Positions 1 through 64,000 of a stretch of 64,000 nt of DNA are shown one piece after another. The stretch comes from Pyropia yezoensis (Eukaryota > Rhodophyta > Bangiophyceae > Bangiales > Bangiaceae). Where the stretch lies: positions 12,645,420 to 12,709,419 of the forward strand of contig CM020620.1 in assembly GCA_009829735.1 (NCBI GenBank), in the 5' to 3' direction. The translations under genes were made by a program, and so were the position numbers. The notes under the pieces were generated by a model. That model searched no databases and was not told the DNA's origin. It saw only the letters and a program-made list of their open reading frames with translations. Each line of letters begins with the position of its first letter. Position 1 is the stretch's first letter.

Positions 1-1
1 C

Positions 2-3000
2 CCCCCTCCGCCGCCCCTGCGCACCTCGGCTGGGGAACGGGACAAGATGTTGACGGCCCGGCGATTCCTTCCCGCCTGGTCCTTTCGGCAGGCCATCCTG
101 GACGCCATTGTCGACCATGACGTGACGATTGTACGCGGCATGACCGGGTCGGGCAAGTCCACGCAGGTTCCCCAGTTCCTTTTGGAAGACGCGGCGCCTG
201 GTGCCCCCGTAAACGTGATTGTCACTCAGCCGCGGCGCATTGCGGCCATATCGGTCGCCACCCGGGTGGCCGCAGAGCGCGGCGAGCGCGTTGGTGGGTC
301 GATTGGCTACCGCATCCGAGGCGAGTCGGCTGTGTCAACGGCCACCAAGGTGACGTTTGTCACGACAGGCGTGTTGTTGCGGCAGCTGTCTAATTACCGG
401 GAGGCTCTCACGGGGGGTGATGGCCGCAGGGGGGACGGTGACGGGGGTGCGGACGTGTTTGAGGACCTCCTGGAGGGCACCACCCACGTTGTGGTCGATG
501 AGGTGCACGAACGGGCCGTGGACACCGACCTGATTCTTTTGCTCCTACGAGATGCACTCGCCGCACACTCCACCCGGGCGAAGGTGGTGCTTATGTCTGC
601 GACGGTTGACGCGGTCAAGCTCGGGGGATACTTCTCGTCGGGCGCCTCTGTGGGCATTGTGGGGGGCGTGGTCGCCGGCAAGGCCGTCGTCGCCGGCGGT
701 GGGCGTTTGAAATCCACCGCCGCCCCGGCGTCGCCCCGTTCGATCGTGCCCGTCGTCGACATCCCCGGCCGCACCTTTCCCGTCACCCAGCTCTACCTAG
801 AAGACGCGCTGCGCCTTACGGGCTACCGCCTGCGACCGGGCTCGCGGTACGCCAAAAGCCGCGCGGCGGTCGCCAAGGAAGAGCGGGCGGCCAAGGCGGC
901 GGCGGGGGGCGTGCTGTGCGGCGCCCCAGGCGGGACACGCGGCGGTGGCGGAGGCAGGAGCGGCGGCGGCGGCGGCAGCGCAGGGCCGGCGCCGTCGGAC
1001 GCGGCGTCGACGGCGTTTGCATTCAAGTCGGCGGTACCGTCGGCGGCGGCGCTCGCGCCTAGGAAGGTGCGGGCTCCCCGCGACGGCGACGATGTGGACG
1101 ATGGCAACGACTCGTGGGAGCAGTACGCCGACAGCGACGACGAGGAGGATGCGGGGGGCGCCCCCGGCGCGGCGTCGCGGGTGGCCGCCGCTCCCGCAGC
1201 CGCTGCCGCCGCAGCCGCTTCCGCCGCCGGCGGTGCGAGGCAGGAGCGAAAGCTCACCCCCCCCATCACTGCCGACGAGCGCGCAACGCTGGGCTCGGTG
1301 GACCCCACTCAGATCAATCTGGAACTGCTCGAGGACACGGTGTACGCGCTGGACGACGCGGGCCGCGGCCACTTCCGTTGCGAAGGGGGCTCCCCGGGGG
1401 GCCCATATGGCTCCCTATCCGCGTGCGTTGGCGACGGTGCCATCTTGGTCTTTCTGTCTGGCGTGGCGGACATCACCGCCTTGGTGCGGCGGCTGTCGAC
1501 GGGCGCCGCGGCCGCCCGGCTGCACGCCCTCCCCCTCCACGCGGGGCTGTCGCCGGGGGACCAGGCGCGGGTGTTTGCGGCACCCCCCGCGGGCACCCGC
1601 AAGGTGGTCGTGTCGACCAATGTGGCGGAAACGTCCGTGACGGTCGCGGACATCACGGCGGTGGTGGACACGTGCCGCGTCAAGGAGGCACGCCACGACG
1701 CCGCGGCGGGATCGGGGCTCCTCGCCGACGCGTTCGTGTCGCGCGCCGCCGCGCGGCAGCGGGCCGGCCGCGCAGGCCGCACGCAAGCGGGGGTGTGCGT
1801 GCGGCTCATCCCGGCGGCGCTGTGGAGCGCGCCGCCCCCACCTCCACCGCCGTCGTCTGCCGCCGACGGGGGTGGTGGCGCCAGCGACGCGGCGGCGGCG
1901 GCGGCCGATGCGGCGTCGTGGATGGCCGAGGACAGCACCCCCGAGATGAGCCGTGTGGCGCTCGACCAGCTGGTCCTCCGGGTCGCCGCCGCGCAGCCGA
2001 CCAAGCACCCGCGGGCGGTGCTGGCGGGGGCGCTTGACCCGCCGCCCGCAGAGGCGGTGGAGGTGGCCCTCCGCCGTCTCGCCGCCCTGGGTGCGCTCGA
2101 GGCCGACCCGACCGCCGCAGGCGGCGGTAGCGGCACCAGCGGCGTCGGCCCTGGCCCCGCTGCCGACGCGCCCGCCGCCGCGGCAGGGGTGGCGGTCAGC
2201 CGGGCGGCGGCGGTGCGGCTGACGGCGCTCGGCCGCCACCTGTCTGACATCCCCGTTGACGCGCGGCTGGGCAAGCTGGCCATCTACGGCGCGCTGTTTG
2301 GGGTGGCCGACACGGCGCTCGCGGCGGCGGCGGTCCTTGCCGCGGACCGGCCCCTCTTTGCGCTCGGCCCGGGGCGGACGCGGGAGATGGTCGCGGCGGC
2401 GCGGCGCAAGTTTGCGACTGCCGCTTCGGACGTGCTGACTGACGTGGCCGCGTTCTTTGCGTGGCGGGCCATTCGAGAGGGTGGCGGCGGTGGCGGCGGC
2501 GGCGGGGGGGGGCGCGGCGGCCGTGGCGGCGGTGGCGGCGGCGGCGGCGGTAACTGGGGTGCCGCCCGCCAGTTTTGCGAGACCCACTGCCTGTCGTCCC
2601 GCACCCTCGAGGCGGTCCGCGATACGGTGACACAGCTGGCCGACGCGGTCGCGCGCGTGGGCTTTGTCCACGCCACCCCCCCAACCGGCCGGGGTGGCGG
2701 GGCCGGCGGCGGTGGCGGCGGCGGCGGCGGCCGCGACTGGCACCGGTCGCCCGAGTGGAACGGGCGGGCCGGGTCGGTCAAGGTGACGGCGGCGGTGCTG
2801 GCAGCCGCGCTCTACCCCCACGTCCTCCGCGCCGACACGCCCGACGATTCGTACACTGACACGGCGGGGGGGGCGGTGCGCAAAGCGGTGCGGGCGGTGG
2901 ACGTCAAGCTCCGGTCTGCCGACTACTCGCGCGCCTTTCTCTTCCCCGACTGTGTGCTGTTTGACGTGGGCGAGCTCCCCAGCCGGTGGCTGGTGTACGC

Positions 3001-3544
3001 GGCCAAGCGGGTGCTCGACCGGGGTGGGCCGGGGGGCCCCTCACGGGGGGGGGGGGGCGGCGGAGGCGGGGGCGGCGCCGACGGCGGCGGCCGTGGTGGT
3101 GGCGGCGGCCGCGGCGGCGGCGGCCGCGGCAACCGTGGGGGCGGTGGTGGCCGCCGCGGAGGTGGCAACCGGGGTGGCGGCAACCGGGGTGGCAGCGGCA
3201 GCGGCGGCGGCGGTGGGGGTGGTCGCGGCGGCGTGCCCGCCCCCCCCCCCCCCCGGGTCTACTCGACGGCCAAGACGTTTGCGACGGGCGTGACGGCCGT
3301 CTCCCCCGCGGCGCTACTCCTCTTTGGCGGCAGCCTGGCTGTCCACGCCAACGCGGGGACGCTCGTGATGGACGGATGGGCGGCGTTCCGGGCGCCCGCC
3401 AAGACGGCGCTGCTCGTCGCCGCCGCGCGGGACCGCCTGGACGGGCTGCTGGCCCGCAAGTGCGACGCGCCGGGGGAGGAGGTGCTGGGCGGGGACGGCG
3501 CCGCCGTCATTGACGCCATTGTGCGGATGCTGGTGGACTCGTGA
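2..3544 (+). CDS. DEAH/RHA-family ATP-dependent RNA helicase (5' end outside window)
   Basis: Probable nuclear or cytoplasmic RNA helicase of the DHX36/DHX57/RHA group, which unwinds RNA using ATP. Numbering from the ATG at 47, the P-loop GMTGSGKST is residues 31-39, DEVH 151-154, SAT 184-186, motif V (STNVAETSVTV) about 523-533 and motif VI QRAGRAGR 571-578. A winged-helix/HA2 region (about 640-790) and an OB-fold follow, ending in LLLFGGSL and a TGA at 3542-3544. The frame is open from base 2 to 47 without a stop, and the residues around the ATG (a Met followed by RRFLPAW) match the segment that lies inside, not at the start of, family members. So 47 is probably an internal Met and the N-terminal part lies upstream. 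Very long Ala/Gly/Pro inserts interrupt the core (about 275-400, 811-836, 883-897), and an RGG-rich insert of some 80 residues (about 991-1070) splits the OB-fold. Helicase identity is secure; substrate is unknown. Confidence 0.9.
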   Translation, partial: PPPPPLRTSAGERDKMLTARRFLPAWSFRQAILDAIVDHDVTIVRGMTGSGKSTQVPQFLLEDAAPGAPVNVIVTQPRRIAAISVATRVAAERGERVGGSIGYRIRGESAVSTATKVTFVTTGVLLRQLSNYREALTGGDGRRGDGDGGADVFEDLLEGTTHVVVDEVHERAVDTDLILLLLRDALAAHSTRAKVVLMSATVDAVKLGGYFSSGASVGIVGGVVAGKAVVAGGGRLKSTAAPASPRSIVPVVDIPGRTFPVTQLYLEDALRLTGYRLRPGSRYAKSRAAVAKEERAAKAAAGGVLCGAPGGTRGGGGGRSGGGGGSAGPAPSDAASTAFAFKSAVPSAAALAPRKVRAPRDGDDVDDGNDSWEQYADSDDEEDAGGAPGAASRVAAAPAAAAAAAASAAGGARQERKLTPPITADERATLGSVDPTQINLELLEDTVYALDDAGRGHFRCEGGSPGGPYGSLSACVGDGAILVFLSGVADITALVRRLSTGAAAARLHALPLHAGLSPGDQARVFAAPPAGTRKVVVSTNVAETSVTVADITAVVDTCRVKEARHDAAAGSGLLADAFVSRAAARQRAGRAGRTQAGVCVRLIPAALWSAPPPPPPPSSAADGGGGASDAAAAAADAASWMAEDSTPEMSRVALDQLVLRVAAAQPTKHPRAVLAGALDPPPAEAVEVALRRLAALGALEADPTAAGGGSGTSGVGPGPAADAPAAAAGVAVSRAAAVRLTALGRHLSDIPVDARLGKLAIYGALFGVADTALAAAAVLAADRPLFALGPGRTREMVAAARRKFATAASDVLTDVAAFFAWRAIREGGGGGGGGGGGRGGRGGGGGGGGGNWGAARQFCETHCLSSRTLEAVRDTVTQLADAVARVGFVHATPPTGRGGGAGGGGGGGGGRDWHRSPEWNGRAGSVKVTAAVLAAALYPHVLRADTPDDSYTDTAGGAVRKAVRAVDVKLRSADYSRAFLFPDCVLFDVGELPSRWLVYAAKRVLDRGGPGGPSRGGGGGGGGGGADGGGRGGGGGRGGGGRGNRGGGGGRRGGGNRGGGNRGGSGSGGGGGGGRGGVPAPPPPRVYSTAKTFATGVTAVSPAALLLFGGSLAVHANAGTLVMDGWAAFRAPAKTALLVAAARDRLDGLLARKCDAPGEEVLGGDGAAVIDAIVRMLVDS

Positions 3545-4356
3545 GGGCGCGCGGGTGGGGGGGGACCCCCAGTGCAGCAAAAAAAGTCGAGAAGAAAAAC
3601 AACCAACCACCACCAGTCAACGGGGGGGGGGGAACGCGGGGGCTGTGGGGTGCTCCCCGTCGCACGGGGACGTGTGTAGGCATGCATGCCACGCGTGGGT
3701 GGGCGCGGCGGTGGGGGCTCGCCCCAAGAGGCGAGGGGTCTGTAGAGTATGGGGAAACACCCGCCCGCGCGCCCCGCGGGGCGCTTGGGGCGGAGCGCAG
3801 AGGCTCCCCACGCCACGCCCCCCCCTCCAAACCCTCGCAACGGTGCCGCCCCCCCCCCACCCCCCCGTGACCAGCACATCCCAGCTCACACCCCCCCGCA
3901 GCCGCGCACCGCGACGGCCCCCTTCCCCCCCCCCCCCCTCACCCCCCCCCGACGGCCGGCGACGGTGGCGGCGGCAGCCACATGCGGTGGCGGCCGCTCA
4001 CGGCACCGACACGACAGCGTCGACGAGCGCCACCCCCCCCTCCACCCCCACCACCGCCCACCGGACGGGGCTCCCGTGCGGCGCGAGCGCGGCGAGCGTC
4101 GCCGCCCTCAGCGCGGCGGGGCCCCCCACAGGGAGGGGCACCCGCAGGGAGAGGGCGGCGACCGCCAGCCGGGGGGGGGGGGGGGGGGGGCCGCCGCCGC
4201 CGCCGCCGCCCCGTCTGCCGCCGTGGGTGCGGCGGCAGCGACGGCCGCAGCACCGTCGGCGGCGGCAGCGACGGCAGCAGCAGCAGCAGCGGCAGGGGCG
4301 GAGGTGGGGACGCGGGTATTGGGGGTGGGGGCGGCGGCGGTGGCGGCGGGGGTACC

Positions 4357-4399
<43 letters not shown>

Positions 4400-4735
4400 G
4401 CAGCGCCCCCCGCGCCAGGGAGGCTGGCGGTGAGAGTCAAGGGGCCCTCGCCGCACGGGCGGCGCCGCTCGCCCGTCGTGGCCGCAGCGGCGGGGAGGCG
4501 GCGGCGGCCACGGCGGCCGACGAGCGGCGGGGGTGGGAGGAAGGCGGGGGAGGGTGGCCGGCCGGCCATGGTCATGGACGGCGGGGGAGGCCGCGGGGGC
4601 GGGGCACCGAAAGGGGGGGCGTCGGCGGCCACGGGGGCGGGGCGCACCAAAGCCACGAACAGGGGGCGGGGGGGACGGCGGTGTGGCACGGCGCGCCCGG
4701 TGGAGGGGACGACCAAGGGCATACTGTACGGATAG
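3545..4735. repeat. GC-rich low-complexity spacer
   Basis: Downstream of the helicase stop the sequence is dominated by runs of C and G and by GGC/GCC trinucleotide tracts (densest at 4170-4420). Several frames are open at once on both strands only because stop codons are rare in this composition. None carries a recognisable domain, so I call no gene. Part of it must be the helicase 3' UTR. Confidence 0.6.
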
Positions 4736-4866
4736 GGATAGCATGGCATCGCTCGGGGAGGTTGTGGCTTGGGCGCGCTTCGTTGAAGCATGCACGTGCA
4801 CGGCGTTGTTTGTTTGACTTTTATTCTACATTTGAATGAACAACTTTGAACAACTTTGGCCCTCAA

Positions 4867-4898
4867 AATGCCGGACATGTTTGTTCAAGTCCGGCATT
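4867..4898. repeat. 10-bp inverted repeat (hairpin)
   Basis: AATGCCGGAC at 4867-4876 is followed after 12 bases by its exact reverse complement at 4889-4898. It follows a tandem AACAACTTTG pair at about 4840-4858. It could form a hairpin in RNA; function unknown. Confidence 0.55.
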
Positions 4899-5011
4899 CA
4901 TCAAGTTCGGGAGCAAGTTCAGAGATCCGCGCGGTGGCAGACGATCGGAACGGCGGCGCGGTTTGGGGAGTCCGCCGCGCGACTCATCGTCGCCAACGAG
5001 CCGTGCCCAAC

Positions 5012-5039
5012 CACGCCGTGCCCTGCCCGGCCACGCCGT
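5012..5039 (+). repeat. GC motif, copy 1
   Basis: The 28 bases here recur exactly at 5609-5636, and their core (CCCGGCCACGCCGT) again at 7303-7321 in the same orientation. The copies sit at the borders of two probable inserted elements. Confidence 0.6.
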
Positions 5040-5085
5040 CAGGGTTGATATATTTTGCGAAAGCATCCATTGTTAGTAAAAACAT

Positions 5086-5596
5086 GCGATAATTATTGAA
5101 AACGTTTCTGATAGTTATCGCCCAGGAGCCACGTGTTAGGATCACAGCAATGAATTAACCACGTCGTGCCCAACACGAGCCGCCTGACGAGCTGCGGACA
5201 CGGCTTTCGGAAAGGGCGTAGAGCCTAAATTGGGCTGCGCAGTACGCAGGCGGCGGAGAATGTGCCGCGTGGGGCGGCCGCACCCGCCGTGTACAGTACG
5301 CCGCGGAGGATGTGAAGTCCTAGTCGGCGTACGTAGCTCCTATCGACCTCGTGGTGTGGGTCTGGATCTTGGCTGGGCACGCTGCCGTACTGTATCGCGG
5401 CTACGTACACAGTTCCGAAGACGACGACAGGGTGCGGCACTGCCGCGTGATCAGGCGGTCCGGTCTGGTCTGATGGGCCTCCGAGCCGACACGTGGTGGA
5501 ACACGTGGACGTCTGATAATCATTATCGTTCCGGTTCTCCTGAACGTTATTCTTTTCTGATAATTTACTCGATAATTTTGACTCAATAATTATCGC
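5086..5596. mobile_element. MITE-like element with 14-bp terminal inverted repeats
   Basis: GCGATAATTATTGA at 5086-5099 is the exact inverse of 5583-5596, bounding 511 bp of AT-richer DNA with further GATAATTAT-like motifs near both ends. There is no coding capacity. I see no clear target duplication directly outside the repeats, so this is a candidate non-autonomous DNA element, not a proven one. Confidence 0.45.
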
Positions 5597-5608
5597 CTCT
5601 CAACCCTG

Positions 5609-5640
5609 CACGCCGTGCCCTGCCCGGCCACGCCGTGCCC
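5609..5640 (+). repeat. GC motif, copy 2 (double unit)
   Basis: Two units of the motif seen at 5012-5039 lie between the MITE-like element and the larger inverted-repeat element that starts at 5642. Confidence 0.6.
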
Positions 5641-5641
5641 T

Positions 5642-7302
5642 GCGCAGTGCGGCTTAAAGCGGTGTCACGGAAACGGCCCGATTTCTTGCTCAGATCTGTT
5701 GACCATTTCTTGCAACCCCTCCGTATGGTATGCTGGAGGCCTACGAATCAGCTTTTTGTTTTGTATGACTTGTTCGATACGGTTCCGCACGAAGGCCACG
5801 TGCTCACGAAACACGACGTGAAGCGTCATCATCATACCTCTCTGGTGATGTGCTTTGAGCACATGGCCGTCGTGCAACTATACCGCTCGGCAAATTTAAG
5901 CAAGTAGACAAAAAGAGAGCTTGCACAAACGCGCAAGATAAAGTGCAAAACGATGCAGCTTCGCGCAACAGTTTTGACAATATCTCCTGGTTAAGGTAGT
6001 GCTTGTTGAAGTCTTAGCAGTGATTGCTGACTCGCTGGCGATGAAGGATGCCACGTTCTCATGTCTGCAGCGGCCGCGGCCGGTCAAGCGGAATCTGATT
6101 GCGTAGTCTCATTGTCTCCAACTGTGACCTACCATATATAAATCTGTTTCCATTTCCAGAGTCTTACTGTGAATACGATGCGTACTTGCGCGTCAGCACC
6201 TGCCACCTGCAGCTAGCTGCAGCCGCCTACTTGAGCTGCTTAATGGCTGTTGCATCCGCTTGGTCTGTGAGTGACCAATGTTCAGCTGCACTTCTGTGTG
6301 GGCCTCAGCGATGGCTGCTCAACCATTCTGCTTCTCCCTACATGTTGTGCCGCCGTCCCCGCCAGTAACGGGGCGGCCTCCTGGGAACTGGAGGGCACGG
6401 CAATGACGCCAAGCCCGCCCGCGTGGACCATGGCGACAGTACCACGACTGTCGCGAAACCAGGAAGCACATATGCCACAGGGCGACATGAAAACCGGCAG
6501 GAGAGCTGGGCCGTCGGGACTAGTGCACAGACGACAAACGGATAGGCGGACACGAATTTCCAGACGGGCAGCATGATTATTTTTGTAGACGAGGGAGAGG
6601 GACGACCGGGATGAGGTCCGGTAGCAACAAGACCACCCTTTCTCACACCTCATACAACTCAAGCTCGGGATAGTGGGCGCAAATGAATCGAACACGGGGG
6701 GGGGTGCAGCCGACTACTCTTGGGGGCGGGTAGCTAGTTCGGCAGATGGGTGGAATGCGGAGGGAAAGGGGGGGGGCTGTGCAAAGGGACCTGTGGATTG
6801 TGGGCGCTTAAGACAGGGGGGTGTCTTTCTGCCTTCGAGGCGGCGCGTCGGCATGGTTTTTCTTCGTAGAGAAAGCACAGTGTGAAGCACAAGGTGGTCA
6901 CATGCGTCGGGTTCCTCCAGTAAAGTGTTTTCTCGGGACTCAAAAACCCGAGAGAGTCTCAGGAAGCAGCCCAACTAAGCCGATCATTCCGTAACTCGTC
7001 CAACGACGATTGGCACTTTCTCAGTTAAATCTGTTGTCTGGGAATTTGTGTGATGTCTATGGCGGTACGTAGTCGTTTTGTGCAAGGACCTCTCATGATT
7101 TCATTGGGTGACAAACCGTCGGAGATTTTCACTCTCGTGCGGGGACAACAGCTTTTCTTGCGCGTTTGAGCAAGAATTCTGTTGGTTTGTACATGTTGAC
7201 TCTCTCGTTCATACAACTGTGCCGAGGCGACTGAGCAAGTCTGAGCAAAGAAAAACAGGCCCGAGCAACGAATTCGTGACACCGCTTTAAGCCGCACTGC
7301 GC
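5642..7302. mobile_element. Probable non-autonomous element bounded by perfect 28-bp inverted repeats
   Basis: Positions 5642-5669 and 7275-7302 are exact reverse complements (28 of 28), 1.6 kb apart. Weaker inverted similarity continues inward (TTCTT and GCTCAGA blocks). The interior has no convincing coding frame. It contains a near-palindrome at about 5794-5867 and lower-GC DNA than its surroundings. Both outer flanks carry the same GC motif in direct orientation (TGCCCGGCCACGCCGTGCC at 5621-5639 and 7303-7321), as if the element had inserted into or duplicated that motif. Superfamily not assignable. Confidence 0.5.
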
Positions 7303-7321
7303 TGCCCGGCCACGCCGTGCC
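7303..7321 (+). repeat. GC motif, copy 3
   Basis: TGCCCGGCCACGCCGTGCC directly abuts the right inverted repeat of the 5642-7302 element and matches 5621-5639 on its left side. Confidence 0.6.
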
Positions 7322-9307
7322 CGGGCACGTCGTTCTCACTGGCAACCGCTTCGGGCGCCCACGCAGTCGAGCACCATGCCGCGCTGCACGCGGCGCTCGC
7401 GGCGGCCGACGCGGCGGGGCGGCCCTCGTCGCCGGCGTCGCCGTCATCCGCGTCGTCGTCACTGGCTGGCTCCTCCCGCCCGGCGTCACCCTCGGCCTTG
7501 TCCTCCTCTGTGGCGGGCCCTTCTTTTGACTGTGCTTGCTATCGGCGCTGCCGCCGCGTCCGCCATGTGCCGTCAGCGAGGGCGGGACGGGACGTCGCCG
7601 TGGGGCACTGTTTTTGTTTTTGTTTTTTATTGTCTCTTTCTGGGCTGGGCATGTGTTCATTAGTGGAGCCACTTGTCGAGCCTCTTGTGCCTGCCGCGGT
7701 GGCCGTGCCCGCCGTTGGGCGCGACGTGGCGGCTGCGGTGGTGACAGCAGCGGGCGGTGGTAGGGTCACTCGGCTGTTGGGGGGGCGGGCTGCAGCAGCG
7801 GGGGGTGGCGCACACGCGGCGGGTTCTACCCATCCTCCGCTGCGGGGCGGCCGTGTGGACGGCGCGCGTGCGGGCGAGGGTGGATGACCGTGCACGCTAC
7901 CCCGTGGCCGCCCCCCCCCGCCGCGCACGTGGGGAACCGGCGGTGCAGGCGGCATCGCCGGGGGAATATATTGGCTACCTTTCCACAGCAGCTGCAGGGA
8001 CTCGCCGCGTCGGCGTCCCCTTCCCTGTCGTGGCGGTCCTGCCAAAATGGGTTGGAGGAGGTGAGCACATCACCGGCAGTGTGATGGCCGCCCCTTTTGC
8101 CTTGGGGGGGCTCTGTCCCCCGCCCAGCGCTTGTCCAGACAACAATGAAAAGAGAGGAACGGGTGGCTTTTTTTTAATTTTTTTTATCCATGCGTCAACG
8201 CGCCGCGCGCGGCGGTGCGGCGCTATATCTTCCCCTTCCCCCTACCATGCCCTCCCTCGCCCTTCTTTCCCCCCCCCGCCCCCCCTATGGATTCACCACG
8301 GCAGCCCGGGGTCGTCGTCGCGGGCGCCCGCCTCGCCCGCGCCCGCGGTGAGCTGTCCCACAGTACACATGCGCGACGTAAGACTTCTCTTGTACACGAG
8401 GTTCTTGAACACCACGGAGGAGCGTTCAAGATGGGCTTCCAACTGCGAAGAATACGCTATGTGTACCAAGCGCTATCATATGATCGGGGCCAGAGGCCGC
8501 GTCGGCGGCGTTGGCGGTCCGCGGGTGGCGGCAACCATGTCCTGCTGCGGCTACTTTCATGCGGCGGCTAAGGAAGGCGCGGGGTGGGTGGAGTCGGGGG
8601 GGAACTCGGCAGTTGCAGTTGTAGTCACCGCGGTGCGCGTTGCTGCGGCGGTCGTCGTCTTCGTGTGAGAGGGGTGGGGGGGGCGGCTGTGGAAGTGAAC
8701 AATTGATGCGCCCACACATGTGATATCGGCGGGGACGTGTCCTTGTGGGGCTCTCTTCTCTGTACTTCAGCACGTAAACCTTAGGTCGTGCTTCTTCCCG
8801 GGCGACTCGTCTCACCCTCATAGCTCTGAAAGGCCTATAGACTGTTCTATCTCGTATTGCTGTTCCATATGTACAGCCCTATCAGTAGCCGCCAATATAC
8901 TGAGTTTTTTGATAACTGATGTACCGCGGCCGTCTTCCCAAAACAGCCCCAGCCTCAGAGGCACAAGCTGGCAAGGTATGGCGAAGCGCCGGCACGCGCG
9001 CGAATGAGCTGAGGCCATTGCAGCCGCTGCAATGGATGCATAAAGCACCGCCCTTTGCGGTAATGCAATCGTCGATGTAAAGGCAGGACCGAAATTGATA
9101 GAAACGGGTCGTGGCGGCGCCGGGGGGGACACCCACTGCAAGCAAATGCCTGCGCCTATGGCTGAAGAGGACGGCACGAAAGTAGCAGGGACCGCAGCCC
9201 TCGCGGCGCGACTAGATTCAGAGGCATGGGGAAATTCAGGGCGATCAGCGCGCGGCTGTTCGACGCAGTGACGTGCGGTCGTGGCGAGGTCGTCGTGGAC
9301 TACCAAG
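7322..9307. other. Gene-poor region
   Basis: GC-rich Ser/Ala/Arg-coding simple sequence (7340-8690) with T-rich stretches (7608-7632, 8168-8187), then mixed sequence. Short frames are open on both strands, but none shows a domain or a repeated, conserved reading frame. I support no gene here. Confidence 0.4.
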
Positions 9308-9457
9308 GCTGCTCTGTGAGGCTCGCCACGTCAAAGGTGTGTGCCTCGAACAAGAAGAAGGTGAGCTGGACGTGATACAACGAAAGGCCCTGTTCCATCG
9401 GCGATATGATATGTGTGTACAATACTAACTTTTACCTCGCCCTTGCCAGAGAATAAC

Positions 9458-9544
9458 GCCGGGTTAGCTCAGTCGGTTATCAATTCGTTCTAGAGCGCCA
9501 GACTCTTAATCTGGTGGTCGGGGGTTCGAGCCCCCCACTCGGTG
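9458..9544 (+). tRNA. tRNA-Lys(CUU) with a 13-nt insertion in the D-loop
   Basis: Full cloverleaf: acceptor 9458-9464/9537-9543 (with G-U pairs), D-stem GCTC 9467-9470/GAGC 9493-9496, anticodon stem CCAGA/TCTGG with CTT at 9505-9507, T-stem GGGGG/CCCCC with loop TTCGAGC, discriminator G9544. The D-loop is 13 nt longer than normal (extra bases about 9478-9490), which I read as an ectopic intron of the type described in red algal nuclear tRNAs. A-box TAGCTCAGTCGG and B-box GGTTCGAGCCC are intact, and a TTTT Pol III stop follows at 9552-9555. There is no classical 37/38 intron. Confidence 0.85.
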
Positions 9545-10695
9545 TCTTCTGTTTTGACAAAATCTATGTACAATCAACGTTTTGCTTGCTGCGCATACAA
9601 TTTCACAGTCTTAAGCATGCATGCAGCCCATGAGCCCGTCCACCGAGCATTTACTGCCGCGGTTCTAAGTGTATTCCAACCACGACTGAGACAGAACAGC
9701 ATGCGTACCAGCCTCAGCTAATGTACGCCAGGTATATCACAGGCACCAAGAGGTGCGCAAAAGTGCTCCTGCTGAAGCAACCACACGGTCGACTTGAGCT
9801 CGCAGCTTTGACCACGTAAGCCTCGACTGGCGTGAACTCAACCGTTACGTTTCTTGACGCCTGCCTCGACCTCTTCAGTTCTCTGGCAGATGTTGCCATG
9901 CTCCGTCTTCAATTGGAGCTATGGAACCTGCATTGGCAAGAGGTCTCTCTCTTTTGGCTGCACTCTTCGATATGTCGTGAGCGTCGTGCTGTACGCTCCT
10001 TGTGTAGCAGCAGGCTCGCGTGCGGAACAGGTACTGATCATTGCGCGATCACCAGAAAAAAGTATTTCGCCATCCGCTGTTTCTCACTTTCCGGTGCTGC
10101 CTTATAAATCTCAGACCAGTGCAGGTCGCCCCGCTGTACGTACATAATTTGGCGCTTGTGGGAAGGCACATAGGTCGAAGAAGAGCAATGCGGACTGATC
10201 AATTTCGGCCGATTTGGACAGGATCACGCGCAAAATGCGGATGACCAATCAAGTTCGTCAAGTGGCACGCCACTATCCAAATGACTGCTCCGCATTGCCG
10301 TTCGTTGCTGTGAAAACTGGTGCGTATGGGACATTCTCAGCGCACTGGAAAAAAACGACGCGCACTGAGGCAGACATGGAAGCCGCGCAACTGACATGAC
10401 GATACTTGGCCTGAGATGGAGCAAGTATGAGCCAGACGGTCCAAGAAAACAACTACGTTTTTATCTATCCAAGCGCCTCGGAGCGCTATTGTAGTGCTAC
10501 CAGCTGTCGCCACGCGATTGGCTCGTAGTCTTGTTCTTGCACTTGTCTTCCGGTTCAAACCGGCCAAAGTATTGGTACTCAACAATAACAGTACAGCCTG
10601 CGCACCAACATGGAGCTTGCGGCATGTGGTGCGCGTGCATGCGCGTGGGGCTCAGGCATGCCGTTCTATCTTGCGCCATTTTGTACAAAATCACT

Positions 10696-10798
10696 TGATC
10701 AGAGTGGGACACTCCTCTTTCTCCCTCTGTTCGAACCCACGCCAACAATGTTGACTGCGACCTGAACGCAGCGCCTTAGACCGCTCGGCCATCTGACC
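10696..10798 (-). tRNA. tRNA-Leu(CAG) with a 20-nt insertion in the T-arm
   Basis: Minus-strand type II tRNA: 5' end at 10798, anticodon CAG at 10764-10762, variable arm CAAC/GTTG. The T-loop TTCGAAC is followed by 20 extra bases (10728-10709), after which CCCAC closes the T-stem, TCTGATC closes the acceptor stem, and A73 is at 10696. Without the insertion the molecule is a normal tRNA-Leu. A TTTT stop lies just downstream. Same gene as at 15234-15336. Confidence 0.8.
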
Positions 10799-11597
10799 AG
10801 TTCTTGCTGTCACAGATTTGACAAGTACCGAGTTCCCTATGGCACAAAACACTATAGGTCTGTCCCACAAAGTAACGCGGACAAAAAGTACGTTATCCCC
10901 GACGGTATGCTCGAGCCTCCGCGTTCCGAGCTCTTTTATCTTGCTCTCTCGTATGTTGCGGCTCTCGAAATACACAAAAATCAGTGCCGCGAATCACCCA
11001 AGCCACGTGCTGTTCTTGGAGGGCTGTCGCTCAAGGGGGCACGCACGCAACGGAATCAGGCGGCATGGGCCTCAATCGTCGTACGCCACCTGATTGGCAC
11101 AGCCGAGCAGGCTGCGAAATAATCGGCCCTGTTTGAAGCCCATGTCCAAAGTTGCATTCGGGCTGGAAACATTCCATTAGCAACATGGACGAAGTCAGGG
11201 AAGCTAGTTAATCTCGGAGGTGAGCCCCTATTTCGGTGGCCGACCGCTTTGAGCGGGTCTCGCGCGGAACGACAGTCGAGAGTGAAGTTGATATTGACAG
11301 CAACCTTCGGGTGAGCCGCGAGCTTTGTCAGGGAAGGACGGCAACGAGTGGGAGAGATTGCAGGGAAGATATGCAGCACCTGCTGTAGGCTTCGTGCTGT
11401 GACTGTGCTGTGAGCTTTTTTATTGACCGTCTCATTCTTCATGAACTGGCCATCCCTAGTATGTTGGGGCTCTCGAAAAACATAAAAAACAGTGCTGCAA
11501 AACACCCAAGCCACAGTGGAGACGGACTGGAGCATGCGCATGCAATTGTGCTTGATGCGGCGACACATCGACGCTTCAATTTAAATAAATTTCCATA

Positions 11598-11827
11598 CAG
11601 TGCGACCCTTCACTTGGCCGCCCTGCAGTTGTGCCGATCGGCACAACTGAGGGGGGGGCACGCGTGAAGTGGCCCCGACCGGGCGGCTCGCATTCGAGCA
11701 ATTCGCGGGCGCACATTGGCTCATACAGTCCAGATCGCTGAAATACAAACATATCAGCACATCTTTCGAAGACTCGAAGGGGGGGCACCTCCTTGGTCGA
11801 CCCCAGGGCAAGTGAGGGGTCGCACTG
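11598..11827. mobile_element. Small MITE-like element, hAT-type ends
   Basis: CAGTGCGACCCTTCACTTG at 11598-11616 is repeated inverted, with small differences, at about 11805-11827, giving a 230-bp element that starts CAGTG and ends CACTG as many hAT elements do. I see no clear 8-bp target duplication. A similar end occurs near 14692-14710. No coding capacity. Confidence 0.35.
11626..11649. repeat. 24-nt perfect palindrome
   Basis: Positions 11626-11637 are the exact reverse complement of 11638-11649, centred on CGATCG, inside the small element at 11598-11827. Confidence 0.8.
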
Positions 11828-14800
11828 TCCGAACTTGTGCGCGCTTTAAATGTGTGGTCTTCTTTTGCTGTTTGGCTCCACTTTTCTCGTTCGTTAAATG
11901 CGACCTTCTCAACCCAAAAACTTGGAGACCTCTATGTCACTCTCTCCGTGAGACACAGAAAAATCCTGACAAGCCCCCCTATGCCGAGCCGAAGTATGTT
12001 CACAGATGATGCTCGGCCAGGAAGAGGCACTGACGCTTTGCAACTTGATATTACACGTCTAGCATCATGGGTTACGCAGGCACGCAATCATAGATATAAA
12101 TGGGTGATGCAATTAGTAGACTTTGCAGTAGATTAGGTGGACCACGACACACCTATGGAACCACAACTGCGCGTGCCCCGTAAGAGCGGACGACCATCTG
12201 TCGCTGTTTCACGAAGTTTCTGAAGTGGGGACAAGACAAAGCACATACGAAGGGCGTGCATCAGGTGCCTCACCACTGACCAATGACTGCTACATGCTGC
12301 CGTAGAAAGAGTGCGCTCTGCCACATCTTCTGGATCGCGGACGACATCGCAGAGTGAACCCACATCAACGGGCATCTGTTGCGACCTTTCCCACTGTTGT
12401 TAAGCGCATCGGGCCGAAATGGAAGCAGTCGAGATCAGACGAACAGTCAACAGCCTTCTTACTAACCAGCGTTCGGCGCAACGTCAGCTGGCACTGCAGC
12501 CAGTCATCGCATAATCAAGGGAAAAGCGCCACAGCATGATAGTGGTCCACTGTGACATAAAAGCACGTGATTGGTTCATGGACTTCCTGCGGCACTCTTG
12601 CTCTTCTGTTCAAGGGAACGTTTCCTGGTAAATGTAAGACGTTTTTTCAGACCAAACAATAATATCATTGTAATGCAGTTTACAGTCAAAGCCTAATAGT
12701 CACTGAAGCGCTCTTCTTCGGTCTCCGCCTGCATGTGGTTGTACTTTCTCAAACCAACCTTTAAAATAGAAGCCATGTGAATAAGGATTCGCCAAGAGTC
12801 CTCCTCACAAGGGAGAAATGCGGGCGATATCCTTTTCTTCGAGTATCAAGTGTAATCTCTCAAAAATGTTGAAGTGCGTGATATGCAAACGCGCACTGAA
12901 GGATGAGGGTCGAGCGTCGTCTCGCCTGGTACGATGTGGACCTGATCGAGTCCGCTACTTCGCATTTACACCGGTTCCACGGAATCGTATGTAAGATGCT
13001 ATCTACGACAAGCTAACAGATGTCAATTGGGACAAGTCAAGATTGTAGAGAGCTTGTCGTGAGCATGTGTTGAGATCCTATTGCCGAAATGTCCGCGCGC
13101 AGTACGTATACTAGAGTATTCTCCACAGTTGCTGGCCAGCCCTCGTGGGACAAGAGCACATCATAATAAATATGCTTTTGAGGCGCACATGAAAATCTTG
13201 CTTACTCGCAGCTCACAATGTGTTGGTATGTGTGGGCTGAGATCTCAGATCACTCGGTACTATTTCAGTTGACCGAAATTAGTACGCTTGAGAACGCCTA
13301 ATACAACCGTCGTCTGCGTTTGCAAGCACATAAGCATGTTGACCTAGACAGGGTACTTGGGGCTCCATCACTGGGAATGGACTGCAATCAAAAAACAGGT
13401 CTAAGCTCAGTTAGGTTGGCTTTGGTAGGGTGGGAGGGATTTTCTACTCCCTGCGACATGCTATCCTGGGCATGGTGGCTGTATCCATTTCGGGCTCACC
13501 GGTCTCAACAATACAATCATCTCGGACAGTTAGCAGTTGAGCAGTCTGCAGGACTATCTAGGCAGCTGCCATTCGGCTCACAGTTGCTGCGATCATGTCT
13601 GACATTATTGAAAGGCTGTGCTGGCGTACCAACGATCTATATCAGCAGAGAAGCCTTTGTCCCACCGCGGTCGCGGACCCCTCCGTTGCACGCCAAGAGC
13701 GAAGCTTTCCGCAGTCCGTGAACTAGAGCTAAGCGCGGGTGTTCAAGTACTTCAGCGAGAGCCTCAGCTGAAAAATTGAAGAATTTTTCTCTCGAAGAAT
13801 GCAGGCTGCTCTGGTTCCGCGCACGCCCAACGTCACAGTATTTCGCACACAGCGCAATCTCTCCCCATCCCAGCGCACTGCCCGTTGCAACGGCGACAGC
13901 CGCCCGTAGAGGCAAGATAATTGGTAAGAACAGACAGTGGTTGGCCGACAGATGCATCAGTCGTGTCCTGGAAGTCGGTCGATCTATCGTCAGTTCTCGC
14001 TTTTTTTCCCGATCGGATCAAGAACAAGAACAACAGTATTGCAGTAGACCTGACTTTGGCGATTTGCTCAAAGACACGCGGACGACGGAGTTTGACCATT
14101 GGCATGCCTCAGGTCTCGCTGCTGCGACCAATGGCAGCCTCGTATCGGGGTCTGACGTTGTGCAAACAGAGTGGTCGGAGACTTCGGACAGACTTCTGAG
14201 CCGGTCCACCAAAGAACCGATAGCGGCTGAGGCTTCCCAACTGATCCCGCCCAGGACTCCCTTGAGATCGAGAAAAGAGAGGGGAGATCGGCGGAAAGAA
14301 GAACAGTTTTCTGACCAATGAGGTCTCTGATGGTTAAGTCGCAGGACCTGCGGCCAATCGCGTGCTTCCGGTACTCGAGAGCTTCGCCACTACAGCGCCG
14401 GGCTCATGCCCTTCTCGAACGTCATTGGCTGAAGTGCTGTCAGCCAATTGTTATTGTACCGTTGTATCGACACATGCACAACCGCCAAACTTGGGGCTAC
14501 TGTAGTTGTACTCTTCATTCGATTGTCAGCTCTTGATAGTTTGGGGATGACCGTGAAACAAATCTGTTTCGTACAACTTGGCACCTTGATGTGGTTAACA
14601 TTTACGATCTGTTGCCGCAGTGGCAAGAGAGCTGAAAGATCGAGGCGTGTGTCGCCCAGCTGCTCTACCTGCAGAGGGGGTAGCTGCCAAGGCAAGAGTC
14701 GCACTGTCCCAGTCCGTCGGCCCATGCATACTGTTCAACGGGTGCTCCAGCAAGAGCCTTCAAAGAGCGGCTTCGCAGGTACGTGAGTACTTGATGGACT

Positions 14801-15233
14801 GTGCCAAGCGCGCCAATCTGGTGGACCCCTTTGCGTCGACCTTCGTGAGCTTGTTTGTGGTTGACATCCGCACGGGTGCTCATAGCATGAAACGCTGTAT
14901 TTTGGAGGCTGATTCAGCGCCGGGCGGCAGCTCGTGACTTTGTGCTTGCATCCGATAGGTGATATTTTTTTTGCTCATTTGCTAGAAAAAAATTTTCAAG
15001 ACGACTTTCTCGTACCTTCTCCACTGTGGCTTGGGTAATTTGCAGCACTGATTTTTGTGTATTTCGAGAGCCGCAACATACGAGAGAGCAAGATAAAAGA
15101 GCTCGGAACGCGGAGGCTCGAGCATACCGTCGGGGATAACGTACTTTTTGTCCGCGTTACTTTGTGGGACAGACCTATAGTGTTTTGTGCCATAGGGAAC
15201 TCGGTACTTGTCAAATCTGTGACAGCAAGAACT

Positions 15234-15336
15234 GGTCAGATGGCCGAGCGGTCTAAGGCGCTGCGTTCAGGTCGCAGTCAACATTGTTGGCGTGGGTTCG
15301 AACAGAGGGAGAAAGAGGAGTGTCCCACTCTGATCA
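15234..15336 (+). tRNA. tRNA-Leu(CAG) with a 20-nt insertion in the T-arm
   Basis: Acceptor GGTCAGA 15234-15240 pairs with TCTGATC 15329-15335, discriminator A15336. Anticodon stem CTGCG/CGCAG with CAG at 15268-15270. Variable arm CAAC/GTTG. T-stem GTGGG 15292-15296 pairs with CCCAC 15324-15328. Between T-loop base 60 (15303) and base 61 (15324) lie 20 purine-rich bases (15304-15323). TTTT follows at 15342-15345. Identical to the gene at 10696-10798. Confidence 0.8.
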
Positions 15337-16487
15337 AGTGATTTTGTACAAAATGGCGCAAGATAGAACGGCATGCCTGAGCCCCACGCGCATGCACGCG
15401 CACCACATGCCGCAAGCTCCATGTTGGTGCGCAGGCTGTACTGTTATTGTTGAGTACCAATACTTTGGCCGGTTTGAACCGGAAGACAAGTGCAAGAACA
15501 AGACTACGAGCCAATCGCGTGGCGACAGCTGGTAGCACTACAATAGCGCTCCGAGGCGCTTGGATAGATAAAAACGTAGTTGTTTTCTTGGACCGTCTGG
15601 CTCATACTTGCTCCATCTCAGGCCAAGTATCGTCATGTCAGTTGCGCGGCTTCCATGTCTGCCTCAGTGCGCGTCGTTTTTTTCCAGTGCGCTGAGAATG
15701 TCCCATACGCACCAGTTTTCACAGCAACGAACGGCAATGCGGAGCAGTCATTTGGATAGTGGCGTGCCACTTGACGAACTTGATTGGTCATCCGCATTTT
15801 GCGCGTGATCCTGTCCAAATCGGCCGAAATTGATCAGTCCGCATTGCTCTTCTTCGACCTATGTGCCTTCCCACGAGCGCCAAATTATGTACGTACAGCG
15901 GGGCGACCTGCACTGGTCTGAGATTTATAAGGCAGCACCGGAAAGTGAGAAACAGCGGATGGCGAAATACTTTTTTCTGGTGATCGCGCAATGATCAGTA
16001 CCTGTTCCGCACGCGAGCCTGCTGCTACACAAGGAGCGTACAGCACGACGCTCACGACATATCGAAGAGTGCAGCCAAAAGAGAGAGACCTCTTGCCAAT
16101 GCAGGTTCCATAGCTCCAATTGAAGACGGAGCATGGCAACATCTGCCAGAGAACTGAAGAGGTCGAGGCAGGCGTCAAGAAACGTAACGGTTGAGTTCAC
16201 GCCAGTCGAGGCTTACGTGGTCAAAGCTGCGAGCTCAAGTCGACCGTGTGGTTGCTTCAGCAGGAGCACTTTTGCGCACCTCTTGGTGCCTGTGATATAC
16301 CTGGCGTACATTAGCTGAGGCTGGTACGCATGCTGTTCTGTCTCAGTCGTGGTTGGAATACACTTAGAACCGCGGCAGTAAATGCTCGGTGGACGGGCTC
16401 ATGGGCTGCATGCATGCTTAAGACTGTGAAATTGTATGCGCAGCAAGCAAAACGTTGATTGTACATAGATTTTGTCAAAACAGAAGA

Positions 16488-16574
16488 CACCGAGTGGGGG
16501 GCTCGAACCCCCGACCACCAGATTAAGAGTCTGGCGCTCTAGAACGAATTGATAACCGACTGAGCTAACCCGGC
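16488..16574 (-). tRNA. tRNA-Lys(CUU) with a 13-nt insertion in the D-loop
   Basis: Exact copy of the tRNA at 9458-9544 on the opposite strand: 5' end at 16574, anticodon CTT at 16527-16525, discriminator at 16488. Same D-loop insertion and same promoter boxes. Confidence 0.85.
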
Positions 16575-17480
16575 GTTATTCTCTGGCAAGGGCGAGGTAA
16601 AAGTTAGTATTGTACACACATATCATATCGCCGATGGAACAGGGCCTTTCGTTGTATCACGTCCAGCTCACCTTCTTCTTGTTCGAGGCACACACCTCTG
16701 ACGTTGAGAGCTCCAAAGAGCCCACAGAGCAGCCGATGTACCCCAGGACTACTTAGCCTCGACCGCGGTCTGCTTGCCCATCGACGACACGTTTTCGCAC
16801 GGGAGATGAACACGGCGCATCCCTGAATCCCAGCTGTGAGAAGTTTTGGTATTTCAGTCCACAATGATCAGTCGGCTACGCAAGGGCTACTCATGCCGTT
16901 CAAAGGTTTGGCTTGCACTCGGTCGCCGAGAGGTTAAGACAGCACAAGCCAATCGTTTGTCAAGCTCTTCCCTCGCACGTATCAAGCACCCGCGCGAGTT
17001 GCGCGAGTGAATGACTTTCGTCTTGGGCTGTTGTAAAGAAGAGCGGTAGAAGTTGCAGACTGCGGCAGACAGAAGGCCGGCAACAATCGGACCTTGCGGA
17101 TGACCTCTTGCTGTCAAAATCCATCTGAATCATTGTGATGTTGCGAGTAAGCATGGGCAAGTTCGTGCATGCCAGTGTACACTCAATTGCATGACGCATT
17201 GTCCGAATGGACTGTTCGGCAGAACTCACGGCATAGTCTCGGCTGCCGAGCTAGGTCCGCACATGTTGGCGTCCCGTGTTGGGAGAACCTGATGCACGCC
17301 GCACGCGCATGACAACCGTTGTGGACAAAGCCGTTCACGGCGAGACAAGATGTTTGTGTGGCTGCCAAAAGTTCTTTGGTTGGGACAGGGGAGGAAGGCC
17401 AAGCCCCGCTGTCGCTGAGCCACACAAAAATCAAGACGCTAAAACTGACCCTCAAAGCGAAGTGGGATGTGATATTGCAG

Positions 17481-19769
17481 TGCCCCAAATATTGTCTGAT
17501 GAAGACACAAGCAAAAGCGCAGAAACAAGGCCAAGTGGCAATCGCGAGCTGGTAGCACACAGCCGACCAATGGCGTGCTGTGATGTTTTCACATCGAAGA
17601 GGAAATGATTGACAGCGGGCGAAGCAGTTCAGGTACGCAACGCTGGTTGATCAGAACGCTATTGTCTTCTCGTCCGATCTCGGCGAAGTCTCCTATATCT
17701 CGGCCCAGATTTATTAAGAGCAGTGGAACACCTTGTTGCTGGTGCCTTTCATGCCTGTTTCCTCCGTGAGATGGTCAAAAATCTCCAGGCATTCTCATAT
17801 CGCACAGTTTGCAAAACGCGGAGCTGACGTTGGTCAGTGCAATGCCATCTGAGCCACACCATTGGCCTATTGTTGCAATTGTCGCCATGAGACAACGATG
17901 GGGGCACTGCATTATTTTGCGAAGTAACCCTTTCGAAAGAGGAAGTCGGGCCTTAACGTGAAGGGAAGAAATGGTCAGAGCAGCTGTTTCCTGTGGCCCC
18001 GTGTAGCGCGCCCTGCTCCCTGCGTGGACCAGATCTTCCTGAGCCATCCCAACTGCAGCACCCCTGCGCGCTCCCCCCATCGTGAGAAACGGGCTACCCC
18101 CACCTCACAAAGCAACCAAGAGTGTTACGGACAATAGCCTTGTGTCCTGCGCGCCGTTTTTCATTGGTCCCCGCTTCCGCCACTTGTCTTGTTAGGGTGG
18201 AGGACCTTTTGCGAGAAGGAAGCGATAATTCTCCTGACCGGCCGGGTCCACACAGGCATGGAAAATGCAAATGCAATAACGCGCTGGTACAGCGATGGCG
18301 ACAGTGCCAGCCGCCTACGCGACGTCCGAGAAGCCATGGGCTCGGAACCGTCAGCAAGACGGCCGCTGATATCCCGGCCCGCTCTTTCACGGCAAGTCAC
18401 CTCTGATAGGCCACAACTCGTGGGCAAATCCACTACCGAACCTCATCCCTCGAGTAGCGGACAGGCTCGAAGGTACCCCCTGTATGGCTCGCACCCTCAT
18501 CACTACCAATTGGGATTGGCAATGGCGGTACGGGGTGCTCATGAGTCTGGGTTTCGAGGACGAGAAGTAACCTGCGGAAAAGGCAAAATCCTAACGAACA
18601 CGGCAAACCCTGCCTGTGACCGAGCCCCCCACGGATTGGATTATGGATTCTTCCCGATTCGACAGGAACCACGCTTATGGCTGCGTTTTACCCACCCACA
18701 CCTCCGGTACACTACTCTATCCTACAACGCAACATAAGACGGGGCTACCGTCTAACGCACGAGGTCCGCGGCATCGAACAGGCAGGGCGATGACGCGGGG
18801 GCACTGCAGAAAGTCCTCAAATCCACGATGGACGTACTATCCAGCAAAGCATCCCTGACCTACGAGAATCCGAGATCAAGTGCAAAGGGAGACACCGGTC
18901 AGCCGAGCTGCCTCCCGCCCCTCGCGTGGCCCGCTCTGCCCGCTCCGTGGGGCCATTTCTCCCACAACGAAGGCGCGGACGGGACCGGCTCCGCGACGCT
19001 GACGAGCAGTGGGAATGAGATTACCGACCAAGTGGTGGCGATCGGCCCCGCCGGGCTTCTGGCGATGATGATTGCTCGCGCGACGTCCATCGTCAGAGTG
19101 GTGGCCGCTGGACCACCAGTGGGGAGAGGTGACGCGACCTAGGCATGACCATCCGGCGCTGGCGGCGTCCTCGGAGAAACAGCTTCGACGACACGGCGTA
19201 GCCCGCCCCTGGTCAGGTCGGTGAGTCGTCGAAACCCGTGTGAACAAGCAACTCGGGCGTCGGCAGCATCGACCAGCAGTGCGACGGGTCGGAGACGTTC
19301 AACCAACCAGCCTAAATCGGCGCCATGCACCCGCCGAGTACTGCCCGTGCGCGGCGGCGCCGATACCGCTTCGTAAGCGGCGAGCTGTAGAGGAGATGCC
19401 AACGCCCACGCACGACAAACTCGCGGTCCTTGTTGTATGGCTCCGCCGGCGAAGGAAGCGCTTTCTATAGGGACGGCCACACTGTCAGGGGCTGGACCAC
19501 AACCTCGCCCTCCATTCCAGGTCGCCATCGCCGGGGTTGGGGCATGCCTTGCCCCACCACAGGTCGTCGACGGGCGCGGCAACTCGTTGACCGACGAGCG
19601 CCGCAAGGCGCACGCAGGTGGCCGCAGCAACATGTGGCAGAGCAGGGCCTACGCAGGGGGCAGGGCGAACAACATGAGGGGCGGCAGACAGCGGGTCTGA
19701 CCGGCTTTTCCTTCCGCATTTGTTCTCGGATCTCCCGAATGACAGGAGTTCGTTTGCTGGATAGTAAAT
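17481..19769. other. Degenerate region without an assignable gene
   Basis: Contains open frames such as 18189-18737 (+) and 19139-19633 (-). The latter reads on the minus strand with a stretch weakly reminiscent of a PAS core (ALLVDAADARVACSHGF), too weak to name. About 18870-18965 is related, inverted, to 56335-56425. I call nothing here. Confidence 0.3.
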
Positions 19770-20080
19770 TCAACGAGCATTTGAGAGAAGTCTGCACTTC
19801 ATCGTTTTAATTTTTGTGGGGCCCGGTGGGCAAGTGCTGTTGGTTGGAGATTCTGAGGAGAAAGATTCTGAAGGGAGCCTGGAGAGAAGAGGGGAGGGAT
19901 GGGGGGTCGCGATTCCACGTGCCCACCAACAAGCAGCTGGTCCACACACCATGATTTTGTGTCGTAGTGGGGGATTGCCCCACAACATGGATAGTATGTC
20001 AGCGACGTGCACTTCTTCTGGCACCCCCGACTCGGGAGGCAGCTCTAGCACACTGTACCAAAATGGGTGCCGCATGTGCG
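19770..20080 (-). repeat. Fragment related to the end of repeat R1
   Basis: On the minus strand this resembles 56450-56760 (minus) and about 17100-17480 (plus): shared CCCGGTGGGCA, GCCCCACAAC and CCACAAAAATTAA-like blocks and a short common peptide (PEEV.VA..LS.LWG.PP). It is a dispersed-repeat fragment directly left of element A. Confidence 0.45.
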
Positions 20081-20194
20081 GAAGGTTTTTGCAACACAAG
20101 GCGCAGATAGAACGGCGCGGCACGGCTCAGGAGGACGGGCGCGGCGAATTGCAGACCGACGAGCGCGGCGATGCGCAGGCAGACGTTTACGGCG

Positions 20195-20830
20195 TGTGGC
20201 GTTCTAGCCTTTGGGGACAGGCGGGTCCTCGGTGAGGTGACTTGGGACCCGGCCGGCAGTGGTACGTGGAACCCTACGCTGGCCGGGGATCCTTGGCCAC
20301 GTGGCCCGGTGTTGTGGCGACACACCCGGAGCCCTGATTGGCCCACCCGACTGGAGGACTCGCCCGGGTTGTGGGCTTGGTGACCCCTTTGTGGTGTACT
20401 TGATTTTCGTATTTGTTTTCCTTGCGTGATTTCGTGTCTTTCCCCTTTTTTCCCACTGGGTTTTTTCTGGGGATTGACATTTGTGTGTGGGGAGATTTTC
20501 GCTTGCTTTTCGATAGTTGGCCCGGTGAGTGGCCGATGCCTTGCTGGCATTAGGCCCGCCGGGGGGGCGCCCTCTGGGGGCCCCGCTCTGGGCCCCTGGA
20601 GGGGCCAGGGGGGGAGGTTCTTGAGGGTAGCTCCGGGGTCTCCCCGGGGCCATCTTGTAAAATCAACAGTGCTTTGGGTTCTTGCTCCCTCGGGCTTTTG
20701 TCCTTGTTACCTTTACCTCTGACGGGGTGGGCGAGTGGACCACGCTTGGGCTCTTACCTGTTCCTTCCTGGCAAGTCTGTGGTTTCCTAGGTGTGGTGGT
20801 TGTGGGGTCCGATAGGGCCATAACGTTACA
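20195..20830 (+). repeat. Element A 5' LTR
   Basis: 636 bp from TGTGGCG to GTTACA. Equal in length to the 3' LTR (53281-53916) and differing at six positions, all substitutions. Preceded by target duplication CGGCG. Confidence 0.93.
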
Positions 20831-20834
20831 TTTA

Positions 20835-20851
20835 TGGTGGAGCAGCAGGGG
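20835..20851 (+). other. Element A primer-binding site
   Basis: TGGTGGAGCAGCAGGGG starts 4 nt after the LTR. It would pair with a tRNA 3' end GCTGCTCCACCA. It resembles the PBS of element B but not the common initiator-Met PBS. Confidence 0.6.
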
Positions 20852-20970
20852 AGGGCTTTACTACTTCTCCCGTATCGGGACAGCCCTTCCCTATTTTCTG
20901 TGGCGTTTGACCCGTTTGGACCCTCTTGTGACGGAGATCGATTGGGCTAGGTCGATTGCCGCGAGCCAAC

Positions 20971-22675
20971 ATGACGGACCCTACCCCTGGTGGGCGGAGC
21001 CGTGGTGCGCCCTCGGACACGTCAATGGTGACCCCCGCTGGTCGTGGTCGTGGGACCTCTGTTCCCGGTGGCCGCGGCGGAGGCGGGACTAGTGGCATTC
21101 CTCGCCGGGGTACGGCGCCCCCGGGCGGGATTCGGGCCAGTATGTGCCAGGATTTGCGTCAAGTTACGGGTCCCGCGATGGGGACCAAAGTTCTACCGGT
21201 GACCACTTCAACCGGACCCGAAGAGATTCGTACGACCCTTGAGACGTTCCGAGATAAGATTTTGGCCACCGTGTCCCAGGCCCTGAGTCAGAGCCCTCGA
21301 GGATGGGTCACGTGATCCGCGCCGTCCGACCCGTTCGAGTTCCCGTCGTCGTCGGTCCCGTCGTCACCGTTCGCATGGGTCCTCCACGTCCTCTATTTCC
21401 TCTGGGACCACTCTTTCATCTGCTTTCGATGAGGACGACCTGACCACGTTCGGGGACACGACGCGTGGGCCAGATGCTATCAGCTGTTCCGATGATCGCT
21501 TTTCCTTGGTGCTGGACTACCGGACGTATCGATTGAGGAACAAGAAGGCCACTTATGGGACCCGAGAAGCACGGAAGATGGGTCGCGTGGCCCGGAATAT
21601 GAAGCACTCGTTCGCTGGGTATCCACATTTCTCGGGTAAAGAGGGCCTGAAGGTGCTCACTTGGCTCCGTAAGCTCATTAAGGCCTGTAATGATAATGGG
21701 GTCTCGGAAGGTATGGCCCTATATGCGATCCCTCACTTTCTTTCCGGCGACGCTGAGCTTCGGTACACACGGGCCCTCCCTGACTCGACGAGCGCCTCTG
21801 GTGGGGCGTCGATCACGAGCTATCCTGAGGCCACCAACTGGTTCCTGGAGACCTATGCGGAACCCCATGCCCTTGCACTGGCCCAGGATAAGTTTGGCAG
21901 GGCCACGAAGGAACCCGATGAGACCATTGAAGCCTTTGCTCTGCGTCTCCGGGGCCTGACTGAGATGTGTGGGAGCATCCACACGGAAGGGACCATGAAG
22001 CAACAGTTGATCCAAGGACTCCCGGAATACCTTCGAACCGATGCCTTTGTCTACAACGGGCACAAGAGAACCTATCAACAGCTGGTCACGTTCACGGCCG
22101 GGAAGTACAAGGCGGCCCGGGACGTGATCATCATGGCCCAGTCGGCGGGTTCCTCTAGCAAGGCCCCCGTGACGGGACCAGTTCGACGGCCCACTGATCT
22201 GAACCCGAAGAAGGTGCTGGACCCCCCGGCCTTGCTGACTGTGAATCCTATGGCCCCTCCAACGATCCTCAAGGGGCCCCTCGACAAGGAAGTCGAGAAG
22301 ACCTAGGCGGGCCAGACTGAAGGATTCAGTTCGGAGACCCCTCGACTCGTTGGAATCCAGACCATGGACAGTCGCCGACCCTATCGATGCTACCTGTGCT
22401 GGGAGTCGGGCCACATGGCCCATCAGTGCAAGACTCTTTCCGAGGCCCAGCGGCAGGCGGTTACTCAGGCCCGAGACATGTTCCTCTCGGCCACTCGGGG
22501 TCGCAGCCAGACCACGGAGACCGATGCTAACGCGGACAGACGGTTCCATCGCCAGGTCCGGGTCGCTATGGTCCAAGCATTGTGTGAAGGGATCAACAAG
22601 TCAGATGATGAGCCGGACCAGAGTTACCATGATACGACTAGACCCGGGAGCTCTGGCCCTTCGGGAAAAGAGTAG
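20971..22675 (+). pseudogene. Element A gag (frameshift and one stop)
   Basis: Structural polyprotein forming the retrotransposon particle. Starts at ATG 20971 (CCAACATGA) with a Gly/Arg-rich N-terminus. That frame ends at TGA 21313-21315, while the capsid part continues in the next frame (open from about 21302), so one frameshift lies near 21300. The capsid region (21506-22306) aligns in pattern with element B gag (LRKLIKACNDNGVSEG versus LRKFAKACDDNDVSEA). A TAG at 22304-22306 separates it from the zinc knuckle CYLCWESGHMAHQC (CX2CX4HX4C) encoded from 22364. Gag ends at TAG 22673-22675 right after the slippery site GGGAAAA. Only one assembled copy covers this region, so assembly error cannot be excluded. 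Confidence 0.75.
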
Positions 22676-22705
22676 GGGGGGGAGGATCCAAGCGGTCCCC
22701 TCCCC
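22663..22705 (+). promoter_or_regulatory. Probable -1 ribosomal frameshift signal, element A gag-pol
   Basis: In the gag frame the bases read G GGA AAA (22663-22669), a canonical X XXY YYZ heptamer, one codon before the gag stop. The -1 frame is open straight into pol. Nine bases further on, GGGGAGG (22679-22685) can pair with CCTCCCC (22699-22705). Confidence 0.7.
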
Positions 22706-25700
22706 GCCATCGGCCAGACAGTACATGCTCGTTTGCTTCTGCTTTGGGCTTCTCGAAGATCTTTCAGGGCCCTTTTGTACCCGTATCTACTTTGCCTACT
22801 AAGAAATCGATTGAACCCTCTTCATGCTCCCCTCATCTGACACGAAGGGCCAAGTCATGGCTCCAACGTCGCCTGGGCACGAGGAAACCGTATGGATTCA
22901 AGGGAACACTGCTCGTCCTGCGTAAGAAAAACTTTGCCGTGGACACTCGGATCCGGTTGGACCAGGAAGACTCAAGAGAGACGACAGCGATCCTGGACAC
23001 CGGGGCGGGGCCAAGTGTGGTCCGCGAGGACGTCCTGCCGGAGGGATGGCGGGAGGTGTCGTCCAGGGCCCCAAAGAGTACCCACGTTTGTGATGCGTCG
23101 GGCCAGTTGCTCAAGGCCCGTGGAATCGTGGAGCTGACCGTTATCGTGAATGACAAGGCCATGGCGTTCGAGTTTTTGGTCGTCAAGGCCCTTCCGGTCC
23201 CGCTGATCCTGGGGATGGACTACCAGAAGGCCCACGTCAAGGCCATTTATCCTGGGACAGAGTCGGTCCTTTGGAACAATGGGACCCTGTCGTACGCCAA
23301 GCGTGCGTGGTCAGGCAAGGACCAGGAGGCCCTACCCGTTAAGGGGAACCCGGTCCGCTTTGACCCGAGCGCTCTGTATCTGTCCAAGGGAGTGACGCTG
23401 GCCCCTCAGTCGGTCCAGGCGGTCTACGTTCGCTGCGGGACCAATGGACGGTGCCTTCTGTACGAGAGGCCCCACAAGTTGGCCAGGAAGGGCTTGCGGC
23501 TACATAATGCCTTGGCCACTATCAAGAACCGACGGGACTTCCGACTCTACTTGACCAACATTTCCAAGAGGCCAGTCAATCTTCCTAAGAACTTTGCTGT
23601 TGGGCTAGCGATCTTTTACGATGGCCCTGCGCACGAGGTTCCCTTGGGGGAATTGTCTCTGACCAGTGAGGGTGCCAACACCGTGGCAACCCTGGGTCAA
23701 GACCAAGGGACCACGTCGCGTGCAGCGCAGCCAGCGGATTCGATGGATACTGAGGGTCCACCTGGAAACACTTCCCGACCCGCGGACCGGACCAGTACGG
23801 TCGCTGCTGACCAGACCCCTATGCCTAGAGTTGCCTTTGAGCTGATCCCCCCGGCCCTACATGAAGCGGTCCGGGACCTGATGGACCAATACAAGGGACT
23901 CTGGGATGGTCAGTTGGGCCAGATGGATATCACGCCGCACCGTATTACGTTGACCGAAGGGGCCAAGCCTATAAGACCCCAACCGTACCGCACTGGCCTG
24001 CATCACCGGGACTTGATCAAGGAACAGGTGGCCAAGCAATCGGCCCTTGGAGTCATTGAGCCCTCACAGGCGGAGTGGTCCTTCCCCGTCGTACTGGTCC
24101 CGAAGTCCGATGGGACCCCAAGATTCAGCGTGGACTACAGACGGCTCAATGATATCACGGTGAAGGACACGTACCCACTGCCCAGGATGGACGATTGCAT
24201 CGACTTCCTGGGTGAGGCCACTGTTTTTTCTATGCTGGACGCTAAAGCGGGCTACTGGCAGATCCCTGTGGCCCTTGAGGACCAGGATAAGACCACGTTT
24301 ACCTGTCACGAAGGGACCTTCAAGTACGTACGACTCCCTTTTGGCTTGACGAATGCTCCCGCTACGTTCCAAAGGGCCATTGATATGATCCTATCCGGGG
24401 TCAAGTGGAAGACCTGTCTCGTGTACCTTGATGATATCATTGTGTTCTCTATGACCCCTGAGGAACACTTGGTCCATCTAGAGGAGACTTTTCAGCTGCT
24501 GACCAAGGCAGGCGTGTCCCTCAAGGCCAGCAAGTGCTTTCTGTTCCACGACAAGGTCGAGTATCTGGGCCACGTTGTCGGCAAGGGCCAACTGAGAGTG
24601 AAGAAGAAGAACCTTGTGGGCCTGTGGCAAGCCAAGACCCCAAGGACCAAGAAGGACCTGCGCAGTTTCTTGGGCATGTGCAACGTGTACCGCAGGTTCG
24701 TCAAGGACTACGCTAAGGTGGCCCGTCCTCTTCTGGCCATGACGAGTAGTAAGGTCCCTGACCCTCTGCCCCCGTTCACTCCGGCCCAGATAGACTCGTT
24801 TGAGGAGCTCAAGTACCGACTGACCCACACTCCCATCCTGACCCTACCGAGACGCACAGGCCAGTACATTGTTGATACCGATGATAGCGCGGCCCACATT
24901 GGATGCGTCGTGCCACAGGAACAGGAGGACCGAGCCTACAGGCCCGTTGGATTCTGGAGTAGAGTACTGACGAGTGCGGAACAGAACAACAGTACCACTG
25001 AACGGGAATGCTTGGCCGTTGTATGGGCCCTTTTTCTTTTGAGACCGAACCTTCAAGGGACCCGATTCATTGTCCGGACGGACCACACGGCTCTGAAATG
25101 GATCCTCCATATGGACGGGGCCCATGGACGCTTGGCCCGTTGGCGCCTACGACTCGCTGAGCTCAACTATACCGTGGCGTCCAGGCCGGGCCAGGACCAC
25201 CACGCAGCAGACGTGATGTCCCGTTTGGCCACGACCGGAGCCGACGACAGGCCCATACCGGATGAGATCCCGTCGCAGCTCACGCTGGCCAACTTCGCGA
25301 CAGGTTGGACCCGACCGAACCTCAAGACTAGCAAGAGGTACCCGCCCCTTTCGGTCCAGAGGATCATCCAGGGCCAAGCAATGGACCCGTGGTGCAAGGA
25401 GATCCGAGCGGAGATGAACCGGAACCCCAAGTCTCGCTTCGGAGAGACGCCTGACGGTCTACCGGTCCGCCTGGCCCCTCTGGATCGCGCAGTCCAGATT
25501 ATTGTTCCCAAGCCCCTACAGAAGGAAGTGCTTACGCTGGAACACGAGCCGGGACACGCGGGCCATCCAGGGGTCAACAAGATGTACACGTCCATGAGGC
25601 GGAGCCTTTATTGGGACACTATGGTGGCCGACGTGGCCTCTTTCGTTTCCAACTGTCCCTCATGTGCCAAGGACAAGGTTCAGGGCCGGCGTAGGACCAA

Positions 25701-26925
25701 CTTGTTGCGCCTTTTTCCGGCCACTGATCCCTTTACGGACGTCTGTTTGGACCTACTTGGACCCCTCCCTGAGACAGCTAACGGGAACGAATATCTTTTG
25801 GTCATCGTTGACAGGTTCACTAAGCTGACCCGGGTGGTCCCGATCCCGAACCAAGACGCAGAGACTGTGGTCTCGGCGTTTCTGGATACATGGGTCGCAT
25901 CTTATGGGCCACCTGATACCTTACTGACCGACAACGGGCCCCAGTTGACCTCAGTTCATTTCCGTGGAGTCGTTGGGATGCTTGGGATCCGGCATGTTAC
26001 CTCGACCACCTATCACCCCCAGACGCAGGGCCAGGTTGAACGGTACAACAGGACCATTGTGGCCCAGCTTCGGACCTACATCGAGGACCACCAGGACCGA
26101 TGGAACGAGTTGGTGTCAGTCTTGACCGTGGCGTACAACACGAGACCCCAGCAGAGCACAGGTGTGGCCCTGTTTGAGTTTGTAACCCCAGAGAGGGTCC
26201 GCACGTTTGCACTAGACCGGCTGCCCGAGTCCCCATGTCCCAAGAAGTTTGAGGGGACAGCGAGAAAGATCCGAGAACAGAGACGGGCCCACTTACGTGA
26301 CTTGGCCTTCACGGTCCGCAAGAACCTCGAGATGGCCCAGCGAAGGTACAAGAAGAGTTATGATAGACGGGTCAATACGGTCAATCAGGCCCTAAGAGCC
26401 TGAGATTGGGTCTACGTGGACACTCATGCCAAGGACCGCAAGAAGCTGGACCAGAAAGTCGAAGGCCCCTACCGGATCCTCAAGAGGGACAGTCACACGT
26501 TCACTGTCCTAGCCAAGGGCTACCCGGACCGTATTAGCAGTGATCACGTGGCCCGCGCCCCGACCCCTGCAGGCCAGTTTGATTGCTCGACTATGATACA
26601 TGGCCCGCAAGAGCCAGTAGTGCCTTTGGACCACGATGACACTGGTCTTTCGTTCGTGTGGGAACGTTTTGTGGGCCACGACCGGGGCCAGGATGGCAAC
26701 CTTTGGCTACTGGTCCGGTGGTGGGGCTACACATCTGATGAGGACACTTGGGAACCGCGGCACAAGTTCGACAGGGCCAAGGTGACTCAGTACTGCCTAC
26801 GGGTTGGGACAGAGCCCCCTATGCAAGAGGAACAGGCATTGGCCCTGCTGGAACCCTTCAAGGCCATCTATTCCGTGTGGCCCTGGTGCCTCGAACCTGG
26901 TGCAGATCTATGGGCCAGAGCTTGA
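22676..26925 (+). CDS. Element A pol: protease, reverse transcriptase, RNase H, integrase, chromodomain
   Basis: Replication polyprotein of a chromovirus. In the frame that is -1 to gag and has no ATG before the protease, so synthesis as a gag-pol fusion is likely. Counting from 22744: protease DTGAG at about 85, RT YLDD 561-564, RNase H with TERECLAVVWAL, integrase zinc finger ending CPSC about 971-974, integrase D1003, D1063 and E1099 (D35E spacing). One in-frame TGA at 26401-26403 falls where relatives have the G of the GDWVYV motif; the frame then continues through a chromodomain (about 26650-26800, LLVRWWGY..DEDTWEP) to the stop at 26923-26925. The TGA is also in the second assembled copy, so it is real or pre-dates the duplication. 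Otherwise intact. Confidence 0.88.
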
Positions 26926-27289
26926 CCTCTCTCCTTTGTCCCCCATTAAGGTAATCCCTATGGAAATCAGGACCCCTTATATATGAAACGGGGGGGGGTC
27001 TGTACTGGACAGGAGGATGGGAAAAGAGAAAGGGGGGAGTACCTCAAGAGTATCCATATTGAACCCTATTTTTTTTGGACCCCCTTCAAGTCCGGCTCCC
27101 ACAAATCCCTCTCGACCCCAAAGACCCGGTATGCTCAAAGATCACTTAGGCCCCACTGCTACAAGAGGATAAGACGCAAGACGGACCTTTATGGACTACA
27201 ATATCATGGAGAGAGGGCCAAGCACACTCAAGAAGAAAAAGAAGAAAAGGGACAGCCAAGATGACGACCCACCAGACTACAAAGATTGC
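26926..27289. other. Element A region between pol and the antisense ORF
   Basis: 364 bp without a gene, between the convergent stops of pol (26925) and the antisense ORF (27290). Holds a G-run after AAAC (about 26987-26998, polypurine-like) and an A/G-rich stretch (27228-27255). Confidence 0.5.
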
Positions 27290-27577
27290 TTAGTAACGGC
27301 CACGAGTCTCCGCACGCGGATCCTCTTCCGGGTCCATATCGTCCCGACCACGCACACGGGACCCCGGAGCCTCGCCCCGCCACTCGTTCTGGGCCATCTT
27401 GGTGGCCTCGCACAGCTCATGGGCCAGGTCCGTACGTAGCCCGTTACGGTCCACGATATCCAGGAGGGTCTTGTAGTCCGGGGTGTCCAGGGTCGCTTGA
27501 GCTCGGGTCCACTTGGCCGCACGTGACCCAACATTGACCAAAGTGTGAAGGCTGGCGAGAACCACTGGGCCCACCCG
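27290..27577 (-). pseudogene. C-terminal part of element A antisense ORF, cut by element B
   Basis: Minus-strand frame ending in TAA at 27290-27292. Before B inserted at 27577/27578 it was in the same frame as the antisense ORF at 51286-52599: reading 52599 down to 51242 and on from 27577 keeps phase, with one TGA at 51286-51288 in between. Its VLASLHTLVNVGSR block lines up with LVASLDTLAWVTRR near the C-terminus of the element B antisense protein, supporting a shared coding origin. Confidence 0.6.
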
Positions 27578-28115
27578 TGTGGGAGATTGGGCCGGAATTC
27601 GGTACCAATACTTTGGAGATTCGGGTCAAGTGGACCTGCCCGTAAGTCGAAATTCACCCGACCCACGATGGTGAAACTTCTGACTTCTGGACGGAAATTC
27701 GACTAGGACTTCCGACATACTAGAGCAGGGTAATGCTGCTGGTATTTGTTTCTTGGGATTTTTGCACGGGAGCCAGACGGATTTCTACGCTTGAGTGCTT
27801 TGCATGTGGAGTGATATGTTTGGTTTGTTTGAGGGTTCATTTTCTGAGTGTTTTGAGGGGTTGCGTGAGCGTGTGAGGAGGGTTGATAAGGAGGGACAGC
27901 AAGGCGGGGAGGGCCCACCTTGGCTGGCCAAGCAAGTAAACACCGTCTGGCTCCGACACATCTTGTTCGTGCCTTGGTGAGCTAACCCGTTCACCACACG
28001 CAAGTTCCGTGTTCGGCTGTGTGGAGGTGCATTCTTCCGGTTTCCCAAGTCGGGATATCGGCAATACTCCTCTTCCTTTCCGTACTCGGGGTCGGTGGTT
28101 GGGAGTACTGCTACA
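27578..28115 (+). repeat. Element B 5' LTR (first copy)
   Basis: 538 bp, TGTGGGAG to GCTACA, matching 40984-41521 and the 3' LTR at 50704-51241. Confidence 0.88.
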
Positions 28116-28117
28116 GT

Positions 28118-28133
28118 TGGTGGATCAGCGGGG
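28118..28133 (+). other. Element B primer-binding site (first copy)
   Basis: TGGTGGATCAGCGGGG begins 2 nt after the LTR end. Complementary to a tRNA 3' end GCTGATCCACCA. Confidence 0.6.
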
Positions 28134-28432
28134 GAGAGGATATCGACTGTGGTACCTCCCTTGACCGGAGACGGGACCTAGTTGGCCCCTCTCCCCCTTC
28201 GGCAGCGAGACTTCCGGTGACAGGATCGACTCGCCTACGTTCCGAGCGTTCGCTGGGTGACGAGGTTGGCCACCGTGAGTCTTGGTGGGAGACCCGGAGT
28301 TTCGGGAAACCTCACCGCCTTCCTTGAGGCAGGTGGAGGGGTGACACGTGCTCTAGGAACTCCCTAGCTGACGATCCCCGACTCTGGACACCGTTTGGTC
28401 GTTTTGGTTGACTCCACGTGACTCTTGTGGAG

Positions 28433-30196
28433 ATGGCTGGTGAGGGAGACCCCCCCATTGCGCCGAGTGTACCTGGGGAGGGGGAGCGTAGTCCTCCCCC
28501 GACGGGCGGAGTACCACCCAGGCCGGGCAGTGCGGATGTGGTGGGTCCAGAGGTTGGACCCCGACGGCGGTCGGCCAGGTTCCTTCCCAGGCCGTCCCCG
28601 GAAGAGACGGGCGGAGTTCGCCCTTCTCCGGTGGGAGCGCCGAGCCAGCGTCAGGCTCCGGCAACCTCTTCGGGGAGTGACGACACTCACTTCGGCATGG
28701 GACCGCCGACCGGCAGAGGTGACGGGACGGGGAGTTCCGTACCCCGGGTTGGTGGGTCCGCGCCACGACTGGTGCCGGAAGGACCGGGTGGGAGCTCGAG
28801 TCAAGCTCCACCTGGGTCATCCGGTGTCGTGGATGACTCGGTGATGACTGCCATCGCACAAGTCGTGCGAGAGGAGGTGGGGAAGGCGTTGAAGGGGAAC
28901 ACCCCTCCGCCTGAGCAGGCCTCGAGGCGTCAGATGCGACGGGAGATTCGACGTACTCTCCGTCGTGAGGTGGACTCAGAGTCGGAGTCCTCTGCAAGTG
29001 GCAAGTCGGGTGAAGAGGATCTTACCCGACGTGGTAGTGTGACTCACAGGGACCGTCTTGGGACTAGAGTCGTCCCAGAAAAGATAGTAATCAATAATCC
29101 ATTGTTCAAGGATGTCTTCGACTGTGAGACATACGGGTTGGTCAACAAGTCGTTGACCTACTCGAATAGTCAGGCCCGTACCCTGGGCCGGCGCAAGAAA
29201 CACGTTGCGCGATCGTTCGGGGTCCGTTCAGAATGGGACGGGACACCACCCCTGAAGGTCTTCCAGTTTTTGCGGAAGTTCGCAAAAGCCTGCGATGACA
29301 ATGATGTCTCTGAAGCTGAAGCGTTTTTCATGCTTCAGGACTTCACAAAGGAGCCACTCCGCTCCGAGGTGATGATCGTCATGCCAAGTCGGCATGGTGG
29401 GAACCCGGGTGAGGTGACCTCCTACCTGGAGTTGGTTAATTGGATCCTTCGTCTTCACGCAGACGAGGCTTCCTTGGCTGTGCAGGTTGAAGAGTTCAAC
29501 CGCGCCACCCAGAGTAAGAGTGAGGAGGAACGGGAGTTCGCTGAACGACTCCGTCAGCTGAACGCCCTCTGTGGATTCCTATATCCCCAAGGAGTCATTA
29601 AGGGACGCTTTTTGGAGGGTGTCCACCGAGCAGCTCGAGCGACTGTGCGAGAGCGTAATACTCCGACCATGACTCTGGCGGAGTTGGCACGCATCGCCCA
29701 GACTCAGGGTGATGAGTACCGCTGGCTCGTGTCTGAGCAGCGGAAGGAACGAGAGAAGGAAGCTAAGGGAGTGGAAGCAAGTCGCTTCCGCAGAACTCCA
29801 AGGGTGCCTTCCTACACGCGGACGTACCCCGCAGTACCTTCGTCCTCAACTCGAGAGACGGAAGGCATGGTGGCCGCTATCCCTGATAAGTCACAGGGAA
29901 AAGCGGGGCCATCGGCGTCAATGAGTGATCGGCCGTGTTGGCAGTGTTCCAAGTCGGGACACTGGGCAGCCCAATGCCCCACTCTGGACGTTCGACTGAG
30001 AGCCCTGTTGGCTCGTATCGGGAAGCTCGGTATTCCGAGGACTGATTCGGATACCCGGCCGCGCACCACATGGGTGACGGCCATGACTCAACCTAAGTCA
30101 GAGGATGAGTCCACGCTAGAGACGGGGGAAGCCGTCTCCCCCAGCTCAAGTGGCAAGGATGCTCCATCATCCGAGTCGGATGAGGGAAACGCCTAG
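28433..30196 (+). CDS. Element B gag (first copy)
   Basis: Structural polyprotein of 587 residues starting at ATG 28433 (GGAGATGGC). Pro/Ser-rich N-terminus, an Arg-rich basic stretch, a capsid-like central region with LRKFAKACDDNDVSEA, and one zinc knuckle CWQCSKSGHWAAQC (CX2CX4HX4C), then a Ser/Glu-rich tail. Unlike gag of A it is uninterrupted. It ends in TAG at 30194-30196, two codons after the slippery site GGGAAAC. Same sequence as 41839-43602. Confidence 0.88.
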   Translation: MAGEGDPPIAPSVPGEGERSPPPTGGVPPRPGSADVVGPEVGPRRRSARFLPRPSPEETGGVRPSPVGAPSQRQAPATSSGSDDTHFGMGPPTGRGDGTGSSVPRVGGSAPRLVPEGPGGSSSQAPPGSSGVVDDSVMTAIAQVVREEVGKALKGNTPPPEQASRRQMRREIRRTLRREVDSESESSASGKSGEEDLTRRGSVTHRDRLGTRVVPEKIVINNPLFKDVFDCETYGLVNKSLTYSNSQARTLGRRKKHVARSFGVRSEWDGTPPLKVFQFLRKFAKACDDNDVSEAEAFFMLQDFTKEPLRSEVMIVMPSRHGGNPGEVTSYLELVNWILRLHADEASLAVQVEEFNRATQSKSEEEREFAERLRQLNALCGFLYPQGVIKGRFLEGVHRAARATVRERNTPTMTLAELARIAQTQGDEYRWLVSEQRKEREKEAKGVEASRFRRTPRVPSYTRTYPAVPSSSTRETEGMVAAIPDKSQGKAGPSASMSDRPCWQCSKSGHWAAQCPTLDVRLRALLARIGKLGIPRTDSDTRPRTTWVTAMTQPKSEDESTLETGEAVSPSSSGKDAPSSESDEGNA

Positions 30197-30232
30197 CCGC
30201 TGGGACTAAGACTGACCCAAGGGCTCCAGCGG
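30184..30232 (+). promoter_or_regulatory. -1 ribosomal frameshift signal, element B gag-pro (first copy)
   Basis: G GGA AAC in the gag frame at 30184-30190, then a 6-nt spacer, then CCGCTGG (30197-30203) pairing with CCAGCGG (30226-30232). The loop bases GACCC could also pair with GGGTT at 30242-30246, a possible pseudoknot. The -1 frame leads into protease. Confidence 0.8.
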
Positions 30233-33200
30233 TAATGAAGCGGGTTGCTTCACACTCACCGACCCATGGGAGAGTGAAGGTCCTGACTCGACCTCGAGGG
30301 GTGAGGCCTAGAGACAAGGTCCCTCCTCAGAAGCACGACCCGAGTCGGATTGTGTCAGTGCTGGTAGGGAGTAACTACCACGTCGCAGCTCGACTCTGGC
30401 TGCAGGATGGATATGAGTTTACCTCTCGTGTCATAGTCGACACAGGCTCTGCTACCTCTCTCATTAGGCAAGACTTATTGCCAGAGGGGACGGATGTGAG
30501 TCCCGCCGGCTCACCCGAGTGGCGTATGTTTGATGTCAATGGGGGACTCCTCCCCATTGTTGGGTCTATTGCATTGACTGTTTGCATTGGGTTCTACCAG
30601 ACGCAGGTGAACTTTGGAGTAGTCTCCATTATGTCAGTCCCCGTACTTCTGGGAACTGACTATCTGGACCTCCATGTCCCGGCCGTCTGTGGACCGGAAG
30701 GGATAATCCGAATGCGTAATGGAGAGACTGTCACCATATTGCGTAAAGGGAGGACTGTTTCCCCCACGACTCATCAACCTAGGGAAAACTCTCCCAAGGG
30801 TGGAGGCTCTACGACCCATGTACGAGTATGTAAGGGTACGGTAGTCCCGCCCCGATCAAGGACCTTTGTGCGAGTACGCACACGGTTTCGAGGGAATGGA
30901 CTCGTTTCCCCCGTGGACCGAGTCTATTATTCTCACCAAGTGCAAGTTGCATGGGGCCCCATGACTTGTGGGTGATGACCAAACTTGGTGGGTGGAGGTC
31001 CTCAACACGTCGGAGGAACCTCGACGACTCCCCGGAGGCATGAAGATTGCGTCGATCTCTACCATTGAGGGGAATGTCGTTGCTGTGACTCAACAGCAAT
31101 GGAAGGATATTGGAACGGCAGGCTCTGCCGACCAATCGAGTTCATCGACGGCTACGTCGCCGACGGTACATCGGGAGAACATCCCGGAGTGTTTACATGG
31201 ACGACTGGATGAGTTAATCCAGAAGCATCACAAGTTGTGGAATGGTGACCTTGGGCTCATCAAGGCCACCGAACACAGAATCGTGTTGAAGCCAGGGGCT
31301 AGGCCAGTTCGCCTGAGTCCCTACCGTATGGGACCAGACTCACGGAAACTCACCCGAGAGCAGGTCCAACGGATGCGAGACATGGGTGTCATTGAGCCTT
31401 GCTCAAGTGAGTGGGCCAGTCCCATAGTCTTGGTGCCCAAGTCAGACGGCACGATGCGGTTCTGCATCGATTATCGTAAGCTAAACGAGCGGACGGTAAG
31501 GGATAGTTACCCCTTACCCCGTATGGACGATTGCCTCGACTCACTCGGTGAGGCACAGTACTTTTCCACGTTGGACTGCAACGCGGGGTACTGGCAGATA
31601 CCCATCCGCAAGGAGGACAGACACTTGACCACCTTAACGTGTCACTGTGGAGTTTATCAGTGTACACGGCTCCCTTTCGGGCTTTGCAATGCACCTGCGA
31701 CTTTCCAGCGTGCTATTGACTTGATACTTGCCGGAGTCAAGTGGCAGATCGCCCTAGTGTATCTGGACGATATCATTGTGTTCTCCGGGACTGCCGAAGA
31801 ACACCTGTCCCACTTGGACAGAGTGTTTACCCTGTTGGGTGAAGCAGGAGTAACACTCAAACCTACGAAGTGTCACCTCTTTAGTAATGAGGTGGAGTAC
31901 CTCGGCCATATAGTCCGGCCAGGTCGCATTCTGGTCTATGAGAAGAACCTCATGGCCATCCGTCGGGCGAAGTTCCCCCAGACGCAGACACAACTCAGGA
32001 GCTTCATGGGTATGTGTAACGTATACAGACGCTTTGTGGCGAACTATGCCAAAGTGTCTGCACCGTCGAATCACTTGGTAAGTTCCAAGATGCCCAAGCG
32101 CTTGGATGCTCCCAAACCCCCGGAGCAAAAAGCGTTTGATAGGTTGCGAGAACTCCTCTGCAACCCACCGGTGTTAGCGATCCCAGACCGGGGGCTCACT
32201 ACATTGTTGATGTGGACGCAAGTCACGACCAACTTGGTTGTTGCTTACTCCAACAACAGCCTCCGGGGGAGTATTTACCCGTTGGCTATTTTAGCAAAGG
32301 ACTCTCACCGGCCCAGAAGAACTATTCTGTGACGGAGGTAGAGGGCCTTGGCGTAGTATGGGCAGTCTCCATGGTACGGCCATACGTCGAAGGAAGGAAG
32401 TTCCTCATTCGATGTGACCACAAGGCTCTGAAGTGGATATTCACCACTACAGCCTGTACAAATTACCGACTCAATCGATGGCGACTCTGCCTCGCTGAGT
32501 TCGATTATGACGTTGAGTATCGGCCAGGCCCGAAGCATGCGGTTGCGGACGCGTTGTCTCGCATACCGACGGATGGGAAAGACTCTTCCCCCATCCCTGA
32601 GACTCTTTCCCCATCCCTAAGGAACTCCCTCATGTGGCAGTGACCACTCGCTCCGGAACTGTCCTCGACCCGAGGATGCCTGGCATGGCCAAGCTATTAC
32701 CCGTGTCTCTGGATGAGTTTGTCCAGGCACAGGAGAGCGACAAACTTTGTCGACGACTCAGGAAGGAGCTCGACCAGGCTTAACCGACTCGGTTCTTCCT
32801 GAATGACAACGGCATACTCTGCCGTAAGGGATATACCCAGAGGGACAAGCAAGTCGTCGTCCCCAAGGAGTTACGCAAGAGTATCCTCCAACGGGAGCAC
32901 TCCTCACCGTTGGGTGGACACCCAGGGTCTACGAGGATGTATCAGACCCTACGAAAGAAGTACTATTGGCCATCACTCGTGGCTGATGTGTACGGGTATG
33001 TAGCCGCATGCGCGACTTGCGCAAAGAATAGACTCATGGAGTCCCGGCAGAGTTCTTTATGAGACTCTTTCCTGCAACAGAGCCGTTCGCAGCGATAGCA
33101 GTGGACTTACTCGGTCCACTACCACGAACACCTGAAGGATATGAGTACCTTCTGGTGATGTGTGATCGCTTTACTAAGCTCACACGGGTATCCCCACTCA

Positions 33201-34243
33201 AGGATATTACAGCCGTGGACGTTCTGAGTGAGTTACTCGACGTCTGGGTTGCCAGTTATGGCATCCCCGACTCTATCCTTTCGGATAACGGACCACAGTT
33301 TGCGTCCGTCCTGTATCAGGGAGTCATGAAGATGTTGGGGGTGCAGTCGAATTTCGCAACCCCTTACCACCCCAAGACTAATGGGCACGTGGAACGATTC
33401 AACAGGACTCTAGTGTGCCAGTTGCGTCACTATGTCCATGACCATGTAGTCACATGGGCTCGTTATGCGTCACTACTCGTGACAGCATACAACTCCCAGG
33501 TGCAGAGTAGTACGGGAGAGGCACCGTTTGCCTTCGTCTGCCCCCGACGACTTCCGTCAGTAGCTGTGGAGCGTCTCACCCAGACAGAGGGTGAGACTTC
33601 GACTCAAACACCGAGTCAGGCGAAAGCCTCCCTACTCCAGAGACTGGAGGAGATAATACCCCTTGTCCGGGCTACTATGGAGAAGGCCCAAGCTCGTTAC
33701 AAGAGGTACTTCGATGTCCGAGTCAGATATCGTCGCGATCCGCTCCGAGTTGGAGATTGGATTTATGTCAACTCCCACGACAATAAGGGAGGGAAATTGG
33801 TCTTTAAAACTCTTGGACCATATCACATCCTTAAGACGGATGGACGGCGGTTAACCATCGAGAGTGATGATGGTATCCGGACGATAAATGGGAATCACGC
33901 GACTCGCGCACCCGAACCTCCAGAGGGAGATCCCGCTCGGGAAAGGGCCTTGCAAGCATGGAAAGTCCCATCCTTGCCGACCTCCTCCAATAAACCGTTG
34001 GAGGCGGTGCTCGACAAGTTTGTCGGACACAGATACGATGAGTCGGGGCGACTCATGCTCCGAGTCAGGTGGTTCGGGTATGGACCAACTTCCGACACAT
34101 GGGGGTTTGTAGAGGACCTACCAGTAGAGAAGGTCCGTAGATACTGCCAGGCTGCGGGCATATCTATTCGCCGACGTAGAACTCGTACGTCGCGGGATGA
34201 AGTCCCTGCTCAAAGTCAGAGCAGAGCGGCAAGCCAACCATGA
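30191..34243 (+). pseudogene. Element B pol, first assembled copy (several breaks)
   Basis: Protease (VDTGSATS, to TGA 30973-30975), reverse transcriptase from about 30965 in the +1 frame (VYLDD), RNase H, integrase zinc finger, integrase core (from 33059: VDLLGP, SDNGPQ, HVERFNR) and chromodomain (LRVRWFGYGPTSDTWG) to 34243. It shares all breaks of the second copy (see 43597-47650) and has one more: a missing C near 32188 that shifts the frame inside RNase H. That extra break is probably a contig-end error. Confidence 0.82.
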
Positions 34244-34371
34244 GTACAAACGCATACCATGGTTCTTCAAAGATTCTCTACTAACAAAGCCGACTATGGC
34301 ACAATACAAAACGAGAAGAACACACACCACTCTTCTCGCCAAGAAAATAACAAGTCGTTCGACCGCTGACT

Positions 34372-36289
34372 CTAGCGTTCCATATGCCCACCCCCACCAC
34401 TATAGGGACCGCCCGACCACGAACCCCCAGGTTCGTAGGCCGGTAGCGGAGGGGCGTAACCCACTCGGGAGGGCCCCGGAGTGGAAGCACTGGGAGGGGC
34501 CCGCCGACTCGCGGACCCATCCCCGTCGTAAGAAAGATGTCCGGAGGTACTCCCTCCGTGACGCGGAAGCTGCTGCTGAGTCGGCAGCAGCCGTTGGACA
34601 AACTCGTGTCCAACCGCGAGGCGAGTGACCTCAGCTGCCAATGACTGTCGCGCCGTGGCTGAGTCGCCCGACGCGAGGAAGTGGCTGACACGCCGGGTGA
34701 CCCAAGCCAACGTGTCAAGGGAGGCCACGAGTGAGGCCTCCACCGTGGCGTCATACATGATGGCTCCCAAGTTGGGAAGCATCTCGCCGACGCCACGCGC
34801 AATCGGCATCGGGACCGGGAGTTCGGACCCGTAGCGAACCCAACGCCACGTCGGGGAAGGGTTCGAGGAACTGGAAGGGTGGAGCCTGAATCGGCTCCAC
34901 CCCCCCCGAGGTCGGAGTCGCGACCCGCGGGGAAGACGTCGGCACAGCTCGCGCGCGGCTTCGAGGGGCTCCCTCGATGAGCACCACGACGAGTCGTCGC
35001 CGATGACGTCGCCCACCCAGAGCCAGGGGGCGACGAAGAGGGAGTAACCCCCTCCGCGTAGGGAAGGGAAGGGTCCCCCAACCCCTCACACAGGAGCAGA
35101 TGCCCCTGCACCAGAGTATGGGTGACATGGACGAACTCCCGGGTTGGCTCACTCTCCAACCCCGGCTCTGAACGCTTGTGGCGGCGGAGGAAGGGGGTCC
35201 AGCTGCGCCCAATCGAGTCGATTGTGCAGGGTGACCATACCCTTGAGGAGGAACGGAGGCAGGTCCCCCGCGCCCAAGGCTAACCAGTGGAAGCCAAGGG
35301 TTTCCGTACCCTCCACCAGAGCCGGTGGGAGGTGCCACAGGTAACCCCGATGGACTACATCGGAGTACCAGCCCCGAGCCACCACGACCACCCAGTGCGT
35401 GGCGGGGTAGGCGAAGACCCGGTTGCCCTCCGAGCTGGAGCGTAGCACGGAGCCAAAGTAGGCAACGAGGAGGGGGATCCGAGCCGGAAACCCACAAGGT
35501 ACCTCCACTGTCTCCCACCACCCTGGGAGAAGAGGGTACTGGTGCTCACGCTCCTCCAGAGGTACGTGGGTGAACTCCACCCGCGACCCGTGGATGAGGA
35601 AGCCCGAGGAGCCCCGGAGTCGGAACTCCTCTCGCACCACACCGTGTTGGGCGTGGGCGTCCTCTCCGCCCAGGTAGGGACGAGGAAGGGCACACCACTC
35701 GGTAGCCACCACCGCGTGGGTGTCGTCGATCTCCACGTCGCCCGATTCCATGGCGAGGGAGGTTGACAACGCCTGGACTTCAGGCGCGTCCGCCAGGCAG
35801 AGTAGCGCTGGTAGGTCGCAGACCACCCCATCAGGTAGAGTCACCTGGTTGGGGTACCGACGAGTCCGGCGGTACCATACGTCGGTCCGCCGTGGCTCGG
35901 GGATGATCAAGTAGACATCCTTGAGCTTGCAGTCGGAAGCTCCCGACTGACTTGCGAGGCGCCCAGGCTCGGGGCCCCATAGGAGGACGGGGCCGCGGCG
36001 GGAGTAGCAGCCGCGACTCAGGAAGGCGGGGGATGGGAGTCACATCCCCTTCCGCCACCGGGTTGGAAGACCAATCCCCCGGTGGGACCACAGCCGAGGG
36101 GGCAGTAGGAGGTGATGGAGCGGGGACGGCTGAGGCGGCCGCCTCCGACCCTCGCCCGGGACGAGACGTCTCCATGGCCGACCCCCGGCTGAGAGACTCC
36201 TCAGTCCCGAGGGCCTCCTCTCCCGCCCGTCGCTTGTCCGACAGAGACGTCGGAGACGGGGACAAGGGCCGACTCGGCTCACCCGCCAT
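34372..36289 (-). pseudogene. Element B antisense ORF, first copy with indels
   Basis: Same sequence as the intact 638-codon frame at 47779-49695, but broken by single-base differences near 34818, 34970, 35190 and 35936-35947. Because it lies just left of the N gap, these are more likely consensus errors than biology. Confidence 0.7.
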
Positions 36290-36353
36290 CTTGAATAACC
36301 TTGACCAACTCGGTGAGGTTGAGCACGGGGGGGGGATACGACCCGCTCCTCCC

Positions 36354-36853
36354 NNNNNNNNNNNNNNNNNNNNNNNNNNNNNNNNNNNNNNNNNNNNNNN
36401 NNNNNNNNNNNNNNNNNNNNNNNNNNNNNNNNNNNNNNNNNNNNNNNNNNNNNNNNNNNNNNNNNNNNNNNNNNNNNNNNNNNNNNNNNNNNNNNNNNNN
36501 NNNNNNNNNNNNNNNNNNNNNNNNNNNNNNNNNNNNNNNNNNNNNNNNNNNNNNNNNNNNNNNNNNNNNNNNNNNNNNNNNNNNNNNNNNNNNNNNNNNN
36601 NNNNNNNNNNNNNNNNNNNNNNNNNNNNNNNNNNNNNNNNNNNNNNNNNNNNNNNNNNNNNNNNNNNNNNNNNNNNNNNNNNNNNNNNNNNNNNNNNNNN
36701 NNNNNNNNNNNNNNNNNNNNNNNNNNNNNNNNNNNNNNNNNNNNNNNNNNNNNNNNNNNNNNNNNNNNNNNNNNNNNNNNNNNNNNNNNNNNNNNNNNNN
36801 NNNNNNNNNNNNNNNNNNNNNNNNNNNNNNNNNNNNNNNNNNNNNNNNNNNNN
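36354..36853. other. Assembly gap, 500 N
   Basis: Exactly 500 Ns, a conventional scaffold placeholder. The sequence to its left (23440-36353) equals the sequence to its right (36854-49759), so the true gap size is probably negative. Confidence 0.98.
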
Positions 36854-39800
36854 ACCAATGGACGGTGCCTTCTGTACGAGAGGCCCCACAAGTTGGCCAG
36901 GAAGGGCTTGCGGCTACATAATGCCTTGGCCACTATCAAGAACCGACGGGACTTCCGACTCTACTTGACCAAATTTCCAAGAGGCCAGTCAATCTTCCTA
37001 AGAACTTTGCTGTTGGGCTAGCGATCTTTTACGATGGCCCTGCGCACGAGGTTCCCTTGGGGGAATTGTCTCTGACCAGTGAGGGTGCCAACACCGTGGC
37101 AACCCTGGGTCAAGACCAGGGACCACGTCGCGTGCAGCGCAGCCAGCGGATTCGATGGATACTGAGGGTCCACCTGGAAACACTTCCCGACCCGCGGACC
37201 GGACCAGTACGGTCGCTGCTGACCAGACCCCTATGCCTAGAGTTGCCTTTGAGCTGATCCCCCCGGCCCTACATGAAGCGGTCCGGGACCTGATGGACCA
37301 ATACAAGGGACTCTGGGATGGTCAGTTGGGCCAGATGGATATCACGCCGCACCGTATTACGTTGACCGAAGGGGCCAAGCCTATAAGACCCCAACCGTAC
37401 CGCACTGGCCTGCATCACCGGACTTGATCAAGGAACAGGTGGCCAAGCAATCGGCCTTTGGAGTCATTGAGCCCTCACAGGCGGAGTGGTCCTTCCCCGT
37501 CGTACTGGTCCCGAAGTCCGATGGGACCCCAAGATTCAGCGTGGACTACAGACGGCTCAATGATATCACGGTGAAGGACACGTACCCACTGCCCAGGATG
37601 GACGATTGCATCGACTTCCTGGGTGAGGCCACTGTTTTTTCTATGTTGGACGCTAAAGCGGGCTACTGGCAGATCCCTGTGGCCCTTGAGGACCAGGATA
37701 AGACCACGTTTACCTGTCACGAAGGGACCTTCAAGTACGTACGACTCCCTTTTGGCTTGACGAATGCTCCCGCTACGTTCCAAAGGGCCATTGATATGAT
37801 CCTATCCGGGGTCAAGTGGAAGACCTGTCTCGTGTACCTTGATGATATCATTGTGTTCTCTATGACCCCTGAGGAACACTTGGTCCATCTAGAGGGACTT
37901 TTCAGCTGCTGACCAAGGCAGGCGTGTCCCTCAAGGCCAGCAAGTGCTTTCTGTTCCACGACAAGGTCGAGTATCTGGGCCACGTTGTCGGCAAGGGCCA
38001 ACTGAGAGTGAAGAAGAAGAACCTTGTGGGCCTGTGGCAAGCCAAGACCCCAAGGACCAAGAAGGACCTGCGCAGTTTCTTGGGCATGTGCAACGTGTAC
38101 CGCAGGTTCGTCAAGGACTACGCTAAGGTGGCCCGTCCCTCTCTGGCCATGACGAGTAGTAAGGTCCCTGACCCTCTGCCCCCGTTCACTCCGGCCCAGA
38201 TAGACTCGTTTGAGGAGCTCAAGTACCGACTGACCCACACTCCCATCCTGACCCTACCGAGACGCACAGGCCAGTACATTGTTGATACCGATGATAGCGC
38301 GGCCCACATTGGATGCGTCGTGCCACAGGAACAGGAGGACCGAGCCTACAGGCCCGTTGGATTCTGGAGTAGAGTACTGACGAGTGCGGAACAGAACAAC
38401 AGTACCACTGAACGGGAATGCTTGGCCGTTGTATGGGCCCTTTTTTCTTTTGAGACCGAACCTTCAAGGGACCCGATTCATTGTCCGGACGGACCACACG
38501 GCTCTGAAATGGATCCTCCATATGGACGGGGCCCATGGACGCTTGGCCCGTTGGCGCTACGACTCGCTGAGCTCAACTATACCGTGGCGTCCAGGCCGGG
38601 CCAGGACCACCACGCAGCAGACGTGATGTCCCGTTTGGCCACGACCGGAGCCGACGACAGGCCCATACCGGATGAGATCCCGTCGCAGCTCACGCTGGCC
38701 AACTTCGCGACAGGTTGGACCCGACCGAACCTCAAGACTAGCAAGAGGTACCCGCCCCTTTCGGTCCAGAGGATCATCCAGGGCCAAGCAATGGACCCGT
38801 GGTGCAAGGAGATCCGAGCGGAGATGAACCGGAACCCCAAGTCTCGCTTCGGAGAGACGCCTGACGGTCTACCGGTCCGCCTGGCCCCTCTGGATCGCGC
38901 AGTCCAGATTATTGTTCCCAAGCCCCTACAGAAGGAAGTGCTTACGCTGGAACACGAGCCGGGACACGCGGGCCATCCAGGGGTCAACAAGATGTACACG
39001 TCCATGAGGCGGAGCCTTTATTGGGACACTATGGTGGCCGACGTGGCCTCTTTCGTTTCCAACTGTCCCTCATGTGCCAAGGACAAGGTTCAGGGCCGGC
39101 GTAGGACCAACTTGTTGCGCCTTTTTCCGGCCACTGATCCCTTTACGGACGTCTGTTTGGACCTACTTGGACCCCTCCTGAGACAGCTAACGGGAACGAA
39201 TATCTTTTGGTCATCGTTGACAGGTTCACTAAGCTGACCCGGGTGGTCCCGATCCCGAACCAAGACGCAGAGACTGTGGTCTCGGCGTTTCTGGATACAT
39301 GGGTCGCATCTTATGGGCCACCTGATACCTTACTGACCGACAACGGCCCCAGTTGACCTCAGTTCATTTCCGTGGAGTCGTTGGGATGCTTGGGATCCGG
39401 CATTTACCTCGACCACCTATCACCCCCAGACGCAGGGCCAGGTTGAACGGTACAACAGGACCATTGTGGCCCAGCTTCGGACCTACATCGAGGACCACCA
39501 GGACCGATGGAACGAGTTGGTGTCAGTCTTGACCGTGGCGTACAACACGAGACCCCAGCAGAGCACAGGTGTGGCCCTGTTTGAGTTTGTAACCCCAGAG
39601 AGGGTCCGCACGTTTGCACTAGACCGCTGCCGAGTCCCCATGTCCCAAGAAGTTTGAGGGGACAGCGAGAAAGATCCGAGAACAGAGGACGGGCCACTTA
39701 CGTGACTTGGCCTTCACGGTCCGCAAGAACCTCGAGATGGCCCAGCGAAGGTACAAGAAGAGTTATGATAGACGGGTCAATACGGTCAATCAGGCCCTAA

Positions 39801-40330
39801 GAGCCTGAGATTGGGTCTACGTGGACACTCATGCCAAGGACCGCAAGAAGCTGGACCAGAAAGTCGAAGGCCCCTACCGGATCCTCAAGAGGGACAGTCA
39901 CACGTTCACTGTCCTAGCCAAGGGCTACCCGGACCGTATTAGCAGTGATCACGTGGCCCGCGCCCCGACCCCTGCAGGCCAGTTTGATTGCTCGACTATG
40001 ATACATGGCCCGCAAGAGCCAGTAGTGCCTTTGGACCACGATGACACTGGTCTTTCGTTCGTGTGGGAACGTTTTGTGGGCCACGACCGGGGCCAGGATG
40101 GCAACCTTTGGCTACTGGTCCGGTGGTGGGGCTACACATCTGATGAGGACACTTGGGAACCGCGGCACAAGTTCGACAGGGCCAAGGTGACTCAGTACTG
40201 CCTACGGGTTGGGACAGAGCCCCCTATGCAAGAGGAACAGGCATTGGCCCTGCTGGAACCCTTCAAGGCCATCTATTCCGTGTGGCCCTGGTGCCTCGAA
40301 CCTGGTGCAGATCTATGGGCCAGAGCTTGA
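36854..40330 (+). pseudogene. Element A pol, second assembled copy (3' part, many indels)
   Basis: Equivalent to 23440-26925. At least ten single-base or two-base differences (for example near 36971, 37118, 37421, 37893, 38451, 38556, 39177, 39346, 39402, 39628) break the frame repeatedly, whereas the other copy is open. The shared TGA is at 39806-39808, and the chromodomain part (39821-40330) is intact. Read as a low-quality contig start, not as an independently decayed element. Confidence 0.8.
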
Positions 40331-40695
40331 CCTCTCTCCTTTGTCCCCCATTAAGGTAATCCCTATGGAAATCAGGACCCCTTATATATGAAACGGGGGG
40401 GGGTCTGTACTGGACAGGAGGATGGGAAAAGAGAAAGGGGGGAGTACCTCAAGAGTATCCATATTGAACCCTATTTTTTTTGGACCCCCTTCAAGTCCCG
40501 GCTCCCACAAATCCCTCTCGACCCCAAAGACCCGGTATGCTCAAAGATCACTTAGGCCCCACTGCTACAAGAGGATAAGACGCAAGACGGACCTTTATGG
40601 ACTACAATATCATGGAGAGAGGGCCAAGCACACTCAAGAAGAAAAAGAAGAAAAGGGACAGCCAAGATGACGACCCACCAGACTACAAAGATTGC

Positions 40696-40983
40696 TTAGT
40701 AACGGCCACGAGTCTCCGCACGCGGATCCTCTTCCGGGTCCATATCGTCCCGACCACGCACACGGGACCCCGGAGCCTCGCCCCGCCACTCGTTCTGGGC
40801 CATCTTGGTGGCCTCGCACAGCTCATGGGCCAGGTCCGTACGTAGCCCGTTACGGTCCACGATATCCAGGAGGGTCTTGTAGTCCGGGGTGTCCAGGGTC
40901 GCTTGAGCTCGGGTCCACTTGGCCGCACGTGACCCAACATTGACCAAAGTGTGAAGGCTGGCGAGAACCACTGGGCCCACCCG
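40696..40983 (-). pseudogene. C-terminal part of element A antisense ORF (second assembled copy)
   Basis: Identical to 27290-27577 and again cut by element B at exactly the same base. Confidence 0.6.
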
Positions 40984-41521
40984 TGTGGGAGATTGGGCCG
41001 GAATTCGGTACCAATACTTTGGAGATTCGGGTCAAGTGGACCTGCCCGTAAGTCGAAATTCACCCGACCCACGATGGTGAAACTTCTGACTTCTGGACGG
41101 AAATTCGACTAGGACTTCCGACATACTAGAGCAGGGTAATGCTGCTGGTATTTGTTTCTTGGGATTTTTGCACGGGAGCCAGACGGATTTCTACGCTTGA
41201 GTGCTTTGCATGTGGAGTGATATGTTTGGTTTGTTTGAGGGTTCATTTTCTGAGTGTTTTGAGGGGTTGCGTGAGCGTGTGAGGAGGGTTGATAAGGAGG
41301 GACAGCAAGGCGGGGAGGGCCCACCTTGGCTGGCCAAGCAAGTAAACACCGTCTGGCTCCGACACATCTTGTTCGTGCCTTGGTGAGCTAACCCGTTCAC
41401 CACACGCAAGTTCCGTGTTCGGCTGTGTGGAGGTGCATTCTTCCGGTTTCCCAAGTCGGGATATCGGCAATACTCCTCTTCCTTTCCGTACTCGGGGTCG
41501 GTGGTTGGGAGTACTGCTACA
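40984..41521 (+). repeat. Element B 5' LTR
   Basis: 538 bp from TGTGGGAG to GCTACA. Matches 50704-51241 with 11 substitutions and no length change. Confidence 0.92.
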
Positions 41522-41523
41522 GT

Positions 41524-41539
41524 TGGTGGATCAGCGGGG
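41524..41539 (+). other. Element B primer-binding site
   Basis: TGGTGGATCAGCGGGG, 2 nt after the 5' LTR. Predicts a primer tRNA ending GCTGATCCACCA. Confidence 0.6.
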
Positions 41540-41838
41540 GAGAGGATATCGACTGTGGTACCTCCCTTGACCGGAGACGGGACCTAGTTGGCCCCTCTCC
41601 CCCTTCGGCAGCGAGACTTCCGGTGACAGGATCGACTCGCCTACGTTCCGAGCGTTCGCTGGGTGACGAGGTTGGCCACCGTGAGTCTTGGTGGGAGACC
41701 CGGAGTTTCGGGAAACCTCACCGCCTTCCTTGAGGCAGGTGGAGGGGTGACACGTGCTCTAGGAACTCCCTAGCTGACGATCCCCGACTCTGGACACCGT
41801 TTGGTCGTTTTGGTTGACTCCACGTGACTCTTGTGGAG

Positions 41839-43602
41839 ATGGCTGGTGAGGGAGACCCCCCCATTGCGCCGAGTGTACCTGGGGAGGGGGAGCGTAGTCC
41901 TCCCCCGACGGGCGGAGTACCACCCAGGCCGGGCAGTGCGGATGTGGTGGGTCCAGAGGTTGGACCCCGACGGCGGTCGGCCAGGTTCCTTCCCAGGCCG
42001 TCCCCGGAAGAGACGGGCGGAGTTCGCCCTTCTCCGGTGGGAGCGCCGAGCCAGCGTCAGGCTCCGGCAACCTCTTCGGGGAGTGACGACACTCACTTCG
42101 GCATGGGACCGCCGACCGGCAGAGGTGACGGGACGGGGAGTTCCGTACCCCGGGTTGGTGGGTCCGCGCCACGACTGGTGCCGGAAGGACCGGGTGGGAG
42201 CTCGAGTCAAGCTCCACCTGGGTCATCCGGTGTCGTGGATGACTCGGTGATGACTGCCATCGCACAAGTCGTGCGAGAGGAGGTGGGGAAGGCGTTGAAG
42301 GGGAACACCCCTCCGCCTGAGCAGGCCTCGAGGCGTCAGATGCGACGGGAGATTCGACGTACTCTCCGTCGTGAGGTGGACTCAGAGTCGGAGTCCTCTG
42401 CAAGTGGCAAGTCGGGTGAAGAGGATCTTACCCGACGTGGTAGTGTGACTCACAGGGACCGTCTTGGGACTAGAGTCGTCCCAGAAAAGATAGTAATCAA
42501 TAATCCATTGTTCAAGGATGTCTTCGACTGTGAGACATACGGGTTGGTCAACAAGTCGTTGACCTACTCGAATAGTCAGGCCCGTACCCTGGGCCGGCGC
42601 AAGAAACACGTTGCGCGATCGTTCGGGGTCCGTTCAGAATGGGACGGGACACCACCCCTGAAGGTCTTCCAGTTTTTGCGGAAGTTCGCAAAAGCCTGCG
42701 ATGACAATGATGTCTCTGAAGCTGAAGCGTTTTTCATGCTTCAGGACTTCACAAAGGAGCCACTCCGCTCCGAGGTGATGATCGTCATGCCAAGTCGGCA
42801 TGGTGGGAACCCGGGTGAGGTGACCTCCTACCTGGAGTTGGTTAATTGGATCCTTCGTCTTCACGCAGACGAGGCTTCCTTGGCTGTGCAGGTTGAAGAG
42901 TTCAACCGCGCCACCCAGAGTAAGAGTGAGGAGGAACGGGAGTTCGCTGAACGACTCCGTCAGCTGAACGCCCTCTGTGGATTCCTATATCCCCAAGGAG
43001 TCATTAAGGGACGCTTTTTGGAGGGTGTCCACCGAGCAGCTCGAGCGACTGTGCGAGAGCGTAATACTCCGACCATGACTCTGGCGGAGTTGGCACGCAT
43101 CGCCCAGACTCAGGGTGATGAGTACCGCTGGCTCGTGTCTGAGCAGCGGAAGGAACGAGAGAAGGAAGCTAAGGGAGTGGAAGCAAGTCGCTTCCGCAGA
43201 ACTCCAAGGGTGCCTTCCTACACGCGGACGTACCCCGCAGTACCTTCGTCCTCAACTCGAGAGACGGAAGGCATGGTGGCCGCTATCCCTGATAAGTCAC
43301 AGGGAAAAGCGGGGCCATCGGCGTCAATGAGTGATCGGCCGTGTTGGCAGTGTTCCAAGTCGGGACACTGGGCAGCCCAATGCCCCACTCTGGACGTTCG
43401 ACTGAGAGCCCTGTTGGCTCGTATCGGGAAGCTCGGTATTCCGAGGACTGATTCGGATACCCGGCCGCGCACCACATGGGTGACGGCCATGACTCAACCT
43501 AAGTCAGAGGATGAGTCCACGCTAGAGACGGGGGAAGCCGTCTCCCCCAGCTCAAGTGGCAAGGATGCTCCATCATCCGAGTCGGATGAGGGAAACGCCT
43601 AG
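41839..43602 (+). CDS. Element B gag
   Basis: Second assembled copy of the 587-residue gag (ATG at 41839, TAG at 43600-43602). Capsid-like core, and a zinc knuckle CWQCSKSGHWAAQC that would bind the element RNA. Open throughout, followed by pro in the -1 frame. Confidence 0.9.
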   Translation: MAGEGDPPIAPSVPGEGERSPPPTGGVPPRPGSADVVGPEVGPRRRSARFLPRPSPEETGGVRPSPVGAPSQRQAPATSSGSDDTHFGMGPPTGRGDGTGSSVPRVGGSAPRLVPEGPGGSSSQAPPGSSGVVDDSVMTAIAQVVREEVGKALKGNTPPPEQASRRQMRREIRRTLRREVDSESESSASGKSGEEDLTRRGSVTHRDRLGTRVVPEKIVINNPLFKDVFDCETYGLVNKSLTYSNSQARTLGRRKKHVARSFGVRSEWDGTPPLKVFQFLRKFAKACDDNDVSEAEAFFMLQDFTKEPLRSEVMIVMPSRHGGNPGEVTSYLELVNWILRLHADEASLAVQVEEFNRATQSKSEEEREFAERLRQLNALCGFLYPQGVIKGRFLEGVHRAARATVRERNTPTMTLAELARIAQTQGDEYRWLVSEQRKEREKEAKGVEASRFRRTPRVPSYTRTYPAVPSSSTRETEGMVAAIPDKSQGKAGPSASMSDRPCWQCSKSGHWAAQCPTLDVRLRALLARIGKLGIPRTDSDTRPRTTWVTAMTQPKSEDESTLETGEAVSPSSSGKDAPSSESDEGNA

Positions 43603-43638
43603 CCGCTGGGACTAAGACTGACCCAAGGGCTCCAGCGG
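43590..43638 (+). promoter_or_regulatory. -1 ribosomal frameshift signal, element B gag-pro
   Basis: GGGAAAC at 43590-43596 in gag phase, 6-nt spacer, 7-bp stem 43603-43609/43632-43638. Spacing and heptamer match well-studied retroviral sites. Confidence 0.8.
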
Positions 43639-44381
43639 TAATGAAGCGGGTTGCTTCACACTCACCGACCCATGGGAGAGTGAAGGTCCTGACTCGACCT
43701 CGAGGGGTGAGGCCTAGAGACAAGGTCCCTCCTCAGAAGCACGACCCGAGTCGGATTGTGTCAGTGCTGGTAGGGAGTAACTACCACGTCGCAGCTCGAC
43801 TCTGGCTGCAGGATGGATATGAGTTTACCTCTCGTGTCATAGTCGACACAGGCTCTGCTACCTCTCTCATTAGGCAAGACTTATTGCCAGAGGGGACGGA
43901 TGTGAGTCCCGCCGGCTCACCCGAGTGGCGTATGTTTGATGTCAATGGGGGACTCCTCCCCATTGTTGGGTCTATTGCATTGACTGTTTGCATTGGGTTC
44001 TACCAGACGCAGGTGAACTTTGGAGTAGTCTCCATTATGTCAGTCCCCGTACTTCTGGGAACTGACTATCTGGACCTCCATGTCCCGGCCGTCTGTGGAC
44101 CGGAAGGGATAATCCGAATGCGTAATGGAGAGACTGTCACCATATTGCGTAAAGGGAGGACTGTTTCCCCCACGACTCATCAACCTAGGGAAAACTCTCC
44201 CAAGGGTGGAGGCTCTACGACCCATGTACGAGTATGTAAGGGTACGGTAGTCCCGCCCCGATCAAGGACCTTTGTGCGAGTACGCACACGGTTTCGAGGG
44301 AATGGACTCGTTTCCCCCGTGGACCGAGTCTATTATTCTCACCAAGTGCAAGTTGCATGGGGCCCCATGACTTGTGGGTGA
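43597..44381 (+). CDS. Element B aspartic protease
   Basis: Retropepsin-like protease that would process gag-pol. Catalytic VDTGSATS, then VLLGTDYLDLH, the usual second conserved block (hydrophobic-hydrophobic-G-x-D). Continuous in the -1 frame from the gag slippery site. An in-frame ATG exists at 43641, so it might also be started there. The frame ends at TGA 44379-44381, just where RT-domain relatives continue; the next domain follows in the +1 frame (TGT GGG TGA). One extra G in the GGG run would explain this; a programmed +1 shift is possible but less likely given the other breaks downstream. Confidence 0.8.
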
Positions 44382-46050
44382 TGACCAAACTTGGTGGGTG
44401 GAGGTCCTCAACACGTCGGAGGAACCTCGACGACTCCCCGGAGGCATGAAGATTGCGTCGATCTCTACCATTGAGGGGAATGTCGTTGCTGTGACTCAAC
44501 AGCAATGGAAGGATATTGGAACGGCAGGCTCTGCCGACCAATCGAGTTCATCGACGGCTACGTCGCCGACGGTACATCGGGAGAACATCCCGGAGTGTTT
44601 ACATGGACGACTGGATGAGTTAATCCAGAAGCATCACAAGTTGTGGAATGGTGACCTTGGGCTCATCAAGGCCACCGAACACAGAATCGTGTTGAAGCCA
44701 GGGGCTAGGCCAGTTCGCCTGAGTCCCTACCGTATGGGACCAGACTCACGGAAACTCACCCGAGAGCAGGTCCAACGGATGCGAGACATGGGTGTCATTG
44801 AGCCTTGCTCAAGTGAGTGGGCCAGTCCCATAGTCTTGGTGCCCAAGTCAGACGGCACGATGCGGTTCTGCATCGATTATCGTAAGCTAAACGAGCGGAC
44901 GGTAAGGGATAGTTACCCCTTACCCCGTATGGACGATTGCCTCGACTCACTCGGTGAGGCACAGTACTTTTCCACGTTGGACTGCAACGCGGGGTACTGG
45001 CAGATACCCATCCGCAAGGAGGACAGACACTTGACCACCTTAACGTGTCACTGTGGAGTTTATCAGTGTACACGGCTCCCTTTCGGGCTTTGCAATGCAC
45101 CTGCGACTTTCCAGCGTGCTATTGACTTGATACTTGCCGGAGTCAAGTGGCAGATCGCCCTAGTGTATCTGGACGATATCATTGTGTTCTCCGGGACTGC
45201 CGAAGAACACCTGTCCCACTTGGACAGAGTGTTTACCCTGTTGGGTGAAGCAGGAGTAACACTCAAACCTACGAAGTGTCACCTCTTTAGTAATGAGGTG
45301 GAGTACCTCGGCCATATAGTCCGGCCAGGTCGCATTCTGGTCTATGAGAAGAACCTCATGGCCATCCGTCGGGCGAAGTTCCCCCAGACGCAGACACAAC
45401 TCAGGAGCTTCATGGGTATGTGTAACGTATACAGACGCTTTGTGGCGAACTATGCCAAAGTGTCTGCACCGTCGAATCACTTGGTAAGTTCCAAGATGCC
45501 CAAGCGCTTGGATGCTCCCAAACCCCCGGAGCAAAAAGCGTTTGATAGGTTGCGAGAACTCCTCTGCAACCCACCGGTGTTAGCGATCCCCAGACCGGGG
45601 GCTCACTACATTGTTGATGTGGACGCAAGTCACGACCAACTTGGTTGTTGCTTACTCCAACAACAGCCTCCGGGGGAGTATTTACCCGTTGGCTATTTTA
45701 GCAAAGGACTCTCACCGGCCCAGAAGAACTATTCTGTGACGGAGGTAGAGGGCCTTGGCGTAGTATGGGCAGTCTCCATGGTACGGCCATACGTCGAAGG
45801 AAGGAAGTTCCTCATTCGATGTGACCACAAGGCTCTGAAGTGGATATTCACCACTACAGCCTGTACAAATTACCGACTCAATCGATGGCGACTCTGCCTC
45901 GCTGAGTTCGATTATGACGTTGAGTATCGGCCAGGCCCGAAGCATGCGGTTGCGGACGCGTTGTCTCGCATACCGACGGATGGGAAAGACTCTTCCCCCA
46001 TCCCTGAGACTCTTTCCCCATCCCTAAGGAACTCCCTCATGTGGCAGTGA
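44374..46050 (+). CDS. Element B reverse transcriptase and RNase H
   Basis: Copies element RNA into DNA. RT motifs FCIDYRKLNERTVRDSYPLP, LPFGLCNAPATFQRAID and VYLDD (residues 265-268 from 44374), connection domain, then RNase H with VDVDASHDQLGCCLLQ, a catalytic Glu in TEVEGLGVVWAV, and DALSRIPT. No ATG at the start; the frame is entered from protease. It stops at 46048-46050 because a 20-bp tandem duplication (GACTCTT...CCATCCCT, two units at about 45988-46027) shifts the frame: the second unit leads into the integrase frame when read in the other phase. Confidence 0.88.
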   Translation: MGDDQTWWVEVLNTSEEPRRLPGGMKIASISTIEGNVVAVTQQQWKDIGTAGSADQSSSSTATSPTVHRENIPECLHGRLDELIQKHHKLWNGDLGLIKATEHRIVLKPGARPVRLSPYRMGPDSRKLTREQVQRMRDMGVIEPCSSEWASPIVLVPKSDGTMRFCIDYRKLNERTVRDSYPLPRMDDCLDSLGEAQYFSTLDCNAGYWQIPIRKEDRHLTTLTCHCGVYQCTRLPFGLCNAPATFQRAIDLILAGVKWQIALVYLDDIIVFSGTAEEHLSHLDRVFTLLGEAGVTLKPTKCHLFSNEVEYLGHIVRPGRILVYEKNLMAIRRAKFPQTQTQLRSFMGMCNVYRRFVANYAKVSAPSNHLVSSKMPKRLDAPKPPEQKAFDRLRELLCNPPVLAIPRPGAHYIVDVDASHDQLGCCLLQQQPPGEYLPVGYFSKGLSPAQKNYSVTEVEGLGVVWAVSMVRPYVEGRKFLIRCDHKALKWIFTTTACTNYRLNRWRLCLAEFDYDVEYRPGPKHAVADALSRIPTDGKDSSPIPETLSPSLRNSLMWQ

Positions 46051-46465
46051 CCACTCGCTCCGGAACTGTCCTCGACCCGAGGATGCCTGGCATGGCCAAG
46101 CTATTACCCGTGTCTCTGGATGAGTTTGTCCAGGCACAGGAGAGCGACAAACTTTGTCGACGACTCAGGAAGGAGCTCGACCAGGCTTAACCGACTCGGT
46201 TCTTCCTGAATGACAACGGCATACTCTGCCGTAAGGGATATACCCAGAGGGACAAGCAAGTCGTCGTCCCCAAGGAGTTACGCAAGAGTATCCTCCAACG
46301 GGAGCACTCCTCACCGTTGGGTGGACACCCAGGGTCTACGAGGATGTATCAGACCCTACGAAAGAAGTACTATTGGCCATCACTCGTGGCTGATGTGTAC
46401 GGGTATGTAGCCGCATGCGCGACTTGCGCAAAGAATAGACTCATGGAGTCCCGGCAGAGTTCTTT
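46041..46465 (+). pseudogene. Element B integrase zinc-finger region (nonsense and frameshift)
   Basis: Linker and N-terminal HHCC finger of integrase (HSSPLGGHPGSTRMY, CATC) in a frame different from both neighbours. It has a TAA after ELDQA (about 46188-46190), consistent with CAA to TAA. At its right end two extra bases (46464-46466 region) separate it from the catalytic core. Same state in the other assembled copy. Confidence 0.7.
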
Positions 46466-47650
46466 ATGAGACTCTTTCCTGCAACAGAGCCGTTCGCAGC
46501 GATAGCAGTGGACTTACTCGGTCCACTACCACGAACACCTGAAGGATATGAGTACCTTCTGGTGATGTGTGATCGCTTTACTAAGCTCACACGGGTATCC
46601 CCACTCAAGGATATTACAGCCGTGGACGTTCTGAGTGAGTTACTCGACGTCTGGGTTGCCAGTTATGGCATCCCCGACTCTATCCTTTCGGATAACGGAC
46701 CACAGTTTGCGTCCGTCCTGTATCAGGGAGTCATGAAGATGTTGGGGGTGCAGTCGAATTTCGCAACCCCTTACCACCCCAAGACTAATGGGCACGTGGA
46801 ACGATTCAACAGGACTCTAGTGTGCCAGTTGCGTCACTATGTCCATGACCATGTAGTCACATGGGCTCGTTATGCGTCACTACTCGTGACAGCATACAAC
46901 TCCCAGGTGCAGAGTAGTACGGGAGAGGCACCGTTTGCCTTCGTCTGCCCCCGACGACTTCCGTCAGTAGCTGTGGAGCGTCTCACCCAGACAGAGGGTG
47001 AGACTTCGACTCAAACACCGAGTCAGGCGAAAGCCTCCCTACTCCAGAGACTGGAGGAGATAATACCCCTTGTCCGGGCTACTATGGAGAAGGCCCAAGC
47101 TCGTTACAAGAGGTACTTCGATGTCCGAGTCAGATATCGTCGCGATCCGCTCCGAGTTGGAGATTGGATTTATGTCAACTCCCACGACAATAAGGGAGGG
47201 AAATTGGTCTTTAAAACTCTTGGACCATATCACATCCTTAAGACGGATGGACGGCGGTTAACCATCGAGAGTGATGATGGTATCCGGACGATAAATGGGA
47301 ATCACGCGACTCGCGCACCCGAACCTCCAGAGGGAGATCCCGCTCGGGAAAGGGCCTTGCAAGCATGGAAAGTCCCATCCTTGCCGACCTCCTCCAATAA
47401 ACCGTTGGAGGCGGTGCTCGACAAGTTTGTCGGACACAGATACGATGAGTCGGGGCGACTCATGCTCCGAGTCAGGTGGTTCGGGTATGGACCAACTTCC
47501 GACACATGGGGGTTTGTAGAGGACCTACCAGTAGAGAAGGTCCGTAGATACTGCCAGGCTGCGGGCATATCTATTCGCCGACGTAGAACTCGTACGTCGC
47601 GGGATGAAGTCCCTGCTCAAAGTCAGAGCAGAGCGGCAAGCCAACCATGA
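46466..47650 (+). CDS. Element B integrase core and chromodomain
   Basis: Inserts element DNA into the genome. Catalytic triad in VDLLGP, SDNGPQ and HVERFNR, then a GDWIYV module and a C-terminal chromodomain (LRVRWFGYGPTSDTWG) expected to steer integration to modified chromatin. Open from ATG 46466 to the stop at 47648-47650, but originally part of the pol polyprotein, so the ATG is probably not a real start. Its GGA at the GDW motif shows what the TGA in element A replaced. Confidence 0.85.
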   Translation: MRLFPATEPFAAIAVDLLGPLPRTPEGYEYLLVMCDRFTKLTRVSPLKDITAVDVLSELLDVWVASYGIPDSILSDNGPQFASVLYQGVMKMLGVQSNFATPYHPKTNGHVERFNRTLVCQLRHYVHDHVVTWARYASLLVTAYNSQVQSSTGEAPFAFVCPRRLPSVAVERLTQTEGETSTQTPSQAKASLLQRLEEIIPLVRATMEKAQARYKRYFDVRVRYRRDPLRVGDWIYVNSHDNKGGKLVFKTLGPYHILKTDGRRLTIESDDGIRTINGNHATRAPEPPEGDPARERALQAWKVPSLPTSSNKPLEAVLDKFVGHRYDESGRLMLRVRWFGYGPTSDTWGFVEDLPVEKVRRYCQAAGISIRRRRTRTSRDEVPAQSQSRAASQP

Positions 47651-47778
47651 GTACAAACGCATACCATGGTTCTTCAAAGATTCTCTACTAACAAAGCCGA
47701 CTATGGCACAATACAAAACGAGAAGAACACACACCACTCTTCTCGCCAAGAAAATAACAAGTCGTTCGACCGCTGACT

Positions 47779-49695
47779 CTAGCGTTCCATATGCCCACCC
47801 CCACCACTATAGGGACCGCCCGACCACGAACCCCCAGGTTCGTAGGCCGGTAGCGGAGGGGCGTAACCCACTCGGGAGGGCCCCGGAGTGGAAGCACTGG
47901 GAGGGGCCCGCCGACTCGCGGACCCATCCCCGTCGTAAGAAAGATGTCCGGAGGTACTCCCTCCGTGACGCGGAAGCTGCTGCTGAGTCGGCAGCAGCCG
48001 TTGGACAAACTCGTGTCCAACCGCGAGGCGAGTGACCTCAGCTGCCAATGACTGTCGCGCCGTGGCTGAGTCGCCCGACGCGAGGAAGTGGCTGACACGC
48101 CGGGTGACCCAAGCCAACGTGTCAAGGGAGGCCACGAGTGAGGCCTCCACCGTGGCGTCATACATGATGGCTCCCAAGTTGGGAAGCATCTCGCCGACGC
48201 CACGCGCAATCGGCATCGGGACCGGAGTTCGGACCCGTAGCGAACCCAACGCCACGTCGGGGAAGGGTTCGAGGAACTGGAAGGGTGGAGCCTGAATCGG
48301 CTCCACCCCCCCCGAGGTCGGAGTCGCGACCCGCGGGGAAGACGTCGGCACAGCTCGCGCGCGGCTTCGAGGGGCTCCTCGATGAGCACCACGACGAGTC
48401 GTCGCCGATGACGTCGCCCACCCAGAGCCAGGGGGCGACGAAGAGGGAGTAACCCCCTCCGCGTAGGGAAGGGAAGGGTCCCCCAACCCCTCACACAGGA
48501 GCAGATGCCCCTGCACCAGAGTATGGGTGACATGGACGAACTCCCGGGTTGGCTCACTCTCCAACCCCGGCTCTGAACGCTTGTGGCGGCGGAGGAAGGG
48601 GTCCAGCTGCGCCCAATCGAGTCGATTGTGCAGGGTGACCATACCCTTGAGGAGGAACGGAGGCAGGTCCCCCGCGCCCAAGGCTAACCAGTGGAAGCCA
48701 AGGGTTTCCGTACCCTCCACCAGAGCCGGTGGGAGGTGCCACAGGTAACCCCGATGGACTACATCGGAGTACCAGCCCCGAGCCACCACGACCACCCAGT
48801 GCGTGGCGGGGTAGGCGAAGACCCGGTTGCCCTCCGAGCTGGAGCGTAGCACGGAGCCAAAGTAGGCAACGAGGAGGGGGATCCGAGCCGGAAACCCACA
48901 AGGTACCTCCACTGTCTCCCACCACCCTGGGAGAAGAGGGTACTGGTGCTCACGCTCCTCCAGAGGTACGTGGGTGAACTCCACCCGCGACCCGTGGATG
49001 AGGAAGCCCGAGGAGCCCCGGAGTCGGAACTCCTCTCGCACCACACCGTGTTGGGCGTGGGCGTCCTCTCCGCCCAGGTAGGGACGAGGAAGGGCACACC
49101 ACTCGGTAGCCACCACCGCGTGGGTGTCGTCGATCTCCACGTCGCCCGATTCCATGGCGAGGGAGGTTGACAACGCCTGGACTTCAGGCGCGTCCGCCAG
49201 GCAGAGTAGCGCTGGTAGGTCGCAGACCACCCCATCAGGTAGAGTCACCTGGTTGGGGTACCGACGAGTCCGGCGGTACCATACGTCGGTCCGCCGTGGC
49301 TCGGGGATGATCAAGTAGACATCCTTGAGCTTGCAGTCGGGAAGCTCCCCGACTGACTTGCGAGGCGCCCAGGCTCGGGGCCCCATAGGAGGACGGGGCC
49401 GCGGCGGGAGTAGCAGCCGCGACTCAGGAAGGCGGGGGATGGGAGTCACATCCCCTTCCGCCACCGGGTTGGAAGACCAATCCCCCGGTGGGACCACAGC
49501 CGAGGGGGCAGTAGGAGGTGATGGAGCGGGGACGGCTGAGGCGGCCGCCTCCGACCCTCGCCCGGGACGAGACGTCTCCATGGCCGACCCCCGGCTGAGA
49601 GACTCCTCAGTCCCGAGGGCCTCCTCTCCCGCCCGTCGCTTGTCCGACAGAGACGTCGGAGACGGGGACAAGGGCCGACTCGGCTCACCCGCCAT
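47779..49695 (-). CDS. Element B antisense ORF, conserved unknown protein
   Basis: 638 codons on the strand opposite to gag-pol, starting at ATG 49695 in a good context (AAGATGG) and ending 128 bp from the end of pol. Ser/Pro-rich N-terminus (about 120 residues), then a globular-looking middle with many aromatic residues, then a low-complexity region (about 440-500), then a helical-looking C-terminal part with LVASLDTLAWVTRR. No signal peptide, membrane segment or known domain seen. The middle block LPGWWETVEVPCGFPARIP lines up with VPHWFKGVDITFGSVVALP in the antisense ORF of element A, followed in both by a YF...LR stretch. Two different families keeping a long antisense frame in the same place argues for a real accessory protein. 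Function unknown. Confidence 0.7.
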   Translation of the reverse strand: MAGEPSRPLSPSPTSLSDKRRAGEEALGTEESLSRGSAMETSRPGRGSEAAASAVPAPSPPTAPSAVVPPGDWSSNPVAEGDVTPIPRLPESRLLLPPRPRPPMGPRAWAPRKSVGELPDCKLKDVYLIIPEPRRTDVWYRRTRRYPNQVTLPDGVVCDLPALLCLADAPEVQALSTSLAMESGDVEIDDTHAVVATEWCALPRPYLGGEDAHAQHGVVREEFRLRGSSGFLIHGSRVEFTHVPLEEREHQYPLLPGWWETVEVPCGFPARIPLLVAYFGSVLRSSSEGNRVFAYPATHWVVVVARGWYSDVVHRGYLWHLPPALVEGTETLGFHWLALGAGDLPPFLLKGMVTLHNRLDWAQLDPFLRRHKRSEPGLESEPTREFVHVTHTLVQGHLLLCEGLGDPSLPYAEGVTPSSSPPGSGWATSSATTRRGAHRGAPRSRARAVPTSSPRVATPTSGGVEPIQAPPFQFLEPFPDVALGSLRVRTPVPMPIARGVGEMLPNLGAIMYDATVEASLVASLDTLAWVTRRVSHFLASGDSATARQSLAAEVTRLAVGHEFVQRLLPTQQQLPRHGGSTSGHLSYDGDGSASRRAPPSASTPGPSRVGYAPPLPAYEPGGSWSGGPYSGGGGHMER

Positions 49696-50690
49696 CTTGA
49701 ATAACCTTGACCAACTCGGTGAGGTTGAGCACGGGGGGGGGATACGACCCGCTCCTCCCCCTTGACCGCCACCAGGTTAACTCAACCTGGGCCTTGAACA
49801 ACAGGGGGTGGACACGACCCACACCCCCCAACGACAACAAAGAAGCCCGACACAAGGGGCAGCGCGGGGAAAACACAACCCCGCCGACGAAGAGCAACAA
49901 AGCGGGGACACAACCCACGCCCCCACCGACAACGAAGACGCCCGACACAGGGGCAGGGAGGGGGAAGACACCACCCCAAGCGGCGACACAAACCGCATGG
50001 CGGGAAGAGACAGACCCGCCGACGCGAGGGAGCAGCGGCGGGAAGACACACACCCGCCCGCACAAACGAAGGGGAGAGAAGACCCCGCACCGGCGGCCGA
50101 GTACCACCGCCGGCGACCGAGTGCAACACCCCCAACTCGGGGTGCGCACACCCCTCAACCCTGACTAGAAGGGGGGGGGAAAGGAGTGAGGAACACCCCG
50201 CAGAGAGCCAGCTGGGGGTGGATCGAGCTCTAAGGGGGGGACACAACCCGACCCCCCGAGAGCAACCGTACCCCAACTGAAGGGGCAGGTGCAGGTCGAC
50301 GTTCCGAGTGAGAACGTCGACGCCCTACTCCTCCAGTTGAGGGGCAGGGGGTGTGGCGGAGGAACGCCGACACCCAGGTTAGGGGGCCCACCCACACGGG
50401 AGTCTACCCGTGGAGCACCCTGACCAGGTGGGGGACGACTTTCCCCTACACCTGTTTCGCGTGGAGGGGGCTCCTCTACCCAGGTTAGGGCAGAGTGCGC
50501 ACCCCACGGAGAGGGACTGCCTCTCCCGGAGGGCCCCGCCGGACGCGAGTGCAACCCCGGCGTAACCCTGGTGCACGCTAGACGCCAGCGATGCACCGTA
50601 CTTTGCATCCCGACTCGGGAATTGCATCCTCCTCTCCCGGTCACTGCGACTCGCAGCTGATTGGACGTCCACCGGGACGGCTGGACTTTT
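49696..50690. repeat. Element B 3' low-complexity leader of the antisense ORF
   Basis: About 1 kb between the antisense start and the polypurine tract. 49790-50160 is an imperfect tandem array (period roughly 60 bp; recurring ACAACCC, GACGCCCGACAC and GGGGAAGACA units) that leaves all minus-strand frames open without real content. The rest is G/C-run DNA. It could hold the promoter for the antisense ORF; no motif supports this directly. Confidence 0.5.
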
Positions 50691-50703
50691 GAGAAGGGGG
50701 AAA
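50691..50703 (+). other. Element B polypurine tract
   Basis: GAGAAGGGGGAAA directly before the 3' LTR, as expected for plus-strand priming. Confidence 0.8.
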
Positions 50704-51241
50704 TGTGGGAGATTGGGCCGGAATTCGGTACCAATACTTTGGAGATTCGGGTCAAGTGGACCTGACCGGAAGTCGAAATTCACCCGACCCACGATGGTGA
50801 AACTTCTGACTTCTGGACGGAAATTCGACTAGGACTTCCGACATACTAGAGCAGGGTAATGCTGCTGGTATTTGTTTCTTGGGATTTTTGCACGGGAGCC
50901 AGACGGATTTCTACGCTTGAGTGCTTTGCATGTGGAGTGATATGATTGGTTTGTTTGAGGGTTCATTTTCTGAGTGTTTTGAGGGGTTGCGTGAGCGTGT
51001 GAGGAGGGTTGATAAGGAGGGACAGCAAGGCGGGGAGGGCCCACCTTGGCTGGCCAAGCAAGTAAACACCGTCTGGCTCCGACACATCTTGTTCGTGCCT
51101 TGGTGAGCTAACCCGTTCACCACACGCAAGTTCCGTGTTCGGCTGTGTGGAGGTGCTTGCTTCCGGTGTCCCAAGTTGGGATATCGGCAATACTCCTCTT
51201 CCTTCCCTGACTCGGGGTTGGTGGTTGGGAGTACTGCTACA
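50704..51241 (+). repeat. Element B 3' LTR
   Basis: 538 bp, TGTGGGAG to GCTACA; 11 substitutions against 40984-41521, most of them in the last 100 bp. Followed by ACCTG, nearly the ACCCG on the other side. Confidence 0.93.
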
Positions 51242-51285
51242 ACCTGGGCCGACTCCAACTGCCCCACGGATCCGCCGATAAGACT

Positions 51286-52599
51286 TCAGAGGGCCAGCGC
51301 GGACAAGGGGGGGAGCTGCCACTCTAGCTCCGCCAGGTCCGAATCCGGGACATCGCCGTGGCCCAGGAGGTTGGCTACAAGAACAGTAGGACCCGACACG
51401 GGAGTCCGGCGACCGCCAGTTGACCCCGACGAGACCCCGAGATGGCGGACGCCCGGGTCTAGGGAGCCAGAATGATCCGCTGGTCCCGCGTCACAGTCCC
51501 CGGCCAGCATCACACGGCTCTCAAGAACATCGGAAGAATACGGAAGGGCCAGCGGGGTCAAGTCCTCATGGACAACTGCTGACCAGACCCCGTCCACCGA
51601 CTCGAAAGAGACCTTGATCCATGTCGAACGGATCCGATCAGGGCCACGCTCACGGAGAAGACGGGCCTCCAGACCGGCGACAGGGGTTACTTGGTCCAGC
51701 AAGTCGAGGAGGGCCTTCAGGTCCCTCGCCGCCGCGGCGACTGGCCCGTCACGGTTCTGGCAGATGAACTCCGGGGTCACACGCCGGATCCACGTGCGCA
51801 AGGTCCGAGAGTAGAGCCAAGCCTTGGCCCCGCACAGGGCCTCGTTGAGCAGGAAGACCCCGGCCGTCACGGCCCATTCGGACTTGAAGACGTTCCACGT
51901 GAACGAATCGTTGGCCCTTAGCATGTCCCGGAAGTAGCAATGGACCACGGGAAGCGCGACCACGGACCCAAACGTAATGTCGACACCCTTGAACCAGTGA
52001 GGGACCCGCACGTAATGAAGGGCCCTGACGCCAACGGGACAGCTAGGGAGCTCTTGCTGGTGGTAGTCCACGAGGAAGCCCATCTTGTCCCGGTGGTGAC
52101 GATTCGTAACCAGGTCCTTGGGGTCCGCCTGGAAGCAGTCGTGGTCCAGGAACGGGGGGGCCGCGAGAACGTATTGGGCCGTGGGTGCCATCGGCATTGG
52201 AGACCCTAACTGTTCCATCTTGGCCCGCACCTCCTTGTACCGGGTCACGTAGCCCACCTCGCCGGAGTGACGGACCACCGTGATCGAGTTGGCCCGGTCG
52301 GCCCTCATCGGGACGCGCGCCTCGGGCAACTTGGCCATCTGCTTACGAAAGGAGTTCCCCACCATGGGCCCGTCAATGGCCCGGAAGGAAGCGTGTGCCG
52401 AGGTCGTCGTGACCCAGCCACGGGCCTGCTCTCGATCCCAAGCTTCGCGGGCCCCGGGCGTGAAGTTCTCCGGGACCATACCGACCACGTCGACGTACAA
52501 CTGGCCTGCGCCTTCTTCCTCTTGACCCGCGGCATGGTCGTCGTGGCCCCTGGTGGGCCCTTGAGTCGAACTGGTCCCGCTGCCCCGGTCGACGTCCAT
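51286..52599 (-). CDS. Element A antisense ORF, conserved unknown protein (N-terminal part)
   Basis: 437 codons opposite to gag-pol, starting at ATG 52599 in the context AAGATGG with an in-frame TAG four codons upstream, so the start is well fixed. No recognised domain. Contains VPHWFKGVDITFGSVVALP and a following YFRDMLRA, matched in position and pattern by the element B antisense protein. The frame ends at TGA 51286-51288 but continues in phase to 51242 and, past the B insertion, at 27577-27290. The original protein was thus about 550 residues, probably closed early by a CGA-to-TGA change and then split by element B. Confidence 0.68.
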   Translation of the reverse strand: MDVDRGSGTSSTQGPTRGHDDHAAGQEEEGAGQLYVDVVGMVPENFTPGAREAWDREQARGWVTTTSAHASFRAIDGPMVGNSFRKQMAKLPEARVPMRADRANSITVVRHSGEVGYVTRYKEVRAKMEQLGSPMPMAPTAQYVLAAPPFLDHDCFQADPKDLVTNRHHRDKMGFLVDYHQQELPSCPVGVRALHYVRVPHWFKGVDITFGSVVALPVVHCYFRDMLRANDSFTWNVFKSEWAVTAGVFLLNEALCGAKAWLYSRTLRTWIRRVTPEFICQNRDGPVAAAARDLKALLDLLDQVTPVAGLEARLLRERGPDRIRSTWIKVSFESVDGVWSAVVHEDLTPLALPYSSDVLESRVMLAGDCDAGPADHSGSLDPGVRHLGVSSGSTGGRRTPVSGPTVLVANLLGHGDVPDSDLAELEWQLPPLSALAL

Positions 52600-53280
52600 C
52601 TTGTCCCGCTACACGGGCCCGTCAGGGCCAACAAGCTTCAGCACCGCGAGGTGGAGGGGAGGAGGAGAAAGTGGTGGACAGGGTGGAGGAGAAGGGGTAC
52701 AAGGAGGAGGAGGACCCAGAGGGAAAGGTGGATCCGCCGGGGCCAGCGTGGACACGAGGAGACAGGTGAGGTGGCCAGGGGAAGAGACGACCACGCTGGA
52801 CCAGAGGGGGTCCGGTCAAGTAGTGACCACCCTCGGTTCTGGCCCGGTCTGTCCCCCCTCTCGCTGGCGCGGCCCCCTGCGTGCCGCCTCTCACCCCCAC
52901 CCCTAACGTGCTGCGTCCTAGGGGCCAGGGGGGGGGGCATACAGGCAGACACCGGGCGGGGGCCACGCCGGCGCACACACCACACCCACGCACACCCCAC
53001 ACACACGCACCCCCTACACCCCTCGCTACTCTCCTGCACCCCGCACAGTACCACTCCCCCTCCCCTCTCTACTCTCCTCCCTCCACGCGTGGTGACCCGG
53101 TCGGACTCCATCTGGCCCTTGCGGACCGCGAGACTGTGCCTCTCTCTGTTCTGGACCATCCATCTGACCCCTACTGGTCGCGTGGGTAGCCGGTGGTATC
53201 TCCACTGGTCCCTCCCCTCGGCCCGCTGACGCATTGGACCGAACTGGCCGGCGGGACGCTCGGCCCTAGTGAGGGGGTTT
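52600..53280. other. Element A 3' low-complexity region with polypurine tract
   Basis: No gene. AG-rich (52650-52800) and CA/CCCAC-rich (52970-53060) stretches upstream of the antisense ORF start, ending in GAGGGGGTTT (53271-53280) right before the 3' LTR, the likely polypurine tract. Confidence 0.5.
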
Positions 53281-53916
53281 TGTGGCGTTCTGGCCTTTGG
53301 GGACAGGCGGGCCCTCGGTGAGGTCACTTGGGACCCGGCCGGCAGTGGTACGTGGAACCCTACGCTGGCCGGGGATCTTTGGCCACGTGGCCCGGTGTTG
53401 TGGCGACACACCCGGAGCCCTGATTGGCCCACCCGACTGGAGGACTCGCCCGGGTTGTGGGCTTGGTGACCCCTTTGTGGTGTACTTGATTTTCGTATTT
53501 GTTTTCCTTGCGTGATTTCGTGTCTTTCCCCTTTTTTCCCACTGGGTTTTTTCTGGGGATTGACATTTGTGTGTGGGGAGATTTTCGCTTGCTTTTTGAT
53601 AGTTGGCCCGGTGAGTGGCCGATGCCTTGCTGGCATTAGGCCCGCCGGGGGGGCGCCCTCTGGGGGCCCCGCTCTGGGCCCCTGGAGGGGCCAGGGGGGG
53701 AGGATCTTGAGGGTAGCTCCGGGGTCTCCCCGGGGCCATCTTGTAAAATCAACAGTGCTTTGGGTTCTTGCTCCCTCGGGCTTTTGTCCTTGTTACCTTT
53801 ACCTCTGACGGGGTGGGCGAGTGGACCACGCTTGGGCTCTTACCTGTTCCTTCCTGGCAAGTCTGTGGTTTCCTAGGTGTGGTGGTTGTGGGGTCCGATA
53901 GGGCCATAACGTTACA
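53281..53916 (+). repeat. Element A 3' LTR
   Basis: 636 bp matching 20195-20830 with six substitutions. Followed by target duplication CGGCG at 53917-53921. Confidence 0.93.
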
Positions 53917-55153
53917 CGGCGATGCGCAGGAAGCCTGGCGAGGCGAAACGCATGCCACAGGGCGCATACACATGTCGGCGCGGGCACGGCCACCCATTTG
54001 GCGCGTGCAGCCGCAAGCACGATCGCCGACGCGGCGGGCGCAGCCACAGGCACCGCCGCGCAGACGCAGGCTATGCTGCGGGTACGGCCGCGTGGATGGC
54101 GAGCGCAGCTGTGGGCACGGCAGTCCACGCGGGCCAGCAGCTGCAGGCACGGCTTCCTGGCGGGCGCAACCGCAGGAACGCCACCCATACGGTGTGCCCA
54201 GCTGCATGAAAAACCCCCCAGACAACATGCGCAGCGGTTGACACGCCACAGCCGCGGTCATGCCGGCTGTTTTTACGCCCCACCTGCCGGCCACCGGCGC
54301 AAGCGACCACCCGCAGGAGCGCGGGCAACACACTAGGCGGCACAGCGCGCAACGCACCAGGCACGGTGGTGGGCGGCGGGCCGGGCGCGACGGCGAGCGA
54401 ACCGTAGGGCGCAACCGCAGGTGAAGCAAAAGGCATAGCGACGGGTGGAGCACCAGGCACGGCGACGAACATGGCACAGGATGTCGAGGCGAGAGGAGCG
54501 TTCTGGTTGGCAACTCGTGCCGCGATAGGCTCAGGGATGCAGGCGCCACGGGTCGCGGCGGCGGTTACGTCGATGAGGCCAACTCGCCGACGGCCCTTGA
54601 GCCGGCGGAACGATGCGCCTCACGGCGGGCAGCACCCCTACGGACGGACATGTGCATTCGCCACACCAGCTCCGAGCTTACACGGAGGGTTTGCGACTTA
54701 TTCCCCAACACCGCTTTCTGACAGGCACTCGGGCCTGTGTCGGGAAGGGCGCCTCGGAGGGGCGTAGAGCCGCCTCCGAGGCCGCCCCCCAGTGGGTGAC
54801 TTGAGGGGCCGCGGAGAGGGCACAGGCCACCGTCGAGCACGCGTTGGGACATGCCCAACATTGGTTGGCCTGGCGGAGCGATGGGATGGCCCCGCCCAAG
54901 TGTCCCCTATTACTTGTGACGGGATTAACCGTGGACTGTCGCAAGCCGGCTCGGTGGGGCACTCGTTTCGTTTTTTTTGCATTGAACGCTCTGGAAGAAT
55001 ACATGATCGTTCCTAACGACAGACCGATCCAGTTGGATCGACCGTGTCGGTGGGCAGGCGGTACCGACTGGCGGCGCCCTTTGGGGTGCGGGCCGGCGGT
55101 CCCTTGACCCACGACCTTGCTGGGCAGCTCCGAACGAAACCGACTCAGCACCG
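53917..55153. other. Flank of element A, no gene called
   Basis: GC-rich Ala/Arg-coding-like sequence (53920-54560) continuing the target locus left of 20195 (GGCGATGCGCAGG occurs on both sides), then mixed sequence. Frames are open on both strands without recognisable domains. Confidence 0.4.
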
Positions 55154-56422
55154 CTAACTTGTCTTTGACTGGGCACTACGGCGGCGGGTTGGTGCTCCAA
55201 CGTTCCCCTTGAGCATGTAGTTCCCATTGCGGTTCTCGTCTCGCGGAGATATAGCTTGCTCAGTAGCGTGGATGACTCCGAAGGTTCCGTCCCTCATCTT
55301 GCCATGTTTGGCTGGCATGTGCTTTGTCTACTGATGCAAATACTTGGGTGCGTCATTGAGACCAATTTCTTCCAACGCATTGCGTGTTTCCTAGACCGCC
55401 TCCTTCGGAGTGGGGTTCTCCTCCTCAGAGGCCATTGTCGAAACTTGCCTAATCTGGGGCTCGGCGAATGGCTCTGTGCATCCCTTTCGGATGATAACTA
55501 GGTCTGGGCCTAAGTTGCATTTCTTCACCAAGATTGCTTCATTGGGCTCGACCGTAGCGACGCTTCAGGAAACCGCCATAGCCTTGCCCCAGCACAGTGC
55601 TTCGTTTCGTTGGACGATTATCAGCCCCGGGGTTCTTCATGGGACCATGACCCATTCTTCGGTCTTGCCCTTAACTCGTGTCTGCTCACAAGCGCGTTCC
55701 TTGGCCACACCTTCGGTCTATTGGGGTCCAAAAGCCTCATGTACTGGATACCCAAAGCGGCTCAATGCGCCTTCGTCTTGTCGCTTTGCCAGACGATCTG
55801 CCTCAGCCTTCACAGGAGTGCCTCAGTGTGATCGGAATGAGTTCGCTCCAAATCCCATGGCGAGTCCGTTTGACTGTCCTCGATGAAGCTTATCAACGAT
55901 GTGACGGGCTTGCCGGCTAGCCGACTCGGACGACTCGGCGGAGCAGGGCTTTCAAGCCTCTCGGACATTGGACCGACTGGCTTCTGGCGCCAGCTGGACA
56001 GGCGCACTTGGCACTGCATGGCGGAGCCCCGTTGTTTCGCGCAAACTGAGCCTGCACTCCTTTAGTGCGCATGCCCGCCCATGCTATGTTCCAAGAGCCA
56101 TGCTTTGCTTTCCGGGCGTTTTGTGCCTACCGGCGGCGAAGCGAGGAAGCGCATGCTTTGGGGCACCCAGGGTGCAATGACGCCAGTACATTGGGCATAC
56201 GTGTCGGTGCCACCGGCAAAGACCGGAAGGGCAACCACCGGCACAGATCAATGACGAACTAAACCTTTTGAACCGCCCTCGACATCCACAGACGTTGCGT
56301 CGTCCTCTTCGACAGACCCACCACTGTGGCGGTATTGACCCCAGGTAGGAGGGCAACGCGTGCCATGCAAGGGACGGCAGGCAGCTAGCCTGACCCGTTT
56401 CTCCCCATGCATTTGGGTCCAT
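55154..56422 (-). pseudogene. Unidentified pseudogene, one frame with eight internal stops
   Basis: Read on the minus strand from 56422 to TAG 55154-55156, a single frame of about 420 codons stays in phase and looks protein-like (for example AEADRLAKRQDEGALSRFGY, EAILVKKCNLGPDLVIIRKG). It is broken by eight stops, all TAG or TGA and none TAA. Most are one C-to-T change from CAG or CGA, the pattern expected from decay of a methylated repeat. The first third (about 56034-56330) is repeated at 60888-61190, where one stop (TAG near 56084) is AAG. I do not recognise the protein; a mobile-element origin is likely from its repetition. Confidence 0.45.
56034..56330 (+). repeat. Dispersed repeat R2, copy 1
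   Basis: Clear similarity in the same orientation to 60888-61190 (shared TGCACTCCTTTAGTGCGCA, GCATGCTTTGGGGCACC, ACAGATCAA blocks). Its continuation, about 56335-56425, is related in inverse orientation to 18870-18965. Confidence 0.7.
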
Positions 56423-57178
56423 ATTCCCTATGTTAGGGATATTTAGCTTAGAAGTATATCGAACGTAGATTTGACGGTTTTCTGCATTTTATCGTCTTGA
56501 ACTTTCGTGTGGCCCGGTGGGCAGGTGCTGGGGTGGAAGATTTTGAGTGGCGAGATTGTGAGGGCACCCTGGGGGGATAAGGGGAAGGACAGCCGGGCTT
56601 GGCCCCGCTTCCCCGACCCGACCAAGAACTGTTGGTTCACAAACCATCTTCTTGTTTCGTCGTGGGGGGTTTGCCCCACAACAGGGATAGAGTGTGTGCA
56701 ACTTGCACTTCTTCCGGTTCCCCCGACACATAACGCAGCCTTTGCGCACCGCCGCAGCTTGGGTGCCTGCTACGTGCGAGGGAAGAGCTTGACAAACAAT
56801 TGGCTTGCGCTGTCCTAACCTTCTCGGCGACCGAGTGCAAGCCAAACCTTTGAACGGCATGAGTAGCCCTCGCGTAGCCGACTGATCATTATGGACTGAA
56901 ATACCAAAACTTCTCACAGCTGGGATTCAGGGATGCGCCGTGTTCATGTCCCGTGCGAAAACGTGTCGTCGATGAGCAAGCAGACCGCGGTCGAGGCTAA
57001 GTAGTCCTGGGGTACATCGGCTGCTCTGTGGGCTCTTTGGAGCTCGCAACGTCAGAGGTGTGTGCCTCGAACAAGAAGAAGGTGAGCTGGACGTGATACA
57101 ACGAAAGGCCCTGTTCCATCGGCGATATGATATGTGTGTACAATACTAACTTTTACCTCGCCATTGCCAGAGAATAAC

Positions 57179-57265
57179 GCCGGGTTAGCTCAGTCGGTTA
57201 TCAATTCGTTCTAGAGCGCCAGACTCTTAATCTGGTGGTCGGGGGTTCGAGCCCCCCACTCGGTG
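57179..57265 (+). tRNA. tRNA-Lys(CUU) with a 13-nt insertion in the D-loop
   Basis: Identical over 87 nt to the genes at 9458-9544 and 16488-16574, although its flanks have diverged. The insertion is unchanged, which argues for selection on the whole gene. TTTT follows. Confidence 0.85.
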
Positions 57266-58416
57266 TCTTCTGTTTTGACAAAATCTATGTACAATCAACG
57301 TTTTGCTTGCTGCGCATACAATTTCACAGTCTTAAGCATGCATGCAGCCCATGAGCCCGTCCACCGAGCATTTACTGCCGCGGTTCGAAGTGTATTCCAA
57401 CCACGACTGAGACAGAACAGCATGCGTACCAGCCTCAGCTAATGTACGCCAGGTATATCACAGGCACCAAGAGGTGCGCTAACGTGCTTCTGCTGAAGCA
57501 ACCACACGGTAGACTTGAGCTCGCAGCTTTGACCACGTAAGCCTCGACTGGCGTGAACTCAACCGTTACGTTTCTTGACGCCTGCCTCGACCTCTTCAGT
57601 TCTCTGGCAGATGTTGCCATGCTCCGTCTTCAATTGGAGCTATGGAACCTGCATTGGCAAGAGGTCTCTCTCTTTTGGCTGCACTTTTCGATATGTCGTG
57701 AGCGTCGTGCTGTACGCTCCTTGTGTAGCAGCAGGCTCGCGTGCGGAACAGGTACTGATCATTGCGCGATCACCAGAAAAAAGTATTTCGCCATCCGCTG
57801 TTTCTCACTTTCCGGTGCTGCCTTATAAATCTCAGACCAGTGCAGGTCGCCCCGCTTTACGTATATAATTTGGCACTCGTGGGAAGGCACACAGGTCGAA
57901 GAAGAGCAATGCGGACTGATCAATTTCGGCCGATTTGGACAGGATCACGCGCAAAATGCGGATGACCAATCAAGTTCGTCAAGTGGCACGCCACTATCCA
58001 AATGACTGCTCCGCATTGCCGTTCGTTGCTGTGAAAACTGGTGCGTATGGGACATTCTCAGCGCACTGGAAAAAAACGACGCCCACTGAGGCAGACATAG
58101 AAGCCGCGCAACTGACATGACGATATTTGGCCTGAGATGGAGCAAGTATGAGCCAGACGGTCTAAGAAAACAACGACGTTCTCACCTATCCAAGCGCCTC
58201 GGAGCGCTATTGTAGTGCTACCAGCTGTCGCCACGCGATTGGCTCGTAGTCTTGTTCTTGCACTTGTCTTCCGGTTCAAACCGGCCAAAGTATTGGTACT
58301 CAACAATAACAGTACAGCCTGCCCACCAACATGGAGCTTGCGGCATGTGGTGCGCGTGCATGCGCGTGGGGCTCAGGCATGCCGTTCTATCTTGCGCCAT
58401 TTTGTACAAAATCACT

Positions 58417-58448
58417 TGATCAGAGTGGGACACTCTTCTTTCTCCCTC
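58417..58448 (-). pseudogene. tRNA-Leu remnant (3' end only)
   Basis: Minus strand: part of the insertion, then CCCAC (58429-58425), TCTGATC (58424-58418) and A73 (58417). The 5' part of the tRNA is replaced by unrelated sequence. Confidence 0.7.
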
Positions 58449-58498
58449 AGTTTATTTCGGGAAATCGATAAGGATAACCTCGTCCTGACCGATGAAAG

Positions 58499-58519
58499 TA
58501 GGGGCCCCAAAGGCCCCTA
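58499..58519. repeat. 8-bp inverted repeat, 5-nt loop
   Basis: TAGGGGCC at 58499-58506 and GGCCCCTA at 58512-58519. It overlaps the 3' end of the reverse-transcriptase-like frame on the minus strand, so it could form a 3' end hairpin. Confidence 0.5.
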
Positions 58520-60380
58520 ATCTCCGAAACAAGCTCTTGACCCGGTCCCCACCTCCCCCTCCCTGCCCAAGTCCCTACCCAGCATAGCGGCCGGGTCGTC
58601 CACCGCAAAGCACCGGGCGTAGCCGTCGGCCACCGCCCGCGCGTGCGAGCGCCACAAGGCGACGGACACGTCCGTCCGCAGCCCCGTGCGCAGCGCCGCC
58701 AGGCCTGGGCCTGCCAGCGCCTCCTTGAGCCATCGCGCCGTGGCGGGCCCAACGCGGCCAAACTGCTCCCACACGAGGGGAGTAAAATCGTGCCGCGGCG
58801 GGCCGGAGGGCAGGGAGGCACCCTAATGGTGAACCTTGTCCGCCTCTTGGGCCACCGCGGCCACTGGCATAATATGTGTCGCCACCGCCCGTGGCTGCAC
58901 CCGCGCCGCAAAAGGGGACGCCACTGAGACGTCCCCCCACGTCACAACCCCCGTCGTCGCCTCGACGGCGCGGAGTTCGGGGCAGAGAGAGGCGCGGGCC
59001 CCGTCCAGCCCCACCTCTGCCCGCGCCTCTGCCCACGCTGGCGCCCGCCGCAGCGCCGCCACCACGAGGCAGGTGATGCGGTTGTGGATGCGGTCGGTGC
59101 GTCCCTCCTGCTCAGAGCAGGGCTCCAGAAATTGGCGCCCGGCCGCTTCCGCATCCGCCCCGCAGCGGCATCGCTGCGGGGGCGGCACCGACCGACGGCT
59201 CACGCCCAGCCACGTCCGGACGGCCACGCGCATGGCGGCCTCCGGAATGGCCGTCCCAAAGGGACCTGGCGTCGGCAGTGCTGACAGCCAGAGGCCGGCG
59301 CCGTGCCCCTGACACGCCACCAGGCCCGCCCGACCGCTCACAGGCAGCTCTGCCCACAGGCGGGCCCGCGCCGCAGCTTGGGCGGGGCGAGAGAGGTCCC
59401 GCTGCGAGGCGGACACGTGCCCGGCAAGCAGCGCCTTCCAGGTGAAGGAGGAGTGTGGCGTCGGGCCATTTAGGCCATCGGCCGTGTCGTCGGTGATGGC
59501 ACCGAAGCCACACTCCTCTTCCCCCCGGCTGCCAGCTGCTCGCCGACAGGTACTCGCCCGGTGGGCTTCCCCCCCGCTTCCCCCGCCCCGGGCAGGCGGC
59601 GTGCGCCACAGATCCCCCTGCTCAGGGGCAACCGCGTGAGCCTTGTGCGCGTCCAGCAGCCCCACCAGGTCCCGCACCAGCTCCTGCGCGCCCGACGGCG
59701 GCATACAAAGCGGCTGGGCGGGGGGGGGGGGGGGTCCTAGCGGCGGCTCGCAGTCGTCGTCGTCGTCGACGGGGGGGGGCTGCTTCTCCTCCACCCACTC
59801 CCCGTCACGCCCCCGCCAGAATAAGAGCCGCCGCTGCCTCCCCCGACCCCGTCCTGCTCCGCTGGGCCGCCCCCCCGTGGCGCCATCCTCGTTCAGCGGC
59901 GGCGGCGGTGGCGGCCGAAACCGCGGCGGCAACGGCCGCAGCAGCTGTGCCCGCCCGCCCGCGGCAGGCCCCGCGTCGGTCGCACTGCGCGCGGCAGCGC
60001 CAGCGGGGACGCTGTGGGCGCGCGCAGCCCCGCGGCGACGGCGGCCAGCGCGTCCCCCCAGCACCGGCCGGAACGCGACGCCCGTGGGGGGCGGGGTGAA
60101 GGGGGCAGCTACCCGCGTCACCAGGCCGGCCGCCACGTCTCGGGCGCTCTCCGCCGCGACAGCCAGGGTGGCCCCCACGTGCGGACCACGCGCCCCCGGC
60201 GGCGTTGCCGCGCCGGGCGGCACTGCCGTGGGCGCCGCGGGGGGCACGGCTGGCATGCCGGCGGCCGGCGCCAGGCGGGGCGCGTCAGCATCAGCGGCGG
60301 CCGGGGGCGGCACGCCGCCCAAGGCAACAAAGATGGAGGCCAGGGCCTTGAAGTCCAGGCGGCCCTCTCTGTAAGGATTT
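58517..60380 (-). pseudogene. C-terminal part of a LINE-like reverse transcriptase protein
   Basis: One minus-strand frame from about 60380 to 58517, broken by a single TAG at 58823-58825. The C-terminal 250 codons follow the pattern of the region after the RT domain in algal and oomycete LINE-type proteins: GAGLWLSALPTPGPF, MRVAVRTWLGV, a CRCG motif, an IHNRI segment, then a W.DVSV..PF block and AVAQEADK, with FTPLVWEQFGRVGP after the TAG. No RT catalytic motif lies in the window. The upstream half is Pro/Ala-rich with no domain, and there is no ATG start. Family call is by motif memory, without a search. Confidence 0.5.
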
Positions 60381-60887
60381 GTCCCTCAAATCGCCACCCT
60401 GAACCCAGGGGACATGGACTGGGACCTCTTCTTACATGTCCGGCCCCGATAACTCCCCCCAAGACACATCAATTCCCCACTACCCTGGGAGACACCACGC
60501 TGTATCCCTGACATTTTGCGGACGTCGGCCGACCGCACGAAAGCCGCCGTCAACGCACTGTCGGAACCCTGTCATGGACGTCAAAACTCGACAACGAGGA
60601 GCGAGTGACATCGTCGACCAACCACGGGCGGACATCCCCGTCTGTGCTGCCTGAATTTTATTCTCTGCGCTGCTGGAAAGCTGGCATCAAGGACCAGTCA
60701 CATGATTCACCGACACTGAGGACACCGCACATCCTCGCTGGCGGCTGAGTGCGATATGACTGGCTCGCCGGCTTTTGGATTGATTGAATTTGGCCTTGCT
60801 GGCCCTTACAGCCAGTCGGACCTTCTGGCCGACCGGCGTGTGGAGCCGGCTGGTGGGGCGCGCTGGGCGCCATCCACGGGACCCCCT
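60381..60887. other. Intervening sequence, no gene
   Basis: No recognisable coding or RNA feature. The minus frame 60658-61113 is open and runs into R2 copy 2, but has no identifiable domain. Confidence 0.4.
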
Positions 60888-61190
60888 TCGTTTCGGGCAA
60901 ACTGGGGCTGCACTCCTTTAGTGCGCACGCCCGCCCATGCTTTGTTCTGAGAGACATGCTTTGTTTTTGGACCGCTCTGTGCCTACCGGCGGTGCGATGG
61001 GGAAACGCATGCTTTGGGGCACCTCGGGTGCCCCAACGCGAGTATATAGTGCGTGGGTGTCGGCGCCACCGGGGGAGACGAGAGGGGTAACAACAGACAC
61101 AGATCAACGACACTGTTTACCTTTTGTACCCTCGATCTCCACCGACGTCGCGCCCATCTTCTTCCCCAGACCCACCCCCGTCGAGACCAC
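60888..61190 (+). repeat. Dispersed repeat R2, copy 2
   Basis: Related to 56034-56330. On the minus strand both copies share a peptide pattern (GAPKHA.P..AGRH, HGRACALKEC), and here the frame is open. Confidence 0.7.
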
Positions 61191-61520
61191 CGTCCTCTTC
61201 CCCGTGCCCCGCCGCCCCATTGGCTCGCAGGGCCCGCTGACACCCCCACGAGTACGTTGAGGGCTCCCCGGTTTTAGGTGGGTCCTCACATGTGGTAGCT
61301 TCCGATTGTTCGACTTTCTACCTGGCGGTGACTGCGATTCCGTGCGTGATTTGGACCTCCCTGCGATTGTGACGTCGTGTTGCCCCCTGCGTTCGGCTTG
61401 CCACGGGCATTGTAATACGAACGCAGTGGGTTCCACGAATCACACCGAAAGAATATTTCCCTGACACTGCCATCGCGATTGATGTCACGGAATTTTTCTT
61501 TTTGGTCAACCGATTGTTGA

Positions 61521-62270
61521 ATCCCAGTGAGTTCCAAATCAGGTTCCGAGTGTTCTTCCTCGGCTGTGGCGGCCGCGTCGGCATCCTCCGGCACGACGGC
61601 CCGCAACACGGTGGCCACGTCACGTGGAAACCCTGAGACCCGCGCACCCCCGACGACCCGCGCACCCCCGACGATCCGCGGCGCTGGTACAGCGCGCGGC
61701 TCGTCGGCACGCGGCAGTCCGTCGGCACGCGGCCCCGTGGGAGGACACCACCACCCGGGGGCACGCAGCCCCGCGGCGGGCGCCTTCTCCACCTCCACCC
61801 AGGCAGCCCCCCCGCACCTATCCCTGCTGGGGCAGACCGCCCCCAAGCCCCCCCTCTCGGGCAAGGGCAAGGGCCCTGCCTCGGCGGGCACAGCGGCCCG
61901 GACGAACCGGCGCCTGATGCTACCCCCGCAGGAACCGGCGCGCCGTTTCATCGCGCCGCCCCCACCGCTGATTGGGCACATTAAGCCGGCCACCGCGCGG
62001 GCGGTGGAACAGCGCGAACAGCGTCGAATCGCCAAGGCCCGCCGCATCCCACTGGGCACACACCAGTGTAAGCCCTGCGGTGTGACGTGCAACAGCCTAT
62101 CGGTGTTGCGCGACCATCGCAACTCACGTCGGCATCGCAATACTGTCAACCGCCCTTCCACTCTCCCACGCTGCGATCCCTGTGGGCGTGAATTTGATTC
62201 GGTGGTTCAATTCGAAAGCCACTTGCGTGGCAAGGCGCACCACCGCCAGCTAGCGCGGGGCACCGATTGA
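61521..62270 (+). CDS. Protein with two U1-type C2H2 zinc fingers (start uncertain)
   Basis: Ser/Ala/Pro-rich N-terminal part and two C-terminal fingers of the form CX2CX12HX5H: CKPCGVTCNSLSVLRDH then RNSRRH, and CDPCGREFDSVVQFESH then LRGKAH. This spacing is typical of U1/JAZ-type fingers that bind double-stranded or structured RNA. The frame is open from 61521 (TGA at 61518-61520 before it) to the TGA at 62268-62270, but the first in-frame ATG is 61917. Either a short 117-residue protein starts there, or an upstream exon joins near the CCCAG at 61522-61526, or the gene is a fragment. Lies 340 bp upstream of element C gag; a link to that element is possible but unproven. Confidence 0.55.
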   Translation: MPVSSKSGSECSSSAVAAASASSGTTARNTVATSRGNPETRAPPTTRAPPTIRGAGTARGSSARGSPSARGPVGGHHHPGARSPAAGAFSTSTQAAPPHLSLLGQTAPKPPLSGKGKGPASAGTAARTNRRLMLPPQEPARRFIAPPPPLIGHIKPATARAVEQREQRRIAKARRIPLGTHQCKPCGVTCNSLSVLRDHRNSRRHRNTVNRPSTLPRCDPCGREFDSVVQFESHLRGKAHHRQLARGTD

Positions 62271-62613
62271 CAACCTCCATTGATCTACCGCGAGAGCCCG
62301 ATTTTCCCTCTCTGATCTCCCCGCCGCGTGAGAATCCGACGAGACCGACTCGGGCCCGAGCGCGGAAGCCGACCGAAAATCCGATTGGGCGCCCTCGAGC
62401 GATTTTCTTGTGATTGGATTTAACGAAATAGTGTTGCACGCTCTGGATCTCGTCACCGCGATCCCTCGGCACTTGACCAGTTGTCGCGCGCCACTACGTT
62501 GCTTGACCAAATTTCTTCCACAAATCTATCCGGACTTCGACTGGGCATTTCTTGTAAGTCTAGGTCGCTCTGTCCTGTAAAATTGTAACTCCTGGAGTTA
62601 ACTCCTGGAAACG

Positions 62614-63492
62614 ATGGACCCCTTGAGTACTGCTGGCGGGACCCCGGTCACTTCTGGGTCGACATCCGGCACCCCCAGTGTCGAGGCATGGAATCAGCTT
62701 ACGACATTTGTGACGCGAATGCGTGACGAGCTTGAGGCACACAAGGTGGAGTTGGGAGACACGAAGCAGCAGCTCGCCGAGACCAAGGCGAAAGCAGCCC
62801 GCGAGAACGCAAAACCCGGACGGCGGAACAAGCCCGGGCTTTTCTCTGGCAAACCCGGGACCATTGAAGCGTGGTGCTCCCACATGGACTCCTACGTCCG
62901 GCGGAACAAACCCGCTGAAGCGCGTCGTGTCGCTTGCGCCTATCTCGATGGAGAAGCGTTCAACTGGTGGCATACCTATAGTCAGACTACAGACGTTTCG
63001 ATCTGGGACGCCTTCCGTGCTGCACTCATCCGGCGCTTCAGTCCCCTGAACAAGACGCAGGCGGCACGGGACATGCTGCACGCATGGCGACAGATTGAAG
63101 ACGTCGGGACGTTTAACAAGACTTTCCTGAGCGTCGTCGTGGACATCCCAGACATCACTGAAGCGGAAAAGATTGACCGCTACACGCGAGGTCTGAAGCG
63201 GGACATCTGGCAGGCACTGTGCCTCAAGAACTATACTGAACTCGAGCCTCTAATGACAGACGCCCTGCGCGTAGAAGCTGCCAAGGCTGGAGCCTCGCGC
63301 TTCACGAACAACCTCAGCAGCACCTCTGGGAAGCCGTCTGCGACGGGTGTCGTCCCCATGGACATTTCCAGCATCAAGGTCGAGACGCTCACGCCCGAGG
63401 AGCGCCAGAGCTGTATGCGCGAGGGACTCTGCCTCCGCTGTCGCGAAAAGGGGCACCTGGCAAAGGACTGCCCAAAAGGCCAGCGGAACTGA
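62614..63492 (+). CDS. Element C gag (Ty3/gypsy-type)
   Basis: 292-residue gag starting at ATG 62614 (AAACGATGG). Ser/Thr-rich start, a coiled-coil-like helix (about residues 28-65, Leu/Lys/Glu-rich), a retrotransposon capsid region (LDGEAFNWWHTYSQ, FNKTFLSVVVDIPDITEAEK, YTRGLKRDIW), and one zinc knuckle CLRCREKGHLAKDC. It ends in TGA 63490-63492, five codons after the slippery heptamer. Different from gag of A and B. The 5' LTR should lie in 62280-62600 or upstream; I could not fix its borders. Confidence 0.85.
   Translation: MDPLSTAGGTPVTSGSTSGTPSVEAWNQLTTFVTRMRDELEAHKVELGDTKQQLAETKAKAARENAKPGRRNKPGLFSGKPGTIEAWCSHMDSYVRRNKPAEARRVACAYLDGEAFNWWHTYSQTTDVSIWDAFRAALIRRFSPLNKTQAARDMLHAWRQIEDVGTFNKTFLSVVVDIPDITEAEKIDRYTRGLKRDIWQALCLKNYTELEPLMTDALRVEAAKAGASRFTNNLSSTSGKPSATGVVPMDISSIKVETLTPEERQSCMREGLCLRCREKGHLAKDCPKGQRN
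63471..63477 (+). promoter_or_regulatory. Probable -1 ribosomal frameshift site, element C gag-pol
   Basis: C CCA AAA in gag phase, just after the zinc knuckle. The -1 frame is open from here to the window end. A 5-bp stem (63500-63504/63513-63517) lies 22 nt downstream, further than is usual, so the stimulator is unclear. Confidence 0.65.
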
Positions 63493-64000
63493 AGCAGCAA
63501 CCGTCGTCAACAACGGTGAAAAATGCTCCTTTGGTTCCGGAAAACAAATCGTCACCCTTTGAAGGCCCGCGTCTCGGGCTACTGCTTTCTACTGCTTCTG
63601 TCAATGGCCATGTTGTAAAGGTGCTGTTCGACGACGGGTCTCCCATCAACGTCGTCTCCAGGCGCCTCATGAAAACCCTGAATGTCAAGACCACTGAAAC
63701 GGACTTCGCGGCAAACATGCCCGATGGACGTTCCCATGTACTCGCTGAAACCATTGAACCCTTAGAGATTCACATCGGCCTTTACCAAGAACGACTACGG
63801 TTCGCCGTATGCGACCTCAGTGCGTACGACGTCATCCTCGGTAAGAAATGGCGCGATGACAAGGGCGCCAAGATCAACAACAAGAAGAACAAGATATCCT
63901 TTAAGTTCAACCACAAGAATATTTCTATCACCGCCTCCCTCAAGAAACCGGAGGGCCTCATTAGCCGGCAACGACTCGCACGTGACCTCATCCAAAGTAC
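63478..64000 (+). CDS. Element C pol, protease region (cut by window edge)
   Basis: Open -1 frame after the gag slippery site. A retropepsin-like fold is suggested by VKVLFDDGSPINVVS, followed about 65 residues later by YDVILGKKW, the usual second block. The active-site triad reads DDG instead of DSG or DTG. RT and integrase would lie beyond the window. No stop in the visible 174 codons. Confidence 0.7.

What the first reader, a model, noticed from the sequence alone, without database searches (positions are those of the whole stretch)
47779..52599. Two different Ty3/gypsy families share a long antisense ORF encoding an unknown protein
Element B has a 638-codon ORF (47779-49695) and element A a 437-codon ORF (51286-52599, continuing in phase after one TGA to 27290) on the strand opposite to gag-pol, both between the chromodomain end of pol and the 3' LTR. 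Both begin in AAGATGG. The proteins align in order: VPHWFKGVDITFGSVVALP (A) with LPGWWETVEVPCGFPARIP (B), each followed by a YF...LR stretch, and near the C-terminus VLASLHTLVNVGSR (A) with LVASLDTLAWVTRR (B). The elements are otherwise diverged at DNA level. I recognise no domain. Antisense extra ORFs are known in some plant LTR elements, but I know of none in chromoviruses of algae. This is my best candidate for an undescribed system.
Basis: partly seen in the sequence, partly recalled or inferred. Interest (0 to 1): 0.9.

Follow-up and report, generated by a model that had tools for sequence, protein, structure and literature searches.

The report
Antisense gene in seaweed jumping elements
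Several families of copy-and-paste jumping DNA in a red seaweed carry the same extra, protein-like gene written backwards next to their standard genes; selection has kept its protein, which resembles no family we could search, but what it does is still unknown.

Summary
The window is from Pyropia yezoensis (contig sizes match). Two nested Ty3/gypsy elements, A and B, each carry a long ORF between pol and the 3' LTR on the strand opposite gag-pol. The two proteins are homologous (profile-profile E 4e-16, 337 columns). A third family, D (pol 48% identical to A's), has a homologue in the same place (E 9e-18). The frame is under purifying selection: dN/dS 0.23-0.45 in 21 of 23 pairs, against 1.0-2.6 in the other two frames of that strand in 9 pairs. 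Where pol was matched nearby, the ORF was antisense: 57 A-type pairs, 65 B-type ORF rows, none on the same strand; lists are capped. No Pfam or PDB relative was found, nor the Transposase_28 domain of plant Retand antisense ORFs. Three protein searches gave 24 relatives; the one named host is Pyropia vietnamensis. New here: copies without an intact ORF have spread beside intact ones, including at least 10 B copies with one shared 1118-bp deletion. Best reading: an antisense-transcribed accessory gene acting in trans. The layout is known; the protein family seems new.

The parts
47779..49695 (-). aORF_B: 638-codon antisense ORF of element B, between the end of pol and the 3' LTR
   Evidence: 70 rows in the genome (two are pieces of one place), 59 without a stop inside the match
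51286..52599 (-). aORF_A 5' part: 437 codons, ended by an in-frame TGA
   Evidence: 7 of 11 other A copies held have 546 codons
27290..27577 (-). aORF_A 3' part (C-terminal ~95 codons), separated from the rest by the insertion of element B
   Evidence: translation and empty site
20195..20830 (+). 5' LTR of element A
   Evidence: 99.06% to 53281-53916, TSD CGGCG
53281..53916 (+). 3' LTR of element A; short purine-rich stretch just upstream (by eye); lies upstream of aORF_A on its strand
52600..53280 (-). 681-bp leader between A's 3' LTR and the aORF_A start; candidate antisense promoter/5' UTR (inference)
21287..22672 (+). probable gag region of element A in two frames parted by a stop; CCHC-like stretch by eye
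   Evidence: no Pfam match for 21506-22306
22744..26403 (+). pol of element A: protease, RT, RNase H, integrase
   Evidence: Pfam RVP, RVT_1, RT_RNaseH, Integrase_H2C2, rve above cut-off
26416..26925 (+). chromodomain end of A's pol, in another frame in this copy
   Evidence: Pfam Chromo 26.4 bits, cut-off 25.1
40984..41521 (+). 5' LTR of element B (another assembled copy at 27578-28115)
   Evidence: 97.96% to 50704-51241
41824..43602 (+). gag of element B with zinc knuckle
   Evidence: Pfam zf-CCHC 20.1 bits, cut-off 20.8
43641..47650 (+). RT, RNase H and integrase of element B in three frames in this copy; protease and chromodomain only below cut-off
   Evidence: Chromo 19.1 bits, cut-off 25.1; gag-asp_proteas E 0.14
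49696..50703 (-). 1008-bp leader between B's 3' LTR and the aORF_B start; candidate antisense promoter/5' UTR (inference)
50704..51241 (+). 3' LTR of element B
36354..36853 (.). 500-N scaffold gap between two 12.9-kb, 99.8% identical segments

Best explanation
A group of red-algal Ty3/gypsy elements (family A and relatives, B, D) carries an ancestral accessory gene, antisense to gag-pol, between pol and the 3' LTR. SHOWN: it is one protein family in three deep pol lineages, in the same place and orientation wherever pol was found beside it, under purifying selection, without an obvious transmembrane segment, and lost or truncated in sub-groups of copies that keep pol and have multiplied. INFERRED: because the genomic (sense) RNA holds only the complement, the protein must come from a separate antisense transcript of integrated copies, most likely started in or just beside the 3' LTR. 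The protein then acts in trans, as a regulatory or nuclear accessory factor, on family members including those that lack it. The likeliest roles are keeping LTRs expressed against host silencing or helping the pre-integration complex; the evidence does not separate these.
For: Homology A-B, D to the A+B profile, D-B (E 2.3e-6). Position: 57 A-type pairs and 65 of 74 B-type ORF rows with pol beside them, antisense; none on the same strand. Constraint: dN/dS 0.23-0.45 in 21 of 23 pairs, 1.0-2.6 in the other two frames of the strand (9 pairs), 0.19 in D. Synonymous divergence of ORF and pol is alike between family 27 and L029/L030/L032 (1.02-1.08 and 1.06-1.09); no starred group of one tree contradicts the other. 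Highest 19-residue hydropathy 0.98-1.54 in five proteins. Trans or dispensable: one 1118-bp deletion shared by four fetched B copies, spanned by 10 of 40 scored matches, all 10 beside a pol_B match, 7 of those with a 1346-codon open pol frame; A-type copies without the core share pol and LTR at 95-99% with intact ones of their family. For the analogous maize Grande ORF, antisense transcription and a nuclear protein are published (PMC7264820, sections 5-8 read).
Against: No transcript, protein or localisation data, and no structure. No promoter shown: no TATAAA/TATATA upstream of either ORF on its strand, and the leader is poorly conserved between A and families 27/30 (0.34-0.66 per 100 columns). 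Copies lacking the ORF multiply, which also fits a gene of little use. dN/dS is about four times that of pol in the well-diverged pairs (0.27-0.30 against 0.07-0.08). In pairs with L026 the synonymous divergence of the ORF (1.45, 1.05) is below that of pol (2.26, 1.81), near saturation, so equal histories are shown only for families 27 and 30. Family C, a co-resident chromovirus with 39 further near-identical matches, has no such ORF in the one copy read.
Confidence: 0.6

Rival explanations
1. The antisense transcript, not the protein, is what matters: it pairs with the sense RNA and tunes silencing, and the open frame is incidental.
For: The ORF and pol are convergent, with 128 bp between their stops in B, so read-through would give overlapping RNA. 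Antisense RNA without protein is known in some elements (PMC7264820, section 8).
Against: Amino-acid-level constraint in the ORF frame (dN/dS 0.23-0.45 in 21 of 23 pairs) against 1.0-2.6 in the other two frames of the strand, and protein homology across families with near-saturated synonymous sites. One reverse frame is also low (0.35-0.56) but holds 12-17 stops per sequence.
Confidence: 0.06
2. A captured host gene, a passenger with no role for the element.
For: LTR elements do capture genes (PMC7264820, section 6). 35 of 92 A-type ORF rows had no pol row nearby in the lists and were mostly not examined.
Against: Three deep lineages carry it in the same place and orientation. A host gene of the family was not looked for systematically.
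Confidence: 0.05
3. An envelope-like or capsid-like protein in reverse: an env or a duplicated gag.
For: The interval pol-3' LTR is where env-like ORFs lie (PMC7264820, abstract).
Against: Reverse strand; no 19-residue hydropathy above 1.54 in five proteins; no similarity to B's gag (hhalign probability 0.1%; A's gag not compared).
Confidence: 0.05
4. A distant relative of the plant Transposase_28 (PF04195) antisense ORFs, that is, one ancient family shared by red algae and plants.
For: Same place, same orientation, similar proposed role (PMC11963269, passages seen).
Against: No PF04195 match in the genome at E<=10, none among the ORF proteins scanned. Retand is a non-chromovirus lineage (PMC11963269).
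Confidence: 0.1
5. The ORF had a function in the past and is now decaying, carried along by recent amplification.
For: Deletions and core loss in B and A-type copies; within-family pooled pN/pS of 0.40 (12 B copies) and 0.49 (7 A copies) exceeds most between-family values.
Against: 59 of 70 B rows have no stop in the match; between families dN/dS is 0.23-0.45.
Confidence: 0.14

Closest known systems
[quoted passage not shown]
   Same: Long ORF in that interval, antisense to gag-pol, in most copies of a family, conserved like an element gene, function unknown; for Grande an antisense promoter upstream of the gene and a nuclear protein are reported.
   Different: No Transposase_28 domain here; the other plant proteins were not at hand to compare. 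Hosts are flowering plants. Grande is used as a Retand-lineage, hence non-chromovirus, query in PMC11963269.
Retand antisense ORFs with Transposase_28 domain (PF04195; Vicient 2025, PMC11963269, passages seen)
   Same: Antisense, pol-3' LTR interval; 97% of clusters encode the domain antisense; some elements are non-autonomous.
   Different: PF04195 absent here. Retand intervals are 2.9-6.6 kb; here about 2.7 kb in A (without B) and 3.05 kb in B.
5' aORFs of plant chromoviruses (Tekay; PMC11728184, passages seen)
   Same: Extra protein conserved in most copies of a chromovirus group.
   Different: Those lie at the 5' side of gag-pol; here the gene is at the 3' end and antisense.
Boty antisense ORF of Botrytis (named in PMC7264820)
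   Same: Antisense ORF between pol and 3' LTR outside plants.
   Different: Its sequence was not compared here; whether Boty has a chromodomain was not checked.
HBZ of HTLV-1 (as described in PMC11963269 and PMC7264820)
   Same: Antisense gene of a retroelement; nuclear protein; antisense promoter inside the 3' LTR.
   Different: Analogy of layout only; no sequence comparison made.
VANC anti-silencing proteins of Arabidopsis VANDAL elements (PMC5735166, PMC10398659; search listing only)
   Same: An element-encoded protein that counteracts silencing of its own family: the kind of role proposed here.
   Different: A different element class (recalled: DNA transposons); no sequence relation tested.

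Membership tests
Ty3/gypsy LTR retrotransposon | LTRs with target-site duplication | tested here: met
   A: 99.06% LTRs, TSD CGGCG; B: 97.96% LTRs, TSD ACCCG/ACCTG with empty site
Ty3/gypsy LTR retrotransposon | pol order RT-RNase H-integrase | tested here: met
   (A in one frame, B in separate frames)
chromovirus | chromodomain at the C-terminus of integrase, element A | tested here: met
   26.4 bits against a cut-off of 25.1: marginal
chromovirus | chromodomain at the C-terminus of integrase, families B and D | tested here: inconclusive
   B 19.1 bits, under the cut-off; D no Chromo match at E<=1; both match the chromodomain end of A's pol by tblastn at 32-42%. Co-resident family C passes clearly, 56.2 bits
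aORF-3R (antisense ORF between pol and 3' LTR) | ORF antisense to gag-pol in that interval | tested here: met
   the 3' LTR itself was located for A, B and A-type loci, not for D
aORF-3R (antisense ORF between pol and 3' LTR) | present in most copies of a family | tested here: inconclusive
   ORF row beside 64 of 105 pol_B rows and 57 of 127 A-type pol rows; lists capped
aORF-3R (antisense ORF between pol and 3' LTR) | protein-level conservation | tested here: met
   dN/dS below 0.55 in 22 of 23 pairs
aORF-3R (antisense ORF between pol and 3' LTR) | antisense transcription | not testable with these tools
   no strand-specific RNA held
Transposase_28 / Retand ORF | PF04195 domain | tested here: not met
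   0 matches in the genome at E<=10; none among 18 aligned members at E<=1 or in D
env-like ORF | sense orientation and transmembrane segment | tested here: not met
   antisense; maximum 19-residue hydropathy 0.98-1.54 in five proteins; no dedicated predictor was run
gag duplicate | similarity to the element's gag | tested here: not met
   hhalign probability 0.1% against B's gag; A's gag not compared
trans-acting anti-silencing factor (VANC-like role) | restores expression of silenced copies in trans | not testable with these tools
   needs an experiment

The most novel reading that the evidence does not exclude
A previously undescribed protein superfamily, with at least three deep clades, is an antisense accessory gene of red-algal Ty3/gypsy elements. 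It acts in trans, and a long-lasting split between copies with and without the gene (producer and free-rider copies), kept up by recombination inside each family, makes it work like a public-good regulator or anti-silencing factor of retrotransposons.
Probability: 0.35. Interest if true: 0.8.

Novelty: new variant of a known kind. Interest (0 to 1): 0.6.

Why it matters
Antisense accessory genes of LTR retrotransposons have no settled function; the cases named in the review seen here are plant elements and one fungal element (PMC7264820). A protein family without detectable relatives, in the same place in a red alga, suggests that the layout arose more than once or is older than thought, and so is useful to the element. 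This alga offers near-identical copies with and without the gene, in at least two families of one 107-Mb genome. That makes 'is it needed in cis or in trans?' directly testable.

Tried and rejected
L028 as a recombinant joining family 27's LTR and ORF to a foreign pol: rejected; 1 of 40 scored DNA matches (itself) spans the junction, so it is a nested insertion of family C. L031 as founder of ORF-only elements: rejected; 1 of 40 matches (itself) spans its junction; it is a single internal-deletion copy, with a 5-bp duplication seen. Shared AAGATGG start: not a family feature. ORF as a gag copy: no likeness to B's gag. Domains: Pfam gave only chance-level matches (best E 0.017-0.086), PHROGs nothing for four proteins, PDB sequences nothing but one E 0.31 match. 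IMG/VR contigs with P0008: 9 pattern matches, no relative. A count of D-family copies did not complete; D's ORF rests on two copies.

Limits: genome match lists are cut by the tool, so absence from them is weak and copy numbers are lower bounds; the three protein searches scored only 8000 candidates each. One search used 127 of the 144 rows (17 rows at 48-49% left out) and 92 ORF rows (those without 7 second fragments, plus one). The six A-type loci and the six B-type loci were picked because no ORF row lay nearby, so their share of deletions is not a frequency. Copies are related, so neighbour counts are not independent. dN/dS is pairwise Nei-Gojobori; deep pairs are near saturation. Close pol pairs gave 0.12-0.27 and one 1.21 on 95 codons. 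Of the loci held, the trees used 11 rows (ORF pieces for L025 and L036); L022, L024, L028, L031, L034, L035 and near-identical copies were left out. The deletion sizes and open-frame counts were recomputed.


Full report
WHERE. The window is part of contig C3 of a 107.5-Mb genome. Its three large contigs (43.59, 34.33, 29.39 Mb) match the three scaffolds published for Pyropia yezoensis (43.6, 34.3, 29.4 Mb; PMC7423979, passages seen). The same passages give 48% repeats, LTR retrotransposons predominant.

ANATOMY. Element A spans 20195-53916: LTRs 99.06% identical, CGGCG on both sides, gag and pol on the plus strand, a chromodomain just above Pfam's cut-off. Element B is nested in it, between 27578 and 51241, inside A's antisense ORF; an A copy without B (L014) shows the uninterrupted site.

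HOMOLOGY. A against B: BLASTP 1e-6 for the pair; 1 of 1000 full and 0 of 1000 local shuffles reach the alignment score; 45 A-clade/B-clade pairs score 82-207, reversed A-clade proteins at most 66. In the genome, A-type rows run from 100% (the window itself) to 36% identity (98 rows). B-type rows number 70, 59 without stops; one search added four places. Two copies of another family, D (integrase 48% identical to A's), carry a 705-codon antisense ORF that matches the A+B profile with probability 99.0%, E 8.8e-18, 326 columns. Three searches of 5.8 billion proteins returned 12, 7 and 7 proteins (two of the last repeated, so 24 in all). The only named organism among them is Pyropia vietnamensis (hypothetical proteins); the rest are unnamed assemblies, EukProt and JGI entries. 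Each search scored only the 8000 candidates sharing most words.

PLACE AND ORIENTATION. Among 127 A-type integrase rows and 92 A-type ORF rows, 57 pairs lie within 5 kb with the ORF antisense on the 3' side of pol, 1.5-3.0 kb apart by start coordinates; no ORF row lies on the same strand within 5 kb. For B, 65 of 74 ORF rows have a pol_B row so placed, none on the same strand.

SELECTION. Pairwise dN/dS in the ORF frame is 0.23-0.45 in 21 of 23 pairs; the others are 0.54 and 1.17 (L001-L010, dS 0.015). Read in the other two frames of that strand, nine pairs give 1.0-2.6; of the reverse frames, one gives 0.35-0.56 but holds 12-17 stops per sequence. D gives 0.19. Pol gives 0.07-0.10 in the five pairs with dS above 1. 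Synonymous divergence of ORF and pol is alike between L027 and L029/L030/L032 (1.02-1.08 and 1.06-1.09), but in two pairs with L026 the ORF's is lower (1.45 and 1.05 against 2.26 and 1.81), near saturation. No starred group of either tree contradicts the other (11 rows each). The ORF is therefore a protein gene of long standing, evolving about four times faster than pol.

LOSS AND COEXISTENCE. Six A-type copies chosen because no ORF row lay nearby were fetched. Five keep some 60-78 of the ORF's first codons, the LTR and pol, but have 807-874 bp of other DNA in place of the core; the sixth (L037) shows no ORF match. The five belong to two families with pol 82% identical: 'family 30' (with L029, L030, L032, L033) and 'family 27' (with L027). 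In family 30, copies with and without the core fall among each other in a pol tree (local supports 0.71-0.92); in family 27 the two copies without the core group together beside L027 (0.65). About 570 bp of the replacing DNA is shared between the families at 82%. This fits an old two-form state re-mixed by recombination; two independent replacements by related DNA are not excluded. In B, four of six chosen copies share one 1118-bp deletion that shifts the frame after residue 259; the other two have different deletions. A junction search finds 10 of 40 scored matches spanning it, all 10 next to a pol_B row, seven of these in a 1346-codon open frame. Such copies have spread without an intact ORF.

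A CO-RESIDENT CONTRAST. Family C, found nested in L028, has a clear chromodomain (56.2 bits) and 39 further matches at 98-99%. In the one copy read, its pol stop is followed at once by a purine tract and, by eye, the LTR, leaving no room for such an ORF. A clear chromodomain thus goes with absence of the ORF in C, and a weak or undetected one with its presence in A, B and D.

LTR. One 100-column stretch of the LTR is 94-96% identical between A and L026, L027 and L030, and 99% between L027 and L030, although synonymous divergence between these families is about 1 or more; neighbouring stretches are less alike. Constraint and exchange were not told apart.

HOW IT MAY WORK. The genomic RNA is sense, so the ORF can be read only from a separate antisense RNA made from integrated DNA. 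The 3' LTR lies directly upstream of the ORF, so it or the leader is the likely promoter; this is inference, with CCAAT boxes but no TATA-like motif found. Low hydropathy and no likeness to B's gag speak against Env or Gag. Spread of copies without the ORF, together with constraint on it, fits a factor shared in trans, as suggested for Grande-type ORFs (PMC7264820) and reported for VANC proteins (search listing only).

KNOWN OR NEW. Antisense ORFs in this interval are known (PMC7264820: abstract and sections 5-8 read; PMC11963269: passages). Plant chromoviruses are described with 5' extra ORFs (PMC11728184, passages). A 2012 survey found no retrotransposon chromodomain in red algae with the data then held (PMC3350952, passages). 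The rows listed by five searches of an open-licence library (20 of 310, 20 of 154, 14 of 14, 10 of 18 and 12 of 256) named no such ORF in red algae by title or abstract start; the rest of those lists was not seen, and subscription papers are mostly not held.

Noticed in passing
window 23440-36353 and 36854-49759, gap 36354-36853: Near-identical 12.9-kb segments on both sides of a 500-N gap, differing almost only by indels: probably one locus assembled twice.
   Followed up: yes
L014, L026, L027, L030, L034 LTRs (aORF orientation): One stretch of the LTR is 94-99% identical across families with synonymous divergence of about 1 or more; it holds GC-rich palindrome-like stretches, and a CCAATCAG box elsewhere in the LTR is conserved.
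   Followed up: partly
L038-L042, between pol stop and the aORF remnant: About 0.8-0.9 kb of unrelated DNA replaces the ORF core in two families; in L040 an open, basic frame continues through it.
   Followed up: partly
L031 (G000:C3:9294597-9299895): A 4.5-kb LTR element with leader, start of gag and a broken aORF but no pol, with a CGCCG duplication; single copy by junction search.
   Followed up: yes
L028 from about position 3248: Family C, a high-copy chromovirus without antisense ORF in this copy, nested in a family-27 element.
   Followed up: partly
A, B, D and C pol C-termini: Chromodomain strong in C (56 bits), marginal in A, below cut-off in B, undetected in D: it weakens in the families that carry the antisense ORF (four families only).
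   Followed up: partly
window 9311-11009, 15022-16721, 56761-58452: A 1.7-kb repeat, 98-99% identical, in three copies, one inverted.
   Followed up: no
window LTRs of A and B: B lies inside A yet its LTRs differ more (2.0% against 0.9%); small numbers, or gene conversion.
   Followed up: no
window 47-3544 and 62614-63492: A DEAD/DEAH-type helicase gene by Pfam, and a further Ty3-like gag ORF.
   Followed up: no
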